Notes: generated from the sequence alone by a model not told the origin. A stretch of 64,000 nt of DNA from Dictyobacter arantiisoli (GCF_008326305.1 NZ_BIXY01000002.1:62001-126000), one strand, 5' to 3'. Shown: positions 1-64,000, counted from the stretch's first letter. Numbers and translations: made by a program.

Positions 1-118
1 GCGAACTTATTGGGTGCCGTTACTCTGGCGTTACAAGACCTATAAATACTTATAACATTCAGACATGCCAGCTGGGTGGTCGATGTTTGGTCACTTATCT
101 GAATGCAAGGACGTATAA
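1..118. other. Window edge, leader of first gene
   Basis: No complete gene lies here. Two forward frames are open from the first base and stop at 43-45 and 53-55, so the tail of an upstream plus-strand gene may be present, but 14-17 codons are too few to identify it. The rest is a short leader for the gene at 119, with an AAGG ribosome-binding stretch at about 107-110. Confidence 0.3.
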
Positions 119-1336
119 GTGCGTAATCTTGAGAGGCTTACAGTGGAAACAGGCCGGGTCATTCAAAGACGCTACCTGCTACAACGCTTGATACAGCAGG
201 GGCAAACTTCTGCTGTCTACCAGGGGTTCGACCAGGTATTGCAACGTACAGTTGCAGTTAAAGCGGCAGCAGTGGAACATATTTCCATCTATCGTGCTGC
301 CATTCGCGCAACTGCACAGTTTACCCATCCCAATATTATTGGCATCTATGACCTGATTCTTGAGCCTGATGCCTTATATATTGTACAGGAATATGTTGAT
401 GGCGATGATTTTGGCACATTGTTGCAATCCCAACTCTCGCCATATTATGTGGTTGATCTGGGCGTGCAGATTTGCCAGGCACTGATGTATGCCGCAACCC
501 CATCGCGCAAAATATGTCATGGCGATTTAACTCCTGCTGCGATTGTGCGTGACCGCCGTGGATTTGTACGCGTCAATAATTTTGCCTTGCCCGGTGATGT
601 TCATTATTTTTCAACCTGGAATATCCTGGGTGGTGGACCTACGCCTTTTTCTGATCCCGATTTGCCGGTTGGTCAGGCCAGCGAGGGGCGCTATGCTGAC
701 GATACCCGTGCGGTTGGTCTTCTGCTCTATCAATTACTCACTTCAGGACGTAGCGCTGATGCGCGCACTGTCGAGCCTCCTACCGACGGACGTTTACGCT
801 TTATGCGCAACACGCCCCCCGAGGTCTGTGAAGTCGTTGCCCGCACTGTCATTCGCCAGCATCCCCAGAATATTTCAGCCGCCGAAGCACTGCATGCTGA
901 ATTAAAGAAGCTCGCTGATGCGTTAGCGCCTGCTATACCCGTTCCGGCTATGGCTCAGCCCGCACCAGCGTTAGCCTATCAGGTGGCTGAAGAACCTGCG
1001 GGACGTGCCGCGCAAGCGCAATTTATGCCTGTGCGTACCGGTCTCCTCAGCCAGCCTCTGGGAGCCAGTCCCGATTCCACTTCACTATCTGGTGCCGGGA
1101 ATGATTTCCCGACCCGCGTGGATGCTAATGAGCGCATGGTGAGGCCTGAACCGACTACGGGGGCCTCTTTTGATATGTCTATGAGTTCTCAGCTTGCGGC
1201 CGCCCGCCAGGCAGCATACAACGAAGGCACACCAGCCAAACGTGTCAATATGCCTCTCATCATCATTCTGGGCCTCTTCCTATTTGCCCTCTTCTTTGGC
1301 ATTGGTTATTATTTATCAACTCTCCTCATCCACTAA
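119..1336 (+). CDS. Membrane-anchored Ser/Thr kinase-like protein, probable pseudokinase
   Basis: Residues about 15-270 align with the Hanks-type Ser/Thr kinase fold: an N-lobe with VAVK lysine (K48), then an EYVDG hinge. Key catalytic positions are altered. The glycine loop is QQGQTSAVY, the HRDLKPxN loop reads HGDLTPAA (134-141), losing Arg, Lys and Asn, and the metal-binding DFG reads NNF (153-155). A Pro/Ala-rich linker follows, with one C-terminal membrane helix at about 379-401. The protein is therefore likely a tail-anchored pseudokinase acting as a scaffold or nucleotide sensor. The loss of catalysis is inferred from motifs. The start is GTG at 119 with an upstream AAGG; no better ATG agrees with the kinase N-lobe. 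Confidence 0.75.
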   Translation: MRNLERLTVETGRVIQRRYLLQRLIQQGQTSAVYQGFDQVLQRTVAVKAAAVEHISIYRAAIRATAQFTHPNIIGIYDLILEPDALYIVQEYVDGDDFGTLLQSQLSPYYVVDLGVQICQALMYAATPSRKICHGDLTPAAIVRDRRGFVRVNNFALPGDVHYFSTWNILGGGPTPFSDPDLPVGQASEGRYADDTRAVGLLLYQLLTSGRSADARTVEPPTDGRLRFMRNTPPEVCEVVARTVIRQHPQNISAAEALHAELKKLADALAPAIPVPAMAQPAPALAYQVAEEPAGRAAQAQFMPVRTGLLSQPLGASPDSTSLSGAGNDFPTRVDANERMVRPEPTTGASFDMSMSSQLAAARQAAYNEGTPAKRVNMPLIIILGLFLFALFFGIGYYLSTLLIH

Positions 1337-1365
1337 CTATAGAACCTTTTCCCATGCGGAAGTGC

Positions 1366-1385
1366 AGGAGGACAGCAATCCTCCT
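1366..1385. repeat. Small hairpin related to the dispersed multi-hairpin repeat
   Basis: AGGAGGA and TCCTCCT form a perfect 7-bp stem with a CAGCAA loop, preceded by GTGC and followed by GCCG. The same GTGC-(G/A)GGAGGACAG core recurs in the repeat at 20.6 kb, so this looks like a single-hairpin fragment of that family. It lies just after the pseudokinase stop and could act as a weak terminator, but it has no T tract. Confidence 0.5.
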
Positions 1386-1415
1386 GCCGACGCGCGGAGA
1401 TTGCTCTAAAAACTC

Positions 1416-1444
1416 TTGAATAATGGCGGGGTTTATGGTATGCT
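1416..1444 (+). promoter_or_regulatory. Sigma-70-type promoter
   Basis: TTGAAT (1416-1421) and TATGCT (1439-1444) are separated by 17 bp. The promoter faces the small ORF at 1496 and, further on, the MFS gene at 1803. It was called from sequence match alone. Confidence 0.5.
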
Positions 1445-1495
1445 TTAAGCGCAAATTCTTCAAAATAACTATAAGTGCTGCGTAAGGAGCATTCA

Positions 1496-1576
1496 ATGAG
1501 AACAGCATCAATCACATTTTCCACCATTGCTGCCACTGTCCCCAGCAGCCTCATTGGGATTGAGTGCTCTCTCTAA
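1496..1576 (+). CDS. Possible 26-residue leader or small protein
   Basis: An ATG preceded by AAGGAG (1484-1489, ideal spacing) opens a 26-codon frame rich in Ser, Thr, Ile and Ala that ends at TAA 1574-1576. It lies about 50 bp after a good promoter and 226 bp before the MFS transporter gene. It may be a leader peptide for that gene, an independent small protein, or chance. No family is recognised. The remaining spacer, 1577-1802, shows no other gene; GAGGAG at about 1787-1792 serves the MFS start. Confidence 0.35.
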   Translation: MRTASITFSTIAATVPSSLIGIECSL

Positions 1577-1802
1577 GCAGCAAGAATAGCTTCGCTTTTT
1601 CACTTCTTGTGTGTTTGATCGATGAGTCACACCCTGCGGTTACTTATTACCGTATATAATTATGTCTACATGACTGATTATATCTACGGGCCGCAGTGAA
1701 TACTGCTGAACTCATGATCCCGGGACCTGATGTGCACTCTTCCCTCCTAATAATATTCGCTCTGTAATCGTCTTTACGAAGACATTTGAGGAGTGCCATT
1801 CT

Positions 1803-3110
1803 ATGCATTCTAAGCACAGCAAGTTTAATGCCTTTACCGTCTATCTCTGGATTGCTGGCCTGGGCGCGTTTGCGCAATCCATCATTTTTACTTTGAGTAT
1901 GGTCTATCAAATTGAGACGGTAAAACTCAATCCATTACAATTGGTCCTGGTGGGTACGACATTGGAAACAGCTTGCTTTATCAGTCAGGTGCCGACGGGT
2001 ATTCTGGCCGATATGTACAGCCGTCGGCTGGCGGTCATTGTGGGCTATCTTTTGATGGGTCTTGGCTTTCTCTTAGAGGGCATGCTCCCGACCTTTTTCG
2101 TGATGTTGCTGGCTCAAATACTCTGGGGCTGTGGCGCGACCTGTGTCAGCGGCGCTGAGGAGGCCTGGTGTGCCAGCGAGATCGGCGAGGAACGCGTGGG
2201 TGCAGCTTTTCTGCGTAGTTCACAACTCGGTATGCTTGCTTCGCTGTTGGGCATACCGCTGGGCATCGGATTGGGATTACTGCGGCTGAATTTGCCGATT
2301 GTCGTCGGAGGTGTCGTTTTTATCCTGCTGGCTCTTTTCCTTTTCTTCTGGATGCCGGAGCGCAACTTTCAGCCCGCGCCACATACCGAACGCAGTTCCT
2401 GGCGTGCGATGGGACAATTGATGGCGGATGGCGGTCAGGCTGTACGCCGCAGTCGGATGTTGCTGACGATTCTTTGTATCACGGCCTTTGTTGGCATGGC
2501 GAGCGAAGGTTTTGATCGTTTACAGACCGATCATTTTATCCAGGATTTCGCGTTTCCGTCCTTTTTTCACCTGCCACAACTAATCTGGTTTGGCATCATC
2601 GCTGAAGGCTCGCACCTGCTCTGTCTGACTGCCACAGAACTTGTGCGCCGTTGTGTCAATACTAACAATCAGACATTGGTCATTCGTGTCATGTCTGGTT
2701 TGCAAATCCTGTTAATTGGCAGCATCATCGTCTTTGCGCTCACTGATAATTTTTATCTGGCTCTGCTCTCCTTCTGGTGTGCCAGTATTGGACGGCGTGC
2801 CGATGCGCCACTCTATAATACCTGGATTGTTCAGAACAGCGAGCCGCGCATACGAGCCACCGTCATATCCATGTTTGGACAGGTGGATGCCATTGGACAG
2901 ATCGTAGGTGGACCGGGTATTGGCTATCTTGGTAGTGCCCCCTCCTTGCGCGCTGCGTTACTGGCTACCAGTGCCATCCTCACGCCCAATCTTATCTTCT
3001 TTGCGCGGGCGCTCGGTATAAGCAAAACAGCTCCCATCTATGCCATTGAGGAAAGCGCGGTCAGCATTGCAGAAACGGTTCTCGATGCAACTGGACTTGA
3101 CGTGAGTTAG
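1803..3110 (+). CDS. MFS transporter
   Basis: A 435-residue integral membrane protein of the major facilitator superfamily with about 12 hydrophobic segments. The loop between helices 2 and 3 carries a recognisable motif A (GILADMYSRR, about residues 71-80). The central cytoplasmic loop is charged, and the C-terminal half contains another set of six helices. The substrate cannot be read from sequence; multidrug or small-metabolite export is typical for this type. The start is an ATG with GAGGAG about 10 bp upstream. The gene stands alone, and its 3' end overlaps the promoter proposed for the T-box leader. Confidence 0.85.
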   Translation: MHSKHSKFNAFTVYLWIAGLGAFAQSIIFTLSMVYQIETVKLNPLQLVLVGTTLETACFISQVPTGILADMYSRRLAVIVGYLLMGLGFLLEGMLPTFFVMLLAQILWGCGATCVSGAEEAWCASEIGEERVGAAFLRSSQLGMLASLLGIPLGIGLGLLRLNLPIVVGGVVFILLALFLFFWMPERNFQPAPHTERSSWRAMGQLMADGGQAVRRSRMLLTILCITAFVGMASEGFDRLQTDHFIQDFAFPSFFHLPQLIWFGIIAEGSHLLCLTATELVRRCVNTNNQTLVIRVMSGLQILLIGSIIVFALTDNFYLALLSFWCASIGRRADAPLYNTWIVQNSEPRIRATVISMFGQVDAIGQIVGGPGIGYLGSAPSLRAALLATSAILTPNLIFFARALGISKTAPIYAIEESAVSIAETVLDATGLDVS

Positions 3111-3126
3111 AAGGAGATGTTATAGT
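3097..3126 (+). promoter_or_regulatory. Promoter for T-box leader and AspRS gene
   Basis: TTGACG (3097-3102) and TATAGT (3121-3126) are separated by 18 bp. The -35 box lies inside the 3' end of the MFS gene. Transcription would begin near 3133, giving a leader of about 580 nt before the AspRS gene. Confidence 0.5.
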
Positions 3127-3132
3127 CTGATC

Positions 3133-3499
3133 AATAAATAAGTGCATATCATAAAGCAATGAATGGGATATGTTGGATCGGTCCCCGATTCTTAAGAGAG
3201 CAATGTCCAGGCTGCAAGCATTGCGTTTCGTTCCAATCCGATGACACCCATGAGCTAACCAGCGAACCATAGCGCTGGCTATCCAGTAACTGGTTTTCGG
3301 TTGTGCGCCCGTTATCGCGCAGCGGTTTCGTCGTTATCCCACTGTTTATATATGATGAGCAAGTGAGCGCGACCGAACCGACTGAGATTCCACTTCTACC
3401 AGCCTTTGCAAACGGGCGCGTAGGAGCGTGGAATAAAAGGTGGTGGTACCACGATAGGCGCATAGGCCCCTCGTCCTCCTGGAGGATGAGGGTTTTTTT
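3133..3499 (+). ncRNA. T-box riboswitch leader of aspartyl-tRNA synthetase
   Basis: The diagnostic T-box sequence GGTGGTACCACG is at about 3442-3453. It is followed by an intrinsic terminator at 3468-3499: CCCTCGTCCT pairs with AGGATGAGGG (one G-U pair) and is followed by seven T. Upstream, AAGAGAGC and GGCTGCAAGC (about 3193-3220) resemble the Stem I AG bulge and distal loop. Uncharged tRNA pairing with the TGGT of the bulge would favour antitermination. The specifier codon is not certain. GAC followed by A at 3243-3245 (Asp) fits the downstream gene, while AAC at 3256-3258 (Asn) is the alternative. TGGT pairs best with an A73 tRNA and only by wobble with the usual G73 of tRNA-Asp or tRNA-Asn. 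Confidence 0.8.
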
Positions 3500-3629
3500 A
3501 TTGTCCTTTTCCAGCTATAACCTGCGATATCTTTGTTGATGTCTATGCACAGAAGGAGCGAGATGATGAATAACGACGGCGACGATAATGATCGCGAGGA
3601 AGGCACTGGATGTCTGTAACAGAATGTAT

Positions 3630-3678
3630 GCAGGCTTGTCAGGTGTCCTTCCTCTTTGAAACAGCCTGACAAGCCTGC
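3630..3678 (+). other. Strong hairpin between T-box terminator and aspS
   Basis: GCAGGCTTGTCAGG (3630-3643) and CCTGACAAGCCTGC (3665-3678) form a perfect 14-bp stem with a 21-nt loop, followed by AGATGTTTTTA. It lies 34 bp upstream of the synthetase start, after the T-box terminator. It could be a second attenuator, an RNA-stabilising stem or a processing site. Confidence 0.5.
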
Positions 3679-3712
3679 AGATGTTTTTATCAGATAGCAA
3701 GGAGTTTTTCTC

Positions 3713-5020
3713 ATGGAACGTATCCGCACCAGCGAAATCTCATCTCATGTTGGCACGCGTATTCGGGTTGCTGGCTGGCTGCATTCATTCCGCCGTCTAG
3801 GTGGAATTACCTTTCTTGTCGTACGTGACGGCTGGGGAATAATGCAGGCCGTGGCTGAAAGCGAGGCTGAAATTGCGCCGCTCTTAGCTGCCGAGGCTGG
3901 CCTGGAAAGTATTATTGTGATCGAGGGTCAGGTGATTGGTACAGCGCAGGCTCCGGGAGGATGTGAACTGCACGACCTGAGCATTGAGATTCTCAGCCCT
4001 ATCTCCGAAGTTCCGCCTATTATGCTCAACAAGACCAAACTCAACGCTCAGCCTGCAACCTTACTGGATCATGCGCCGGTTGCCAATCGGCATCCACAGC
4101 GCCGGGCCATCTTTCGTCTCTCGGCTGGGATTATCGCAGCCTATCGCCGTATCTTAACCGAGCGTAACTTTACAGAAATTCAGACTCCCAAAATCGTAGC
4201 AGCTGCTACTGAAAGCGGGGCTAACGTCTTCCAACTAGACTACTTTGGACGTCCGGCTTATCTGGCCCAGAGCCCACAATTCTATAAGCAGATCATGGTT
4301 GGTGTCTTTGAGCGTGTCTTCGAGGTAGGACACGTCTTCCGCGCCGAGCCGCACGACACCACGCGCCATCTCAACGAATACATTAGCCTGGATGCTGAAT
4401 TCGGCTTTATCGACAATCATACTACCGTCATGGCCTTATTGCGTGACGTTATTGGTTTTATCCTCAATAGCTTGAGCGAAAATTACAGTCCCGAACTGGA
4501 ACTCTTACATACTCGCATACCTACTATGCCTGCTGAAGTCCCCTCCATCCATTTCGCGGACGCGCAGGAACTTATCCTCAAACTGCATCAAGTCGATGTG
4601 CGCGGTGAACCAGACCTCTCGCCACAGGATGAGCGCTGGCTGGGCGCGTGGGCGCAACAGGAATTCCAGAGTGACTTCTTATTCGTTACTGGTTATCCTA
4701 TGCGTAAACGGCCCTTTTATACGCATCCAGATCCGCAGTGTCCGGAATATTCCAACTCGTTTGACCTGCTTTTTCGCGGAACTGAACTCGTCACAGGAGG
4801 GCAACGCCTGCATCTGCATCAGGACTACATAGTGACCCTTGAGCGTGCCCATCTGCCCATCGCAGCATTTGACTACTACCTGGAAGCATTTAAATACGGC
4901 ATGCCACCGCATGGAGGCTTTGCTATCGGACTTGAACGCCTGCTCATGCAGTTACTCGGCATCCAGAACGTCAAACTCACAGCCACTTTTCCCCGTGACC
5001 TCAACCGCCTGGTCCCGTAG
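3713..5020 (+). CDS. aspS: Aspartate--tRNA(Asp/Asn) ligase, archaeal/eukaryal type
   Basis: This 435-residue class II aminoacyl-tRNA synthetase charges tRNA-Asp, and possibly tRNA-Asn, with aspartate. An N-terminal OB fold (about 1-110) binds the anticodon. The catalytic core shows QSPQFYKQ, the motif 2 region RAEPHDTTRHLNEY, a GGQR segment typical of AspRS rather than AsnRS, and motif 3 GFAIGLERLLMQLLG with PRDLNRLVP at the end. The length near 430 and the absence of the large bacterial GAD insertion mark the archaeal/eukaryal-like subtype (AspS2), often non-discriminating and paired with GatCAB. Tested specificity is unknown. The start is an ATG with AAGGAG 9 bp upstream. The gene is regulated by the T-box leader upstream. 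Confidence 0.85.
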   Translation: MERIRTSEISSHVGTRIRVAGWLHSFRRLGGITFLVVRDGWGIMQAVAESEAEIAPLLAAEAGLESIIVIEGQVIGTAQAPGGCELHDLSIEILSPISEVPPIMLNKTKLNAQPATLLDHAPVANRHPQRRAIFRLSAGIIAAYRRILTERNFTEIQTPKIVAAATESGANVFQLDYFGRPAYLAQSPQFYKQIMVGVFERVFEVGHVFRAEPHDTTRHLNEYISLDAEFGFIDNHTTVMALLRDVIGFILNSLSENYSPELELLHTRIPTMPAEVPSIHFADAQELILKLHQVDVRGEPDLSPQDERWLGAWAQQEFQSDFLFVTGYPMRKRPFYTHPDPQCPEYSNSFDLLFRGTELVTGGQRLHLHQDYIVTLERAHLPIAAFDYYLEAFKYGMPPHGGFAIGLERLLMQLLGIQNVKLTATFPRDLNRLVP

Positions 5021-5062
5021 ACGTTAAAACTGAACGCGTTGCAAGGGCACGCTTTGAGCCAT

Positions 5063-5095
5063 TTCAGGGTCATGGAAGCCATCCATGACCCTGAA
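5063..5095. terminator. Hairpin after aspS, possible terminator
   Basis: TTCAGGGTCATGG (5063-5075) and CCATGACCCTGAA (5083-5095) form a perfect 13-bp stem with a 7-nt loop, 43 bp after the synthetase stop. There is no T tract on either side, so intrinsic termination is uncertain. Confidence 0.4.
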
Positions 5096-5200
5096 GGTGG
5101 GCGCCTCGGCTCGCTGCGGCTCGTCTTCTGCGTCAAACAGAGGTGATGAGGACCATGCTGGCATATTTATCAAACAAAGTATCATTATTGGAATAGTAAC

Positions 5201-5229
5201 TTGACAGACATAGTAATATGATGTATAAT
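5201..5229 (+). promoter_or_regulatory. Near-consensus promoter with candidate PadR operator
   Basis: TTGACA (5201-5206) and TATAAT (5224-5229) match the consensus exactly with a 17-bp spacer. Within it, ACAT (5208-5211) and ATGT (5221-5224) form a dyad similar to the ATGT/ACAT half-sites known for PadR regulators. A promoter this strong driving a PadR-led operon suggests tight self-repression. The operator assignment is inference. Confidence 0.75.
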
Positions 5230-5248
5230 CCCAATACGAGGTGATGAT

Positions 5249-5578
5249 ATGAGTGAAAACAAACTTACTTCTGACCTGCTGCGCGGACATACCGATACGA
5301 TGATTTTACGCCTCTTATCGGAAGCTGACCGCTACGGCTACGAGATTGTCAAGCTGATTGCTGAGCGCTCGGGTGGGGACTATGAATTAAAGGAAGCCAC
5401 GATGTACTCCAGCGTCCGGCGGCTTGAGGTGGACGGTGATATCGAATGGTATTGGGGCGATGAATCTCAGGGCGGAAGGCGGAAATATTTCAGGATTACT
5501 GAAAAAGGGAAAGCGACGTACGATCGCAACAAACGCAACTGGGAGTACGCGAAGCGCGTACTGGATAACCTCTTGTAA
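5249..5578 (+). CDS. PadR-family transcriptional regulator
   Basis: A 109-residue PadR winged-helix repressor. The N-terminal LLRGHTDTMILRLLSEADRYGYEI segment (in two helices) is typical, followed by YSSVRRLE in the recognition helix, a GGRRKYFRIT wing and a short C-terminal dimerisation helix. PadR proteins usually repress adjacent transporter genes and release DNA on binding a drug or aromatic acid. It is the first gene of an operon with the helical-pentapeptide protein and an ABC exporter, so it most likely controls them and itself. The ATG start has GAGGTGAT just upstream. Confidence 0.9.
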   Translation: MSENKLTSDLLRGHTDTMILRLLSEADRYGYEIVKLIAERSGGDYELKEATMYSSVRRLEVDGDIEWYWGDESQGGRRKYFRITEKGKATYDRNKRNWEYAKRVLDNLL

Positions 5579-5593
5579 AGGAAATGTGTTGTT

Positions 5594-6457
5594 ATGAATG
5601 AGAAATTGACCAACTATGTCAACGGCGTTTTTGCTCCCTACGATGGGGTAAAAAGCGCGACCGAATTAAAGGCTGATCTGCTCGCCGATTTGTTGGAGCG
5701 CTTCCGGGAACTCAAAGCTGAGGGTAAGGATGATGAAACTGCCTTTGACATGACCATTGAGAGTATCGGCGACATTGAGCAAACCGTCCAGGAGGTCGCC
5801 AACCTCTCCCACTCGCTGGAGCGGCAGGTGTTCATAAACTTGAGTGCAAGTAATTTGCCAAAGAGCGACTTTGCGGGTGTTATCGCGCATCAAGGAAATT
5901 TTAAAGCGAGCGCGTTGCGCGGCTCTGACTTTACGGGCGCAGACTTAACCGGGAGCTCGTTTCGGGGCAGTGACGTCCGTGAAGCCACGTTTGCTGGCGC
6001 CAATCTGACCGATTGCGACTTCTCCACCCTTGACCTTGCGGATGCGAACTTCCGTGAAGCCATCCTTGTGCGCACCAACTTCAACGCGTCGGGGCTGGTC
6101 GGAGCACAATTCATCGGAGTCAAGCTGACTGATGTCAAATTCACGAAGACTGACCTGCGAAAAACCACCTTTGAAAGCTGTACCTTTCTGGGCGTAGACT
6201 TCCACTATTCCGACCTGAGCGGACAGCAACTTGATGGGCAGACCTTTATCGGCGTCACGTTTGACCTGCCGGCACTGAAGGATGTTTCGTTTCAGGGCGC
6301 GACCCTCAAAAATGTGTCTTTCCGCCCGGTAGGTCTCTGGTCTCTGAAGCGTGCTATACAATCCATTCACTTTGACGGCGCGATGATGGATAAGTTAACG
6401 TATGCCGCGCTCAAAGGCCTGGGAGCTGATGTATCGAAGGCGACTGTCCTCTCATAA
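5594..6457 (+). CDS. HAAS-like helical domain plus pentapeptide-repeat protein
   Basis: Residues 1 to about 75 form an acidic helical domain resembling the HAAS/DUF1700 type that often sits beside PadR genes. From about 80 to 260 the protein is a run of pentapeptide repeats with the A(D/N)LxX pattern, for example DFTGADLTGSSF and ANLTDCDFSTLDLADANF, expected to fold as a right-handed quadrilateral beta helix. There is no membrane segment or signal peptide. Lying between the regulator and the ABC genes, it could be an accessory or protective protein of the efflux system; some pentapeptide proteins shield DNA gyrase. That role is speculative. The gap to padR is 15 bp, with an ATG start. Confidence 0.75.
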   Translation: MNEKLTNYVNGVFAPYDGVKSATELKADLLADLLERFRELKAEGKDDETAFDMTIESIGDIEQTVQEVANLSHSLERQVFINLSASNLPKSDFAGVIAHQGNFKASALRGSDFTGADLTGSSFRGSDVREATFAGANLTDCDFSTLDLADANFREAILVRTNFNASGLVGAQFIGVKLTDVKFTKTDLRKTTFESCTFLGVDFHYSDLSGQQLDGQTFIGVTFDLPALKDVSFQGATLKNVSFRPVGLWSLKRAIQSIHFDGAMMDKLTYAALKGLGADVSKATVLS

Positions 6458-6467
6458 GGAAAAGATT

Positions 6468-7229
6468 GTGCAAAACATTTCAATTCAGGTAGAAGATCTA
6501 CAAAAATCCTACAAGAAGCTCACAGTCTTAAAAGGCGTGAATTTCACTGTGGAGCAGGGCAGCATTTTTGCCCTGCTTGGCTCCAACGGCGCGGGCAAGA
6601 CAACGCTTATCAAAATCCTCACTACGCTGCTCAAACAGGACGGCGGAACTGCCATCGTCAACGGATTTGATGTTGCGTCAAAGCCAGACCACGTGCGGCA
6701 ATCACTGAGTCTGACCGGGCAATTTGCCGCCGTGGATGAGATTTTAACCGGGCAAGAAAATCTGATCATGATCGCCAGGCTCCGACATCTCAAACATCCG
6801 CGCCAGATTGCCGACGAGCTACTGACACGCTTCGGTTTAACCGATGCCGCAAACCGCAGGGCGTCGACGTATTCAGGCGGTATGCGCCGCAGGCTTGATC
6901 TGGCCATGAGCCTGGTGGGAACACCGCCGATCCTGTTCCTGGACGAGCCGACCACCGGGCTTGACCCCGAGGGACGCATTGAGGTGTGGAAAGTGGTGAA
7001 GGAGCTGGCGGATAGTGGCATCACAATCTTCTTGACCACGCAGTACCTGGATGAGGCGGAACAGCTGGCCGATCACATTGCCATTCTCCATGAGGGCACG
7101 ATTATCGCCAGCGGCACGCTCATGGAGCTAAAAAAGCTGTTTCCAGTGGCTTCGGTGGAGTATGTTGAAAAACAACCAACCTTGGAGGAGATATTTCTTG
7201 CCATCATTGGCAAAAAGGAGGATCAGTAA
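6468..7229 (+). CDS. ABC transporter ATP-binding protein, DrrA type
   Basis: This is the nucleotide-binding subunit of an ABC-2 type exporter, 253 residues. Walker A is GSNGAGKTT, the signature is YSGGMRRRLDLA, Walker B is ILFLDEPTTGLD, and the switch-histidine region is replaced by TTQYLDEAEQL, as in daunorubicin-resistance DrrA proteins. I place the start at GTG 6468, because AAGGA follows the upstream stop at the right distance and homology begins there. The longer frame from 6402 would overlap the pentapeptide gene in another frame. It works with the permease encoded immediately downstream. Confidence 0.9.
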   Translation: MQNISIQVEDLQKSYKKLTVLKGVNFTVEQGSIFALLGSNGAGKTTLIKILTTLLKQDGGTAIVNGFDVASKPDHVRQSLSLTGQFAAVDEILTGQENLIMIARLRHLKHPRQIADELLTRFGLTDAANRRASTYSGGMRRRLDLAMSLVGTPPILFLDEPTTGLDPEGRIEVWKVVKELADSGITIFLTTQYLDEAEQLADHIAILHEGTIIASGTLMELKKLFPVASVEYVEKQPTLEEIFLAIIGKKEDQ

Positions 7230-7997
7230 ATGGAAACGATACAGAAACACTTTTTCAGCGATATGAGCGTGATGCTTGGTCGTTCCATGCGCCATATTTT
7301 CCGCAGTATGGACACCATCATCACGGTCACGATCATGCCTATTGCGTTTATGTTGCTGTTCGTGTATGTGTTCGGCGGCGCAATTCAAACCGGGACAGCT
7401 AATTATGTCAATTACTTGTTACCTGGTATCTTACTGATTGCTATTGCGAGCGGGATATCCTATACGGCTTTCCGTTTGTTTACTGATGTGCAACGGGGTA
7501 TCTTTGAGCGATTTCGCTCCATGCCGATTGCCCCTTCCACCATGCTGTGGGGACATGTCCTGACCTCGCTGGTCTCCAACGCGATTTCGGTGGTGGTCAT
7601 CATTCTCGTCGCGTTGATTATGGGCTTTCGTTCGTCGGCGGGCATCCTGTCATGGCTTGCCGTCGTCGGTATACTCGCGTTGTTTACGCTGGCTTTAACC
7701 TGGGTTGCGGTGATTGCCGGACTGACCGCAAAATCGACAGACGGGGCAACTGCATTTTCGTATCCGATTATCTTCCTGCCCTTTATCAGCTCGGCGTTTG
7801 TGCCAACCAGATCGATGCCACTGGTCGTCAGGGTCTTTGCCGAAAATCAGCCAGTGACGGCGATCGTGGATACCATCCGTGCGTTACTGTCTGGACAGCC
7901 AGTGTCTAACAATATATGGGTTGCTCTTGCATGGTGCGTCGGCATTCTGGTTGTGGCCTACCTCTTTGCGATGTGGGCCTATAAAAAGCGCGTGTAA
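7230..7997 (+). CDS. ABC-2 type transporter permease, DrrB type
   Basis: A 255-residue integral membrane partner of the preceding ATPase, with six predicted helices of the ABC2_membrane family. The N-terminus RSMRHIFRSMDTIITVTIMP is typical, and a RGIFERFRSMPIAPS segment marks the cytoplasmic coupling loop. The gene starts on the base after the ATPase stop, showing translational coupling. With the ATPase it would form a (2+2) exporter for a hydrophobic drug or lipid. The substrate is unknown. Confidence 0.9.
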   Translation: METIQKHFFSDMSVMLGRSMRHIFRSMDTIITVTIMPIAFMLLFVYVFGGAIQTGTANYVNYLLPGILLIAIASGISYTAFRLFTDVQRGIFERFRSMPIAPSTMLWGHVLTSLVSNAISVVVIILVALIMGFRSSAGILSWLAVVGILALFTLALTWVAVIAGLTAKSTDGATAFSYPIIFLPFISSAFVPTRSMPLVVRVFAENQPVTAIVDTIRALLSGQPVSNNIWVALAWCVGILVVAYLFAMWAYKKRV

Positions 7998-8110
7998 AAA
8001 GAGCGCAGTATCCGAGGACCAGTTCTAAGCCAGCAACCCCTTAGCGGAATTTTGAGGGGGGGTTATGTCGGGACCTCGATTTACCGAAAAGATGAAGCAT
8101 AATCTCAAGC

Positions 8111-8146
8111 AAAAAAGGATCTCTCATCAAATGATGAGAGATCCTT
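8111..8146 (-). terminator. Intrinsic terminator of tRNA-Ala
   Basis: AAGGATCTCTCATC (8115-8128) and GATGAGAGATCCTT (8133-8146) form a 14-bp stem with a 4-nt loop. On the minus strand the stem runs into six T (complement of 8111-8116), giving a good Rho-independent terminator for the tRNA gene. The rest of the spacer after the permease, 7998-8110, shows no gene. Confidence 0.8.
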
Positions 8147-8156
8147 CTGGTTTGGG

Positions 8157-8229
8157 TGGACCTGAGGAGACTCGAACTCCTGACCTCCTCCATGCCATGG
8201 AGGCGCTCTACCAGCTGCGCTACAAGCCC
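8157..8229 (-). tRNA. tRNA-Ala (anticodon GGC)
   Basis: On the minus strand the sequence folds as a complete cloverleaf. The 7-bp acceptor stem is GGGCTTG with CAGGTCC (two G-U pairs). The D arm is AGCGCAGCTGGTAGAGCGC. The anticodon arm is CCTCC-ATGGCAT-GGAGG with anticodon GGC, and the T arm is AGGAG-TTCGAGT-CTCCT. The discriminator is A. The CCA end is not encoded (CCC follows). The G-U pair expected at position 3:70 for alanine identity is present. Confidence 0.95.
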
Positions 8230-8257
8230 ATATTGTGTTTGCCGCTTACAAGAAATA

Positions 8258-8286
8258 ATTATAGCAGGTCCTCTCCCTATTTGCAA
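8258..8286 (-). promoter_or_regulatory. Promoter of tRNA-Ala
   Basis: Read on the minus strand, TTGCAA (8281-8286) and TATAAT (8258-8263) are separated by 17 bp. The -10 box lies about 29 bp upstream of the tRNA 5' end. Confidence 0.7.
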
Positions 8287-8374
8287 TAGTTTTTTCGATT
8301 TTTTTTCTCTTTAAAATATTGCTTACTTGTTTCATTGTCTTCGTGTCTTTGGTTCTCCGTCTTTGCGGGTGAAA

Positions 8375-8590
8375 GCGGGGTGCAGGGGCGGCAGCCCATA
8401 GGTACGAACAGAAGGCTTTTCAAGCGGGATTGCAAAGGGCGGCCAGCCCTTTGCCGGGGTTTGGGGTGTCCACAAATCCCCCTTTTTCTTCTTTTCTTCG
8501 CCGCCGCATGCGGCGGCGAGAGGGATGTAAGAGACCGGGGCATAGCCCCGGGCCCCAGGTTAAGGGTTGTACCCTTAACAAATCCCCCCT
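8375..8590 (+). repeat. Dispersed multi-hairpin repeat, copy A
   Basis: This 216-bp element between tRNA-Ala and fumarase is about 85 percent identical by eye to copy E at 48.4 kb. It holds several hairpins in a row: AAAGGGC/GCCCTTT, a perfect 20-bp palindrome at 8499-8518, CGGGGC/GCCCCG, and GTTAAGGGT/ACCCTTAAC at 8559-8579. It begins GGGGTGCAGGGG. Apparent ORFs across it are products of its composition. The flanks 8287-8374 and 8591-8696 show no gene. Confidence 0.75.
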
Positions 8591-8696
8591 CCTCTCAATC
8601 CCCCGAAAAGATAGAGAGCCACATCATCCAGGGGATGTAGCTTACCGTGTGTAACCGCGCCGTAAATATACGGTTTTATATGATAATGATGTGCGG

Positions 8697-10097
8697 TTAG
8701 AGGCCGGGTTGGGTCATGCTTTCAGGATTCAGGATGCGGTCGAGTTCTGCGTCGGAGAGCTGGGTTTTTTCACGGGCAACTTCTCGGACGGTCTGGCCGG
8801 TTTGATGGGCCTGTTTCGAGATAGCTGCCGCTGCATCGTAGCCGATGACGGGGGCTAGCGAGGTACAAATCGCCAGGCCACGCTCGACCATCTCTGGTCC
8901 TTTGCTGGTTGCTTTGAGTCCCTTGATACATTGATGATCGAAGTTACGAGCCGCCGCCGCCAGCAGACTGATGGATTGCAGGATGTTGTGCGCTATCACT
9001 GGCATCATGACGTTGATTTCAAAGTTGCCGGATTGTCCAGCGATGGTGATGGTTGTATGGTTGCCTATGACCTGTGCGCAGACCATACAGACGGATTCCG
9101 CGATTACTGGATTCACTTTACCTGGCATGATCGAGCTGCCGGGTTGGACGGCAGGCAGTTCAATTTCGCCAATACCTGCGCGTGGGCCAGAGCCCAGCCA
9201 GCGAATATCGTTGGCGATTTTCATCAGGCTGACAGCGATTGTATTGAGCACTCCGCTGGCCTCGACCACGTTATCCATGGTGCTCTGGGCCTGGAAGTGA
9301 TTCCCTGTCTCTCTGACCTCAATACCGTTGAGTGTAGAGAGGCGTTCGCAGACACGAGTCGCGAAGACTGGATCGGTATTCACGCCTGTACCGACGGCTG
9401 TTCCTCCCAGTGCCACTTCTGACAGTTCACTCTGCGCATGATTCAGACGGATAATCGCACGCTCGATCTGACTCGTATAGCCCAGAAATTCCTGTCCCAG
9501 GCGAATCGGGGTTGCGTCTTGCAGATGGGTACGGCCAGTCTTAATCACAGGCATAAACTCTTCGGCTTTATCCCCCAGCGTATTCTGTAATCCCAGCAGG
9601 GCTGGAACTAATTCCTTTTCAATGCTGAGCTGGGCCGCAAGATGAATGGCACTTGGAATAACATCATTGGAGGATTGCCCAAAGTTGACATGGTCGTTGG
9701 GATGAACTTTTTTTGAGCCCCGTGCACCACCCAGTATCTCACTGGCCCGGTTGGCAATCACTTCGTTGGCATTCATATTAGTAGAGGTACCTGAGCCAGT
9801 TTGAAATATATCCAGTACAAAGTGTTGATCCAACTGCCCGTCGATAACCTCTTGCGATGCTTGCACGATAGCATCCGCGATAGTAGCATCGATATGCCCC
9901 AGGTCTGCATTTACCTGAGCTGCTACCTGCTTGATCTGTCCCAGTGCACGAATGAATGCACGTGGAAAACGTAGTTCACTGATGGGAAAATTGAGGACTG
10001 CACGTTGCGTACTTGCGCCATAGTAAACATGATTGGGTACCTGCATTTCACCCATAGAATCGCGCTCAATGCGGGTATTTTGAGTTGTCTGCGACAT
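8697..10097 (-). CDS. fumC: Class II fumarate hydratase
   Basis: A 466-residue homotetrameric fumarase converting fumarate and malate in the TCA cycle. The fumarase/aspartase signature GSSIMPGKVNPV is present. So are TGSGTSTNMNANEV near the N-terminus, SSNDVIPSAIH, the TGRTHLQDATP substrate-binding segment, and a small C-terminal domain. The family fold and length match FumC rather than aspartase. The start at 10097 is chosen because AGGAGG precedes that ATG by 5 bp. A ten-residue longer frame has no such site. It is a monocistronic gene. Confidence 0.93.
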   Translation of the reverse strand: MSQTTQNTRIERDSMGEMQVPNHVYYGASTQRAVLNFPISELRFPRAFIRALGQIKQVAAQVNADLGHIDATIADAIVQASQEVIDGQLDQHFVLDIFQTGSGTSTNMNANEVIANRASEILGGARGSKKVHPNDHVNFGQSSNDVIPSAIHLAAQLSIEKELVPALLGLQNTLGDKAEEFMPVIKTGRTHLQDATPIRLGQEFLGYTSQIERAIIRLNHAQSELSEVALGGTAVGTGVNTDPVFATRVCERLSTLNGIEVRETGNHFQAQSTMDNVVEASGVLNTIAVSLMKIANDIRWLGSGPRAGIGEIELPAVQPGSSIMPGKVNPVIAESVCMVCAQVIGNHTTITIAGQSGNFEINVMMPVIAHNILQSISLLAAAARNFDHQCIKGLKATSKGPEMVERGLAICTSLAPVIGYDAAAAISKQAHQTGQTVREVAREKTQLSDAELDRILNPESMTQPGL

Positions 10098-10160
10098 AGA
10101 ACCTCCTCTTCGAGCATGGTGTATCACTCAGTCATTATATCACCCCGCCGCGCTCTATTA

Positions 10161-10209
10161 ATTGTGTGGCGCATAAAATGTCCAAAGAACGTTTTATGCG
10201 CCACACAAT
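10161..10209. repeat. Dispersed 43-nt hairpin, copy 1
   Basis: Twenty-base arms 10161-10180 and 10190-10209 pair with one G-U or A-C position around a 9-nt loop. The central 43 nt, beginning and ending GTGTGG...CCACAC, matches the hairpin at 17.97-18.02 kb in length and layout, with paired base changes. It sits between the fumarase start and the promoter of the DUF402 gene. Confidence 0.75.
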
Positions 10210-10239
10210 GATATGCTTCAGACGTCAAGCCTTATCTTC

Positions 10240-10269
10240 TTGTTGCTCAGTGTAATCTTCGTCTATAAT
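10240..10269 (+). promoter_or_regulatory. Promoter for DUF402 gene
   Basis: TTGTTG (10240-10245) and TATAAT (10264-10269) are separated by 18 bp. The gene starts 47 bp after the -10 box. Confidence 0.5.
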
Positions 10270-10316
10270 TGTAGATATAAACTCGTCTGGCTGTAATTGG
10301 AAGAGGATAGGAAAAT

Positions 10317-10892
10317 ATGCTACTTGAGGTGACAATTCGGAAGCTCCTTGTGAATGGGGACCAGTGGGCTAGCTGGCGGGGCTATCATATCCCTGTTAGC
10401 GATCAGTATTTTGTGATTTGGACTCCCATGGGAACCGCCATGCATTGGAAGCCTGGAACATGGACCTCGGTCAAACATACCCTGGTCTATTTCTGGTCGG
10501 ATGCCTGGCATACGTTGCATGCTCACTATAACGATCAGGGAACATGCATTGGTGTCTATTGTGATGTGGTGCTTCCGCAAGCTTACGATAAACAAACTGC
10601 CAATGTTGCGCCGGAGCTTGTGTATATTGATCTCTATGTAGATGTCGTGGTCGAGGAAGATTTCAATGTCTATACAAAGGACCAGGAAGTTTTTGAGCGT
10701 GCTGCACGCAAATTCCCCCTGGTTAAGCAGTCCCGTCAGCAATCCTATGCGGCGCTAGATCTGCTTGAGCAGCAGGCTAAAAGCTGGACGGGACCTTTCG
10801 CAGTCATTCCACGCCAGCTTCCACGCACCGATTTTGCTCTGCTTGATCCCTTGACAGCAGCAGAGATCCTGCGTAGTGCCTCGCCTGCTTAA
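10317..10892 (+). CDS. DUF402-domain protein, possible nucleoside phosphatase
   Basis: This 191-residue cytoplasmic protein has the DUF402 barrel. The block YCDVVLPQAYD followed by YIDLYVDVVVEED (about 80-119) holds the acidic residues that bind metal in this family, which includes bacterial nucleoside tri/diphosphatases and FomD. The N-terminal part contains many Trp residues, as in relatives. The true substrate cannot be told. AGGATAGG precedes the ATG. The last 4 bp overlap the end of the convergent lipoprotein gene. Confidence 0.75.
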   Translation: MLLEVTIRKLLVNGDQWASWRGYHIPVSDQYFVIWTPMGTAMHWKPGTWTSVKHTLVYFWSDAWHTLHAHYNDQGTCIGVYCDVVLPQAYDKQTANVAPELVYIDLYVDVVVEEDFNVYTKDQEVFERAARKFPLVKQSRQQSYAALDLLEQQAKSWTGPFAVIPRQLPRTDFALLDPLTAAEILRSASPA

Positions 10893-11359
10893 ATTCTATC
10901 CAGGAAGACAATTTTCCAGAGCTTACCGTCTTTCTTCAGGGTGAGATGCGAATGATAATGCAGATGGGTGCTGCGATCAATGGTTGTGACCATACTGGTT
11001 GAATCGGTTGAGCCTGGATTGATCAACACGTCAGTCACAGGTCCATTATCGCCATCAGCTGCCTTTGCCATTTGGATAAAGACATCTTTGGTAAGCCGCT
11101 GACCTTTTTCTGTAGTGGCATTGTCTGTGAGATAACTATATGCGAGAGTATAATTTCTGGCTTTAATGGCCTGATAAAAACCAGCAACCGCCGGTATGCT
11201 CAATATAGCTGTTTTTGGCTCTGTTACAGGAGTGACATGACTACTTTGGCTACTTGTCCCCCGCGGAGGGCTAGCATTTGAGTTCGAGGAATCGCTACAG
11301 GCTACTAAAAAAAGTGTGCATAGCGCTATAAAAATACCTGAGAGAATGTATTTTTTCAT
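10889..11359 (-). CDS. Small lipoprotein with NTF2-like domain
   Basis: A 156-residue exported lipoprotein. The N-terminus MKK plus a hydrophobic stretch ends in the lipobox LVAC at about 18-21, followed by a Ser/Asn-rich linker. Residues about 58-156 resemble a DUF4878/NTF2-like lipoprotein domain: VAGFYQAIKARNYTLAYSYL, then a strand-rich part ending WKIVFLDRI. The function is unknown, though such domains often bind small ligands at the cell surface. It is convergent with the DUF402 gene. Confidence 0.75.
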   Translation of the reverse strand: MKKYILSGIFIALCTLFLVACSDSSNSNASPPRGTSSQSSHVTPVTEPKTAILSIPAVAGFYQAIKARNYTLAYSYLTDNATTEKGQRLTKDVFIQMAKAADGDNGPVTDVLINPGSTDSTSMVTTIDRSTHLHYHSHLTLKKDGKLWKIVFLDRI

Positions 11360-11734
11360 AAATCATTCGCCTTTCCTTTGATATCGTGTATTGTACTTAT
11401 ATAATCCCCAATCGACAAGCCTTTAGGGAAATTGTCAAAATTGTGAAAGATGCTTGAGAGATATCCACTTACGCAGGATCACCAGGCCTTACGTTAAGAA
11501 TTTGTAAATGGTATATTCTGATGTTTTGCGCAAAGAAAGAGTTCTTTGTTTGCTACTTTTTTCTGGCATTTGAACACCCTGTACCGCTCATGCTTTTCGA
11601 TAATTAGCTGCTCGCACTGCCTTCTAAAATACATTGATCCCAGCAATACTAATTATTCCACAAAATACGATTTCTCTCAGTTTATTATACCGTAAAAGTA
11701 CTTTATGACTACCTTTTTGCCGTAATGTTGTTAT

Positions 11735-11766
11735 TTACAATTCAATGATTTATACATTATAATGTA
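11735..11766 (+). promoter_or_regulatory. Promoter with palindromic -10 region
   Basis: TTACAA (11735-11740) and TATAAT (11758-11763) are 17 bp apart. The -10 box lies inside a perfect 14-bp palindrome, TACATTATAATGTA (11753-11766), a possible operator. It would drive the secreted propeller gene with a leader of about 165 nt. The rest of the AT-rich spacer 11360-11933 shows no gene. Confidence 0.5.
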
Positions 11767-11933
11767 CGAATATATAAACGAGAAAAACTACTTTATTTTG
11801 CTTATGATGTACTGTTTTTTTGCCTGCTTTTTCACACAAAAATAAACCTATTCCTAAAACAGTATCTCTTTATTCTATCTCTGTTTTCGATGCAACGTAT
11901 AGTGAACAATAACTGCAATGAAGGAGATTACGG

Positions 11934-14900
11934 ATGATTTCCCGGAATCTAGCTACTGAGAACAAGTACTTCAGTTCTATTTTTGGCCCCTCTTCTGATC
12001 CACGACGACGGCTTTATGGGGTGATCAGCGTTTTGATTTTGCTGGGTATTATTGGTGGAACATTTTTATCGCTCAATCTCTTCTCCCTTATATCAGCCCA
12101 TGCAGCAGCCAGCAATACTGCGGTGCTAACGTACAAAGGAGATAACTACCATACCGGTCAATATCCTAATGAGACGACATTAAATACGAGTAATGTGATT
12201 GCTTCCTCGTTTGGGAAGCGTATTTCCTATCCCGTTGATGGGCAGGTTTATGCGCAACCTCTTTATGTACCGAATGTCACTATAAATGGCTCTACTCATA
12301 ATGTGGTCTATGTGGCAACCGAGCATGATAGCCTCTATGCATTTGATGCCGACCAGACAACCTCCAAGGCCCCCATCTGGCAGACTTCACTTTTGGGCAA
12401 TGGGACTTCTCCCTCAAATGTCGATGTCTCCTGTAATGATATGATTCCTGAAGATGGTCTCTCCAGCACCCCGGTCATTGATCCTCAGACAAATACGCTC
12501 TATATCGTAGCTTTTACGAAAGAGAATGGAAACTTTATCTACCGTCTCCATGCGCTTGATCTGGCTTCAGGACAAGAGAAGGCCGGTAGCCCAACAATTA
12601 TTCAGGGCTCGGTTGCTGGTAAAGGTACGGGTAGTGTCAATGGAAAGATAACTTTCAATGCTCAATATGAGCGCCAACGTTCAGCACTGCTTCTCTCTAA
12701 TGGAAAGGTCTATGTCGCTTTTGGTTCCTTCTGTGATGTTGGTCCTTATCATGGTTGGATTATGAGCTATAGTTATAGCGGGGGCGTTTTACAGCAGTCT
12801 GCTATTTATAACTCTACTGCGAACGGCCAGGAGGGTGGCCTGTGGGCCGGCGGCGGCCCATTAGTAGCGGATAGTCAGGGGAATATCTACTTTAGCAGTG
12901 GTAATGGCGATTTCGATCTCAACGTCTCTGGTGGTGTCAATGCCAGTGACGCAATCCTCAAATTGACGTCCGACTTGAAGGTGTTGGATTACTTTGCTGC
13001 CTTCAATCAGGTCTGTTTGCAACAGGCTGATGCTGACCTTGGCTCTGGTGGCCCGTTACTCATCCCGGGTACGAGTCGTTTGATTCAAGCTGGTAAAGAG
13101 GGGCGTGTCTATGTGCTGAATACCAATAACATGGGCAAGTTCACCAACGATCCAAATTTGAGTTGCGCTTCTACATCCCCAGAACAAAAGCGCCAGGATG
13201 TTGATAAGATTGTGCAAGAGTTGTACCCCAAAATCATTGGCGGTATTTACACGGTACCTTCTTTCTATAACAATACGGTCTACTTTGGTGGTGTTCATGA
13301 CAACATCAAAGCATTTGCATATGATCCGACCACTGGCAAATTGTCAGCTGGACCGACTTCACAGTCAGCGGAAACCTACAATTTTACCGGTGGTAACACG
13401 GTTATCTCTAGCAACAATGGAGCAGCCGGAACAGGTGTGCTCTGGGTTATTGATCCACTGGGCATCCTGCGGGCATATGACCCGACTAATCTGAGCCGTG
13501 AGCTTTATAATAGCAATTCAGGCCGTGATTCTTTGGATAGCTATGTTAAATTCTCAACACCGATTGTCGCGAATGGTGAGGTATTTGTTGGTACAAAAAC
13601 CAGCCTGACCATTTACAGTACGTTGTCAACGCCTACCGGAACGCCAACACCAACGCCTACCGGAACACCAACACCACCTACTCCGACACCAACACCCGCT
13701 CCTGGTACTGCCAGCTTTAATAATGTTGGCATCAGTAGTGACACGCAGCCGGGAATTGGAAATTTCGATGGCGGCAATCGCAGCTACTCTGCCACAGCTC
13801 TGCTCTACAATGGTATTAATCCTGGTGACAATACATTCTACAAGGTCAGCTATAAAACAATGGTCTTTACCTGGCCGGATGTACCGGCTGGTCAGCCAGA
13901 TAACTACGTTCCAGCAGGTCAAACTATTCCCGTTAGCAATCCCATTGCTAATGCTAATCTGTTAGGGTTCCTGGGCGCTTCCAGTGGCGGACCAACCTAT
14001 GGTTCCGCAACCATTAATTATACAGATGGCTCAACTCAAAAGTTTACGCTTGGTTTTAGCGACTGGACTCTGGGAGGAGGCACAGCCCCTGTCTCTTTCG
14101 GTAATGGCAGACTGGCGACCATGTCGTATCGTAACACTGTGAATGGTTTCCAGGCCGTCAACAACTATGTGTTTTATGCGGATGTTACATTACAAGCAGG
14201 CAAGACTCCCCAGAGCGTTACGCTCCCGGCTCAAACGACGGGTGGACAAATGCACATTTTTGCCATCTCGACTGCTAATGGAACCATTACTACGAATCCA
14301 ACTCCTACTGTACCGTATAATAACGTGGGCATGTCTTCGGATACAGCGCCTGCGTCTGGCAATTTCGACGGCACTGCGAGCAATCCTGGCAGCAGTTATT
14401 CCTCCCAGGCCGCCCAGGCAGTCGGGCTTATTCCCGGTACATCTGTTTATTCTTATGGATCAACCTTCATCTGGCCTGCTGCCGATTCAGGTACACCCAA
14501 TAACTATGCTATTAATGGTCAAACGATTACCATTCCAATTTCGCCGGTTGCCAGTGCTCAAACCCTGACATTCCTGGGAGCCAGTACGAATGGAAACTCT
14601 CAAGGCTCAGCAACCATTACTTATGATGATGGATCAACCCAACCATTTATGCTTGGCTTTAGCGACTGGGTATTGGGTGGCGATATGCTGGCACCAGCGT
14701 ATAATAATAAGATCGCACTTTCCATGCCCTATCGTAACCAGCATACGGGCAAGCAGGCATTTAATACCTTTGTATTCTATACAGATGTCGCATTAGCGCC
14801 TGCAAAAAATATCGTGAGTGTGACATTGCCCACAACTACGACCGGTGGACAGATGCACATCTTTTCGGTCTCCACAAAGTCTGATCCAAGCCTGGCCGTA

Positions 14901-15458
14901 GCCCCATATAACAGTCGGGGAACCAGTGCTGATAATCAGCCAGCATCCGCAGCCTTTGATGCCGGTGGTGCCAGCTATTCCCGTCAGGCTCTGCAAAATG
15001 CCGGGGTGACTCCTGGTGGCAATTTCAATATGAATGGTGCTACCTTTATCTGGCCGAGCGGAGTTGGTGCGACGGCGAATAATTACATCGCAGGTGGACA
15101 GGTTGTACCGGTGAACTCCGTCTATGGCGCTACTACGATTGCCTTCCTTGGATCTTCCATTAACGGGCCTTCGCAAGGAAACATTACTATCACTTATGCA
15201 GATGGCAAAACCCAGACTGAGAGCCTTGGCTTTAGTGATTGGACGTTAAATGCAGGCAAGCAAGCGCCAACCTATGGTAATCAGACAGCATTTAAACTGC
15301 CCTATCGCAACACTCCAGGCGGGAAACAAAATGTTTCCACTTATGTGTTCGAGTCTGAATTTATCCTGAGCTATAATGAACCAGTAGTCAGCGTAACGTT
15401 GCCGACCTCGGCCCAGACCGCTGGTCATATGCACATCTTTAGCGTCGCCACTCACTAG
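11934..15458 (+). CDS. Secreted PQQ-like propeller protein with three C-terminal modules
   Basis: An 1174-residue exported protein. An N-terminal membrane segment (about 27-60) serves as signal or anchor. Residues about 65-560 form a PQQ-like beta propeller with blades such as NVVYVATEHDSLYAFDAD. A Thr/Pro linker (PTPTPTGTPTP, about 562-590) leads to three copies of a module of 155-165 residues. Each module starts near YNNxGxSxDTxP, carries FxWP, NxxxxGQ, LGFLGAS and LGFSDW, and ends in GGQMHIFxxS. This module also occurs at the end of glycosidases and surface proteins in Actinobacteria and Chloroflexi. Catalysis is not evident; carbohydrate or wall binding is likely. AAGGAG precedes the ATG. 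Confidence 0.75.
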   Translation: MISRNLATENKYFSSIFGPSSDPRRRLYGVISVLILLGIIGGTFLSLNLFSLISAHAAASNTAVLTYKGDNYHTGQYPNETTLNTSNVIASSFGKRISYPVDGQVYAQPLYVPNVTINGSTHNVVYVATEHDSLYAFDADQTTSKAPIWQTSLLGNGTSPSNVDVSCNDMIPEDGLSSTPVIDPQTNTLYIVAFTKENGNFIYRLHALDLASGQEKAGSPTIIQGSVAGKGTGSVNGKITFNAQYERQRSALLLSNGKVYVAFGSFCDVGPYHGWIMSYSYSGGVLQQSAIYNSTANGQEGGLWAGGGPLVADSQGNIYFSSGNGDFDLNVSGGVNASDAILKLTSDLKVLDYFAAFNQVCLQQADADLGSGGPLLIPGTSRLIQAGKEGRVYVLNTNNMGKFTNDPNLSCASTSPEQKRQDVDKIVQELYPKIIGGIYTVPSFYNNTVYFGGVHDNIKAFAYDPTTGKLSAGPTSQSAETYNFTGGNTVISSNNGAAGTGVLWVIDPLGILRAYDPTNLSRELYNSNSGRDSLDSYVKFSTPIVANGEVFVGTKTSLTIYSTLSTPTGTPTPTPTGTPTPPTPTPTPAPGTASFNNVGISSDTQPGIGNFDGGNRSYSATALLYNGINPGDNTFYKVSYKTMVFTWPDVPAGQPDNYVPAGQTIPVSNPIANANLLGFLGASSGGPTYGSATINYTDGSTQKFTLGFSDWTLGGGTAPVSFGNGRLATMSYRNTVNGFQAVNNYVFYADVTLQAGKTPQSVTLPAQTTGGQMHIFAISTANGTITTNPTPTVPYNNVGMSSDTAPASGNFDGTASNPGSSYSSQAAQAVGLIPGTSVYSYGSTFIWPAADSGTPNNYAINGQTITIPISPVASAQTLTFLGASTNGNSQGSATITYDDGSTQPFMLGFSDWVLGGDMLAPAYNNKIALSMPYRNQHTGKQAFNTFVFYTDVALAPAKNIVSVTLPTTTTGGQMHIFSVSTKSDPSLAVAPYNSRGTSADNQPASAAFDAGGASYSRQALQNAGVTPGGNFNMNGATFIWPSGVGATANNYIAGGQVVPVNSVYGATTIAFLGSSINGPSQGNITITYADGKTQTESLGFSDWTLNAGKQAPTYGNQTAFKLPYRNTPGGKQNVSTYVFESEFILSYNEPVVSVTLPTSAQTAGHMHIFSVATH

Positions 15459-15485
15459 CTACACTTTTCGGTGTGCTAACAGAAC

Positions 15486-15526
15486 AACAGGAGGGAGGGC
15501 TTAAAAAGCCCGCTCTCCTGTTTTTT
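15486..15526 (+). terminator. Intrinsic terminator of propeller gene
   Basis: AACAGGAG (15486-15493) pairs with CTCCTGTT (15515-15522), enclosing an inner GGGCTT/AAGCCC stem, and is followed by a run of T. It is a clear Rho-independent terminator 27 bp after the stop. Confidence 0.85.
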
Positions 15527-15606
15527 ATCCCCAACATTTGCAATCTGGATGTATCATGCAGAGAATAACCAAAGGAGATTTCTCATAGGATGAAGAGGAA
15601 GTAAGG

Positions 15607-15849
15607 ATGATGGTGCCTGATTTATCGGATGAGCTGCGCCAGCAATTGGGGCAACAGGGGATTGTGGATTTCAGTGAGGTGGCTCTGCGGCAGGCGCTTG
15701 AACAACGAGTAGCTACCTATACTCTGATCAAGTTAGCGGATTGGCCCGCCCGCCGTTGGAAATGTCACTACCGCCTGTTGGTTAAAGAGGCTGTATATGA
15801 CGCACAGAGCGTCCCTGAGGCCTATGCTCGCGCCATACTCTCTCTTTAA
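15607..15849 (+). CDS. Small hypothetical protein
   Basis: An 80-residue, probably cytoplasmic protein, not recognised. It begins with an acidic/polar helix-forming half (DELRQQLGQQG) followed by a basic aromatic segment (WPARRWKCHYRLL) and a short C-terminal helix. It has no signal peptide or membrane helix. Purine-rich GGAAGTAAGG lies just upstream of the ATG. It stands alone between the propeller terminator and a repeat element. It may be a real small gene given codon-like composition. Confidence 0.45.
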   Translation: MMVPDLSDELRQQLGQQGIVDFSEVALRQALEQRVATYTLIKLADWPARRWKCHYRLLVKEAVYDAQSVPEAYARAILSL

Positions 15850-15872
15850 GCCTTACGCTACTCCAATGCCCC

Positions 15873-16083
15873 CGCAAGGGAGTAGAGGGTGCAGGGGGAC
15901 AGTAGCTGCAAGGGAGGTGACAGTCCCACTGAAAGGAGCAGGGGGTGCAGGGGAAAAGCAGCTGCAAGGGAGGTGACAGTCCCACTGAAAGGAGCAGGGG
16001 GTGCAGGGGGACAGCAGTCCCACTGCCGGGGTGTGGGGTGTTCCCCACGCTTCCCTCATCTCTCTCCCCCGCCGAAGGCGGGA
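15873..16083 (+). repeat. Dispersed multi-hairpin repeat, copy B, with tandem duplication
   Basis: This copy shares GGGTGCAGGGGGACAG, GGTGTGGGGTGTTCCCCA and CGCCGAAGGCGG with the other members of the family. Its left part is duplicated in tandem with a 56-bp period (15904-15959 and 15960-16015), differing at only a few bases. The following 16084-16334 holds no gene. AAAGGAA at about 16317 serves panD. Confidence 0.7.
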
Positions 16084-16334
16084 TACAAGAGGCTTGACAT
16101 GCCCACAGGTCGCAACTCCAGGCCTTTCTGCATAGCGCATGGCTGGCACATGCCAACAAAAAGAAGGAAAAACAATACTTTCTTGTCTATACCGTTACCT
16201 TGTTCCTATACTGTTGCTAATTTACTATCCATATCGTTTATTATAGTGAGGTAGGGGAAAAAGGAATAAGCATTTTTAAGAATATCCCCCCTTGTTTTTC
16301 GTTATTCTAATACGGGAAAGGAACCGCTACACTT

Positions 16335-16757
16335 ATGCTACGTACCATGTGCAAAGGGAAGATTCATCGCGCCACTGTGACCCAAGCCGATTTGAATTAT
16401 ATCGGTAGCATCACGGTTGATCAGGATCTACTGGATGCCGCGAACATTTATCCTTACGAAAAGGTCCAGGTTGTGAACATTAATAATGGTTCTCGTCTGG
16501 AGACCTATACCATCGCGGGTGCTCGTGGTTCCGGCGTTATCTGCTTAAATGGTGCTGCAGCGCGTCTGACCGCTCCTGGCGATATCGTTATCATTATGAG
16601 CTATGCTTTGTATAGTGATGCTGAGATCCATGAATTGGTACCACAGATCGCTTTTGTGGATGAGAATAATCGTCTAACCGAGAAGAAAGAAGTTCCTCTG
16701 GTTGAGATGTTGCCCGATTATATTGATACATTAGAACCCGAAGTTGCTCTTTCCTAG
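16335..16757 (+). CDS. panD: Aspartate 1-decarboxylase proenzyme
   Basis: A 140-residue pyruvoyl enzyme that decarboxylates aspartate to beta-alanine for pantothenate and CoA synthesis. The self-cleavage site Gly-Ser is at residues 24-25 (YIGSITVD); Ser25 becomes the pyruvoyl group of the alpha chain. The [10 protein letters not shown] start, [18 protein letters not shown] and [12 protein letters not shown] motifs all match PanD, and the length is normal. The start is an ATG at the conserved N-terminus with GGAAAGGAA upstream. No other pantothenate gene is nearby. Confidence 0.95.
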
Positions 16758-17073
16758 TAGCTTCAAGTAGTCTGTTCATTCACCCTGAGGGGCTGGATGA
16801 ATTGCTACTTCCCTCTAGCCTAACAAACGTTAGTTAGTACGTTTCCTCTTACTGGCCCTCTTTTTCCCAGAGCACCATGCAGAAGCGCGCTATAATCATG
16901 CTCTTTCTTGTGATAGAAAGAGAAGCTCAATGATCCATATAGAGCTTAGCTGAAATCCATTGAATTATCGTGGAGGTTGTGGATATGTAGCCTCTGCGAT
17001 ATTTTTTGCTCGTTTTTCCTTTTTGCTTATCCCGATTAGAATACTTATAATGAATGGTATTGGTTTTCTTTAT
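16758..17073. other. Intergenic region between panD and repeat copy C
   Basis: There is no gene here. An imperfect stem near 16765-16812 may end panD transcription. TATAAT at 16891-16896 lies just before a perfect 8-bp hairpin (CTCTTTCT 16901-16908, AGAAAGAG 16915-16922), but a matching -35 box is not seen, so a small RNA is not claimed. Confidence 0.3.
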
Positions 17074-17160
17074 GCTGCCTTTGGCGGCGAGTAGAGAGAG
17101 GATGGGATGAGGACACCCCAAACTCCGTCAGGGGAACTGTTGCCCCTTTGCACCCCTGCT
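17074..17160 (-). repeat. Dispersed multi-hairpin repeat, copy C (inverted)
   Basis: Read on the minus strand this matches the core of copies B and D: GGGGTGCAAAGGGGCAACAG, TTCCCCTGACGG, GTTTGGGGTGTCC, then CGCCGCCAAAGGC. It is the shortest copy, about 87 bp, and the only one in reverse orientation here. It lies 70 bp upstream of recX. Confidence 0.65.
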
Positions 17161-17229
17161 TCCTTTGTGGTAGCGGAGAGTGTTGATGAGAGGTTAGGAC
17201 CATGAAAGGGAAAGGGGGCCATACTGCTT

Positions 17230-17889
17230 ATGTCTATGCGTATTACCGCGCTACAATCGCAGGTTAATGATCCTGATCGTATCAGCGTTTTTGTGAATGA
17301 TCGCTTTTTGTTAGGGATGAGTACTTTGATTGTGCTCCAGATGGGACTGCGCATCAATCAAGAAGTAACGCCCGCTCTGTTACAGGAGATGGAGCAGGCG
17401 GAGGCATTGCAAAAAGCAGTAGATCGCACTTTGAATTATCTTGCCTCGCGCCCCCATAGCCGGGAAGAGGTGCGCCGCTATCTGCGCCAGAAACAGACGC
17501 CGCCCGAATTAATCGATCCCGTGCTGGAGCGCCTGGATCGCTTGAATCTTTTAAATGATGAGTCGTTTGCTTCGTTTTGGATTGAGTCGCGTGGGCGTTT
17601 TCATCCCAAGGGCGCGCAGGCCTTGAAAAGCGAGTTGAAGATGAAGGGAGTGGATAGCGAGGTGATCGATGAAATGGTGACTGGCGAGCAGGATGAGGAG
17701 CTGGCGCTGGAGGCGGGCCGCAAGAAGGCTCTATCTTTATTCCGTCAACCAGATCTTGATTTTAATACCTTTCGTGGTCGCCTGGGTCCTTTTTTGCAGC
17801 GCCGGGGTTTCAGCTATTCCGTGACCAAACACGCCGTGCAGACGCTCTGGCAAGAGCATACAGATGAGCCAGCAGAAGAGGATTTTTAA
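17230..17889 (+). CDS. recX: Regulatory protein RecX
   Basis: A 219-residue RecX protein that binds RecA filaments and modulates recombination and SOS. The N-terminal part (about 1-65) is an extra domain common in Gram-positive-like RecX. Three-helix repeats follow, with the hallmarks YLASRPHSREEVRRYL, LDRLNLLNDESFASFWIESR and GFSYSVTKHAVQTL. Its length suits a long-form RecX. recA is not adjacent. A purine-rich stretch lies upstream of the ATG. Its stop is 4 bp before a MITE-like element. Confidence 0.9.
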   Translation: MSMRITALQSQVNDPDRISVFVNDRFLLGMSTLIVLQMGLRINQEVTPALLQEMEQAEALQKAVDRTLNYLASRPHSREEVRRYLRQKQTPPELIDPVLERLDRLNLLNDESFASFWIESRGRFHPKGAQALKSELKMKGVDSEVIDEMVTGEQDEELALEAGRKKALSLFRQPDLDFNTFRGRLGPFLQRRGFSYSVTKHAVQTLWQEHTDEPAEEDF

Positions 17890-17893
17890 TTTA

Positions 17894-18095
17894 CAAAGTG
17901 TTTGATTCCCACTCCCAGCGGGATCTTGCTGCTCACCTGCTGGCAGGCGCATGCGCGCCTGCGCCCTTTTTAGTGTGTGGTGCAGAAAAAGTGCATAGAA
18001 ATTTTCCTGCACCACACACTAAAAACTGTTTGAGCACCGCAGGCGCGAAAAAGCATGCACAGAGATTGTGGAGAGCATGGGAATCAAAGACTTTG
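17894..18095. mobile_element. MITE-like element with 18-bp terminal inverted repeats
   Basis: CAAAGTGTTTGATTCCCA (17894-17911) and TGGGAATCAAAGACTTTG (18078-18095) are inverted repeats with one mismatch, bounding 202 bp. TTA flanks the element on both sides (17891-17893, 18096-18098), consistent with a short target duplication. It encodes no protein. A related copy is at 59.75-59.84 kb. The middle carries the 43-nt hairpin, which the other copy lacks. Confidence 0.65.
17967..18025. repeat. Dispersed 43-nt hairpin, copy 2
   Basis: Perfect 19-bp arms at 17967-17985 and 18007-18025 surround a 21-nt loop. The central 43 nt matches copy 1 at 10.16 kb position for position. Two stem positions differ in both partners (C-G to T-A and T-A to G-C), so pairing is kept. 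It lies inside the MITE-like element. Confidence 0.75.
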
Positions 18096-18192
18096 TTAAG
18101 CTTCCCTGCTTCGCCAGAACCTGTATCAGGTGCTGGCGCTTTTTCGGCTCCGGCTGGATGTTGGACCGTTGAAATATCTGCTGGTTTTAAGA

Positions 18193-20562
18193 TTAGGAGC
18201 GTGGGACGGTTGGAAGTTTGACCGCTGGAATAGCGGTCGGATTTAAGATGGTGATGTGAATCTGCTGGACGTTCGCTGGTATTGTATCTCCATAGGAGAG
18301 GTGTACTGAAGCGGTGGCTGTGTCCAGATTGGGCTGCTGGCGAATGATGGATTGCGCTTGCTTGAGATTGCTTCCTTTGAGCTGGTTTTTGAGCGTGGCG
18401 AGTATATTATCTGTGATTTGATAGCGCGATATGCCAGCGGCGGCAATGGCGATGGTGATGTTTCCATTGGCATCCTGACTACGAATGACGGGCTGTCCTA
18501 CACGTGTCATAGCGTCGATCAAATCATAATTGCTACTCAGCTTACTCTTGAGCATCTGCAGGGCCAGATTTTGTACGTCTTTGGCCTGGAAATATTCAAC
18601 GCTACCCTGTTCGTTGACGGTGACAGACATGGACTTACTGACCGTTCCAACAGCTGGATTAGCTGTGATAGTTCCATCGCTGTAGACGATGGTGCCGACG
18701 ATGGTGCCGCCAATCAGCTTCGCCTGCTTATTGATATCCTGGGTGATCTGATATTTCAAGCCAGGTTTCACCTGGGCCGCGAGCGTACTGACATCCTCTA
18801 ATGATACTGTTTCCTTGCACTCAAATATGCTGAGTACACAGCCACTGACGCCCGTAGGTCGTCCTTGCATTGATCCCTGTTGTGTACTGGTCAGGACGTT
18901 GGCTGGAATCACCTTCGCGCTGGCGTCAATTGTTTTGACGCCTGGTTTGGCTGTCAGGGTAAAGACACCATTGACTGTCTGCATCCGTGGCGCTATCAGC
19001 ACGCTGGCCGTAGTTGATGCCTGTACAATGAGATAGGTGATACCAGCCATGGCTAAGAGAACCGCAAGGATCAATCCACCGAATATGGCGATTACAGAAC
19101 CTCGACGTTTCCGCCTCGTTCGAGGTGGTTTGCTCTGACTCGTGGGACTTGCTACCTGCTGACGTTGCTCTTTGGCCGGGAGAAATTTGCGCCTGGGTCT
19201 GCTTACCTCTGCATCAATCTCAGTTGTCGGCGCATCATAATCCATTTTTTTGAAGGCCGTGTCTTTTTGCGATAGGGATGGCAGAATGGTGCCGTGGGTC
19301 TGCTGCGCGGGCACTGGTGCTGGCGTTAAACGTGCTGTCTGCGGAATAACAGGCATGTTATTGGCGGTATGCGCAGCCGGAATAGCTCGCTGGGGTCCAC
19401 TCTCCTGCCTGAGCACACGTTTCGTAGCTGGCGGTATGCTGGGATGCTCACCGGATGATCCTCGTCTGACTGGTGGTCGCGAAGGTGCGTCTCCTCTGGC
19501 GGGCGGACGTGAGCTGGGTTCTGTTCCCTGCTGGCCCTGATGCGCACGCAGCGTTGGGGGTGGCAGATGGGGCTTTATTGGCTCTTGCTTTTCCTGTTCC
19601 TTCCATCTCTCTGCGGCTACCTCTGTCTCATCCTCCTCATCGAGCATGGGACCATTGCGGCGTGTACGGGAGATTTCCCCCTGCGCTGGCTGGACAGCCT
19701 GGACCGGGCGCATCTGTTGCGATGAGGTTAAAGATTTAAAGGCGTGATCAAAGGAGAGCAATAAATCATCGACACTGGCGAAGCGATCCTCTGGCTCTGT
19801 TTCCAGGCAGCGACTGATCACACTCATCAAAGGCATCGGGAGATTCTGTGGAGCTTCGGGTCGGGGCAGATCACCGGTCAGCATCAGATGCAGGATAACA
19901 CCGAGCGAATAGATATCATTGCTGGGTGCGGCGATACCCTGTAAGCGTTCAGGGGCCATATAGTCAGCGGTCCCAAAATCTGGCCCATTGGTTGGCAATG
20001 GTCCGTTATTGAATATCCCTTGCGACCAGGCAATCCCAAAATCGATTAAGCGCACATATACACGATCACCATCCTCTTCTTTATCCAAGAGAATATTGGC
20101 TGGCTTCAGATCACGATGCACGATCCCGCGCTTATGGAGATAGGATACGGCGCGGCCAAGCGCGTTAAAGAGATGATGGACTTCGGTGATAGGTAGCGCG
20201 CCACGCTGTAAACGTTGGGCCAGTGTACCATCCTTAATATAAGGAGTCACAATGAACAAACGGCCCTGCTCCTCCCCAAATTCTAACAAGGGCAGGATAT
20301 GGTTGTGTTTTAAGTAAGAGGCGACCTCGGCCTCGCGCACAAAGCGCTGACGGGCAATGGCATCATTGACAAGATCAGAACGAATAATTTTGATGGCGAC
20401 TTCCCGTCCGAAGGCGCTCCGTTGATGGGCCAGGTAAACTTCTCCCATGCCCCCGACGTCGATGCGCCGTATCAACTCATAATTGCCAAATGATTGCAGA
20501 GCAAGCCCCTCTTCTTTGATATGTTGTTTTCGCTCAGAAACGAACCCAAAATTTTCGCTCAT
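18193..20562 (-). CDS. Transmembrane Ser/Thr protein kinase
   Basis: A 789-residue Hanks-type receptor kinase. The kinase domain (about 27-290) is intact: glycine loop DVGGMGEVY, K58 in VAIK, HRDLKPAN at 149-156, DFG at 174-176, APE in DYMAPERL. A disordered Pro/Arg-rich juxtamembrane region (about 290-490) leads to one membrane helix (about 490-515). An extracellular region of about 270 residues resembles baseplate-J-like domains seen in Ktedonobacteria; that match is tentative. It would phosphorylate proteins in response to an outside signal, and FHA proteins such as the one at 52.7 kb are natural readers. The ATG directly abuts a repeat and has no ribosome-binding site. Confidence 0.88.
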   Translation of the reverse strand: MSENFGFVSERKQHIKEEGLALQSFGNYELIRRIDVGGMGEVYLAHQRSAFGREVAIKIIRSDLVNDAIARQRFVREAEVASYLKHNHILPLLEFGEEQGRLFIVTPYIKDGTLAQRLQRGALPITEVHHLFNALGRAVSYLHKRGIVHRDLKPANILLDKEEDGDRVYVRLIDFGIAWSQGIFNNGPLPTNGPDFGTADYMAPERLQGIAAPSNDIYSLGVILHLMLTGDLPRPEAPQNLPMPLMSVISRCLETEPEDRFASVDDLLLSFDHAFKSLTSSQQMRPVQAVQPAQGEISRTRRNGPMLDEEDETEVAAERWKEQEKQEPIKPHLPPPTLRAHQGQQGTEPSSRPPARGDAPSRPPVRRGSSGEHPSIPPATKRVLRQESGPQRAIPAAHTANNMPVIPQTARLTPAPVPAQQTHGTILPSLSQKDTAFKKMDYDAPTTEIDAEVSRPRRKFLPAKEQRQQVASPTSQSKPPRTRRKRRGSVIAIFGGLILAVLLAMAGITYLIVQASTTASVLIAPRMQTVNGVFTLTAKPGVKTIDASAKVIPANVLTSTQQGSMQGRPTGVSGCVLSIFECKETVSLEDVSTLAAQVKPGLKYQITQDINKQAKLIGGTIVGTIVYSDGTITANPAVGTVSKSMSVTVNEQGSVEYFQAKDVQNLALQMLKSKLSSNYDLIDAMTRVGQPVIRSQDANGNITIAIAAAGISRYQITDNILATLKNQLKGSNLKQAQSIIRQQPNLDTATASVHLSYGDTIPANVQQIHITILNPTAIPAVKLPTVPRS

Positions 20563-20794
20563 ATAATTATTTCAGCTACCCGTAGGATAATTATTTCAGC
20601 TACCCGTAGGAGCGCGGCCTACCAGCAGGAGGTGCGAGGAGGACAGCCGTCCTCCTGTACCCGTAGGATAATTATTTCAGCTACCCGTAGGAGCGCAGCC
20701 TACCAGCAGGAGGTGCGAGGAGGACAGCCGTCCTCCTGCCGGGGTGTGGGGTGTCCCCACAACCTCCTCTTCTCCAACCGCCGTAGGCGGTTAT
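20563..20794 (+). repeat. Dispersed multi-hairpin repeat, copy D, with 24-bp and 81-bp tandem units
   Basis: A 24-bp unit (ATAATTATTTCAGC, ending CCGTAGG) occurs at 20563-20586, 20587-20610 and 20668-20691. The second and third begin an 81-bp tandem unit carrying the hairpin AGGAGGAC/GTCCTCCT. The family core GGGGTGTGGGGTGTCCCCA and CGCCGTAGGCGG follows. The first unit begins on the base next to the kinase start codon, so it forms the kinase 5' leader. The remaining 20795-20905 shows no gene. Confidence 0.75.
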
Positions 20795-20905
20795 ACCTAT
20801 TATGAATATTCAGCAATATTTGACATAACGTACATGCTATGTGCAGTATAGCACCTGTGTTATCAGAAGTGAAGAGTATACCACCATAATTGCACGCTTT
20901 TCCCC

Positions 20906-20934
20906 TTGCGAATTGGACACCTATGTTGTATTAT
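20906..20934 (+). promoter_or_regulatory. Promoter of groESL
   Basis: TTGCGA (20906-20911) and TATTAT (20929-20934) are separated by 17 bp. Transcription would start at about 20941, immediately before the CIRCE operator. Confidence 0.65.
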
Positions 20935-20942
20935 ATAGCCGG

Positions 20943-20969
20943 TTCGCACTCTCATAATGAGAGTGCTAA
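20943..20969 (+). promoter_or_regulatory. CIRCE operator (HrcA site)
   Basis: TTCGCACTC and GAGTGCTAA, 9 bp apart, match the CIRCE consensus TTAGCACTC-N9-GAGTGCTAA with one mismatch. HrcA binding here represses groESL until heat or misfolded protein titrates GroEL. hrcA itself is not in the window. Confidence 0.95.
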
Positions 20970-21033
20970 ATAATCAATGGAGGGTGAGGAATCCCTTGCC
21001 TTCTTGAACATACACACTAGGGAGAATTGAAGT

Positions 21034-21327
21034 ATGTCAGTCAAGCTTCAACCATTAGGTGACCGTGTGGTAGTCAAGGGCCTGGCCCGTGAAGCAGTCA
21101 CACGCAGCGGCATTGTATTGCCGGACACAGCAAAAGAGAAACCCCAGGAGGGTGAGATCCTGGCAGTTGGTTCCGGTAAAGTATTAGATAATGGTAAGCG
21201 CAGCGCCCTTGAAGTAGAAGTCGGGCAGCATGTATTGTTTGCCAAATATGCTGGTACCGAAGTCAAAATTGACGGCCAGGAGTATTTGATCCTCCGCGAG
21301 AGCGATATTATGGGTATTGTGGAATAG
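21034..21327 (+). CDS. groES: Co-chaperonin GroES
   Basis: The 97-residue GroES lid of the chaperonin. The N-terminal [13 protein letters not shown], the mobile loop [18 protein letters not shown], the DNGKR segment and the terminal [14 protein letters not shown] are all present. It forms a heptamer that caps GroEL during ATP-driven folding. It is the first gene of the CIRCE-controlled operon, 40 bp upstream of groEL. Confidence 0.97.
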
Positions 21328-21367
21328 GTTGTCCAATTAGTTTGGTTGTATCAGAGGAGTGAATTTC

Positions 21368-23008
21368 GTGGCAAAACAAGTAATTTTTGATGAGCAAGCG
21401 CGTCATGCCCTCAAACGAGGTATGGATACGGTAGCGAATGCGGTCCGCGTCACAATTGGACCGAAGGGTCGCAATGTGGTGTTGGATAAAAAGTTTGGCT
21501 CGCCCACAATCACGAACGATGGTGTTAGCATCGCTCGCGAAATTGAGCTACCTGATGCATTTGAGAATATGGGTGCTCAGTTGTTGAAAGAGGCCGCTAC
21601 CAAGACCAACGATGTGGCTGGTGATGGCACAACAACGGCAACCGTCCTGGCTCATGCTGTTGTCAACGAAGGCTTGAAGAATCTGGCTGCTGGCGCCAAT
21701 CCAATGATCCTGCGCCATGGTTTGGAGAAGGGCGTCGAGGCTGTTATCGCTGAGATCAAATCCCAGGCCAAGCCCGTTGAGACCCAGGAAGAGATCGCCC
21801 AGGTGGCATCTATTTCCGCTGGTGATGCGGAGATCGGTAGCCTGATCGCTGAAGTAATGGAAAAAGTCGGTAAAGATGGCGTTATCACCGTCGAAGAGGG
21901 CCGTGGTATTACGACCGAGAAAGAGTATACCGAGGGTATGCAGTTCGACCGTGGCTATATCTCTCCCTACATGACCACAAATGCCGAGCATACCGTCGCC
22001 GAATTGAGCGATCCTTATATTCTCGTTACCGACAAGAAGATCAGCGCTATTGCTGACATCCTGCCAATCCTCGAAGCTGTTCTGCAAACCGGTCGCAAGG
22101 ACCTGGTCATTATCTCTGAGGACATCGATGGCGAGGCTCTGGCGACCCTGGTCGTCAACAAAATGCGTGGTGCATTCAACGTGCTGGGTGTGAAGGCTCC
22201 TGGTTTCGGCGATCGCCGCGATGCTATGCTTGAGGATATCGCTATCCTGACTGGCGCGACCGTTATCACAGAGAAAGTCGGTCTCAAGCTTGAGAATGCT
22301 ACCCTGCAAGATCTGGGTAGTGCTCGTACCGTTACGTCCAACAAAGAAGTCACCACCATCGTTGAGGGTGCTGGTTCCCATGAGGATATCCATGCCCGCG
22401 TTTCTCAGATCCGCATGTTGATCAACGAGACCACCAGCGATTATGACCGCGAAAAACTCCAGGAGCGCCTCGCCAAACTGGCTGGCGGTGTTGGTGTGAT
22501 CCGCGTTGGTGCTGCAACCGAAGTTGAGATGAAAGAGAAGAAGCACCGCGTTGAGGATGCTCTCTCGGCCACACGGGCTGCTATTGAAGAGGGTATCGTC
22601 CCTGGTGGTGGTGCTGCTCTGGTTGGTGCGATCAAAGCTCTCGACACTGTCACAGCTCAAGCTGGCGACGAGGCTACTGGTGTGAACATCCTGCGCCGCG
22701 CGCTCGAAGAGCCCCTGCGTCAGATTGCTCACAACGCCGGTAAAGATGGTGCCGTGATTGTTGCTAACGTCCTCAATCACCCCCATGGCTTTGGCTTCAA
22801 TGCTCTGACCAACGAATATGTTGACATGGTTAAAGCTGGTATCATCGATCCAGTGAAAGTGACCCGCTCGGCCCTGCAAAACGCAGTCAGCATTGCCAGC
22901 ATGGTCCTTTCGACCGACACCCTGGTCAGCGACATCCCTGAGGAGAATCCAGCCCCTGCTGGCGGCGCTCCAGGAATGGGCGGCATGCCCGGCATGGGAA
23001 TGATGTAA
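21368..23008 (+). CDS. groEL: Chaperonin GroEL
   Basis: A 546-residue chaperonin subunit forming a double-ring folding chamber. It contains [23 protein letters not shown], the ATP-binding [11 protein letters not shown], the class signature in [21 protein letters not shown], and a C-terminal Gly-Gly-Met tail (GGMPGMGMM). The start is GTG 21368 (MAKQVIFDE), 8 bp after GAGGAG. The upstream GTG at 21359 lies within that Shine-Dalgarno and is unlikely. It is co-transcribed with groES. Confidence 0.97.
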
Positions 23009-23028
23009 TCCATTTCCCATAGTATGCA

Positions 23029-23080
23029 AACAGCCCACATTTCGGAGGCATCAACCTCTGGAATGTGGGCTGTTTCTGTT
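23029..23080 (+). terminator. Intrinsic terminator of groESL
   Basis: AACAGCCCACATT (23029-23041) and AATGTGGGCTGTT (23062-23074) form a perfect 13-bp stem, followed by TTCTGTTTT. It lies 20 bp after the groEL stop. Confidence 0.85.
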
Positions 23081-23388
23081 TTCCACTAGCCCATTTTTCT
23101 CCATATTCCATTTGCCAGGCGTCTGATATATATAATAGAGAAGTAAGGCTCAGGCAAGGCCAGAAGCCAGATTAGCCCGAGAACAATTTAAAAATAAGCG
23201 AAAAATAAGCGGTAATTAGAGCAGTATTGATATGCTAAAATAGCGACCAGAGTCATGTGTAGTACATGTGTGATAGCTACATTCATTTTCATATCGTCCA
23301 GGTTCACAATGAACCATTTGCGATAAAGCATAGAACAAATTAGACCTGCTGTATCCACCAGAAGGGTGGAGGCGAAAGGAGACCCGTT
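23081..23388. other. Spacer and leader before methyltransferase
   Basis: No gene is seen. Small stems occur, for example GGTTCA/TGAACC near 23301 and CCACC/GGTGG at about 23356-23370, just upstream of the ribosome-binding GAAAGGAGA. I could not match any known riboswitch. Confidence 0.3.
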
Positions 23389-24171
23389 ACGTCAGTTAAT
23401 TTTCATGCTGAAACCATGCGTCAATCGTATGCGACCCGTCAGGCCACAGGAACCTGGAAAACCTTGATCAACAATATCGTTGATGTACAGGGCCGCACTA
23501 TCGCGGATATTGGTTGTGGTGGTGGCATTTATGCTAAAGCCCTGGCCGATATGGGAGCCGCACAGATTACCTGTATTGATTCATCAGAGGTGATGCTCAG
23601 CGATGCTCAGAGCAAGCTGAAAGCCTTTAGCGGCGCTACCTTTGTCCTCGGCGACGCCTTACATACCAGCGCCGAAGATCATGCGTTTGATATCGTCCTC
23701 GAACGCGCCCTTATCCATCATATTCCTTCTGATGAGCTTGCAGCCTGTTTTGCTGAAGCCCATCGTATTCTCAAACCCGGTGGCCGACTGATTGTACAGG
23801 ATCGCACGCCGGAAGATTGCTTGATCGCTGGTAGCCAGACCAATATTCGCGGCTACTTCTTTACCCGTTATCCCCGCCTGGCGAAGATTGAAGTTGAGCG
23901 TCGCCATGATAACGCCTCTGTCCTGGATGTATTACGCCAGGCTGGCTTCCGTTTTACCGAGAAGCGCCAGTTGTGGGAAACCAGACGTTTCTATGATAAC
24001 TTCGTGGCTTTAGAGCAAGATCTAAAGGCGCGCACCGGCCGCTCAATCCTTCATGAGCTTACCGATGAAGAATTGAACGATCTTGTTGAATATATCCACC
24101 GTCAACTGGATGGGGATACGCAGACCATCGTTGAGCAGGATCGCTGGACCATCTGGAGCGCGATGCGTTAA
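23389..24171 (+). CDS. SAM-dependent methyltransferase, probable ACG start
   Basis: A class I methyltransferase of the Methyltransf_11 type acting on an unknown small molecule. Motif I is IADIGCGGGIYAKAL, the acidic SAM-ribose strand ends CIDSS, and post-motif RILKPGGRLIVQD is present. About 260 residues. The first in-frame ATG (23416) has no ribosome-binding site. An ideal AAAGGAG lies 7 bp before an in-frame ACG at 23389, and reading from there gives TSVNFHAETMRQSYATRQ, which looks like the usual N-terminus of this family. I therefore extend the gene to ACG. The remaining doubt is whether ACG is used or is a mutated ATG. Confidence 0.7.
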   Translation, partial: TSVNFHAETMRQSYATRQATGTWKTLINNIVDVQGRTIADIGCGGGIYAKALADMGAAQITCIDSSEVMLSDAQSKLKAFSGATFVLGDALHTSAEDHAFDIVLERALIHHIPSDELAACFAEAHRILKPGGRLIVQDRTPEDCLIAGSQTNIRGYFFTRYPRLAKIEVERRHDNASVLDVLRQAGFRFTEKRQLWETRRFYDNFVALEQDLKARTGRSILHELTDEELNDLVEYIHRQLDGDTQTIVEQDRWTIWSAMR

Positions 24172-24215
24172 AAAAAATCTCGCTCGTCAGTACATCCACA
24201 CCGACGAACGAGATT
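24171..24215 (-). terminator. Terminator between convergent genes
   Basis: AATCTCGCTCGTC (24176-24188) and GACGAACGAGATT (24203-24215) form a 13-bp stem with one mismatch. On the minus strand it runs into seven T (complement of 24171-24177), ending the S9 peptidase transcript. It may also slow transcription from the left. Confidence 0.75.
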
Positions 24216-24244
24216 CCCCCTGCGGGGGAGCTAACACATCGTGC

Positions 24245-26185
24245 CTACAGGTTATCGATCTGAACTGGCTCGACTGGTTCTGCTAGCTCGAAGTTGAAGA
24301 CTTTGGAATAGAAGTAGAGTTCACCGTCTAGCGACCGTTTAATGTTCTCGGCGCGGCGGAAGCCATGTTGTTCCCCCTCAAAGGCTAGATAGGCCACCGG
24401 TAATTTCTTCGCCCGTAGCGCATTCACCATCAGTTCTGCCTGACTGGGCGGGACAATCTTATCATCCAATCCCTGGAAGAAGATGACGGGACAGGATAGC
24501 TTATCCGTGAAGTTGATTGCCGAACGTTCATAATAGAGATCCTTGCGCTCTGGATAAGGACCGATCAGGCCAAACAGATAGCGGGACTCGAACTTATGTG
24601 TGTCATAGACAAAGACATTGAGATCGCTGACACCAAAATGGCTGGCACCAGCCTTAAAGGTATCAGTGAATGTCAGAGCACATAAAGTGGTATAGCCGCC
24701 CGCGCTACCACCCTGGATTGTCAGACGGTTGGGATCGGCCAGTCCCTTGTTTACCAGATATTTGGCTGCGTTGACGCAATCCTCAACATCCACAATACCC
24801 CATTGACCTTTTAAGCGATCACGATAGGCACGCCCATAGCCGCTGCTACCGCCATAATTCACATCCACCACCGCGAAACCGTGACTGGTCCAGAATTGTG
24901 TACTCAAGTACAAATTCTTGGATGCGGAGCTGGTAGGACCGCCATGGCTGATGACCAGCAGTGGCGGAAAATCGCCCTCGGGAGCCTGGAAATCAGCATT
25001 TTTGGGAGGATAATAATAGGCGTAGGCCGTCAAATCGTGGGCGGTCGGGAACTCAATCAATTGCGCCTCAGAGATATAGCTGGCATCGATTGCAGCCTTC
25101 TGTGAGCGACGTAGCACCTCAATCTTATTCGTTGCGACATCCAGCCGTGCCACACAGGTTTCGCTGGTTGGTGATGCTGCCAGGAAGGCCACCTGCTGCT
25201 TGTTTGCCACGATCTGGGCATGCGAGCTAAAGGGAGACTCAATTGCTGTCAACTCACCTGTCTTCGTATTCAAGAAGGCAAAGCCGCTCTCTTTAGGACC
25301 GCCATAGGAGCAAACGATGCGCTCAGGCGAAACAAAGGCATAGGTAGACATGCCAAAGACCCATTGTGGTGTGCCAAACTCGGCCTCTTTGGGACAGACC
25401 GCCTCGATCTCATCGTGCTGGAAGCGATAGAGATTCCACCAGTTCGAGCGATCCGATGTGAAGTACAGCACATTATCTGGCGACCAGGACGGCTCGAAGA
25501 TCGACTCCTCAGTCCCACCAGCTACGCGTCGTGCGCCATGGATATTGCCAATATCATCCAGATCGGCGACCCATAATTCGCAGCCGTCCCACGGCATATT
25601 GGGATGATTCCAGGTGAGCCAGGACAACTTTATACCATCGGAGCTGACACGTGGAGTTGAATAGAAGTCATTGCCTGATTGCAGGACCTGTATTTGTCCA
25701 TCGATGGCCGAACCATCCAGCGGAATCGCTACCAGCGAATTAACCGCCTCACGTTCCTTATTGCTATGATCCTCACAGACACAAATCAGGCGGTTGCGCT
25801 GCTGATCGACCACCATATCCGCATAGCGGCGCTCATTTGCGGGAGTCAAAGGTACCGGCTCGTGATCCTTCTCTTGCTTATAGAGACGCTGATCCGAGAA
25901 ATTTGAGAAATAGACCGTACCAAAATGTACCACAAAATCGCCCCCGCCATACTCATGGACACGCGTGCGCGCATTAAACGGCTGAGGATTGATATCTGTC
26001 AGCGTTCCATCGGGTGAGCGCCGTACGATAACATTGCGGCCCCCTTCAGATGGGCGACCCTCAATCCAATAGACATCCTCGCCTTCCAGGGCCACCAGGC
26101 CCAGGCGAATTGTCTCCCCGACAATCAAATCAGTCGTCACTGGCGATTTCCAGGACCCATAAGGTCTTACTTGTAGCTTCCCCAT
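24245..26185 (-). CDS. S9 family peptidase (acylaminoacyl-peptidase-like)
   Basis: A 646-residue serine peptidase of the prolyl oligopeptidase family. An N-terminal beta propeller (about 1-370) gates a C-terminal alpha/beta hydrolase. The nucleophile elbow is GGSAGGY, the Asp region is GLDDKIVPPSQ and the catalytic His lies in EGEQHGFR. GRAYRDRLKGQWGIVDVED is typical of the dipeptidyl/acylaminoacyl branch. It has no signal peptide, so it is probably cytoplasmic and trims oligopeptides. GAGGAG precedes the ATG. Confidence 0.92.
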   Translation of the reverse strand: MGKLQVRPYGSWKSPVTTDLIVGETIRLGLVALEGEDVYWIEGRPSEGGRNVIVRRSPDGTLTDINPQPFNARTRVHEYGGGDFVVHFGTVYFSNFSDQRLYKQEKDHEPVPLTPANERRYADMVVDQQRNRLICVCEDHSNKEREAVNSLVAIPLDGSAIDGQIQVLQSGNDFYSTPRVSSDGIKLSWLTWNHPNMPWDGCELWVADLDDIGNIHGARRVAGGTEESIFEPSWSPDNVLYFTSDRSNWWNLYRFQHDEIEAVCPKEAEFGTPQWVFGMSTYAFVSPERIVCSYGGPKESGFAFLNTKTGELTAIESPFSSHAQIVANKQQVAFLAASPTSETCVARLDVATNKIEVLRRSQKAAIDASYISEAQLIEFPTAHDLTAYAYYYPPKNADFQAPEGDFPPLLVISHGGPTSSASKNLYLSTQFWTSHGFAVVDVNYGGSSGYGRAYRDRLKGQWGIVDVEDCVNAAKYLVNKGLADPNRLTIQGGSAGGYTTLCALTFTDTFKAGASHFGVSDLNVFVYDTHKFESRYLFGLIGPYPERKDLYYERSAINFTDKLSCPVIFFQGLDDKIVPPSQAELMVNALRAKKLPVAYLAFEGEQHGFRRAENIKRSLDGELYFYSKVFNFELAEPVEPVQIDNL

Positions 26186-26507
26186 TGCTCTCCTCTTTCC
26201 GCAATTACAAGTACAATCTTCATCATCATGATCTTATTGAATGGCCAAGATCATAGATATAGATATGGGATAATTTCCTCAAAGTAAGCACAATTTTTCC
26301 ATGTTACGAGCATTTGCGCCATACTGCAAGGCACTGCCCATTTCATTATAGCACCTGTTATGAGCGTCGACTTATGGCATTGCTCTCTTCATTTAATGTG
26401 CTGGATGTGGTTGGGAATTGGGTTTCAATCACATCCATAAAACGAAACCTGTTTCCGTGTGCCCGACCGGCCCATGGCTGGATAGGTGTTTTCCCTGTTC
26501 TCTTGTC
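26186..26507. other. Spacer between VIT transporter and S9 peptidase genes
   Basis: I see no gene in these 322 bp, both neighbours being on the minus strand. GTCTTA/TAAGAC at about 26505-26524 makes a small stem over the VIT stop codon. No terminator or promoter stands out. Confidence 0.3.
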
Positions 26508-27206
26508 TTATCTTGAAATAAGACGAGCGATCAGGAAAGCCGCCGCCGCTGCGAGTCCGCCAATCAGTGCTGTTTGTATGGAACTTCTGAAAGGTTTTGT
26601 GCCAGTAAAACGACCTTTGACATATCCGAAAATGAGTAGCGCGAGTAGCGTTGCAACGACCGATATCTGTAAAGCGGTGGATGCTGGTGAGAATAAGAAG
26701 TAGGGACTGAGTGGAATTAAGCCTCCGACGATATAGGATGCGGCAATGGTCAGGGCACTTGTAAGCGCACGTTTCGGATCGGGTTTTTCAAGCCCCAGTT
26801 CAAAGCGCATCATAAAATCAATCCATGCCTCGGGATGCTTGCTCAATGCTTCTACAATGGGAGCACTTTCTTGTTGCGAGAGACCATAGGAGATGAAAAT
26901 ATCCATCACCTCGGCTTTCTCGGCATCCGCTTTCTCGTTGATTTCTTGCTGTTCACGCAGACGCTCACTCGTATAATGCTCCGCATCGCTGCGAGCCGCC
27001 AGATAGCCTCCCAATCCCATTGCGATAGAACCAGCCGCTATTTCAGCCAGTCCAGCCGTAAGGATGATGGAGGTCGAACTCACAGCCCCGGAGAGTCCGG
27101 CAGCCAGCGCAAACGGAACCGTTAGCCCATCTGACATTCCAATCACGATGTCTCGAATGGTCTCTCCAGCCGTAAAATGTCGTTCGACATGTGGTGTTTG
27201 TGGCAT
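26508..27206 (-). CDS. VIT1/CCC1 family iron/manganese transporter
   Basis: A 232-residue membrane protein of the vacuolar iron transporter family, which moves Fe2+ or Mn2+ out of the cytoplasm. The first helix has the hallmark DIVIGMSDGLTVPFALAAGL, the second AEIAAGSIAMGLGGYLAARS. A charged metal-binding loop (SERLREQQEINEKADAEKAE, about 81-100) is followed by three more helices. No rubrerythrin/ferritin-like domain is attached. AAGGGAAAGA lies upstream of the ATG. Confidence 0.9.
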   Translation of the reverse strand: MPQTPHVERHFTAGETIRDIVIGMSDGLTVPFALAAGLSGAVSSTSIILTAGLAEIAAGSIAMGLGGYLAARSDAEHYTSERLREQQEINEKADAEKAEVMDIFISYGLSQQESAPIVEALSKHPEAWIDFMMRFELGLEKPDPKRALTSALTIAASYIVGGLIPLSPYFLFSPASTALQISVVATLLALLIFGYVKGRFTGTKPFRSSIQTALIGGLAAAAAFLIARLISR

Positions 27207-27322
27207 AAACTCTTCTTTCCCTTCGTTGTTCGCCTTCGCTTCAAATGAGGAGGTGTTACTATATTTCTCATACCGTTAGCAATGAGGGCCTGGATATTTG
27301 CGGCCCTCCTGAAAAGTCACGA

Positions 27323-27377
27323 AAGAGAGAGGAAGTGCGCTCCATTTATAGTAGCTCACTCCCTCTCTTGTTTTTTT
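27323..27377. terminator. Hairpin at end of nuo operon
   Basis: AAGAGAGAGGAAGTGCGCT (27323-27341) pairs with AGCTCACTCCCTCTCTT (27353-27369) imperfectly. A seven-T run follows on the plus strand (27371-27377), so on the minus strand it is preceded by A and has no strong U tract. It separates nuoN from the VIT gene and probably serves as the nuo terminator. The remainder of 27207-27399 holds no gene. Confidence 0.5.
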
Positions 27378-27399
27378 GCTTGCTCGTTTGTTTGCCTGT

Positions 27400-29088
27400 T
27401 TACCTCATCAGTTGTTGCGCGGCCTGCTGGATAGTGGGTAGCCAGAAGGGAAGAATTATTCCGACGACGAGGGTACCCAGGGCGGCAATACCTAGCGCGA
27501 GCCAGGACATCCATTCCAGTTCACGGGTTGGTTCTGGTTCGCTGGTCCTAATCACAGGAGAGGTAACCTTTGTAGGGAGGGGCCGTTCCGCTACCGCTGT
27601 GACACTACTAGCCGCCGGTACGGCGTTGCGTATGGGACGACGTGTTGGTGTGACAGGGACCTCTGGCCGTGCTGTGCCATAGCTCTCTCCACGTCCTGTG
27701 CCACGTATTCCTTCACGACCCTCCATAAACATGGTGGCGATGAAGCGCAGGTAGTAGTAGATGCCAAGTACGCTGGCGAGGATACCGATGATCAATAGTT
27801 CGGGATGTCCTCCCACGAGCGCGGCATAGAAGAGGTAGTATTTCCCGGCGAAGCCGACCATCGGCGGGAAGCCTGCCAGGGCCAGCAGGAAGAAGGCTAG
27901 CAGTCCGGCCAGCCAGGGATTCCGATACCAGAGTCCTCGTAGTTCGGCCAGTTCGTAGCCGGAGTTGTCCCGCCGTTCGAGCAGCGAGATGACCCCGAAG
28001 GCTCCGATATTCATGAATAGATAGCAGGAGAGATAGAACAGGATCGCTGAGGCTCCAATGTGCCGCTGGCCCGCTCCACTGACGACGATGCCGATCAGCA
28101 GATATCCCCCATGCGCGATGCTCGAATAGGCTAGCATTCGTTTGATATTGCTCTGTCCCAGGGCCATCAGGTTGCCGGCTACGATGGTCAGGACCGCGAT
28201 GCCCCACACAACCGGCATCCAATCATTCTGTACACTTGAAAGCATAAAGCCGAAGACGCGTACAAATGCCAGCAGGGCGGCCACCTTGGTTCCAATTGAC
28301 ATAAATGCCGTCACAGGAGCAGGTGCACCCTGATAGACATCCGGCGTCCAGGATTGGAAGGGAACAGCTGAGACTTTGAAGGCAAAGCCTACCGTGAGCA
28401 GCGCCATACCTGTCAGTAACAGTAGTGGCGCATGTCCATGACTGTGTGTGGCGACAAAGCTCTGGATATCGATAAAGCTAGTGTGTCCGGTAGCGGCATA
28501 GATCAGCGAGATGCCATAGAGCAGGAAGGCCGAGGCAAATGAGCTGAGCAGGAAGTATTTCATACCCGCTTCTTGCGAGGTCGGGCGCTGATCAATAAAG
28601 CTGCACAGGATATATAATGCGAGCGAGAATATCTCCAGGCCGACAAAGACAATCGCAAAGTTGGTCGCGCCCGCCATCAAGAGCATGCCGGTCATCGCCA
28701 GCAACATCAGGGCGTAATATTCGCCCTGATGGACCAGATTGAGCCGCTTCAGATACGCAGGCGAGAGTAAGACACCCAAGCCACCCGCGATCAAAATGAT
28801 CAGGTAAGCGTACAGCGTCCCGTTATCCGAGCCGATCATATTGTTGAAGGCCGAGGCTGGATGCTCGATGAAGAAGAGTGCTATTGTCACAGCCAGAGCT
28901 AATAAGACCCCGACCAGGGCCACGATGGGTAGGACCGCGAAGTTGGCGGGGCCGCTATGTTTCGAGCGTTTGCCCGCATGTGGTAGCAGCAGATCGACGG
29001 ACATCGTGAGCAGCACCATCAGCACCAGCACGACAATCGGCGCGATCCCCAGCCAATCCTGGGGACTGACTGAATAGGTAAATGTCAT
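27400..29088 (-). CDS. nuoN: NADH-quinone oxidoreductase subunit N
   Basis: An antiporter-like proton-pumping subunit of complex I, 562 residues with about 14 helices. Conserved charged residues lie in GLEIFSLALYILCSF (helix 5 Glu) and VAPFQSWTPDVYQGAPAP-like AVPFQSWTPDVYQGAP. It is about 70 residues longer than usual because a Thr/Pro/Arg-rich low-complexity stretch (roughly 440-515) is inserted before the last helix. It is the last gene of the operon, 12 bp after nuoM. Confidence 0.93.
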   Translation of the reverse strand: MTFTYSVSPQDWLGIAPIVVLVLMVLLTMSVDLLLPHAGKRSKHSGPANFAVLPIVALVGVLLALAVTIALFFIEHPASAFNNMIGSDNGTLYAYLIILIAGGLGVLLSPAYLKRLNLVHQGEYYALMLLAMTGMLLMAGATNFAIVFVGLEIFSLALYILCSFIDQRPTSQEAGMKYFLLSSFASAFLLYGISLIYAATGHTSFIDIQSFVATHSHGHAPLLLLTGMALLTVGFAFKVSAVPFQSWTPDVYQGAPAPVTAFMSIGTKVAALLAFVRVFGFMLSSVQNDWMPVVWGIAVLTIVAGNLMALGQSNIKRMLAYSSIAHGGYLLIGIVVSGAGQRHIGASAILFYLSCYLFMNIGAFGVISLLERRDNSGYELAELRGLWYRNPWLAGLLAFFLLALAGFPPMVGFAGKYYLFYAALVGGHPELLIIGILASVLGIYYYLRFIATMFMEGREGIRGTGRGESYGTARPEVPVTPTRRPIRNAVPAASSVTAVAERPLPTKVTSPVIRTSEPEPTRELEWMSWLALGIAALGTLVVGIILPFWLPTIQQAAQQLMR

Positions 29089-29100
29089 AGCAAGCCCCCT

Positions 29101-30645
29101 CTATCTGGCGAAAGCATTGCCCAGTACCTGCATTGTATTTATGAGCGAGGGATTAATCACCCCGGCGATAAAGGCAGGCTGGATGCCGATGTAAAAGATG
29201 AATAACAGTAGTGGCGCAACCACCCAGAATTCTTTCCAACTGATATCGCGCAAACTCCCTTTGCGGATGCTCGCTGTAACAACTCCATCCTGCCTGGGAC
29301 TTCCCCACATGATACCAATAAAGAAGCGCAGCATATACCACGCCGCCGGAACCACCACTAGCGTTCCCAGTACTCCCAGGGTAACATTGGAGCGGAAGAC
29401 GCCCAGTAAGGAGAGGAACTCGCCGGTAAATCCATTCAACCCCGGCAGGCCCAATGACGAGAGGGCTGCAATGCCCATTGCCACCGCCAGCCAGGGAATA
29501 CGTGCCGCCAGACCACCGTAATCGCTCAGGCGTCGTGTGTTAGTACGGTATTCCAGGAAGCCTGCCAGCAGGAACAGGGCCGCAGTCGTGATACCATGAT
29601 TGACCATTTGCAGGACCGCGCCGCCCATGCCTTGAGCGTTGAACGAGAACAATCCCAGCATGATCACGCCCAGATGGCTGATACTGGAATATCCCAGTAG
29701 CCGCTTGAGATCCGTCTGGGTCAGTGCCAGCACCGCACAGTAGAGAATGCCAACCACCGCCAGGGTATTAAAGAGCGGTGCCAGCGTCTGAACTGCCTGT
29801 GGGAAGAGTGGAATACAGAGGCGTAGGAAGCCGTAGATACCTGTCTTCGACATTGCCCCGGCCAACAGGGCAGTGACCGGCGCAGGAGCCTCGCTATACG
29901 CGTCTGGAAGCCAGCTATGGAAGGGTATCAGTGGCACCTTGACTGCGAAGGCCGCCGCGAAGGCTAACAATAACCAGGTCTGGATATCGCTACCCAGCAC
30001 GCCGCGACAACTGCTGGCTGTATTCAATAACTGTGAGAGTTCCAATGTATAGCCACAGTTAACGCCAGCCGCTAATTGATGATAATAGCCGAGCGCGATA
30101 ATCCCGACCAGCATCAAGAAGCTACCAACGGAGGTATAAATGACAAACTTTAAGGCTGCATAGATACGCCGCTCGCCGCCCCAGGTTCCCAGTAGGAAGT
30201 ACGCCGGAATCAGCATGACCTCCCAGAAGATATAGAACAGGAAGAGGTTGCTGGCGAGAAAGACGCCCAGCATGCCGCTTTCCAGCAGCAGCATAAACGC
30301 CATATAGTTCTTGATTTTGCGTTCGATACGGAACGAGGCTGCGATACAGACCGTCGTCAGCAGTGCCGTCAGTGCTACCAGTACCAGACTGATACCATCC
30401 ACACTCAGGCTATAATTGATACCCAGCGACGGGAGCCAGGACCAGCTTTCGCTGAGGTATGAAGAGCTAAAGATGCTGATCGTGTGCTGGAGATAGGTCA
30501 GGATCAGCACGATAACCAGCACTAATTCCACCAGAGCCAGCGTTAGGGCTGTCCAGCGCAGAGCCGTCACGCGCTCACGCGGGAAGAAGAGCAGAGCCAA
30601 TCCTCCCAATAGAGGAAAGGTGATGACCGCTGAGAGAAAAAACAT
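29101..30645 (-). CDS. nuoM: NADH-quinone oxidoreductase subunit M
   Basis: A 514-residue antiporter-like subunit of the complex I membrane arm, related to Mrp antiporters. NLFLFYIFWEVMLIPAYFLLG carries the conserved helix 5 Glu, and KVPLIPFHSWLPDAYSEAPAPVTALLAG the broken-helix region. Thirteen to fourteen helices are predicted, and the length is normal. It lies 5 bp downstream of nuoL and 12 bp upstream of nuoN. Confidence 0.95.
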   Translation of the reverse strand: MFFLSAVITFPLLGGLALLFFPRERVTALRWTALTLALVELVLVIVLILTYLQHTISIFSSSYLSESWSWLPSLGINYSLSVDGISLVLVALTALLTTVCIAASFRIERKIKNYMAFMLLLESGMLGVFLASNLFLFYIFWEVMLIPAYFLLGTWGGERRIYAALKFVIYTSVGSFLMLVGIIALGYYHQLAAGVNCGYTLELSQLLNTASSCRGVLGSDIQTWLLLAFAAAFAVKVPLIPFHSWLPDAYSEAPAPVTALLAGAMSKTGIYGFLRLCIPLFPQAVQTLAPLFNTLAVVGILYCAVLALTQTDLKRLLGYSSISHLGVIMLGLFSFNAQGMGGAVLQMVNHGITTAALFLLAGFLEYRTNTRRLSDYGGLAARIPWLAVAMGIAALSSLGLPGLNGFTGEFLSLLGVFRSNVTLGVLGTLVVVPAAWYMLRFFIGIMWGSPRQDGVVTASIRKGSLRDISWKEFWVVAPLLLFIFYIGIQPAFIAGVINPSLINTMQVLGNAFAR

Positions 30646-30650
30646 AGCCG

Positions 30651-32651
30651 CTACCCCCTCATCGCATAATAGACAACAATCACGACCACGCCAAAGAGAA
30701 TCCCCAGCGCGTAGTTGCGCATATAGCCGGTCTGTACCCGGCGTATTACAGCGCTACTGCCATGGAACACCATAGAGATACCACGGCTTCCGCCATCCAG
30801 CACATCCCCTTCCAGATAGCGTGTCAGGCCGCGTCCCAGTGCTAGAATTGGTGTAACCAGCACCGCGTTCAGTGCCTCATCGACATAATATTTGTGGAAG
30901 ACCAGTTGATAGAGGGGATTACCCTGCATCTGGGTTTTATAGCCAAATCCCTTGCCATAGAAGCGCCAGGCCAGACCGATCCCCAATACGCCAGCCAGCA
31001 GGCTCAGGCCAGTTGAGATCCACGCTAATCCCAGTGGCAAGTCGGCTGCGTGGGCATGCAGACCGGATGGCAAGAAGCTCGTCAATGGTGACCAGCCCGG
31101 AAGGCCAAAGAGCGCCAGCGAACCGATAAAGCCACCCACTACCGAGAGTACCGCCAGGATAATCAGCGGTGTTGACATCACCCGTGGAACCTCGTGGATT
31201 GCGCTATAGCGGATGTGTACAGTATGCTGATGACCGGCGGCTGTTACCAGCGTATTCTCATCTTTTGCCTCATTGACTTCCGCATTATGTTCCGCCGCCG
31301 TGGCCGTTTCGCCACGATAGCTACCGGCGAAGATACCGAAGAAGAGGCGGAACATATAGAAGGCAGTTAAGCCAGCCGTGACGATTCCGATGATCCACAA
31401 TACGTAGTACCAGACGTTCCCGCTCGCCGTGGCCTGAGCCAGTACCGAGCCTAGAATCTCATCCTTACTCCAGAAGCCAGCCAGCGGAATGATGCCGCTG
31501 ATCGCCAGGGCACCAATCAAGAAGGTTACTCCGGTAATCCGTAAGCGGCCCCATAAGCCGCCCATCTTACGCATATCCTGCTCGCCGCCCAGGGCATGGA
31601 TGATGGCACCCGCGCCCAGGAAGAGGAGCGCCTTGAAGAAGGCATGCGTGACCAGATGGAAGATACCACCGGCATAGTTGTGGACACCCTCAGCCATAAA
31701 CATATAGCCCAACTGACTGATCGTCGAATAGGCCAGCACACGCTTGATATCGAGTTGGACCAGCGCGATGCTGGCCGCATATAATGCCGTGACGCCACCG
31801 ATACCGGCAACCACTGCTAATGCTACGCTCGATTGCTCAAACAACGGTGAGGTACGCGCCACCAGATAGACACCTGCTGTAACCATCGTGGCGGCATGGA
31901 TCAAGGCGCTGACAGGGGTGGGACCTTCCATGGCGTCCGGCAACCACATATAGAGCGGCAACTGGGCAGATTTAGCGGCACAAGCCACAAAGAGCAGCAG
32001 ACAGATAGCTGTGGCGGTTCCGCCGCTAAATGTATGGGCCAACACGCTACCGTAGTCCAGATGACCACTCTGCGCGAAGATCAGGAAGATCGCCAGCATC
32101 AAGCCCAGATCGCCAATAATGTTGATCACAAAGGCTTTCTGTGCCGCCGCCACCGCCGACCGCCGCTGGTACCAGAAGCCGATCAGTAGATAAGATGCCA
32201 GACCAACTAATCCCCAACCGACTAACAAGAAAAGGAAGGTATCCGCGATGACCAGCAGGACCATCGCGAAAATAAAGAAGTTCAGATAGGCAAAGAAACG
32301 CCAGAGACCTGGATCATCCGCCATATAGCCTGCTGAATAGATATGGATCAGCAAGCCGACGCCGGTTACCACAAGTAGCATCGTCATCGAGAGTGGATCG
32401 AGCAGGGCTCCAAAGTCCAGTGAAAATGTCCCGGCGCTGATCCAATGATAGATGACGCTATCGTTACTCCGTTGCGCGGCGGAGGTACTCAGCATATTGA
32501 TAAAGTTTACGGCGGCAAGGAGAAAGGCTAGCCCGCAGGCACCCCAGCCAATCGTCAGGATTGCCGTCCTCGGCATGAACCTGCCCATCAGGCCCAGGAT
32601 TATAAATCCGAGCAAAGGGAGCACGAGCACCCATAGACTTAGATTCGTCAT
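30651..32651 (-). CDS. nuoL: NADH-quinone oxidoreductase subunit L
   Basis: The distal proton-pumping subunit, 666 residues. It has the antiporter core with GWGLVGLASYLLIGFW and KSAQLPLYMWLPDAMEGPTPVSALIHAATMV (in consecutive blocks), plus the C-terminal lateral helix that runs along the membrane arm. A charged, His-containing loop (AEHNAEVNEAKDENT, about 450-490) separates the core from the last helices. The start is an ATG 2 bp after the nuoK stop. Confidence 0.95.
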   Translation of the reverse strand: MTNLSLWVLVLPLLGFIILGLMGRFMPRTAILTIGWGACGLAFLLAAVNFINMLSTSAAQRSNDSVIYHWISAGTFSLDFGALLDPLSMTMLLVVTGVGLLIHIYSAGYMADDPGLWRFFAYLNFFIFAMVLLVIADTFLFLLVGWGLVGLASYLLIGFWYQRRSAVAAAQKAFVINIIGDLGLMLAIFLIFAQSGHLDYGSVLAHTFSGGTATAICLLLFVACAAKSAQLPLYMWLPDAMEGPTPVSALIHAATMVTAGVYLVARTSPLFEQSSVALAVVAGIGGVTALYAASIALVQLDIKRVLAYSTISQLGYMFMAEGVHNYAGGIFHLVTHAFFKALLFLGAGAIIHALGGEQDMRKMGGLWGRLRITGVTFLIGALAISGIIPLAGFWSKDEILGSVLAQATASGNVWYYVLWIIGIVTAGLTAFYMFRLFFGIFAGSYRGETATAAEHNAEVNEAKDENTLVTAAGHQHTVHIRYSAIHEVPRVMSTPLIILAVLSVVGGFIGSLALFGLPGWSPLTSFLPSGLHAHAADLPLGLAWISTGLSLLAGVLGIGLAWRFYGKGFGYKTQMQGNPLYQLVFHKYYVDEALNAVLVTPILALGRGLTRYLEGDVLDGGSRGISMVFHGSSAVIRRVQTGYMRNYALGILFGVVVIVVYYAMRG

Positions 32652-32653
32652 AG

Positions 32654-32953
32654 CTAGCCTCGCAGTACGTTCATCTCGTCAACATCGATGTTGTGGCGCG
32701 TACGGAAAATGGAGACGATCAAAGCCAGCCCGACGACAACTTCAGCGGCGGCGACCGTCAGTACCAGAAATACGAACATCTGCCCGTCGACAGAGTCCAG
32801 AAAATGGGATAACGCCACAAACGATAGATTGACTGCATTTAACATAAGTTCAATGGACATAAAAATGATCAGTGGGTTGCGTCGAATTAACACACCGATG
32901 ACTCCGATGGTGAATATGACCGCGCTCACTATCAAATAAGCCGTTAATGGCAT
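32654..32953 (-). CDS. nuoK: NADH-quinone oxidoreductase subunit K
   Basis: A 99-residue three-helix subunit with the conserved membrane Glu residues in [15 protein letters not shown] and [17 protein letters not shown], which take part in proton transfer between NuoH and NuoN. I start it at 32953 (MPLTAYL), preceded by AAGGGAG. The same open frame extends upstream to 33238, but that part overlaps nuoJ in another frame and is not homologous. Confidence 0.95.
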
Positions 32954-32976
32954 AATAATCTCCCTTATGCTGGTAA

Positions 32977-33510
32977 CTAGTTCGTGCGGCGACCAAACAC
33001 CAGCGCGCCCAATATCGCTACCACAATCAACAAACTCGTGACTTCGAAGGGAAAGAGAAAGCCGTGAAAGAGCGCCATGCCAAATGCCTGGGTATCTCCT
33101 TGATAGGTGGTAATCGCTTGCTTCAGGCTCTCGGCATGAGATGCGGTCGTGCCAGTCACCTGAGCACCTGTGAAAAGGAGATAGCTCAGAGCAGCCACCA
33201 GGATCAATCCTAGCAAGCCGCCGACCATACGCTGCCACGGAATCTGATTTCGTAGCGCCAACTCGTCTTGATCGGATGCCAGCATCGTGACCACAAACAG
33301 AAAGAGCACCATAATGGCACCGGCATAGATCAAAATCTGGACTACTGCGATAAACATGGCCTGCAATTGGAGATAGAACAGGGCCAGAAAGAGCAGCGTT
33401 AAAATCAAGCTCAACGCGCTATGGATCGCGTTCTTAAAGGCGATCACGCCGATAGCGGTGGCAACCGTCGCCACCGCCAGGACCACAAACGAGACAATTT
33501 CGAATGTCAT
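32977..33510 (-). CDS. nuoJ: NADH-quinone oxidoreductase subunit J
   Basis: A 177-residue five-helix membrane subunit lining the quinone and E-channel region. The conserved third helix [21 protein letters not shown] is seen in two parts, VQILIYAG and [10 protein letters not shown]. The C-terminus ends in [20 protein letters not shown]. It lies 23 bp upstream of nuoK and 85 bp downstream of nuoI. Confidence 0.94.
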
Positions 33511-33595
33511 TTTAGTACTTCCTCAACTACCCCTGAGCGGTCAGCCATTGCTCTACTCCGCCATACCGCTGAGAGGGGAAGGATGTTCTTCGTTC

Positions 33596-34216
33596 TTATG
33601 AATTGAGCTTGCGCCGATCCTCATCCTGATCTGCATTGAGCAGCAGGTTCGGGCGTTCAACCTCGATATTGCCCAGTCCCACAGCAGCCGAACTGGCACG
33701 CGAACCATCAAACACATGCGAATCCTGCGGAATGGGCTGTGCCGCCTCGGCTGGTGCCGGATCAGCCCAGACTTCGTTTGATCCAACAGTCGCTGATCCT
33801 TTGGCCTCTAGCAGTTGCTCTTTGTGATAGATCAGATCTTCGGGATAATAGGAGGCGAGCTTATATTCTTTCTCCAACGTGATTGCGCCTGTAGGACAGG
33901 CGGCCTGACAATAGCCGCAGAAGATACAGCGCAGCATATTCACGTCAAAGACTCTGGCGTAGCGCTCACCCGGTGAGACCGATTTCTCTTCGGTATTCTC
34001 GTCTGCCTCAATGTAGATTGCATTGGCGGGACAGGCACCGGCACAGAGGTAACAGCCGACGCACCGCTCCATATCATTCTCATAGCGGTGCAGGACATGC
34101 CGTCCACGGAAACGCGCCGGTAATGTTCGCTCTTCCTCTGGATAGGAAATGGTGGTTGGCTTGCGGCCCATATTCTTCAGTGTGGTCGCCATGCCTTTTA
34201 CAATATCGAAAGACAT
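33596..34216 (-). CDS. nuoI: NADH-quinone oxidoreductase subunit I
   Basis: A 206-residue peripheral-arm ferredoxin carrying clusters N6a and N6b. Its motifs are CVGCYLCAGACP and CIFCGYCQAACP. An N-terminal amphipathic part contacts NuoH, and a charged tail of about 60 residues after the second cluster is longer than usual and probably disordered. It lies 11 bp downstream of nuoH. Confidence 0.95.
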   Translation of the reverse strand: MSFDIVKGMATTLKNMGRKPTTISYPEEERTLPARFRGRHVLHRYENDMERCVGCYLCAGACPANAIYIEADENTEEKSVSPGERYARVFDVNMLRCIFCGYCQAACPTGAITLEKEYKLASYYPEDLIYHKEQLLEAKGSATVGSNEVWADPAPAEAAQPIPQDSHVFDGSRASSAAVGLGNIEVERPNLLLNADQDEDRRKLNS

Positions 34217-34227
34217 ATGTTTGCTCC

Positions 34228-35514
34228 TTACACCTGTACCGTATTTGAGTTCCGCGCTAGCGGAGGTTGACTGACGGAAGGGGCGCTATCCTCATCCTGT
34301 TCCAACTCTGGTTCCTGTTCATAGGTGACCAGCCGTACCGAATGAGGCAGCACAGGCTTGCCTGTTTCCACTTCCGAGAAATGCGTCCCCTCCAGGATGC
34401 CTTGACGGCGGATCGCGAACAGCATCACTACCACTACCAGCAAGCCAGCCACACCGCTGATCCACCAGAAGCGATCGCCACCCAGGGCGACCGTACAGGC
34501 GGTAATCACGATATTCAGTGCCGCCAGGGGTAGCAATACCTGCCAGCCAAAGCGCATCAGGCGATCATAGCGAATGCGTGGCAGCGTGGCGCGCAACCAG
34601 ATGAAGAGGAAGAGGAAAAAGGCGACCTTGATCATAAAGATCACAATTGAGAGTATCGGGATACCATCCGTCAGTCCAAAGAGGCTCCAGCCGCCAAAGA
34701 AGAGCGTCGAGGCCACCGCGCTGACCGTGATCATATTGATGTATTCGGCCATCTGGAAGAGGCTCCAACGCAGACCGGCGTATTCGGTTAGATAGCCAGC
34801 GGTCAACTCCTGTTCGGCTTCAGGCAGATCAAAGGGGGCACGATTGACCTCGGCGACGGCGGCGATGATATAGATCACAAAGCCCAGAGGCTGTGCGCAG
34901 ATATACCAGATGCCCATATCCAATTGCCGATGGACAATTGTCACCATACTCAGGGAGCCAGCCCACATCAGCACACCGCTCAAAGCTAATCCCAGACTGG
35001 TCTCATAGGAAACCATCTGTGCCGCGCTACGTAACGCGCCCAGCAGGGAATAGCGATTGCCTGATGACCAGCCTCCGAGCACGATACCATAGACCGAGAG
35101 CGACGAGATCGAGAGAATCCACAGCAGGCCGACATTGATATCGCCAATAAAAGGGTCCCAGATGCTATGTACCCCTGAATTGGCGCTCCAATTATTGCCA
35201 ATTGGTACCACAGCAAACGCGCACAGGGCAACCACCACCGAAATCACCGGAGCTAACACATAGATGCCGGCGCGAGCCTGACTGGGAATCATCTGTTCTT
35301 TAAACATCATTTTCAGCGCATCCGCAACAGGCTGAAACAATCCCATGGGCCCAGCACGATTGGGTCCCAGGCGGCCCTGGATCTTTGCTACGACACGCCG
35401 CTCAATCAATGTCATATAAGCGAACGCCGTGAGCAGGATCACAATGAGTAGCGCGCCCTTGACAACCGTGGCGACGATCAGGGCCACGGTTGGATTATTC
35501 ATAAAATCAAACAT
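34228..35514 (-). CDS. nuoH: NADH-quinone oxidoreductase subunit H
   Basis: A membrane subunit forming the quinone chamber, 428 residues from the chosen start. It contains LIERRVVAKIQGRLGPNRAGP, PFDLPEAEQELTAGYLTEYAG and FIWLRATLPRIRYDRLM, all hallmarks. A hydrophilic C-terminal tail of about 55 residues is extra. The ATG at 35514 has AGGAGG upstream and overlaps the nuoG 3' end by 8 bp. A 14-codon longer frame lacks support. Confidence 0.94.
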   Translation of the reverse strand: MFDFMNNPTVALIVATVVKGALLIVILLTAFAYMTLIERRVVAKIQGRLGPNRAGPMGLFQPVADALKMMFKEQMIPSQARAGIYVLAPVISVVVALCAFAVVPIGNNWSANSGVHSIWDPFIGDINVGLLWILSISSLSVYGIVLGGWSSGNRYSLLGALRSAAQMVSYETSLGLALSGVLMWAGSLSMVTIVHRQLDMGIWYICAQPLGFVIYIIAAVAEVNRAPFDLPEAEQELTAGYLTEYAGLRWSLFQMAEYINMITVSAVASTLFFGGWSLFGLTDGIPILSIVIFMIKVAFFLFLFIWLRATLPRIRYDRLMRFGWQVLLPLAALNIVITACTVALGGDRFWWISGVAGLLVVVVMLFAIRRQGILEGTHFSEVETGKPVLPHSVRLVTYEQEPELEQDEDSAPSVSQPPLARNSNTVQV

Positions 35515-37675
35515 GAGCAGCCTCCTGCTCTTCCAGTGAACGCACGCCCTGCGCACCGAGCTCTTCCCAGGTCAGGCCTGCATAGAAAGGATTCTGTCCG
35601 GCAATCTCTAACAGAATGTCGCCTGGATGCGTATAATCCCATTCCGCGCCCAGATAGCGAGCCAGTGCGGTCAGGATCTCCCAGTCGGCACGTGCCCCTG
35701 GCAGCGGTCGCAAGGCGCGGTGGATAGCTTGTACATGATGATCTACATTGGTCATACTGCCATCTTTTTCAGCGAAGGAGACGGCTGGTAGCACCACATC
35801 CGCCTGCTGCGCCGTTTCGCTGAGCAATAAATCTTGAACAACCAGCAGTTCCAATCCTGACGAGAGTTTGCCGTCAGCCACATGTCGGGCGGGATTTGCT
35901 CCCATCACGAGCAGTGCTTTGACCTGTGAATTGCTGAGTATCTCGTTATAATCCAGACCAGGCTCGGCGAGTGCCTGATAGCCGGGCAAGGAATCGGGAA
36001 GTAGTCCCATATCGCGCGCACCCAGCGAGTTGGCATCTTCAAACAGCGGTCCCACGCCCGCACCGGGCCGATCAATTTGTCCCGTGAGAACCGCTATCGC
36101 CTGGAGATCGGCGGCCAGATCCTCATTGCCGGGTTCCAGTGTCGCCATTTCGTCATAGAGCAGTATCGCGCCCTGTGCGCCTACCAGTTCATCGGCCAGC
36201 GCCTGCAACTGTGTGGTCATGCGCGCACCGAAAAGATCTTCTCCGGCGCGGATCACCTGATCTTCTCTTTGCAAGAGCGTGCGAATCTCCTCGTGTCCGG
36301 TTAAATCCACCTCGGGATTTTTCAATACCTGCTTGAGCATGATCTTGGCGGCCACTCCTGCTGAAGCGCCTTCCGGCACCGTCAACTTGAGCGTTGCCAG
36401 CCGATCCAGTTCAGTCTCAGCGGCGTTGATGATCGAGATCCGCGCCCCCTTGCGCAGCGCCTTTTTGATACGCAGATTGAGGATCGGCTGGCGTTGATAA
36501 GGATCGGAGGCTATCAGCACAATATGTGATGCTTGCTCGATATCTACAATACTATTCGTCATCATCCAGGGCTTGCCGGTCAGTTGATCGCGTGGACCCG
36601 GGAAATAGCCATGCTGATGATCGACATTGTTGCTTCCCAGCACCTGACGCAGCAATTTCTGGAATAAATAGGCTTCCTCATTGGTGGTGCGTGTCGAGCC
36701 GATGCCCGCGATGGCCTGCGCACCATGCTGTGCCTTGATCTCTTTCAAGCGCGTGGCGATATAAGAGATCGCCTCATCCCAACTGGCAGCGCTCAACTGG
36801 CCGTTGCGGCGGATCAGCGGGGTACGCAGGCGTTGGGGATTATTGACATAGCCGAATTCCCAGCGGCCACGATTACATAGCCAGCCATCATCAATTGCAT
36901 CATTATTGCGTGACATCAGACGTGTCACACGATCCACGCGGGTATCGATGCGTGCATTACAGCCTACGCTACAGTTATTGCAGACGCCAGGCGTATGCTT
37001 CAGTTCCCAGGGTCGTGCCTTAAAGCGATAGGTACTGGCCGTCAGTGCGCCCACAGGACAGATCTCGGTCGTATTGCCAGAGAAGACCGAGTCAAAGGCA
37101 TGGCCGGGTGCGGTTCCCACCTCCATACGGAAGCCACGCGAGATCATCACCAGACCATTATCCATCGAGATCTCGGAGCTAAAGCGTGTGCAGCGCTGGC
37201 ATAGGATACAGCGCTCACGATCCAGCAAAACATCATTACTCACCGGGATTGGCTTTTGATAATGGCGTTTATGCAGGTCAAAGCGTGTCTTGCCTGGACC
37301 ATGCCGCAGCGTAAAATCCTGTAGATCGCACTCGCCTGCCTTATCGCAGATCGGGCAATCCAGTGGATGATTGAGCAAGAGAAATTCCAGCGTGCCCTGG
37401 CGCGCCTTCAGCACTTTCTCGGTCTTGGTATGTACCACCATACCCTCGGCTACCGGCGTGGTACACGATGTTTGTGGTGGTTTGGGAACCTTTTCAATCT
37501 CCACAAAGCACATGCGGCAGGCACCCAGCGGCGGCATCTTGGGATGATAACAATAGATGGGAATCTCAATACCCGCCTGCTGTGCAGCCGCCCATACCAG
37601 CGTTCCCGGAGGAACTTCTACTGGCATGCCATCAATGGTGAGATGGATTAATTCGTCTTTTTTCTCTTCAGGCAT
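35507..37675 (-). CDS. nuoG: NADH-quinone oxidoreductase subunit G
   Basis: A 722-residue catalytic-arm subunit. The N-terminal 2Fe-2S ferredoxin domain has CYHPKMPPLGACRMC. A His-Cys cluster region includes CPICDKAGECDLQD, and 4Fe-4S motifs include CILCQRC. The CNNCSVGC...WLC cluster (N7-like) is kept. A molybdopterin-oxidoreductase-type domain without its own redox role follows to the end. It passes electrons from NuoE/F to NuoI. It lies 18 bp downstream of nuoF. Confidence 0.95.
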   Translation of the reverse strand: MPEEKKDELIHLTIDGMPVEVPPGTLVWAAAQQAGIEIPIYCYHPKMPPLGACRMCFVEIEKVPKPPQTSCTTPVAEGMVVHTKTEKVLKARQGTLEFLLLNHPLDCPICDKAGECDLQDFTLRHGPGKTRFDLHKRHYQKPIPVSNDVLLDRERCILCQRCTRFSSEISMDNGLVMISRGFRMEVGTAPGHAFDSVFSGNTTEICPVGALTASTYRFKARPWELKHTPGVCNNCSVGCNARIDTRVDRVTRLMSRNNDAIDDGWLCNRGRWEFGYVNNPQRLRTPLIRRNGQLSAASWDEAISYIATRLKEIKAQHGAQAIAGIGSTRTTNEEAYLFQKLLRQVLGSNNVDHQHGYFPGPRDQLTGKPWMMTNSIVDIEQASHIVLIASDPYQRQPILNLRIKKALRKGARISIINAAETELDRLATLKLTVPEGASAGVAAKIMLKQVLKNPEVDLTGHEEIRTLLQREDQVIRAGEDLFGARMTTQLQALADELVGAQGAILLYDEMATLEPGNEDLAADLQAIAVLTGQIDRPGAGVGPLFEDANSLGARDMGLLPDSLPGYQALAEPGLDYNEILSNSQVKALLVMGANPARHVADGKLSSGLELLVVQDLLLSETAQQADVVLPAVSFAEKDGSMTNVDHHVQAIHRALRPLPGARADWEILTALARYLGAEWDYTHPGDILLEIAGQNPFYAGLTWEELGAQGVRSLEEQEAAHV

Positions 37676-37693
37676 TTGCGAACTTCCTCTATT

Positions 37694-39013
37694 CTATCTG
37701 CTTCCGACGGCCTGGACCGTCTCGTGGGCCTGCTGTTTGCTTCCAGGACCGGTCAGACAATGACCATGGGTGACATGATACTCGAACTCCTCGCGGAACA
37801 GGCGGATACCGCTGGTAATGCAACTTGTCGCCGCATCGCCCAGGGGACAAAACGACTTGCCGGACACGTTGTCGCAGATATCCAGCAGCAGATCGATATC
37901 CCGCATCTCGCCATGACCATGTTCCAGGCGTTCCAGGATCTCCGTCATCCAGAAGGTTCCCTCGCGGCACGGCGTACACTTGCCGCACGACTCGTCGCGA
38001 TAGAACTCACTCATTCGTGCGATAGCGCCTACAATACAGGTCTCATCCGAGATCACGATTACGCCTCCCGAACCAAGCATCGAGCCAGCGGCGGCAATAG
38101 ATTCATAATCGAGGGGCGTATCAATTTTGTCCGCGCCCAGAATAAAGGTCGATGAGCCGCCTGGAATGACGGCTTTCAGCTCGCGATCTCCCAGGATACC
38201 GCCGCCATATGCCTCATCGTAGATCAGCGTACGCATCGGTACTCCCAGCGGCAATTCGTAATTGCCTGGATTTTTTACCTGTCCACTGAGGCAGAAGATA
38301 CGCGTACCCTTACTCTTCTCGGTTCCAAACGAGGCATACCACTCGGCCCCGCCTGCCACTATTGCTGGCACCGTCGCCAGCGTCTCGCAGTTATTGATCA
38401 CGGTCGGGCCGCCATACAGGCCGACCACTGCCGGAAAGGGCGGCTTCAATCTGGGATAGCCACGGCGGCCCTCCAGCGATTCCATCAAGGCGCTTTCCTC
38501 GCCACAGATATAGGCACCTGCGCCACGATGCACAATCACATCCAGGCTAAAATCGCTTCCTAGAATATTTGAGCCGAGCAGACCAGCCGCATAGGCCTCA
38601 TCCACCGCCTTCTCAACCTGCTCGGCGGCCCTGGTTAATTCGCCCCGTACATAGATAAAGGCCGTCTGGACATGGCAGGCATAGCTTGTAATAATCACAC
38701 CTTCAAGCAGGCGGTGTGGCATCCGTTCCATCAACACCCGATCCTTACAGGTACCTGGTTCGCTCTCGTCGCTATTGCAGCACAGATAGCGTGGCATATT
38801 GTTCTTGGCGAGAAAGCTCCACTTCAGACCCGTCGGAAAGCCCGCACCGCCGCGCCCGCGCAAACCAGAAACCTTCATCATCTCAACCAGCGCATCCGGC
38901 TGATACTCGCGCAGAGCTTTGGCGAGGGCCGTATAGCCACCGTACTGTTGATAGACCGCCAATGAATCTATACCAGGGACATCTAGATTTTTGGTAATAA
39001 TCAGTTCTGGCAT
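37694..39013 (-). CDS. nuoF: NADH-quinone oxidoreductase subunit F
   Basis: The 439-residue NADH- and FMN-binding subunit where electrons enter complex I. GRGGAGFPTGLKWSF is the FMN/NADH glycine-rich loop. ESCGKCTPCREG and the later Cys in KSFCPLGDAA hold 4Fe-4S cluster N3. The length is normal. AAGGA lies 10 bp upstream of the ATG. Confidence 0.96.
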   Translation of the reverse strand: MPELIITKNLDVPGIDSLAVYQQYGGYTALAKALREYQPDALVEMMKVSGLRGRGGAGFPTGLKWSFLAKNNMPRYLCCNSDESEPGTCKDRVLMERMPHRLLEGVIITSYACHVQTAFIYVRGELTRAAEQVEKAVDEAYAAGLLGSNILGSDFSLDVIVHRGAGAYICGEESALMESLEGRRGYPRLKPPFPAVVGLYGGPTVINNCETLATVPAIVAGGAEWYASFGTEKSKGTRIFCLSGQVKNPGNYELPLGVPMRTLIYDEAYGGGILGDRELKAVIPGGSSTFILGADKIDTPLDYESIAAAGSMLGSGGVIVISDETCIVGAIARMSEFYRDESCGKCTPCREGTFWMTEILERLEHGHGEMRDIDLLLDICDNVSGKSFCPLGDAATSCITSGIRLFREEFEYHVTHGHCLTGPGSKQQAHETVQAVGSR

Positions 39014-39056
39014 ATGTCATATTTCCTTCGTGCGTGTGGGTCATTGCATTATTCAA

Positions 39057-39548
39057 TTACACGCGTCTCTCAATGCCCAGTTCTTGATCCAACGCATCAA
39101 TCAGCGCATCGGCCCGCTCGTTTGTCATGTGTTCATAAAACTCGCCATTGACCTGTAAGGCCGGGGCCGAGCTACACGCTGCGATACACTCCGCCGTCTT
39201 TAGCGAATAATTGCCATCGGGAGTTGTCTCGCCACGCTTGATTTGCAGGCGTTGTTCCAGATGTTCAACCAGCGCATCGCAATTGCGTAGATAGCAGGAA
39301 ATACTGGTGCACACATGAATAATCTTTTTGCCCTGTGGACGCTGATAATACATCGTATAAAAAGTCGCGATGCTTTCCACATCATCGATGGTCAGATTAA
39401 TTGCCTCCGCGACTGCCTGTAGCCCCTCGGCGGTGATATATCCCTCTTCCAGTTGCGCGATATGCAATGAAGGCATCACAGCGGAGCGCGCCACGGGATA
39501 GCGTGATGCCAGATCCCGCATACGCTGTTTGGCCTGTTCAGAAATCAT
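39057..39548 (-). CDS. nuoE: NADH-quinone oxidoreductase subunit E
   Basis: A 163-residue thioredoxin-fold subunit with the N1a 2Fe-2S cluster. Ligands lie in CTSISCYLRN and AECIAACSSAP. The N-terminal helical part matches the family. The gene overlaps the nuoD stop by 4 bp, so translation is coupled. Confidence 0.96.
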   Translation of the reverse strand: MISEQAKQRMRDLASRYPVARSAVMPSLHIAQLEEGYITAEGLQAVAEAINLTIDDVESIATFYTMYYQRPQGKKIIHVCTSISCYLRNCDALVEHLEQRLQIKRGETTPDGNYSLKTAECIAACSSAPALQVNGEFYEHMTNERADALIDALDQELGIERRV

Positions 39549-40792
39549 CGATCCACCTCTCCTAAAATGATGTCGATACTCCCGATGCCCGCCACGACAT
39601 CGGCCAGGAAACCGCCCTCAATCATGCGTGGCAAGACCTGTAAGTTTGCGAAAGAGGGTCCACGCACATGCATGCGATAGGGATGCGCACTCCCATCGCT
39701 GACAAGATAGACTGCCAGTTCGCCCTTGGGGGACTCGGTGCGCACAAAAGCCTCGCCGATGGGTGGTCGATAGCCTTCGGTGAACAGCTTAAAGTGATGG
39801 ATCAACGCTTCCATGCTGCCTGTGATTTGCCATTTAGGAGGCGGGGTAATCTTAGGATTGCTGACACGATACGGACCTGTTGGCAGTCCTTCCAGCGCTT
39901 GATTGACAATCTTGAGGCTCTGTTCCATTTCCAGCATGCGTACCAGATAGCGATCAAAGACATCGCCATGTGAGCCTACCGGTATATCAAACTCAAAGCG
40001 CTCGTAGCCAGAATAGGGAAAGACCTTGCGGATATCCCAGACCACGCCGCTACCGCGCAGGACCGGGCCGGTCGCGCCATAAGCGATGGCATCATCCTTA
40101 CTCAGCACACTGACATTCCTGGTACGTTCCAGCCAGAGCTGATTATTGGTGAGTAGATCGTGATATTCTTGTAAGCGCGCCGGAAAGATCGAGGTAAAGG
40201 CGCGTACTTTTTCATTAAAGCCAGGAGGGAGATCGGCCTGGAGTCCACCGGGACAGATATAGCTGGTCATCATGCGGACGCCAGAGATGTATTCAAAGAT
40301 ATCCAGGATCAGCTCACGTTCACGGAAACAATACAGAAAGGTACTCATCGCACCCAGATCCAGCGCATGTGTCCCGAGCCAGACCAGATGGCTGGCTATG
40401 CGCTGCAATTCCGCCAGGATCACGCGGGTATACTGAACCTTCTCGCTAATCTCATCCTCAATGCCCAACAGGCGTTCAACCGAGAGCGAATAGGCCAGAT
40501 TATTGCTGAGTGGGGCCACATAATCCATACGATCTGTCAGCACCAGGGCCTGATGATAGCTCTTAGCCTCGGCGGTCTTCTCGATACCGGTATGGAGGAA
40601 GCCGATGTCGGGAATCGCCTTGATGACGGTTTCGCCCTCAATCGTCAGCAAGAGTCGCAACACGCCATGAGTACTCGGATGCTGCGGCCCCATATTGATC
40701 GTCATCGTATCCGCGTGCGGACCCTCCTCCTGAGTCTGCGTCGGATCTTTATCCAGCGTATAGGTATTCTTTATGATTTCTTGCTGTTTCAT
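39545..40792 (-). CDS. nuoD: NADH-quinone oxidoreductase subunit D
   Basis: A 415-residue subunit related to the [NiFe]-hydrogenase large chain, forming the quinone-reduction pocket with NuoB. The N-terminal MGPQHPSTHGVLRLLL loop and GFLHTGIEK are present, and the C-terminus ends DIILGEVDR. The quinone-loop His is kept. It starts 3 bp after nuoC and overlaps nuoE by 4 bp. Confidence 0.96.
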   Translation of the reverse strand: MKQQEIIKNTYTLDKDPTQTQEEGPHADTMTINMGPQHPSTHGVLRLLLTIEGETVIKAIPDIGFLHTGIEKTAEAKSYHQALVLTDRMDYVAPLSNNLAYSLSVERLLGIEDEISEKVQYTRVILAELQRIASHLVWLGTHALDLGAMSTFLYCFRERELILDIFEYISGVRMMTSYICPGGLQADLPPGFNEKVRAFTSIFPARLQEYHDLLTNNQLWLERTRNVSVLSKDDAIAYGATGPVLRGSGVVWDIRKVFPYSGYERFEFDIPVGSHGDVFDRYLVRMLEMEQSLKIVNQALEGLPTGPYRVSNPKITPPPKWQITGSMEALIHHFKLFTEGYRPPIGEAFVRTESPKGELAVYLVSDGSAHPYRMHVRGPSFANLQVLPRMIEGGFLADVVAGIGSIDIILGEVDR

Positions 40793-40795
40793 TAA

Positions 40796-41506
40796 TCATC
40801 CTTTACGCGTTCCATCCTGAGATTGGGCCTGAGTTCGTGACCGGGTGGTTGACGATGTGGCAGACGTATCGTCCTCAGCCGAACGGGCAAACGTTCCGGG
40901 CTCCTGCTCAGAATTGACCTGCTGACGCTTCTCATTGAGGCCGCGCCCGTCAGATGTACGAAGCGTTTGCTGATAATAATCGCCGACTCCAGGATCAGTA
41001 GTGTAGGGAACTTGACCGCCCCAATGGGGTTCAGGTAATTCAAAGCCGGTAAGAGGATAATCCTTACGAAGAGGATGGGTTGTCCATTCGGGGGGCATCA
41101 TAATACGTCTCAGGTCAGGATGGTTGCTAAAGGTCAGCCCGAAGAGATCAAAGACCTCACGTTCGTACCAGTTGGCGGCGGGCCAGATACCCGTGACTGA
41201 TGGTACAGTGGGATGTTCTTCGCGGCGCTGGCCCACGCGTGTCTTGAGACGTATGTAACAGCGATGTGTCAGCGAAAGTATATGATAGACGACATCAAAA
41301 CGCGGAACGCGTTCAGGCCAATCCACTGCCGTCACTGTTTCCAGAAACGCATAGTGGAGTTCCTGTTTGAGATAGGCACAGACCTCTACCAGATGCTCTG
41401 GCTTTAGCACGAGCGTCTGCTCATCTCGGAACTCGACCGTTTCCACGATTGCTTGGGGGAACACACTCTGCACCGTCTCGATTGTCGATGCTGCTGTAAT
41501 GACCAT
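40796..41506 (-). CDS. nuoC: NADH-quinone oxidoreductase subunit C
   Basis: A peripheral-arm subunit, about 236 residues. The 30-kDa subunit signature is seen in ERVPRFDVVYHILSL and WPAANWYEREVFDLFGLTFSNHPDLRRIMMP (spanning two blocks). The last 50 residues are a hydrophilic, Ser/Arg/Gln-rich extension. I chose the ATG at 41506 because AAGGA lies 12 bp before it. The ATG at 41518 is only 1 bp after that site. Confidence 0.92.
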   Translation of the reverse strand: MVITAASTIETVQSVFPQAIVETVEFRDEQTLVLKPEHLVEVCAYLKQELHYAFLETVTAVDWPERVPRFDVVYHILSLTHRCYIRLKTRVGQRREEHPTVPSVTGIWPAANWYEREVFDLFGLTFSNHPDLRRIMMPPEWTTHPLRKDYPLTGFELPEPHWGGQVPYTTDPGVGDYYQQTLRTSDGRGLNEKRQQVNSEQEPGTFARSAEDDTSATSSTTRSRTQAQSQDGTRKG

Positions 41507-41537
41507 ACTATTTAGCATTCCTTCAGTGTGCAATAAC

Positions 41538-41649
41538 AATGTGTAAAAAGACACTGCATCAGACTGCCGATACTAACGTGTAAAAAAGACGCTGTACCAG
41601 TCTGCTGATAGCAATGTGTGAAAATACACCGCACCAGTATGCCGACACC
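41538..41649. repeat. Three degenerate 37-38 bp tandem repeats between nuoB and nuoC
   Basis: Units at 41538-41574, 41575-41612 and 41613-41649 share AAyGTGTrAAAA, then ACrCyGyAyCAG, then CTGCyGA. They lie in the only long gap (41507-41884) of the operon. A 113-codon minus-strand frame (41512-41853, GTG start) runs through them, but its residues look like translated repeats and I do not call it a gene. The other half of the gap shows nothing. Confidence 0.6.
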
Positions 41650-41884
41650 ACAGTCGTAATAAGTCCAAAAAAGCGAACAGCAGGGTTGCAGGTTCTCTAG
41701 CCTTCCAGGGAATGTACCAGGATCAATCAAGCCACCCCACCGCGCCAGCCACACACCCGAACGTCCTTGTCCGCTTTTCGATGTATCCAATCTTAAAAGG
41801 CAACCGGGCACCGCCCTTTCATTGAGCGTGGCACCCATCTCTACAACACGCACTTACGAGAAGCACATCAACAGTAGCAAAGTA

Positions 41885-42490
41885 TCAGGTTTGATCAGAA
41901 ATTGGACCCGTCAGTTTTAGTTCACTATCCTTAAGGGGGTCCGGTGGATTAGGGATACCGGCCTGAATCTTGCGTTGTAATTCATTGAAGCCAAACAGCA
42001 ACATATCAGGCGTAGGAGGACAGCCGGGCACGAAGACATCGACCGGCACGATCTTATCGACACCCTGTACAATCGCGTAATTATTAAAAACGCCACCGCA
42101 CGAGGCGCAGGCCCCCATTGAAATAACCCATTTCGGTTCAGGCATCTGATCATAGATCTGTCGCAGCACCGGAGCCATCTTCACGGAGCAACGACCGGCC
42201 ACAATCATCAAATCTGCCTGACGGGGAGAGGCGCGAAAAACCTCCGCGCCAAAGCGCGACATATCGAAGCGACTACCCTGAGCGGACATCATTTCAATGG
42301 CACAGCAGGCCAGACCAAACGTCACTGGCCAGAGCGAAGAACTGCGGCCCCAATTCAGCACCTTACTCACCTGAGTCGTCAGGATGCCGAAGTTGCCATC
42401 CTTCTCATGGACCGGCAAATCGTGCCGCATGCGCGGCGTTTGCGTATTCGAATACGTCTGAACCGGCTCCCAGGGATTCTTTACTCCCAT
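41885..42490 (-). CDS. nuoB: NADH-quinone oxidoreductase subunit B
   Basis: A 201-residue subunit holding the terminal 4Fe-4S cluster N2 that reduces quinone. Ligands are in [11 protein letters not shown] (tandem Cys), GRCSVKM and [26 protein letters not shown] is also typical. The ATG at 42490 has GGGAG upstream and overlaps the end of nuoA by 10 bp. A start seven codons earlier is possible. Confidence 0.95.
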
Positions 42491-42834
42491 GTAAACGCTC
42501 CCTTCCGCCAAACATAGACATATCCCACCATCAGCACCGCCATGAAGACCAGTAACTCAAGCAAGCCAAACAACTTCAATTGATGCAACAGGATGGCGAG
42601 AGGATAAAAAGAAACGATCTCGATATCGAATGCAATAAAAAGCATACCAGTCAGAAGATACTTTACTGGAAAGCGCCGCTTCGGTGCAGCGATCTCTTGA
42701 ATACCGCATTCATAGGGTGCTAACTTCTCCGGCGAAGGCTTTTTGGGCCCAAGGAAACCAGTGACCGCCATCACCAGTAAGCCAAAGAGGATAGCCAATG
42801 TCACATAAATGAAAACGGGGAGTGCTGTTTCCAT
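42481..42834 (-). CDS. nuoA: NADH-quinone oxidoreductase subunit A
   Basis: The first gene of the operon, a 117-residue three-helix subunit. [39 protein letters not shown], read in segments, gives the conserved YECG loop, the FPVKYYL-like element and FDIE/VSFYP helix. The start is the second ATG (42834), because AAGGG precedes it and homology begins with [11 protein letters not shown]. Confidence 0.93.
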
Positions 42835-42916
42835 AGACGTGGGACCCTTCATTTCTTACAAAATACACGCATAGACGCACATTACGAGGTGTCCAAAGTA
42901 CACTTCCTCATTTGGT

Positions 42917-42946
42917 ATCGTAGCATAGAGGAGGCGATAAAGTCAA
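42917..42946 (-). promoter_or_regulatory. Promoter of the nuo operon
   Basis: Read on the minus strand, TTGACT (42941-42946) and TACGAT (42917-42922) are separated by 18 bp. The leader before nuoA would be about 75 nt. Nothing else is seen in 42853-43036. Confidence 0.55.
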
Positions 42947-43036
42947 ATGAAAAGAGCATTCAAAGATACTTCCCAGCAAAGCGAGCCCTGGACTCATCAA
43001 TAGCAAGCGAGCACTATTCATGTGTTTTAGAGCACA

Positions 43037-43058
43037 AAATAGGTGAGCCCACCTATTT
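43037..43058 (-). terminator. Possible terminator after small hypothetical gene
   Basis: AAATAGGTG (43037-43045) and CACCTATTT (43050-43058) form a 9-bp stem with a 4-nt loop. On the minus strand it ends in TTTT, about 100 bp after the stop at 43161. Confidence 0.45.
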
Positions 43059-43160
43059 CATTCTACTACCCATGCGATAGCAAATAAGCCCATCATACAG
43101 TGAGGTGTCATGATTTACTACCTCAACTCATTTTGTTTCAATAAAACAGACAATGAACAG

Positions 43161-43457
43161 TCAACGATTTTTCTTGTTTGCCTGAGCAGTGGCACTGGCA
43201 TATATTGCTGTAATTGACAAAGGCGGACGGCAATCCTTACAAGAAGGTGATGATTGTCCTTGGCTTACAATGTGATTATATTCTGCCTCCGTAATCACTT
43301 TTACAGAATTATCAAAGCGGAGAAAAAGACGCGAAGTGCCTTTAAATTGATCTGTTGCTTTACTCTGGAAAAAGGCAACGTCAACAGACGCGGAAGACGG
43401 AACATTCCAAGTTACATCAGGGAAAATATTTTGATCCACTGTAAAATTCCCTGTCAT
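43161..43457 (-). CDS. Small hypothetical protein
   Basis: A 98-residue protein that I do not recognise. It is mostly polar with beta-prone segments (SVDVAFFQ, SRLFLRFDNSVKVI), a CKDC pair near the end and a basic terminus. The ATG at 43457 has GGAG 6 bp upstream. The frame stays open about 25 codons further to a stop, with a TTG at 43499. It might therefore be an intact small gene or the tail of a decayed one. It has no clear signal peptide. Confidence 0.4.
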   Translation of the reverse strand: MTGNFTVDQNIFPDVTWNVPSSASVDVAFFQSKATDQFKGTSRLFLRFDNSVKVITEAEYNHIVSQGQSSPSCKDCRPPLSITAIYASATAQANKKNR

Positions 43458-43596
43458 GCCAGGCTCCGGATAGTTTTGTACTAAAGGGCTCAAGGGCAAG
43501 AATGATGACTTATCAGAAAATTTTAGTAACTATTTAGGCCATTTCTCCATTGTCATCCACGTTTGGGTAAATCACCCAGGGAGCGATGGTCGTACG

Positions 43597-43673
43597 ATGA
43601 AGGGGAAAGCGCACCTCGGCTGTGGCCCTGGCACGCACCTACGTTTTCGGGCATTTGTGGCTTTCCCCTTCAT
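43597..43673. repeat. Perfect 14-bp inverted repeat bounding 77 bp
   Basis: ATGAAGGGGAAAGC (43597-43610) and GCTTTCCCCTTCAT (43660-43673) are exact inverted repeats around a 49-nt loop. It lies just after the aminotransferase stop (minus strand) and has no T tract. It could be a terminator-like stem or a very small mobile repeat. The rest of 43458-43705 holds no gene. Confidence 0.5.
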
Positions 43674-43705
43674 TTTACTTTTTTGAGCGGCATTGCCCGT
43701 GGGGG

Positions 43706-44911
43706 TTAACGGTCGGCGAGCTGGCAGATGGCCTGAATTCCACGTATAAGCTCATCTTCGGTGGCGGCGAGTGAGACGCGAACATAGTCGTCAGTAATTG
43801 TGCCGAAGCCCTGGCCTGGCGTGACGGCGACGTTGCTTTCGCGAATCAGATCGAGCGCGAACTGACGTCCGTTGCGAGGGGTGCCGTGCCGCTTGCTGAT
43901 GTTGATGAGGATATAAAAGGCTCCGTGCGGAGTATAACTATAGCGGTTGGCAGCCTTGAGTTGCTGGATTACGAGATCGCGATGCTGGCGATAACTTTCG
44001 CGCATCGTGACGAGACAATCCTGTGGTCCTGTCAAGGCGGCAGCGGCGGCACGTTGGATCGGTGTGCTGATATTGGTGAGTCCCGCGTTAAGCACATCCA
44101 CAATAGTCTTCATGAGTGGCTTGCCCGCTACGACATATCCGATACGCCAGCCTGTCATGGCATAGGATTTGGAGAAGGTATAGATACCGACAAAGCGTCC
44201 GCTTTCAAACTCTGCCGGGGTGAGGAGTGACGCGGGACTGATGTGCTCGCCCTCGAAGATGAGCTGATCATAGCATTCGTCCGAGAGCAGATAGAGATCA
44301 TGGCGCTGGGCGAATGCTAGCAACTCAGTGATAATTTGCCGTGTCATCACGGCTCCGGTAGGATTACCCGGAGTATTGATTAAGAGCATTTTGGTGCGTG
44401 GGCTGATGCGCTTTTCAAGCTGATCCATATCTGGCAGCCAGTCATTGTTGGGATCAAGCGCATAGGGGACGGCGACTGCGCCAGCGATCTGGATCTGCGG
44501 CAGATAGATGGGCCAGCAGGGATTAGGGACCAGGACCTCATCACCGGGATCAAGCGTTGCCAGCAGAGAGGATTGGATCGCGCCTGTGCCGCCCTGGGCG
44601 ATGGCGACATTATCCGGTTCTACCGTATAGCCGTTGATACGTGTGATTTTGTCGGCGATCAATTCGCGCAGCCAGCGCTGTCCACTGGCCGGTCCATATG
44701 TTTGTAGCTCGCCGGAAATACTCTCGATAGCTGCCAGCCTGATATGTTCGGGCGTGCGGAAATTTGGTTCGCCGATTTGCAAACGAATCGGGGGCGCGAC
44801 AGTCTCGCCACGTGCCTCGGCCTCGCGCTGCAAGCGATCCGCATACGCGCCCAGCGAAACAATATCCGGGACTGGAATTTCATACAAAGAAGGTTTGCCT
44901 GTTTTCATCAT
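43706..44911 (-). CDS. Class I/II pyridoxal-phosphate aminotransferase
   Basis: A 401-residue fold-type I aminotransferase of the AspC-like group. The PLP lysine is in TFSKSYAMTGWRIGYV. NTPGNPTGAVM and LLSDECYDQLIF hold the cofactor-binding Asn and Asp/Tyr, and the C-terminal substrate Arg is in DYVRVSLA. The amino acid substrate is not clear. The ATGATGA overlap with the M20 peptidase gene upstream shows coupled translation. The pair may break down a peptide or amino-acid conjugate. Confidence 0.88.
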   Translation of the reverse strand: MMKTGKPSLYEIPVPDIVSLGAYADRLQREAEARGETVAPPIRLQIGEPNFRTPEHIRLAAIESISGELQTYGPASGQRWLRELIADKITRINGYTVEPDNVAIAQGGTGAIQSSLLATLDPGDEVLVPNPCWPIYLPQIQIAGAVAVPYALDPNNDWLPDMDQLEKRISPRTKMLLINTPGNPTGAVMTRQIITELLAFAQRHDLYLLSDECYDQLIFEGEHISPASLLTPAEFESGRFVGIYTFSKSYAMTGWRIGYVVAGKPLMKTIVDVLNAGLTNISTPIQRAAAAALTGPQDCLVTMRESYRQHRDLVIQQLKAANRYSYTPHGAFYILINISKRHGTPRNGRQFALDLIRESNVAVTPGQGFGTITDDYVRVSLAATEDELIRGIQAICQLADR

Positions 44912-46104
44912 AATCGCCGTCCGCTTTGATAATAATCACAGATATGCTCAATCACCGCACAGAGCAGTGCAATGCGTATCTGTACCTGTTCGATTTCAAT
45001 ATATTCATCGGGATTGTGGGCCAGACCGCCAGCCGCGCCGAGCCCATCCACTGTTGGGATGCCCAGTCCAGAGGTTGTATTCGCGTCCGATGCGCCGCCG
45101 CTGCTGACATCCTCGATCTGTAAATCCAGTGTCAGACCTGCCTCTTTCACCAGTTCTACCAGCCGCTTATTCTGTGGCGTCAGCTCAAAAGGAACATTGC
45201 CAATGCCGCCTGAGAGAACCACGTGTGTTCCATCCAACATCGTCTGCTCCGTCATCTGCTTCAGGGCCGCCTCAATCGCTTCAAGGCCAGCCAGATCGCT
45301 CACACGTACATCGATATCACAATACGCATAATCCGGCACAATATTGGTACGCTGTCCGCCGTGGATGATACCTACATTCAGCGTTGCGCCCGGAATAGTA
45401 CCGTTAATCTGATCCAGGGCCATCACCTGTCTGGATAGTTCCACAATGGCATTGCGCCCATGTTCCGGCTCAACCCCCGCATGCGCGGAACGTCCGAACA
45501 CCTCAACGCGATAATTAGCAATCCCTTTGCGGGCTGAAACAATGCGCTGTACTATGCGTCCAGGTTCCATTACCAGTACCGCATCGGCCTCCTGTGCCAG
45601 GCGTGCGATCAATGGCTTGCTGGCAGGTGAACCAACCTCCTCATCGCTATTGCACACAAATGTCACGCGTTGATAAGCCGCTTGATCCGCTTCGATCAGC
45701 ACGTGTAATGCATATAAGCCCATCAGCACGCCCGACTTCATATCCAAAATGCCGGGGCCCTTCGCTACGCGCACGCCCTCCCGCTCCGTAAGCGCAAAGG
45801 GACGTTTCATAGCCTCATTAGCCGGAAACACCGTATCGATATGCCCGATACACAACAGCCGTGGTCCCTCTGGATTGCTGCCTGTATGTACCGCTACCAG
45901 ATTATGACCATATTTTTCTTGTATGTCGAAGGAAGTCGTAAAACCAAACTCAGTAAAACGCTGTTGTAAATAGAAGCCGACCGCATCCACGCCAGCCTTC
46001 AAGAAGGTCCCTGAATCGATATTGACGATAGCCTGTAAATCGGCATAAAAGCGCTCCATGACAGGCTCAACCTGCTCAACAGAAAAGTGCTCTGGCATAT
46101 GCAT
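44908..46104 (-). CDS. M20 family metallopeptidase (carboxypeptidase G2-like)
   Basis: A 398-residue zinc peptidase of the M20A/ArgE/CPG2 family. Metal ligands lie in CIGHIDTVFP (His), GPGILDMKSG (Asp) and NSDEEVGSP (Glu, with the catalytic Glu). The dimerisation domain with RSAHAGVEPEHGRNAI follows, and a final His in GLAHNPDEYIE. No signal peptide is seen, so it acts in the cytoplasm, probably removing C-terminal glutamate or similar. It is translationally coupled to the aminotransferase. Confidence 0.88.
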   Translation of the reverse strand: MHMPEHFSVEQVEPVMERFYADLQAIVNIDSGTFLKAGVDAVGFYLQQRFTEFGFTTSFDIQEKYGHNLVAVHTGSNPEGPRLLCIGHIDTVFPANEAMKRPFALTEREGVRVAKGPGILDMKSGVLMGLYALHVLIEADQAAYQRVTFVCNSDEEVGSPASKPLIARLAQEADAVLVMEPGRIVQRIVSARKGIANYRVEVFGRSAHAGVEPEHGRNAIVELSRQVMALDQINGTIPGATLNVGIIHGGQRTNIVPDYAYCDIDVRVSDLAGLEAIEAALKQMTEQTMLDGTHVVLSGGIGNVPFELTPQNKRLVELVKEAGLTLDLQIEDVSSGGASDANTTSGLGIPTVDGLGAAGGLAHNPDEYIEIEQVQIRIALLCAVIEHICDYYQSGRRL

Positions 46105-46256
46105 CCTTTACTTATCGCTTCGCGGTACATGTCCAACAGTAGTAGCGTAGCAGCCCCGGGCAAAGCTTGTCAATGGATGCACGCTTTCCCCCCTGGCGTT
46201 CCAAGTCTCTTTTGTGCAGCCTCCAGCGGCAGAGCGAAGCCGCCGTAGCCGCTACA

Positions 46257-46305
46257 AAAAAGAGGAGGTAGCCTGTCAGTCAGACTATCTCCTCTTTTTG
46301 CTTGT
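46257..46305 (-). terminator. Terminator after PrsW-like gene
   Basis: AAAAAGAGGAGGTAG (46257-46271) and CTATCTCCTCTTTTT (46285-46299) form a 15-bp stem with one mismatch. T-rich sequence lies on both sides, so it works in either direction and ends the gene that stops at 46311. The remainder of 46105-46310 shows no gene. Confidence 0.8.
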
Positions 46306-46310
46306 TCTGC

Positions 46311-48179
46311 TTAATGAACGGGTAAGGGATGAGTATTACTCGGTGGATTGGTGGGTTGGCTTGTCGCCGTGTCTGAGACATTCGCCGGTCGGCGTCGCCA
46401 GAAGGTTGGCTTGCGCCCCAATTTGCCAGTGACAAAGAGGAAGAAGCAGACCATCAGGATCGTTTCGACAATATAGATGAACATGATGGATGGCAATTCG
46501 TAATTACCAATCCAGAAGGTTCCATTGGTGAAGTATGGTCCAATCGGAGCGGGCAGGATCTGGAAGATGAAAGATCCATTCCAGATGGCATGTTGTAAGA
46601 CAGCATACAATCCGCAACCGAGGCCAATCCAGATGCGTCTTTTGGGCAGCGCATCTTTATGTGTCAAAAGATACCAGCCCAGTGCTGTCATACCTGCGCC
46701 AAAGCTATGCAGCAAGCCAGCGGAACTACGCTGAATCGCGACATCCACCCAGTTGCTATAGCCCGAACTGATATAGCCAGAGGTCTCGATCAGATCAAAA
46801 CCGATGCCACAGGCCATACCCAGCAAAAACGCCTCGGCGGCGCTATGAATTCGTCCAACCAATGTCACCACAGCCAACGGCTTCACGCCCTCTTCGACTA
46901 GTGGAGCAACCACTGAGACAACCAGAAACAGATAGATGAGCGTTTTGCTATCATTGGGGATGGGCATATTTGGATCGCTCATATTAAAGCTATTAATATG
47001 CATGCTGGATACGAGAATGGCACTCAGGATCAGCTCAAAAATTGAGGCAAAGAGGATCGCTGAGGTTGCGCCACTGATCATGGCGATTGACAGACGGCGC
47101 CATGTCGTTGTCCAATGCTCATCCTGCTTATTATGGACGCGCCATACTCCCAGGCTCAAGATTGCCAATGCCGGCAGCATGCCTGCTAACGCGATCAGGA
47201 AGACCGTTAGCCAGGTTTGCTGAGCAACGTGATCATTGCCGCGCAGCATCAGGCCGATAGCGATCATCACCACATAGAACGCCAGGAAAAGCACAAACCA
47301 GGGGAGACGAAGCTTGCCCAGCGGGATCGACGGCAATTTGAACTCAATCGATTTACGTTGTCTAACTGCCATGATGCTATGATACAGCCCGAAGCTGCCG
47401 CCGACCAGGCCAGCGATTGTCAGAGCTGTCAGCATCGTAATACTGCTAAAAAGTTGCCCTGGCTTTGTCGTTGTCGCCTGCGTATATGGGGCCACGAGCG
47501 CGGTGATTAGTAAGAATAATGCACACAGCAGACCTGTTGCCAGCACAATACTGGAGCAGATAATTGAGATAATCGAAATCGTTAGCTGATAAACATCCCG
47601 TTTCGGCTTGAGTGACTGCCCATAATATCCATAGCCACCGTAGTAGCCATAGGGCGTATAAGGATAATATCCATTGCTATAAGGATAGCCATAACCGCCC
47701 TGGACAGGATATCCATACGGTTGTCCAGAATAGGGCTGCGCATACTGGACTGGATAAGGTTGTCCAGGATGCTGTTGTCCCATCTGCCCGGGATAAGGTT
47801 GTCCAGGATGCTGTTGTCCCATCTGCCCGGGATAGGGCTGTCTCCAGACCTGTCCCGGGGGATAGGTTGGATTATACGGCTGTTGATACTGAGGTGCGAT
47901 CGGTGGATAGACCGGTCGCACCATCGGAGGTTGTCCCGCCACAGGCGGATACGTGCCAGGTGTGCCCTGTGAACCTTGTAAACCTTGTGGAACATAAACG
48001 GGTTGTGCTGGCGTGGAACCTGTCCGATGGACGAGTGGTTGTGAAACATGTTCCCGATACTTTGGTTCCTCATAGCGAGCCGTTTGTCCAGGCTGCCGCC
48101 CATCTGTTGGCTGCTCTTCAGGATGGGTTCTTTTCTGCGTACTGGGATCTATTGGCGGACCCTTATATTCGAAACCCAC
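46311..48179 (-). CDS. PrsW family intramembrane metalloprotease with Pro/Gln/Tyr-rich N-terminus
   Basis: A 622-residue membrane protein. Residues 1 to about 205 are disordered and rich in Pro, Gln, Gly and Tyr, including an exact 13-residue tandem repeat (PYPGQMGQQHPGQ). About nine helices follow. PrsW hallmarks are seen: EEGVKPLAVV (Glu-Glu...Lys), FLLGMACGIGFDLIET and LLHSFGAGMTALGWY with the metal-binding His. PrsW cleaves anti-sigma factors in Bacillus. Here the target is unknown. A short basic tail ends the protein. No good ribosome-binding site is seen before the ATG. Confidence 0.85.
   Translation of the reverse strand: MGFEYKGPPIDPSTQKRTHPEEQPTDGRQPGQTARYEEPKYREHVSQPLVHRTGSTPAQPVYVPQGLQGSQGTPGTYPPVAGQPPMVRPVYPPIAPQYQQPYNPTYPPGQVWRQPYPGQMGQQHPGQPYPGQMGQQHPGQPYPVQYAQPYSGQPYGYPVQGGYGYPYSNGYYPYTPYGYYGGYGYYGQSLKPKRDVYQLTISIISIICSSIVLATGLLCALFLLITALVAPYTQATTTKPGQLFSSITMLTALTIAGLVGGSFGLYHSIMAVRQRKSIEFKLPSIPLGKLRLPWFVLFLAFYVVMIAIGLMLRGNDHVAQQTWLTVFLIALAGMLPALAILSLGVWRVHNKQDEHWTTTWRRLSIAMISGATSAILFASIFELILSAILVSSMHINSFNMSDPNMPIPNDSKTLIYLFLVVSVVAPLVEEGVKPLAVVTLVGRIHSAAEAFLLGMACGIGFDLIETSGYISSGYSNWVDVAIQRSSAGLLHSFGAGMTALGWYLLTHKDALPKRRIWIGLGCGLYAVLQHAIWNGSFIFQILPAPIGPYFTNGTFWIGNYELPSIMFIYIVETILMVCFFLFVTGKLGRKPTFWRRRPANVSDTATSQPTNPPSNTHPLPVH
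47752..47829. repeat. 39-bp exact tandem repeat inside the PrsW-like gene
   Basis: Two 39-bp units (47752-47790, 47791-47829), in frame as 13 codons each, encode the Pro/Gly/Gln repeat in the cytoplasmic N-terminus. Near-identity suggests recent duplication and possible copy-number change. Confidence 0.8.
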
Positions 48180-48365
48180 AATCTTATAACCTTTTCTGCT
48201 TTTATTAATTTAGCAATGAATATATCCGTTAATGAATATACGAGTATGGAAAAGCCAGCGTTTCGTCTCAGTATAACGGTCCAAGTGGGAACCTGTCAAA
48301 AAACAGCCTTTTTTAAGCAGGGATGCAAGGACGCATGAAATTCCATTCTCCCTCAAATCACAAGC

Positions 48366-48578
48366 AGGGAGTGCAGGGGACGGTTGTCCCCTTGCCGCGA
48401 ACGTAAGGCTTTTCAAGCGGGATTGCAAAGGGCGGTGAGCCCTTTGCCGGGGGTTGGGGTGTCCCCAAATACCTCTTTTTCCTCTTTTCTGCGCCGCCGC
48501 ACGCGGCGGCGAGAGGGAGGTGAGAGATCGGGGCACAGCCCCGGGCCCCAGGTTAAGGGTTGCACCCTTAACAATCCC
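48366..48578 (+). repeat. Dispersed multi-hairpin repeat, copy E
   Basis: This is closely similar to copy A. It includes the shared AAGGCTTTTCAAGCGG block, AAAGGGC/GCCCTTT, a 20-bp near-palindrome at 48492-48511, and GTTAAGGGTTGCACCCTTAAC at 48552-48572 (in two arms). It lies between the divergent-side end of dnaE and the start of the PrsW-like gene. The flank 48180-48365 shows no gene. Confidence 0.75.
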
Positions 48579-48631
48579 GCTTACGTTCCCACCTATGGGA
48601 CGGCCGCAGGCGGTGAATGCAACCCGGTTGA

Positions 48632-48674
48632 GCGGGAATGATCAAGCCAGCACAGTGGCTTCGATCATTCCCGC
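48632..48674 (-). terminator. Long hairpin spanning the dnaE stop codon
   Basis: GCGGGAATGATC (48632-48643) and GATCATTCCCGC (48663-48674) are a perfect 12-bp inverted repeat. An inner AAGCCA/TGGCTT stem gives about 18 pairs with a 6-nt loop. The dnaE stop (48642-48644) lies in it. No U tract follows, so it may protect the RNA end rather than terminate. Confidence 0.55.
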
Positions 48675-51600
48675 GCCCAACTCTTCTTCAAGTTTGTGGC
48701 GGAGTTCTTCGCTATAGAAGATCGTATTATCCTGGGGGGTTAAGCGCATTTCCCATTCGCCATTCATTACGACAATCTCAAAGTGATCGCGGCCCGGTTT
48801 CTCGCTCAGGCAGCGCTTAATATTCTGGACGCGCATAATATCGTTAGAGACCGACAGCTCATCGTTTCCGGTGAGTTGGAGCTTTACCCAGACCATATAC
48901 TGCTTACGGTTCATCTCCTCTTCGACCGCCTTGAACGCACTGACACTATTGCAGAGAATACCCGGCTCGTCACGTCTAACCTGAACCTCACCACGCACAA
49001 TCACCACACTCTCCTCTACCCAGAGTTCCGCGCTTTCCTCATAAGCGCGCGGGAAGACGGTGACAGTGATCGTACCAAACATATCCTCTAACTGCACAAT
49101 GCACATCGTGTCACCTTTTTTAGTAGTGATCTTCCGTGCCTCTTTCACCGTGCCACAGATCGACACCTTCTGCTTATCGTGTTCCGTGGAGATATCCGCC
49201 GTGGTATGACTGGCCTTATCTTTGATGAGATCCATGATGTAAGATAGTGGATGCTTGGAGAGATAGATACCAACTAGCTCTTTTTCCCAGGCCAGTAATT
49301 GCTTGCGGGAGATCTCGGCAGCGTTGGTTGTGAGGGAAAAGTTCAGGGCACTATCAATCTCTTCCAGATCACCGAACAGACTCATCATGCCGCGTTCTTT
49401 GGCTGCGCGCTCACTCTTGCCAAAGCTTATCGCTCGTTCCACCGATGCCAGCATTAAATGGCGTTTGTCGGAACCCTCAATCGCATCAAACGCACCGGCT
49501 TTAATCAAGGTTTCAATCGCGCCTTTGCCGACGGCGCGTGGATCAACACGGGTACAGAAATCCGCCAGAGATTTGAAAGGGCCGCCCTCATTGCGTGCCC
49601 GGACAATCTCATTGATTGGTCCATCGCCGATACCCTTGATGACGAGCAAGCCAAAGCGTATGCAGTCGTTTTCAATCGTAAAGCCACGCTCAGAAGCATT
49701 GACATCTGGTCCAAAGACTTCGACATTCATGCGCTTACATTCAGCGACCGCATTGGCAATCTTATTGGCATCCGCGGCCTCGGCGGTCATCGTCGCAGCC
49801 ATAAACTCTGCAGTATAATTGGCCTTGAGATAGGCAGTATAGAAGGCTACCACGGCATAGCTGGCGGCGTGAGCCTTATTGAAACCATAGCCACCGAATG
49901 GCATAATCTGTGTAAAGAGTTCTTTTGCAACCTCCGGCTTCACGTTGTTGGCGATACAGCCCTTGATAAAGTCCTCGCGATAGCCCTCTACTTCATCCAT
50001 ATGCTTTTTACTGAGTGCTTTACGGAACTTATTAACCTTACCCCACGAGAAGCCCGCCAGATTTACCGCGATCAGTAGCACCTGGTCTTGATAAACGATA
50101 ATGCCATAGGACTCAGCCAGCCATTGCTCCAGGCGTGGATCGAGATAGACAATCTTCTTGCGTCCATGTTTAGCATCAACAAAATCTGGAATACTATCCA
50201 TTGGACCCGGTCGGTAGAGCGCCACCATCGCCGTCACATCCTCGATGCAAGTAGGACCCAACTGCTTGATATACTCGCGCATCTTCGCGCCTTCCAACTG
50301 GAAGACGCCGGTCGTCTCACCATCCGCCAGCAGTTCAAACGCCTTCTGGCGCTTAATATTCTGCTCTTCATGGCCCTCAACCGGATCAAGCGGCAGCTTT
50401 TCCAGATTGATATCCTCGCCGCGCGACTCCCTGATAAACTTGAGCGCGTTATCTATAATGGTCAGGTTGGAGAGGCCCAGAATATCATATTTGATCAGTC
50501 CTAACTCTTCCAGATGGGAATGTTCATACTGGGTAGAGTAACGACCCTCACGGATTTGCAGGGGCACAAACTTGTCCAACGCTTCATTCGCAACTAGCAC
50601 ACCGGCGGCATGTACGCCGGTACCCCGCACGGAACCCTCTAGTTCCAGAGCCAGATTCAATAGCTCTTTGACTTCAGGATCATTATCGCGTAGATCGCTC
50701 AATTCTTTGACGCTATCGAGCGAGCCCTGCAAGGTTACCTTTGGACCAGTCGGGAGCATGCGTGCGATACGGTCGCCCAGAGTCTGTTTCTCCAGCACGC
50801 GTGCCACATCGCGTACGGCTCCCTTGGCGGCCATCGTCATAAAGGTAGCCATCTGTGCCACACACTCGTGCCCATATTTATTGCTCAGATAGTTGATTAC
50901 TTCTTCACGGCGGTCATCCGGGAAGTCCATATCGATATCGGGCATATCGTCGCGTTCTGGATTGAGGAAGCGCTCAAAGAGCAATTGATAGCGTAAGGGA
51001 TCGACATTCGTGATACCCAGCGAGTAAGCCACAACACTTCCTGCCGCCGAACCTCTCGCCAGACAGCGAATACCATTCGTGCGCGCCCAGCCTACATAAT
51101 CGGCCACCACGAGGAAGTATGGCACGAAGCCTTTTTGGATAATAATGCTCAGCTCATAATCCAACTGGCGCTTAATTGGGTCGGTCATCTCGCCATAGCG
51201 ATAGCGGATACCGTTCTCACAGAGCGCATATAAATATTCATCCGGCGTGCTGTACTGTAGGGGAACATCGACGGCGGGCAACTTGGCCTTATAGGCCAGA
51301 GGATCAACCTCACAGCGTTCCGCCAGACGTACCGTATTGAGCAGGGCATCTTCTAATTCAGGAAATAACTGGCGCATCTGTTCGGGACTGCGCAAGAAAA
51401 ATTCATCACTCTCAAATTTGAAACGTTTAGGATTACTGAGTGTTCCCTGGGTCTGGACGCAGAGCAAAATCTCATGGGCATGTGCATCGGAATGGGCAAC
51501 ATAATGGAGATCGTTGGTTGCCAGTAGTGGCAATTCCAGCTCTTTAGACATTTTATAAAGATGCTGATTCACGCCCGCCTGCTCGGCATAGCCACTGTGA

Positions 51601-52139
51601 TCCTGGATCTCTAAAAAAAAGTTCTTGGGGCCCAGCGTCTCGCGGAACCAGCGGGCCGTATTATATGCCTCATCGATCTTTCCCTCTAGCAACAACTGCG
51701 GGATTTCACCGCCCAGACAGGAGGAGGTGGCGATAATGCCTTCGCCATATTGCTGTAACAGAGCTTTATCGATACGGGCCCGGTTTGCATGCATGCCCTC
51801 GGTATTCGCCAGCGTCATCAACTTCATCAAATTGCGATAGCCTGTATTATTTTCGGCCAGCAACAACAAATGATAATAGCGCTTATCGCCTTGCTTAAAC
51901 TTAGGCTTATCCTTATGGTCGGCGACGAGATAGCTTTCCACGCCCATAATCGGGTGTACGCCACCTTTACGACACTCTTTATAAAATTCAAGCGCTCCAT
52001 ACATTGCGCCGTGATCAGTAATCGCCAGATGGTTCATTCCTGACTCTTTGGTCTGCTTCACCAGCTTTTTAATGCGACTAAAGCCGTCCAGCAGTGAGTA
52101 TTCTGTATGAACATGTAAATGCGCGAAATCCGCCCCCAT
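48642..52139 (-). CDS. dnaE: DNA polymerase III subunit alpha
   Basis: The replicative polymerase, 1165 residues. The N-terminal PHP domain starts HLHVHTEYSLLDG. The palm holds PDIDMDFPDDRREEVI with the catalytic Asp residues. Fingers with GGYGFNKAHAASYAVVAF, a helix-hairpin-helix region and a C-terminal OB fold (VSICGTVKEARKITTKKGD onward) follow. It is DnaE1-like in length and order. The start is the ATG at 52139, 8 bp after GGAGG; a 17-codon longer frame lacks a ribosome site. TATAAT (complement of 52193-52198) gives a likely -10 box. Confidence 0.95.
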   Translation of the reverse strand: MGADFAHLHVHTEYSLLDGFSRIKKLVKQTKESGMNHLAITDHGAMYGALEFYKECRKGGVHPIMGVESYLVADHKDKPKFKQGDKRYYHLLLLAENNTGYRNLMKLMTLANTEGMHANRARIDKALLQQYGEGIIATSSCLGGEIPQLLLEGKIDEAYNTARWFRETLGPKNFFLEIQDHSGYAEQAGVNQHLYKMSKELELPLLATNDLHYVAHSDAHAHEILLCVQTQGTLSNPKRFKFESDEFFLRSPEQMRQLFPELEDALLNTVRLAERCEVDPLAYKAKLPAVDVPLQYSTPDEYLYALCENGIRYRYGEMTDPIKRQLDYELSIIIQKGFVPYFLVVADYVGWARTNGIRCLARGSAAGSVVAYSLGITNVDPLRYQLLFERFLNPERDDMPDIDMDFPDDRREEVINYLSNKYGHECVAQMATFMTMAAKGAVRDVARVLEKQTLGDRIARMLPTGPKVTLQGSLDSVKELSDLRDNDPEVKELLNLALELEGSVRGTGVHAAGVLVANEALDKFVPLQIREGRYSTQYEHSHLEELGLIKYDILGLSNLTIIDNALKFIRESRGEDINLEKLPLDPVEGHEEQNIKRQKAFELLADGETTGVFQLEGAKMREYIKQLGPTCIEDVTAMVALYRPGPMDSIPDFVDAKHGRKKIVYLDPRLEQWLAESYGIIVYQDQVLLIAVNLAGFSWGKVNKFRKALSKKHMDEVEGYREDFIKGCIANNVKPEVAKELFTQIMPFGGYGFNKAHAASYAVVAFYTAYLKANYTAEFMAATMTAEAADANKIANAVAECKRMNVEVFGPDVNASERGFTIENDCIRFGLLVIKGIGDGPINEIVRARNEGGPFKSLADFCTRVDPRAVGKGAIETLIKAGAFDAIEGSDKRHLMLASVERAISFGKSERAAKERGMMSLFGDLEEIDSALNFSLTTNAAEISRKQLLAWEKELVGIYLSKHPLSYIMDLIKDKASHTTADISTEHDKQKVSICGTVKEARKITTKKGDTMCIVQLEDMFGTITVTVFPRAYEESAELWVEESVVIVRGEVQVRRDEPGILCNSVSAFKAVEEEMNRKQYMVWVKLQLTGNDELSVSNDIMRVQNIKRCLSEKPGRDHFEIVVMNGEWEMRLTPQDNTIFYSEELRHKLEEELGAGMIEATVLA

Positions 52140-52687
52140 TAAAATATCCTCCGTACAAAGACTCAGTAATCGAAAAAAGCACACAAGCAAAAATTATAGG
52201 CATACCAATGGAATTGTACAGTGATAACCAATTGCCCTGCGATGTGATAGATATTTGAAGTTATAGCTCTTCATAGTATGCCTCGATTTGGTCGAGATTT
52301 CAACGTTTGCTCTGGAACACTTGTTTTTGTCCTAGCCCCTTTGGGAGATAGTTGGGAGTCTGATGATACCTACCTCTTCATGTATGAGGTTAAGGTTTTG
52401 AAGCAGCACTAGGAAATGGGTAATAGGATAGAGCGTCACACGAGCATTCTTCAATTCTTTTCTGGTAAGATGGGGTAAGAGTCCAGGTATGGTAAGTAGC
52501 ACCATGTATATCGAGACATGTGTTTATTGGTATATCAGGATGTTTATTATTGTGTAGTGGGAGGGTCATATGTGGTTGTGTGAATGGTATAAATGTGTTC
52601 CTTTTATAAATCATCATGATTTATTCCGCCTGCCTTGCCTCAATTGTGTGCCTGGTAGTAGCCCGATACTGAGTCCTGAGGTTGCTC
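52140..52687. other. Divergent intergenic region dnaE / redox cluster
   Basis: These 548 bp separate the leftward dnaE gene from the rightward redox cluster. Apart from the dnaE -10 box (52193-52198 complement) and GAGG before the FAD gene, I see no clear promoter, RNA or repeat. Short open frames here have no ribosome sites or recognisable products. Confidence 0.35.
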
Positions 52688-55159
52688 ATGGTTGATCAGA
52701 TTTCCTTTTTGATTGTTGGAAATGGCATTGCGGGCGTGACTGCTGCTGAGACATTGCGCAATGAAGCTCCAGAGGCGACGATTGGCGTGATTTCCGAAGA
52801 TGCTCATCCTGTGTACTTCCGTCCTGCTCTTAAGGATTATCTGGCTGGACGTGTGGCTGAGGAGAAGTTGTGGGCCCGCCCCGCGAAGTATTATGAGGGA
52901 TTGCAGATCCATTATCTGTCTGAGCGGGTGCGGGGCATTTATCCTTCTGAACATCTGATTTCCTTGCAAAGCGGAGGGCAGGTGCGCTATGAACAACTAT
53001 TGCTTGCCAGTGGAGCCCGCCCCGCTCGCCTGACGTGTCCCGGCTCTGATTTGCGGGGAGTGTTGACGTTGCGCAGTGTGGAAGATTATCGCAGTGCTCT
53101 GGAACGTCTTCCCCGGGTGCGTCGCGTGGTAGTGTGTGGCAGTGGGACGCTGGCTCTGGAGACAGTGGAGACGTTGCGCCATCGTGGCCTGGATGTGACG
53201 CATTTGATCCGTAAGAAGTTGATCTGGTCCGAGGTGTTGGATGCTACGGCTTCCGATCTAGTGATCCAGGAAGAGTTACGGGCGGGAGTGGATGTGTGTC
53301 TGGGGACTGAGATTATTGAGATTATTGGCGCTCGCGGCTCAGTGGTGGCTGTGAAGACGAATAGCGGCGAGCAGATCGCTTGCGAATTGGTGCTGATTGC
53401 GATTGGTATTGAGCCAAATATTGATTATGTGAAGTCCAGCAGTATCGCCTGCCGCCGTGGTGTCTATGTTGATGCTCATATGCGCACCAGCGCTCCCGAT
53501 GTCTATGCCGCGGGTGATGTGGTGGAGACCGTTAATCAAAGTACCAGCCAGACGCGTGTGATTGGTCAGTGGTATCCCGCTATTCAGCAGGCGCGCGCGG
53601 CCGCCTATAGTATGCTGGGCATTCTGGATGTGTCGCAGCCGTTTCATGCCGAGACGTTTTATAACGCGACCTTTCTCTATGGCTTGCCCTTCGCATCTAT
53701 CGGGATTACCAATGCACAGGGTTATCGCGAAGTGATCGCGGAGCCGCGACCACGCTCGTATCGCAAGGTTCTGCTCCGTGATGGTGTGCCTGTTGGGATG
53801 CTGGCTCTGGGAGATCGCAAGCATACGCTGGCCTTTAAGCGGGCGATTGATCATCGAGTGCCACTAGATGCTGTGGTAAACTCGTTGATGCATGATGATT
53901 TTGATCTGATTGCCTATCTGGATGGTTTGCATGTTCCTCCTTTGCAATTGGGTGTACGTAAGCAGGGAGATACTGGTGCTAATCCGGCAATCGTGGCTCT
54001 TGCTAACAAGGGGGCCGGGCAAGATGTAGAGGGTCCTATGTTAAATGAACTGGTTTCATCTGAGCAAACAGAAGCTTTTCTCGTCCATATCGTGGATGCA
54101 AATCTGCCTTTACGGGTGGCTGAGGCTCCTCTGAGTCGGCAGTTGATGCTGACGGTGGGACGGCAACCTGGCGTTGATCTGATGGTGAATGAAGCTTCTG
54201 TCTCGCGGCGACATGCATTGGTAGGCTATAGTTCCGGCAAATATCAGGTGCGAGATCTCGGTAGTTTGAATGGTACGTTTTTGAATGGTGAACGTTTAGA
54301 GGCTGAGCGTCTCTATGCCTTGAACGTCAACGATACCCTGCGTATTGGCAATGTGGTGACATTTCGCTTCCTGTTGCGTACCCTCAATTTAAGCAATCTT
54401 TCACCTGCTGGATCAGCGGTATCTACGCAGCAAAAAACGCCTGCCTCTGTTCAAGCATCGCAGCCAGTCGCGCAGTCAGTACCGGTTAGAGCAACTGACT
54501 TGCAGTTAGTGAATACTTTGTTGCCACTCAGTGCAGCCCAACCTCTACCACCCGCAATTGTCAACGCGCTTAAAAAAACGCCTGCCTTGATTATTCTACC
54601 GCCGAGCGTGCATGGAGAACAGAAACAGCATCCCCAGGTCTATCTTTTACAGGATAAGCGCTCTGTGAAGATTGGGCGCGATGCCAGCAATGACATCTCT
54701 TTGAACGATCTGGTGGTTTCACGCCAGCATGCGGAAGTTTTTCTCTCTTCCAGCTTTTTCTATATCCATGACGTTGGTAGCAGCAATGGCATTTCTGTCA
54801 ATCAGAGCCCGATTGATCAACCGTATCGGCTGGCCCACGGCGATCATATTCTGCTGGGTAATACTATTATCTTTTTTGTGGATCTGCAATCGGGACAAGA
54901 GAAGACTAGCAAATTGAAGAAGTTTCCTCATACTCCTGTGTCCCCGCGTGAGCCGCGCACTGCGCCTAAAACGTTGTCGCGTCCCGGTGTCAATACACAG
55001 GCCAGAGTGCCAACTGTGCCCGCGCAACATCCCTTCCAGACTAGCGTGGCACCCGTAAAAGTTGTGCTGTGTCCCCATTGTGGGGTTGTCAACATGCCTG
55101 TCGCGCGTTTTTGTGCTGGATGCAGCCAGCTACTGAACACGTCAGGGATGAATACCTGA
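52688..55159 (+). CDS. FAD/NAD(P) oxidoreductase fused to two FHA domains and a zinc ribbon
   Basis: An 823-residue fusion. Residues 1-420 are a pyridine nucleotide-disulfide type reductase like NirB and rubredoxin reductases: FAD loop LIVGNGIAGVTAAE (8-21), NAD loop VVCGSGTLALE (148-158), and YAAGDVVE (273-280). No redox-active CxxC is seen there. FHA1 (about 487-562) has GR, SVSRRH and LGSLNG; FHA2 (about 658-732) has GR, SRQH and VGSSNG. Both keep phosphothreonine-binding residues. A C-terminal zinc ribbon has Cys 795, 798, 809 and 812. It could pass NAD(P)H electrons to the ferredoxin encoded next, under phospho-signal control. The start is ATG 52688, 6 bp after TGAGG. Confidence 0.85.
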   Translation: MVDQISFLIVGNGIAGVTAAETLRNEAPEATIGVISEDAHPVYFRPALKDYLAGRVAEEKLWARPAKYYEGLQIHYLSERVRGIYPSEHLISLQSGGQVRYEQLLLASGARPARLTCPGSDLRGVLTLRSVEDYRSALERLPRVRRVVVCGSGTLALETVETLRHRGLDVTHLIRKKLIWSEVLDATASDLVIQEELRAGVDVCLGTEIIEIIGARGSVVAVKTNSGEQIACELVLIAIGIEPNIDYVKSSSIACRRGVYVDAHMRTSAPDVYAAGDVVETVNQSTSQTRVIGQWYPAIQQARAAAYSMLGILDVSQPFHAETFYNATFLYGLPFASIGITNAQGYREVIAEPRPRSYRKVLLRDGVPVGMLALGDRKHTLAFKRAIDHRVPLDAVVNSLMHDDFDLIAYLDGLHVPPLQLGVRKQGDTGANPAIVALANKGAGQDVEGPMLNELVSSEQTEAFLVHIVDANLPLRVAEAPLSRQLMLTVGRQPGVDLMVNEASVSRRHALVGYSSGKYQVRDLGSLNGTFLNGERLEAERLYALNVNDTLRIGNVVTFRFLLRTLNLSNLSPAGSAVSTQQKTPASVQASQPVAQSVPVRATDLQLVNTLLPLSAAQPLPPAIVNALKKTPALIILPPSVHGEQKQHPQVYLLQDKRSVKIGRDASNDISLNDLVVSRQHAEVFLSSSFFYIHDVGSSNGISVNQSPIDQPYRLAHGDHILLGNTIIFFVDLQSGQEKTSKLKKFPHTPVSPREPRTAPKTLSRPGVNTQARVPTVPAQHPFQTSVAPVKVVLCPHCGVVNMPVARFCAGCSQLLNTSGMNT

Positions 55160-55270
55160 TAAACCTGGCCTGGATTACATGTGCATGTGCATATATGTTG
55201 TTCTTGAGTGTTTACCGTCCCTGTAAAGCGCTGTTTTGATGTTGTGAGCGATTTTTGTAGTAAAGGTTCT

Positions 55271-57244
55271 ATGGAAAAAGGTTCTATAAACGTCCAGACT
55301 GCTCCTGATGTTCCCAATGCCTTGAACATTGGGATGACGCATCGCGCTGCTGTGCAGCCTTTGAGTGTGGAACAGGTACACTTTGAAATCGATATGTGTA
55401 TTGGCTGTGATCGTTGTATGCGTGCCTGTCCCGTGCCCCTATCGTCCCAGGTATCTATCGCCGAGTTAAATCACGCGACCGTTTCTTCTGAGGTGGCGTC
55501 ACATGTGGTGCGTTTTACCGACGAGTGTGTGATGTGCGGTTCCTGTGTCTCTGTCTGTCCCGTCGATAATCATCGCGACCTGCTGATGTTGTCTTTAAAG
55601 CAGCGCCTGGGCATTCCCTGGGATGGGCAGGTGGATCTCGCCCATGTGTGGGGAGATTTGCCTGAGGGCTGGACCGTAGAGTTACTGTTGCAGGCCCTGC
55701 GTGAGCAACCATTATTCCAGGATCGCCAGTTGGTCCCGGATAATTATTTGCTCCACTTTATCGCGACATCGCAATTGCGCATCCTGACGCCGGGTACTGA
55801 ATTGATGCGCGAGGGTGAATTTGGTCGCGAGATCTTTTTTCTGCTCGATGGTCTCTGCGAAGTCTTTTCTCAGGGAACCGATGCCGCTGATATGCCTATG
55901 GCGATCCTGCGCCGTGGCGAGTATGTTGGCGAACAAGGCATGCTGACCGGTCAGGCCCGCAATATTACTGCACGGGTCCAGCGTATTGCCACGGTGCTGG
56001 TGGTGCCGGAACAGGTAATGCAACGCTTGATTGAAATTGTTCCCGCTGTGCAGGATTTGTTTGAACAATCTGGCAATGCACGGGCCGTGGTTACGATTTT
56101 GTCGCGGCTGGATCTTTTTCAGGATCTGCCACAGGAGGAACTTCAGCAACTGGCCGGGCAGGCTGCGCTCAAGCGTTTTGATCGTTCCGCACAACTTTTT
56201 AGCGAGGATCAGCAGAATCAGCCTGAGCGCGAGTCGTTTCATCTCTTGTTGGATGGCTTTGTGAAGGTGGCTCGTAAGACGGGCCGTCCCCAGCCACCTG
56301 AACGGATTATCGCCTATCGCCAGCGTGGCGATTATTTTGCGGGCGGTCTGGATATGCTTGGTGATCGACGCGCCGTGACAGTGACCGCGATCACACGAGT
56401 TATCGTGGCCGAGTTCTCGCGCGCCCAACTCAAATCTCTGCTGTTGCGCTATCCCGCATTCAAAGAGCGTCTGCAGGAGCGAGTACACCTCTATCAGGAG
56501 GCGAAGGTCGCCGCTAATAGCGCCGTCTTTGAACCATTTGATCCCGCTGCGCTGCAAACATCTGTTGCCAATCTGGTATCGGAAGCCGAGGCACGCGCTG
56601 GCCTGCATGCCCTGGTGGATGATGGGGTGGTTGAAGGGACCGAAGTTCTGGTGATTGATCTGGACAAATGTATCCATTGCAATGAGTGCGAGGATGCATG
56701 CGAGCGCCGCCACGGACATTCCCGTATGAACCGTGAGGGGATGGTCGTTGGGAATATTAGCATTGTGACGGCCTGCCGCCAGTGCCAGGATCCTGTCTGC
56801 CTGCTCTGTAGCCGGGCCGGAATTGGCCGTAAGCCGAGCGGCGAAGTCTATATCACCGAGAGTTGTATCGGTTGTGGCATCTGCGCCGAGCGCTGTCCCT
56901 ATGATAATATCTCAATCGTTCCGCTGGGAGAAGAAGCGGATGAAGCGGTAGCACCTCAGACCTGGCAGCGCTTTAGCCGCTTCTTCAGTAAGGGCGCAGG
57001 CAAGGAGCGCGGTCGACGTGCGTTGCCCATGGCTCAAAGTGTGCTGGCCTCTGGACCGTTACAATTGGATCAAGCGGATGCGCTCAGCGAGATGCGCAAA
57101 AAGATTGCCATCAAGTGTGATCTCTGTGCGGGTTATGGCAATCAAGCCTGCGTCCAGGCCTGTCCCACCGGAGCAGCATTTCGTACCAATCCAGGGAGCT
57201 TCTTTGGTTCCACCGAAGACATTTTGCGCAGTCGTACGCGCTAA
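55271..57244 (+). CDS. Six-cluster ferredoxin with two cyclic-nucleotide-binding-like domains
   Basis: A 657-residue soluble protein. An N-terminal 2x[4Fe-4S] domain has Cys 43/46/49/53 and 86/89/92/96. Two cNMP-binding-like domains follow (about 160-265 and 280-395). The first keeps the GE and Arg of the phosphate cassette (GEQGMLTGQARNITA), the second is more divergent. A C-terminal polyferredoxin of the DmsB/HycB type has four clusters: Cys 467/470/473/477, 502/505/510/513, 532/535/538/542 and 616/619/627/631. It probably relays electrons between the FAD protein and the membrane cytochrome, gated by a ligand. ATG 55271 has AAAGG upstream; a GTG at 55208 is less likely. Confidence 0.85.
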   Translation: MEKGSINVQTAPDVPNALNIGMTHRAAVQPLSVEQVHFEIDMCIGCDRCMRACPVPLSSQVSIAELNHATVSSEVASHVVRFTDECVMCGSCVSVCPVDNHRDLLMLSLKQRLGIPWDGQVDLAHVWGDLPEGWTVELLLQALREQPLFQDRQLVPDNYLLHFIATSQLRILTPGTELMREGEFGREIFFLLDGLCEVFSQGTDAADMPMAILRRGEYVGEQGMLTGQARNITARVQRIATVLVVPEQVMQRLIEIVPAVQDLFEQSGNARAVVTILSRLDLFQDLPQEELQQLAGQAALKRFDRSAQLFSEDQQNQPERESFHLLLDGFVKVARKTGRPQPPERIIAYRQRGDYFAGGLDMLGDRRAVTVTAITRVIVAEFSRAQLKSLLLRYPAFKERLQERVHLYQEAKVAANSAVFEPFDPAALQTSVANLVSEAEARAGLHALVDDGVVEGTEVLVIDLDKCIHCNECEDACERRHGHSRMNREGMVVGNISIVTACRQCQDPVCLLCSRAGIGRKPSGEVYITESCIGCGICAERCPYDNISIVPLGEEADEAVAPQTWQRFSRFFSKGAGKERGRRALPMAQSVLASGPLQLDQADALSEMRKKIAIKCDLCAGYGNQACVQACPTGAAFRTNPGSFFGSTEDILRSRTR

Positions 57245-57326
57245 GTTTGCTACAGGACTATTCATTCTGCCTGCATCCCTTCCAGGATAGATGTTACAGG
57301 CAAAACAGACATTGAAGGAGCATCTT

Positions 57327-58199
57327 ATGTCGTTGACGTCGAAACAATCGCAACAGCCACGCGGTCTGCGACGCCTCTGGCGCGTTCCCACTTCGCCAGC
57401 ACGCTGGTTCTGGTTAGGTGGCAGTGCCTTGCTCTATGTCGCACTACTGATCTGGTATTATTATGCCCTGCGCGTTCAGGCTTATCCCGGGCCTTTGACA
57501 GATCCTTTACGCCTCTTTGGGATCATCGCCTTTGTGCTGGTGCTGACAACCGCGGGATATTCATTGCGACGACGTTTTGTGCGCCAGTTGCCTGGTAAGG
57601 TCCAGGATTGGTTGTGGATGCATATATGGTTTGGTATGATTACCATTTTGATCGCACTCCTGCATGACAATTATGGTCGTATCACCAATGATTTTTGCCA
57701 GAATCTCGCTTGCCTGACCGATACCTATTGGGCTACCAGCGCCCTCTTCGCGCTTATTTTCCTGGTCGTGAGCGGCATTATCGGTCGTTTGTTTGATTTC
57801 TGGCAAACCAGAGTGATTGCCCGCGAGGCCAGTTCCAATGGTGTAGGGATCGAGCGTGCGGTCGAGGAGCGCCTGCGCGAGCTTGAATATACCATTGAGC
57901 GCTACTGTGCCGGTAAATCCGATGATTTTAAGCGCATCTGTATGCAGACTGTGAAAGGACATGGAGCGTCCTTTGCTGAGCCAGAGCAGATGGTTGAATC
58001 TGAAAGGGCAGATTGGCAGAGTGTGCAGTCTTCCTTGCAGGATCATATACTCCTCTCACGCTCCCTGCATCGCCAGCGGCGTGCACGCCACCTGATTCGT
58101 AACTGGCGTGTTGTCCATGTCACGCTCGCCTGCCTCTCACTGCTTGTTATCAGCTATCATGGGATCATGGAATTGCTTACCAACGTATTGCATTTTTAA
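57327..58199 (+). CDS. Membrane protein with two His-x13-His pairs, probable diheme cytochrome b
   Basis: A 290-residue membrane protein with about five helices. His99 and His113 lie in one helix (WMHIW...LLHD), and His264 and His278 in the last helix (VVHVT...SYHG). Each pair is exactly 14 apart, the spacing used for bis-His ligation of two hemes in cytochrome b and ferric-reductase-like proteins. A charged cytoplasmic loop (about 160-260) connects the helices. It is the likely membrane partner of the ferredoxin encoded upstream. Heme binding and the electron acceptor are inferred. ATG 57327 has AAGGAG; the longer frame from 57291 overlaps no better site. Confidence 0.75.
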   Translation: MSLTSKQSQQPRGLRRLWRVPTSPARWFWLGGSALLYVALLIWYYYALRVQAYPGPLTDPLRLFGIIAFVLVLTTAGYSLRRRFVRQLPGKVQDWLWMHIWFGMITILIALLHDNYGRITNDFCQNLACLTDTYWATSALFALIFLVVSGIIGRLFDFWQTRVIAREASSNGVGIERAVEERLRELEYTIERYCAGKSDDFKRICMQTVKGHGASFAEPEQMVESERADWQSVQSSLQDHILLSRSLHRQRRARHLIRNWRVVHVTLACLSLLVISYHGIMELLTNVLHF

Positions 58200-58320
58200 T
58201 GCCAGCGACCATAGGAATTCATGGGGAAGTAAACAGGTAAGGTACTGCATGTTTCCGCTGGCTTGTGTTAAACTGACAGCAGCGATGCGCATGTGTATCG
58301 ATGCCAGATAAAGGAAACGT

Positions 58321-59736
58321 ATGATGCTCTGCCCAAGTTGTCAAGCGCCTGTTGAGGCGGATTCTGTCTTTTGTGGTCATTGTGGCTCACCTTTGCCCCC
58401 ACTTCATTTGCGTGACCTGGGAGTCTCAGATGACACGCGAACGATCCAGCGTTCAAATGAAGCGGGAAATAGCACTGTGAGCGCGGAAAACCATCAAATG
58501 TCTCCTATGCCGCATTTGCCAGTCGCAGTCTTTCCTTTGACACCTGCCCCACTGCGTGCCATAAGCGCCTCATCTTCCACACCGGAGCACGATCTTTCAT
58601 CTCATTCCTCGCATCCTCCGCGTGCACGTTTCTCCAAAAGAACGTCGCATTCTAGCACTGGACGCAATCTCGTTTCAGTAGCGATTATTCTGGTATTGTT
58701 GGGAATTGGTATTGCCGCAGGCGTCCTGGCGCTCTGGCAGAATAAGAACCTGATTTCCAGGATGATGCCCGTTAAAGACAGCACAGCCCTGCCGCAAGGG
58801 ATAAGCGGCAGGATTTCATTCTCTGGTAGTGATGCCGCGATCCTGAAAACTGACAGCCTGGCAATTCATATCAATGGCCTGCATATCCCTGCTGGCAACG
58901 CGCACTACGAAGCCTGGATGCTGGATTTGCAGGATGAAACGCGTATCCAATCCCTGGGACCGCTGATACAAACGGGTGAAGGATACACGCTTAATTTTAC
59001 CGATCCAAATGGCAATATTCTGAAGCTCGGCAATCGTATTGAGGTTTCGCTTGAAACCACGCACACAACCCTGCCCACTGGTCATGTCGTATTAAGCGCC
59101 ACCCTTCCACCGCTCGCACTGGTGCATATTCGCCACCTGCTGGTTAGTTATCCAGACACTCCCCATTACATTGGTCTGCTGGATGGTTTGCAGTCGCAGG
59201 CCGCAGTCTTCTACCAGCAATCCCAATTATTGGGCATCACACACAACAAAACGAATATCCAGTGTATTGCGCGCAACCTCATCACCATTATCGATGGCAA
59301 ATTGCCGACCACTGATACTCCCAATGCCAGGACCTGCAATGCCCGACAGATCACCCAGATCGCGCCTGATTACGGCCTGCTCGGCACTATGAACAATGGC
59401 TATGTACACATGGTAGGGGTGCATGCATCCCTGGCTGCGACCCAGGCTGATGCTACTGATACCATCAGGCACTACGCGCAGCAAGTCATCCTCGCCAGTG
59501 ACAATCTCCAGGGTTGGTATAGCATCCTCGATCAGGACGCACAAAGCTTATTAAAAAATCCTGATGATCCAGCCAAAATACATGACATCACCAGTTTGGC
59601 TGATCATGCTCTGAACGGTTTTGATGCCAATCATGATGGCAACATCGCGCCCCAGAAAAACGAAGCGGGCGTTATGCAGGCTTATCTCTATGGACAATCC
59701 ATGGCAACCATGTTTCTCAGCACCCCTGGAGCTTAA
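58321..59736 (+). CDS. Zinc-ribbon membrane protein with RskA-like extracytoplasmic domain
   Basis: A 471-residue protein. An N-terminal zinc ribbon has CPSC and CGHC (Cys 4, 7, 18, 21), like the ribbon ending the FAD-FHA protein. A disordered linker and one membrane helix (about 118-142) follow. The outer part (about 160-255) resembles the anti-sigma-K/RskA fold (AHYEAWMLDL, SLGPL). Residues near 435 show DANHDGNIAP, an EF-hand or dockerin-like calcium loop. The function is unknown; it may be a sensor linked to the redox genes upstream. The gap to the cytochrome gene is 121 bp, and AAAGGAAA precedes the ATG. Confidence 0.65.
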   Translation: MMLCPSCQAPVEADSVFCGHCGSPLPPLHLRDLGVSDDTRTIQRSNEAGNSTVSAENHQMSPMPHLPVAVFPLTPAPLRAISASSSTPEHDLSSHSSHPPRARFSKRTSHSSTGRNLVSVAIILVLLGIGIAAGVLALWQNKNLISRMMPVKDSTALPQGISGRISFSGSDAAILKTDSLAIHINGLHIPAGNAHYEAWMLDLQDETRIQSLGPLIQTGEGYTLNFTDPNGNILKLGNRIEVSLETTHTTLPTGHVVLSATLPPLALVHIRHLLVSYPDTPHYIGLLDGLQSQAAVFYQQSQLLGITHNKTNIQCIARNLITIIDGKLPTTDTPNARTCNARQITQIAPDYGLLGTMNNGYVHMVGVHASLAATQADATDTIRHYAQQVILASDNLQGWYSILDQDAQSLLKNPDDPAKIHDITSLADHALNGFDANHDGNIAPQKNEAGVMQAYLYGQSMATMFLSTPGA

Positions 59737-59750
59737 CCCATCACCATCAA

Positions 59751-59836
59751 GATCTTGTTGCTCACTTGCTGGCAGGCGCGCAGGCGCGAAAACTCATGCA
59801 CCAGGATGGCGAAGACCATGGGAATCAAACACTTTG
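59751..59836. mobile_element. Partial MITE-like copy without inserted hairpin
   Basis: GATCTTGTTGCTCACTTGCT, then GGCAGGCGC joined directly to GCAGGCGCGAAAA, and the terminal TGGGAATCAAACACTTTG (59819-59836) match the 202-bp element at 17.9 kb. The left terminal repeat is not recognisable, and the copy begins about 15 bp after the upstream stop codon. It represents the arrangement before the 43-nt hairpin entered. Confidence 0.6.
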
Positions 59837-59960
59837 TATGTGAAGACCATGGAAGATATGAGAGCTTTCCTGAATGGAATAGAAATTGCCCCGAAATGTG
59901 GTCCAACAACGTATAAAAAATACGTATATATAGCATGAATGGCTATGGATGCGAGTAACG

Positions 59961-60023
59961 AGGAGGCATTACTAGGGGGAAATGTCAGGCATGGGGACAC
60001 CCAACATTTTAGTAATACCTCCT
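59961..60023. other. Imperfect long hairpin upstream of DNA methyltransferase
   Basis: AGGAGGCATTACTA (59961-59974) pairs with TAGTAATACCTCCT (60010-60023) with one mismatch, and AAATGT (59980-59985) with ACATTT (60004-60009). A GGGGG bulge lies between. It could be a terminator stem or operator. The rest of 59837-60149 shows no gene. Confidence 0.45.
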
Positions 60024-60149
60024 ATCAATAGTGTACGCTAAAATGCGTGCTTTTGGTGTCATAATTTGTGGAAAATGAGACGAATATAGGGAAATCCAGG
60101 GCTATTTGCCTCTGATGTGTGAGCTTAGCCCTTAAAGGGGAGTGGCATT

Positions 60150-60998
60150 GTGGAGCACGATGATATTTCGATACGCAACACCCTCAACGAATTGACGGGT
60201 GCTGAGTGGCTCTATTTTACAAAAAGTATTATCACGACCTCGTATCCCTCAGAGTATGGACACAAATTGCGCAAAGCCCATGGTGCCAATAAGCCACCTC
60301 AATTGATGTGTCAACTGATCGAGTTTTTCACCAAGCCCGATGGCGTTGTGTTAGATCCTTTCGCGGGTGTTGGTGGCACTTTAATTGGCGCATCTATCTG
60401 TAAGAAACCACGCCAGGCATTAGGCATTGAGATCAATCAGAAATGGGTAGCTATTTATCAGCAAATCCTGGCTGAGAATCAGGATATCCTTCAACCCCAG
60501 ACTCTCCTGCATGGAGATTGCTTGCAGATCATGCAGACGCTCGCCCCGCACTCCTTTGATTTTATCGCCACCGATCCACCCTACAACATCCATCTTGCCA
60601 AAACCATGGTCAATCCACGCTATGCTGAGCTCTATGCCAATCGGCGTAGTGACTATGATATGCGCTCGGAGGATGCCGCCGATTTAGCCAATCTCGCCAG
60701 CTATGAAGCTTATCTCGATGCCATGGAACGTGTCTTCGCCGCTTGCTATACTCTGCTCAAGCCGCAGAAGTATATGGTCGTGATTGTTAGAAATGCCTAT
60801 CAGCATGGTGAATATATGTTTACCCATGTTGATCTGGCGCGTCGCGCAAAACTACATGGCTTTGTGCCGAAAGGTGAGATCATCTGGTATCAATCTGGTA
60901 CGCGTTTGCGCCCTTATGGCTATCCTTTTGCTTATATTCCTAATATCGCGCATCAATATATTGTGGTTTTACAAAAGCCGAAGCAATTTGTGGTGTGA
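60150..60998 (+). CDS. DNA N6-adenine or N4-cytosine methyltransferase, orphan
   Basis: A 282-residue amino-methyltransferase. SAM-binding motif I is LDPFAGVGGTLIGA (about 69-82). The catalytic motif IV is TDPPYNI (about 140), and motif I comes first, as in gamma-like order. The TDPPYNIH form fits N6-adenine or N4-cytosine enzymes. A target recognition region lies between about 150 and 205. No restriction enzyme or specificity gene is near, so it is probably a solitary regulator or a remnant of a restriction system. RNA methylation is a possible alternative. The GTG start has AAAGGGGAG upstream. Confidence 0.8.
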   Translation: MEHDDISIRNTLNELTGAEWLYFTKSIITTSYPSEYGHKLRKAHGANKPPQLMCQLIEFFTKPDGVVLDPFAGVGGTLIGASICKKPRQALGIEINQKWVAIYQQILAENQDILQPQTLLHGDCLQIMQTLAPHSFDFIATDPPYNIHLAKTMVNPRYAELYANRRSDYDMRSEDAADLANLASYEAYLDAMERVFAACYTLLKPQKYMVVIVRNAYQHGEYMFTHVDLARRAKLHGFVPKGEIIWYQSGTRLRPYGYPFAYIPNIAHQYIVVLQKPKQFVV

Positions 60999-61098
60999 AT
61001 TACATTTTCACCCCAAGTTGTTGGTGGACGCGTTATAATAGACTGCAAATAACGATGATACTCTACAATTGCCTCGGCGAAGAGGGTGGGTGACACTT

Positions 61099-63078
61099 AT
61101 GGCATACAGACAGAAGCATGATGATCAACGTAACGATGGAAAACAATCTCTGAAAAACAATTCTCAGGAAGATACAACTTTGTTTGCTCAAGCGGATGAC
61201 GAGTTGCTGGATACGCATGATCGTTCCCATACTGCTCTCACGGCCAGCCTGGAACATGGAGAAAAATATCATGAGGCCGGTAAGCGTGATGTTGAGCTTT
61301 ATATCCGCACATACAATACCCTGCTCCGTAGCTCTGGCGAGATCAGTCTGAAGGCACTGGTACAGGCCCATTACAATATCGATTCCAGCCTGCATCCCGA
61401 TGCACGTAAGCCCTATCCGGATATGTCGGCCTTTATCTATAGTGTGTTGCGCCTTCCGGATGCAATCACACGCTGTGAACTGGTCTTGTTAGGACAATCA
61501 GAGGTAGTGTTCTTACAACAAGGCTTTCAGGTCAACAAATGGCAGGCCGTGACCGCTTCCGCCCGTCGTCGCAAATGGTTCTACAACGGCCAGAAAACGC
61601 TGGCTGTCTATGTCGCTAGTGTCAGCGATACCGATGATATTGTTCCCATTCTGGTCGCCTTCCAGATTGAATGGAACAAAATGAATTATCTGTTGAACGC
61701 GGACCCGACGACCATGCAACTGTTGGAAACACATGTGGAGCGCCAATCGCCTGTATTCTCAGAGATCAGTAAAGTCTTGCGTCAGCGTCTCCATATTGCC
61801 GCCGATGACTGGGAGCGCCTCGAAGTGATCTGGGGTGACCATCTGTGGGAAAAACTGCATGATATTGGCTCACAGCGCAAGAGCTTTAACCTGCGTATGC
61901 TGGGTGGTTCGCATGTGGGCTATGTTAAAGCAACCCGCCAGTGGTGGGCTCCGGTGAGTGGACTGTTGGACAAATTGGGATTACCAGATCGCACTGTCTA
62001 CTTTGTATCGAGCAATACACACAGCCTTATTAATCTTTTATCCGGCTTCAACCTGCGCCGAGAGCGCGAGTTGGCTGCCTTTGCACGCAGCGGCGCGGAT
62101 GCCTATCTGGCCGAAGAATATCGGAAGATACAGGATGGGGTTGTGCCGGGTAACTGGCAAAATTTCCTGTACTTTGCTAGCCGTGAATGGGCTCGCACGC
62201 CCGCGGGTAAAGAGGCACAGCGTACACGCCTCCAGGAAGCACAGGAGCGTGGTATCTGGCACGTTGATGCCCGCCATGGATTGGAAATTGACGCTCAACT
62301 CTTTGAACTCTCCAAGCTTCGCCCGAGCGATATCGATCCACGCTGCCGCATGCCCTATATGGATGTACTCGCGAAAAGTGATGCGATCATCCTCAACATC
62401 GACTATCCACTGGGCATGGCCGCGTATCGCATGATGCGCGAGATCATGGAAAATCTTTCCCGTATCAGCGGTATCTATGTACTTGGTAAAGCTGCCACAC
62501 TCAATGGCAGCATTGGGGATGTCATGATCTCAAATGTCGTTTCAGATGAGCATAGCCAGAACACCTACTGGTTTGACAATACATTCAGCGCCCCTGAAGT
62601 GCAGCCCTATCTGATCTATGGATCAGTACTGGATAACCAGAAGGCGGTATCGAGCAAAGGTACTTATCTCCAAAATCGTCAATACTTGGATCATTATTAC
62701 AATGCCAATTATACCGTTGTCGAAATGGAAGGAGGACCGTACCTCAATGCCATCTATGAAGATCAATACCTCACCCGTTATCCAACCATGGATAACATCA
62801 ACCTGCTCAGCCTGCCATACGAGCTAGGCATCCTGCACTACGCCTCCGATACTCCCTATACGCGTGGCAAGAATCTCGGAGCTGGTAGCCTCTCCTACTT
62901 TGGTATGGACTCGACCTACGCCAGCACCGTTGCCATCGTACGTCGCATCTTCTCGCGTGAAATTGCCGCCATTCGTAGCCGCAGCACCGCGCCAACTCAA
63001 GAAACGTCAGAACCTGTTATCAGTCAGCCCCCCGCCGAACCCGAAGGCCAGGACAAAAAAGCCCGCGCTACCAAATAG
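61099..63078 (+). CDS. DUF6909-like protein with nucleosidase-like C-terminal region
   Basis: A 659-residue cytoplasmic protein. I recognise it as resembling the DUF6909 group, of unknown function, with moderate confidence. The N-terminal 35 residues are polar and acidic. A helical middle part follows, then a C-terminal part (about 390-640) with features like the nucleoside phosphorylase/MTA-SAH nucleosidase fold: GDVMISNVVSDEH and VVEMEGGPYLNAI, the latter resembling the MEaaA ribose-binding stretch. Whether it cleaves a nucleoside is not known. ATG 61099 is chosen over a TTG at 61069. A TATAAT lies at 61034-61039. Confidence 0.6.
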   Translation: MAYRQKHDDQRNDGKQSLKNNSQEDTTLFAQADDELLDTHDRSHTALTASLEHGEKYHEAGKRDVELYIRTYNTLLRSSGEISLKALVQAHYNIDSSLHPDARKPYPDMSAFIYSVLRLPDAITRCELVLLGQSEVVFLQQGFQVNKWQAVTASARRRKWFYNGQKTLAVYVASVSDTDDIVPILVAFQIEWNKMNYLLNADPTTMQLLETHVERQSPVFSEISKVLRQRLHIAADDWERLEVIWGDHLWEKLHDIGSQRKSFNLRMLGGSHVGYVKATRQWWAPVSGLLDKLGLPDRTVYFVSSNTHSLINLLSGFNLRRERELAAFARSGADAYLAEEYRKIQDGVVPGNWQNFLYFASREWARTPAGKEAQRTRLQEAQERGIWHVDARHGLEIDAQLFELSKLRPSDIDPRCRMPYMDVLAKSDAIILNIDYPLGMAAYRMMREIMENLSRISGIYVLGKAATLNGSIGDVMISNVVSDEHSQNTYWFDNTFSAPEVQPYLIYGSVLDNQKAVSSKGTYLQNRQYLDHYYNANYTVVEMEGGPYLNAIYEDQYLTRYPTMDNINLLSLPYELGILHYASDTPYTRGKNLGAGSLSYFGMDSTYASTVAIVRRIFSREIAAIRSRSTAPTQETSEPVISQPPAEPEGQDKKARATK

Positions 63079-63090
63079 CGCTCCCTAAAT

Positions 63091-63128
63091 AAACGAAGGC
63101 TCGACCACAAAGGATGGGGCCTTCGTTT
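63091..63128 (+). terminator. Intrinsic-type terminator after DUF6909-like gene
   Basis: AAACGAAGGC (63091-63100) and GCCTTCGTTT (63119-63128) form a perfect 10-bp stem with an 18-nt loop, 12 bp after the stop. Only a short T run follows. The spacer 63129-63280 shows no gene. Confidence 0.65.
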
Positions 63129-63280
63129 CCCAACAAAGTCGGGCTCATCCTACCTGCTCAAAGTGTCATCCTCCTGTGAGCCAGTGGCAACGAACGCAAC
63201 CTACCTGGTTGAGACGCTCACCTTCAATTAGCCACAAACCACCACACCATCCACCAGCAATAATTTGCTTATGGTGGCAC

Positions 63281-64000
63281 TTAGCGTGCAATGCTTTCGA
63301 CCGGCCGTTGATTGTTGGTTTGCTCAATATCCAATAAACGCTGAATTGCAGCGGCAGTATCTGTCCCTGGAAAGGGCATATAGATCATGACTTTGAAGTC
63401 AGGGTTGGCTGGCACCTGTAGCGTTGTGACCTCAAACTGCAAGCGACCGGCAGTGGGGTGCTCAATATCTTTGGGACCATCGTTGCGCCCACGAACATCG
63501 TGGCGTGGCCACCAGTCGCGAAATTGGGGGCTGATACGTTGCAAGTCGGCAATGAGTTGTTTATGCCAGTCTTCGTCCGCGTAGCGCGCGGTCTCAGCGC
63601 GAAACTCGGCCAGGACGGTCTGGGCCTTCTTCTCCCATTCCATAAAGCCTTCCTGATTGGCGGGATTGGCGAAGATGCGCCAGACGAGGTTTCTCTCATA
63701 GGCTGGGGGGGTTATGTTCTCGGAAAATAAGACGCATTTGGCAGTCTTGTTCCTGGCGACATAATCCCAGCGCCGATTCATGATATAGGCGGGGTCGGGA
63801 TTGAGATCCTCAAGTAGACGCAGAAGTACGGGGCTTATCGTCTCTATCTGGGGAAAGATTGCCGCGGGCTGCTGATTGGCAAGCAAGAGCAAGTGCTGGC
63901 GCTCTTCAGGCGATAGCTGAAGGGCATCAGCCAGGCTGTGCAAGACGTCGAGAGAGGGGGAGATGTCTCGCCCCTGCTCTAGAGAGGTGTACCAGGAGAC
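63281..64000 (-). CDS. XRE-type regulator with MmyB-like ligand domain, 5' partial
   Basis: The gene continues past the window end: the frame is open to base 64000. The first visible residues, VSWYTSLEQGRDISPSLDVL, are the end of an XRE helix-turn-helix, in the typical form for this family. From about residue 60 on is the MmyB-like ligand-binding domain, with PAYIMNRRWDYVARN, WRIFANP and GRLQFEVTTLQVP. Such regulators often control a neighbouring dehydrogenase or reductase gene and bind a small hydrophobic ligand. About 240 residues are seen; roughly 30-40 are missing. Confidence 0.88.
   Translation of the reverse strand, partial: VSWYTSLEQGRDISPSLDVLHSLADALQLSPEERQHLLLLANQQPAAIFPQIETISPVLLRLLEDLNPDPAYIMNRRWDYVARNKTAKCVLFSENITPPAYERNLVWRIFANPANQEGFMEWEKKAQTVLAEFRAETARYADEDWHKQLIADLQRISPQFRDWWPRHDVRGRNDGPKDIEHPTAGRLQFEVTTLQVPANPDFKVMIYMPFPGTDTAAAIQRLLDIEQTNNQRPVESIAR

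Follow-up and report, generated by a model that had tools for sequence, protein, structure and literature searches.

A three-gene module of Dictyobacter arantiisoli predicted to pass electrons from NAD(P)H through flavin and Fe-S clusters to a candidate bis-haem membrane cytochrome b

In the ferric reductase superfamily, pairs of His in TM3 and TM5 bind the transmembrane b haems, and electrons enter from NAD(P)H through a flavin; in NOX2 the haem ligands are His 101/115 and 209/222, spaced x13 and x12 (PMC3591440). Flavinylation-linked systems comprise NapH-, MsrQ-, PepSY-, DsbD- and RNF/NQR-like types, and some of the MsrQ-like clusters contain a NuoF-like donor (PMC8238504). CbcL is one fused protein, of the HydC/FdnI type, proposed to take electrons from quinol (PMC6295460). 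The window analysed here is a stretch of 64,000 nucleotides from the 7.2 Mb genome of the soil bacterium D. arantiisoli (GCF_008326305.1, NZ_BIXY01000002.1:62001-126000), and contains three genes, g1, g2 and g3, at positions 52688-58199. All of them lie on the + strand, as expected from a preliminary description of this DNA as three consecutive co-directional genes, and their products probably form one membrane-bound electron-transfer complex, leading from NAD(P)H through FAD and Fe-S clusters to two b haems and tuned by FHA domains and the first CNB domain (CNB1). The preliminary description knew of no complex with this combination of domains; likewise, a search of the open-access literature, with most subscription papers and preprints outside its reach, found no published account of the combination or of the family.

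Gene g1 (52688..55159, + strand) encodes a protein of 823 aa that contains, according to Pfam and an alignment of 15 proteins (43-68% identity), an FAD/NAD(P)H oxidoreductase part (residues 7-302), a rubredoxin-reductase-like C-terminal domain (residues 332-389), two FHA domains and a zinc ribbon. The Pyr_redox_2 domain (52706..53593, +; Pfam, NCBIfam and alignment), matched in Pfam with an E of 1.3e-49, is of the ferredoxin-reductase type without the active-site Cys-x4-Cys. The nearest NCBIfam models are PadH, HcaD and NirB, every one scoring far below its cutoff. The best of them is PadH of phenylglyoxylate dehydrogenase (NF045765), an FAD reductase which acts together with Fe-S subunits; with 192.9 bits against a cutoff of 475, g1 was rejected as a PadH equivalog. 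Unlike PadH, g1 carries added FHA domains, and no 2-oxoacid dehydrogenase genes were seen here. FHA (PF00498) is matched in two stretches (E 1.1e-38; 131.9 bits against a gathering threshold of 20.7). FHA1 (54143..54355, +; Pfam, NCBIfam and alignment) looks intact: the Gly-Arg, Ser-Arg and Asn-Gly pocket residues are invariant in the 15 aligned g1 proteins, and the His is nearly so. FHA2 (54665..54859, +; Pfam and alignment) is missing from three of the 15. The zinc ribbon (55061..55126, +; Pfam and alignment) scores just under the Pfam cutoff and its four Cys, C795, C798, C809 and C812, are invariant. Pfam and the invariant residues bear out the original reading of g1 as an oxidoreductase with two intact FHA domains and a zinc ribbon, except that FHA2 is not universal.

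About 111 bases downstream of g1, and about 82 bases upstream of g3 when the starts supported by relatives are used, g2 (55271..57244, +; Pfam and alignment of 18 proteins) encodes a six-[4Fe-4S] ferredoxin with the order two clusters, CNB1, CNB2, four clusters. Relatives favour the ATG at 55271; the longest ORF would begin at the GTG at 55208. The protein shows 25 Cys, 24 of them in six [4Fe-4S] motifs which are invariant across the 18 aligned proteins. Its N-terminal two-cluster ferredoxin (55382..55570, +; sequence comparison) is 48% identical to a free 102-aa ferredoxin of a second module in the same genome. CNB (PF00027) is matched in two stretches, with 82.4 bits against a gathering threshold of 27.5, located by Pfam between the cluster groups of two and four. 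CNB1 (55781..56035, +; Pfam and alignment; cassette GEQGMLTGQARNIT) looks intact, with an invariant Gly-Glu in its phosphate-binding cassette and the Arg in 15 of 18 proteins; the residue after the Arg is Asn, not Ala, Ser or Thr. CNB2 (56165..56449, +; alignment, with boundaries from the structure model; cassette FAGGLDMLGDRRAVT) shows Gly in place of Glu in nearly all proteins and Glu in none of the 18, and lacks the Glu of a working cNMP pocket. The putative CNB ligand is uncertain because of this loss and of the Asn in CNB1. The earlier claim of a six-cluster ferredoxin with two cNMP-binding-like domains between its cluster groups holds by Pfam and the 24 invariant Cys, but the second of these domains is without its key Glu.

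The C-terminal four-cluster domain of g2 (56633..57175, +; NCBIfam and PDB match) is DmsB/ArrB-like. It matches ArrB (6cz7_B) with an E of 3.6e-10, and was rejected as a DmsB-type four-cluster subunit (TIGR02951) at 39.3 bits against a cutoff of 214.1, with its 16 cluster Cys present and invariant. The structure model shows poor confidence in this part, so a continuous cluster wire through g2 is unproven, and the four extra clusters could serve another partner. The resemblance to ArrB/DmsB subunits would suit a soluble cytosolic enzyme, for example one with a molybdo-enzyme encoded elsewhere, in which g2 forms the hub and g3 is a mere anchor or redox sensor. However, the ORFs adjoining the module include no recognisable catalytic gene of this sort, the four His of g3 are invariant, and fusions and operons link FAD reductase, ferredoxin and membrane protein directly, all of which makes a soluble hub very improbable.

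Gene g3 (57327..58199, +; alignment, hydropathy and structure model) encodes a candidate 5-TM bis-haem cytochrome b. The ATG at 57327, from which residues are numbered, is favoured by relatives and by a Shine-Dalgarno sequence (GAAGGAG, 57314..57320, +); the longest ORF would begin at 57291. Hydropathy and a structure model of moderate quality (pLDDT 74) predict five TM with the N terminus inside and a cytosolic loop of about 100 residues between TM4 and TM5. The two exact His-x13-His pairs attributed to this small membrane protein in the preliminary description were recovered, and no others: H99/H113 in TM3 (57609..57665, +) and H264/H278 in TM5 (58110..58166, +), H99 and H264 being placed on the cytosolic side and H113 and H278 on the outer side by alignment, model and topology. 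The positive-inside rule would turn two loops to the cytosol, the basic one between TM2 and TM3 and the long one between TM4 and TM5, which sets one His of each pair near each membrane face; because of this cytosolic placement, the TM4-TM5 loop is a likely docking site for g2. At least two H-x13-H pairs occur in 1.9% of shuffles of g3's own sequence, and a chance origin is only weakly excluded from that sequence alone (P ~0.02). Conservation, on which the earlier reading had been made to depend, removes this doubt and rules chance out as the source of the pairs, since all four His are invariant in the alignment of 18 window-type g3 proteins and both pairs are kept in 59/59 wider relatives inspected from Chloroflexota, Planctomycetota and Desulfobacterota. 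When 21 members of three subfamilies are aligned, only seven columns stay invariant, namely those of the four His together with two Gly and one Trp.

The family of g3 lies outside Pfam coverage. Against PF01794 g3 shows 15.6 bits, with a gathering threshold of 28, and among 21 relatives of the membrane family this model was matched in seven, with a best E of 2.1e-4. No PDB sequence match was found, nor any PDB fold match at E <= 0.001 from the model of pLDDT 74, and hhalign of g3 with E. coli MsrQ, YodB, CybB and HyaC, a weak test on single sequences, showed no similarity. The ferric reductase and cytochrome b561 families were rejected on the sub-threshold Pfam score and the missing PDB matches, and the MsrQ-like class, defined by a PF01794 protein in a flavinylation gene cluster (PMC8238504), on the PF01794 score; g3 is not filed in the ferric reductase superfamily because it fails the Pfam cutoff and its His spacing differs. 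An extracytoplasmic metal or oxygen reductase like NOX, the ferric reductases or STEAP, in which g3 would reduce Fe(III)/Cu(II) or O2 outside, would fit the His pairs, which lie in the same helices, TM3 and TM5, as those of that superfamily (PMC3591440), and among the sub-threshold Pfam matches of the membrane family Ferric_reduct is one of the two seen most often. Nevertheless, the genes adjoining g1-g3 in the window include no recognisable metal transporter. A six-cluster ferredoxin is also foreign to the ferric reductase, NOX and STEAP-type members known to us, and we consider this function unlikely.

Of 29 Ktedonobacteraceae genomes, 18 contain window-type g2, and no genome elsewhere in the class does. 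It was not found in 400 Chloroflexota genomes beyond this family, in plasmids or, with two peptide patterns that divergent members may escape, in 84,980 species genomes outside Ktedonobacteraceae. The order g1-g2-g3 is kept in every locus with complete flanks from the 18 genomes; homologues are not mostly apart, and the co-occurrence and gene order proposed as tests of the module both held. Three loci (L044, L045 and L025) show g1 and g2 as one fused protein, in L037 the reductase and the FHA part of g1 are two adjacent proteins, and in L046 g2 lies in two frames in the assembly. The 24 cluster Cys, the FHA1 pocket residues (the His nearly), the zinc-ribbon Cys and the four His are invariant across the window-type family. 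Downstream of g3, g4 (58321..59736, +; Pfam and related loci) encodes a zinc ribbon, one TM and an unknown domain; it is found in nine of the 18 related loci holding g3 and is a possible accessory part. Several loci contain a divergent dnaE gene upstream of the module.

The same genome contains a simpler second copy of the module, absent from the earlier reading (G000:C70): an FAD reductase without FHA, the 102-aa two-cluster ferredoxin and a membrane protein with both His pairs. This core module is widespread in Ktedonobacterales, frequently preceded by genes for a histidine kinase and a response regulator, and the membrane family is represented in every one of the 29 Ktedonobacteraceae genomes. 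The tree resolves one clade of window-type and one of core-type membrane proteins, and joins the two in a single clade (support 100/97).

Members of the membrane family were found in 59/400 Chloroflexota, 59/199 Planctomycetota and 9/198 Desulfobacterota genomes, the last two phylum labels being those of the centre loci L105 and L102. A cytochrome c with at least four CxxCH, on the same strand and within 6 kb, lies near the membrane gene in 45 of 47 loci outside Ktedonobacterales (16/18 in other Chloroflexota, 20/20 in Planctomycetota and 9/9 in Desulfobacterota), counts which come from the better matches and are not unbiased frequencies. An FAD reductase lies beside the membrane protein in all 30 Ktedonobacterales loci and in 14 of 18 other Chloroflexota loci. 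The Chloroflexota families f9, f15 and f22 show an operon of two-cluster ferredoxin, FAD reductase, membrane protein and multihaem cytochrome, the last matching Pfam cytochrome c3/c7 families. In Planctomycetota, locus L236 encodes a single chain of 766 aa with two [4Fe-4S] motifs, FAD reductase and membrane domain, followed by a 23-haem cytochrome, and L237 and L253 resemble it by length and position. Other Planctomycetota loci have, immediately upstream of the membrane protein and a decahaem cytochrome, a CNB-ferredoxin of g2 architecture, which matches g2 mainly over the CNB and C-terminal cluster part at the threshold used; in three of these loci a NuoEF-like protein nearby replaces g1. 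The CNB-ferredoxin of L197 shows the canonical Gly-Glu and Arg in both cassettes, that of L248 is fused to FHA (E 1.2e-9), the decahaem cytochromes of L247 and L248 also carry fused FHA (E 6e-17 and 5e-17), and in L243 a class III cyclase gene adjoins the set. FHA and CNB domains thus appear to be joined to such electron chains in two phyla, and the window module is an elaborate form of a broader family, in which a multihaem cytochrome c is probably the usual last step.

No cytochrome with at least four CxxCH was found at any of the 30 Ktedonobacterales loci, and a search of 47 genomes of the class, run without a positive control, found no homologue of the Chloroflexota multihaem cytochrome. 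Both results would suit a NAD(P)H:menaquinone oxidoreductase: the b haems of g3 would reduce the membrane quinone, no electrons would leave the cell, and the complex would supply aerobic respiration as an additional, regulated dehydrogenase. Four-cluster parts of the DmsB/ArrB-like kind serve quinone-linked enzymes, and g2 has such a part. Ktedonobacteria are also described with Nuo, Ndh, bcc:aa3 and bd (PMC13374853). Against this, no quinone site was identified, the outer ligands H113 and H278 are kept, and elsewhere the family adjoins extracytoplasmic cytochromes. We regard menaquinone reduction as a distinct possibility, short of probable, and as one outcome of the proposed transmembrane complex, not its opposite.

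In the proposed complex, NAD(P)H would reduce FAD on g1, and electrons would pass to the N-terminal two clusters of g2, to its remaining clusters and on to g3, where an inner b haem held by H99/H264 would hand them to an outer one held by H113/H278, across the cytoplasmic membrane. The electrons would then go to the multihaem cytochrome c in most relatives; since there is no cytochrome c at the locus, the acceptor in Ktedonobacteraceae would be menaquinone, or an extracytoplasmic metal, O2 or protein, such as g4. The parts, their order, the fusions, the invariant cluster Cys and His and the family relations are seen directly in the sequences. The predicted path, and with it the single module from NAD(P)H to haem b advanced in the preliminary description, is well supported by comparative genomics, because the gene order is conserved, g1-g2 fusions occur, ferredoxin, FAD reductase and cytochrome b are fused in Planctomycetota and none of the four His varies. 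We infer cofactors, electron direction, complex formation, acceptor and gating. The FHA domains of g1 and CNB1 of g2 probably respond to Ser/Thr phosphorylation and a cyclic nucleotide by tuning complex assembly or electron flow; such gating is plausible, the own genome contains two class III nucleotide cyclase domains, and the related CNB-ferredoxins and FHA beside the same membrane family in another phylum make regulation likely.

Tentatively, the module may belong to a so far undescribed class of transmembrane conduits that run on NAD(P)H, have a new bis-haem b family as their base and are switched directly by cyclic nucleotide and Ser/Thr phosphorylation. These signal-gated chains would end in multihaem cytochromes in Planctomycetota and most other Chloroflexota, and would have been rewired to another acceptor in Ktedonobacteraceae. 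No bacterial chain for electron export is known to us in which a second messenger binds to the wire itself and gates it. Such gating can be tested directly on a conserved module of flavin, Fe-S, b haem, FHA and cNMP-binding domains that recurs in two phyla and takes in its NAD(P)H electrons by different routes. In addition, g3 is a sequence handle on an apparently undescribed inner-membrane cytochrome family beside multihaem cytochromes in three phyla, and bears on how Chloroflexota and Planctomycetota might export electrons from the cell.

By analogy, the module would work like ferric reductases, NOX and MsrPQ; it would also parallel the inner-membrane part of extracellular electron-transfer systems, built on a different membrane protein. 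Like members of the ferric reductase superfamily (NOX, FRE, YedZ/MsrQ and STEAP; PF01794), g3 shows four His, two in TM3 and two in TM5. Unlike NOX2 (x13 and x12), both pairs are spaced x13 in g3 and in the 59/59 wider relatives; against six TM in the superfamily, hydropathy and the moderate model predict five in g3, whose PF01794 score is sub-threshold, and the g1-g3 module has a separate ferredoxin between flavin and haem. With the flavinylation-linked systems it shares the plan of cytosolic donor, membrane carrier and extracytoplasmic acceptor, and differs in that the acceptor in g3 relatives would be a multihaem cytochrome c (PMC8238504). The g3 relatives resemble CbcL, MtrH and MtoC, cytochromes which serve extracellular electron transfer at the inner membrane, in combining a two-haem b-type membrane part with a multihaem c part (PMC6295460), whereas the input here, unlike that of CbcL, would be an FAD reductase and a ferredoxin, or NuoEF and a CNB-ferredoxin.

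The genome that contains g1-g3 (FAD/NAD(P)H reductase with FHA domains, six-cluster ferredoxin and bis-His membrane protein, respectively) shows a second, simpler copy of the module at G000:C70:9873-13048 (positions 2873-6048 of locus L027), with genes encoding a FAD reductase, a two-cluster ferredoxin and a bis-His membrane protein, preceded by genes encoding a histidine kinase with a GAF domain and a response regulator of the LuxR type. Downstream of g3, g4 (58321-59736) encodes a protein with an N-terminal zinc ribbon, a single transmembrane helix and a large unknown domain, and follows g3 in half of the related loci that hold g3 (9 of 18).

In the Planctomycetota locus L236, a single 766-aa chain (6466-8763) contains ferredoxin, FAD reductase and bis-His membrane domains, with a 23-haem cytochrome following it. 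The cytochromes beside the membrane protein at L168 11132-14260 and L201 1-3488 are very large, carrying 41 and 51 CxxCH motifs, respectively. In Planctomycetota, L247 (8571-10979) and L248 (9149-11431) show a decahaem cytochrome c with a fused FHA domain, and in L243 a class III nucleotide cyclase gene (5221-6975) adjoins a membrane-family and multihaem cytochrome pair.

Elsewhere in the window, the ORF at 60150-60998 looks like a candidate DNA methyltransferase, judging from its DPPY motif. The ORF at 46311-48179 encodes a membrane protein with a Tyr/Pro/Gly/Gln-rich repeat at its N terminus and an EEGVK motif, which we take to be reminiscent of PrsW-type proteases.
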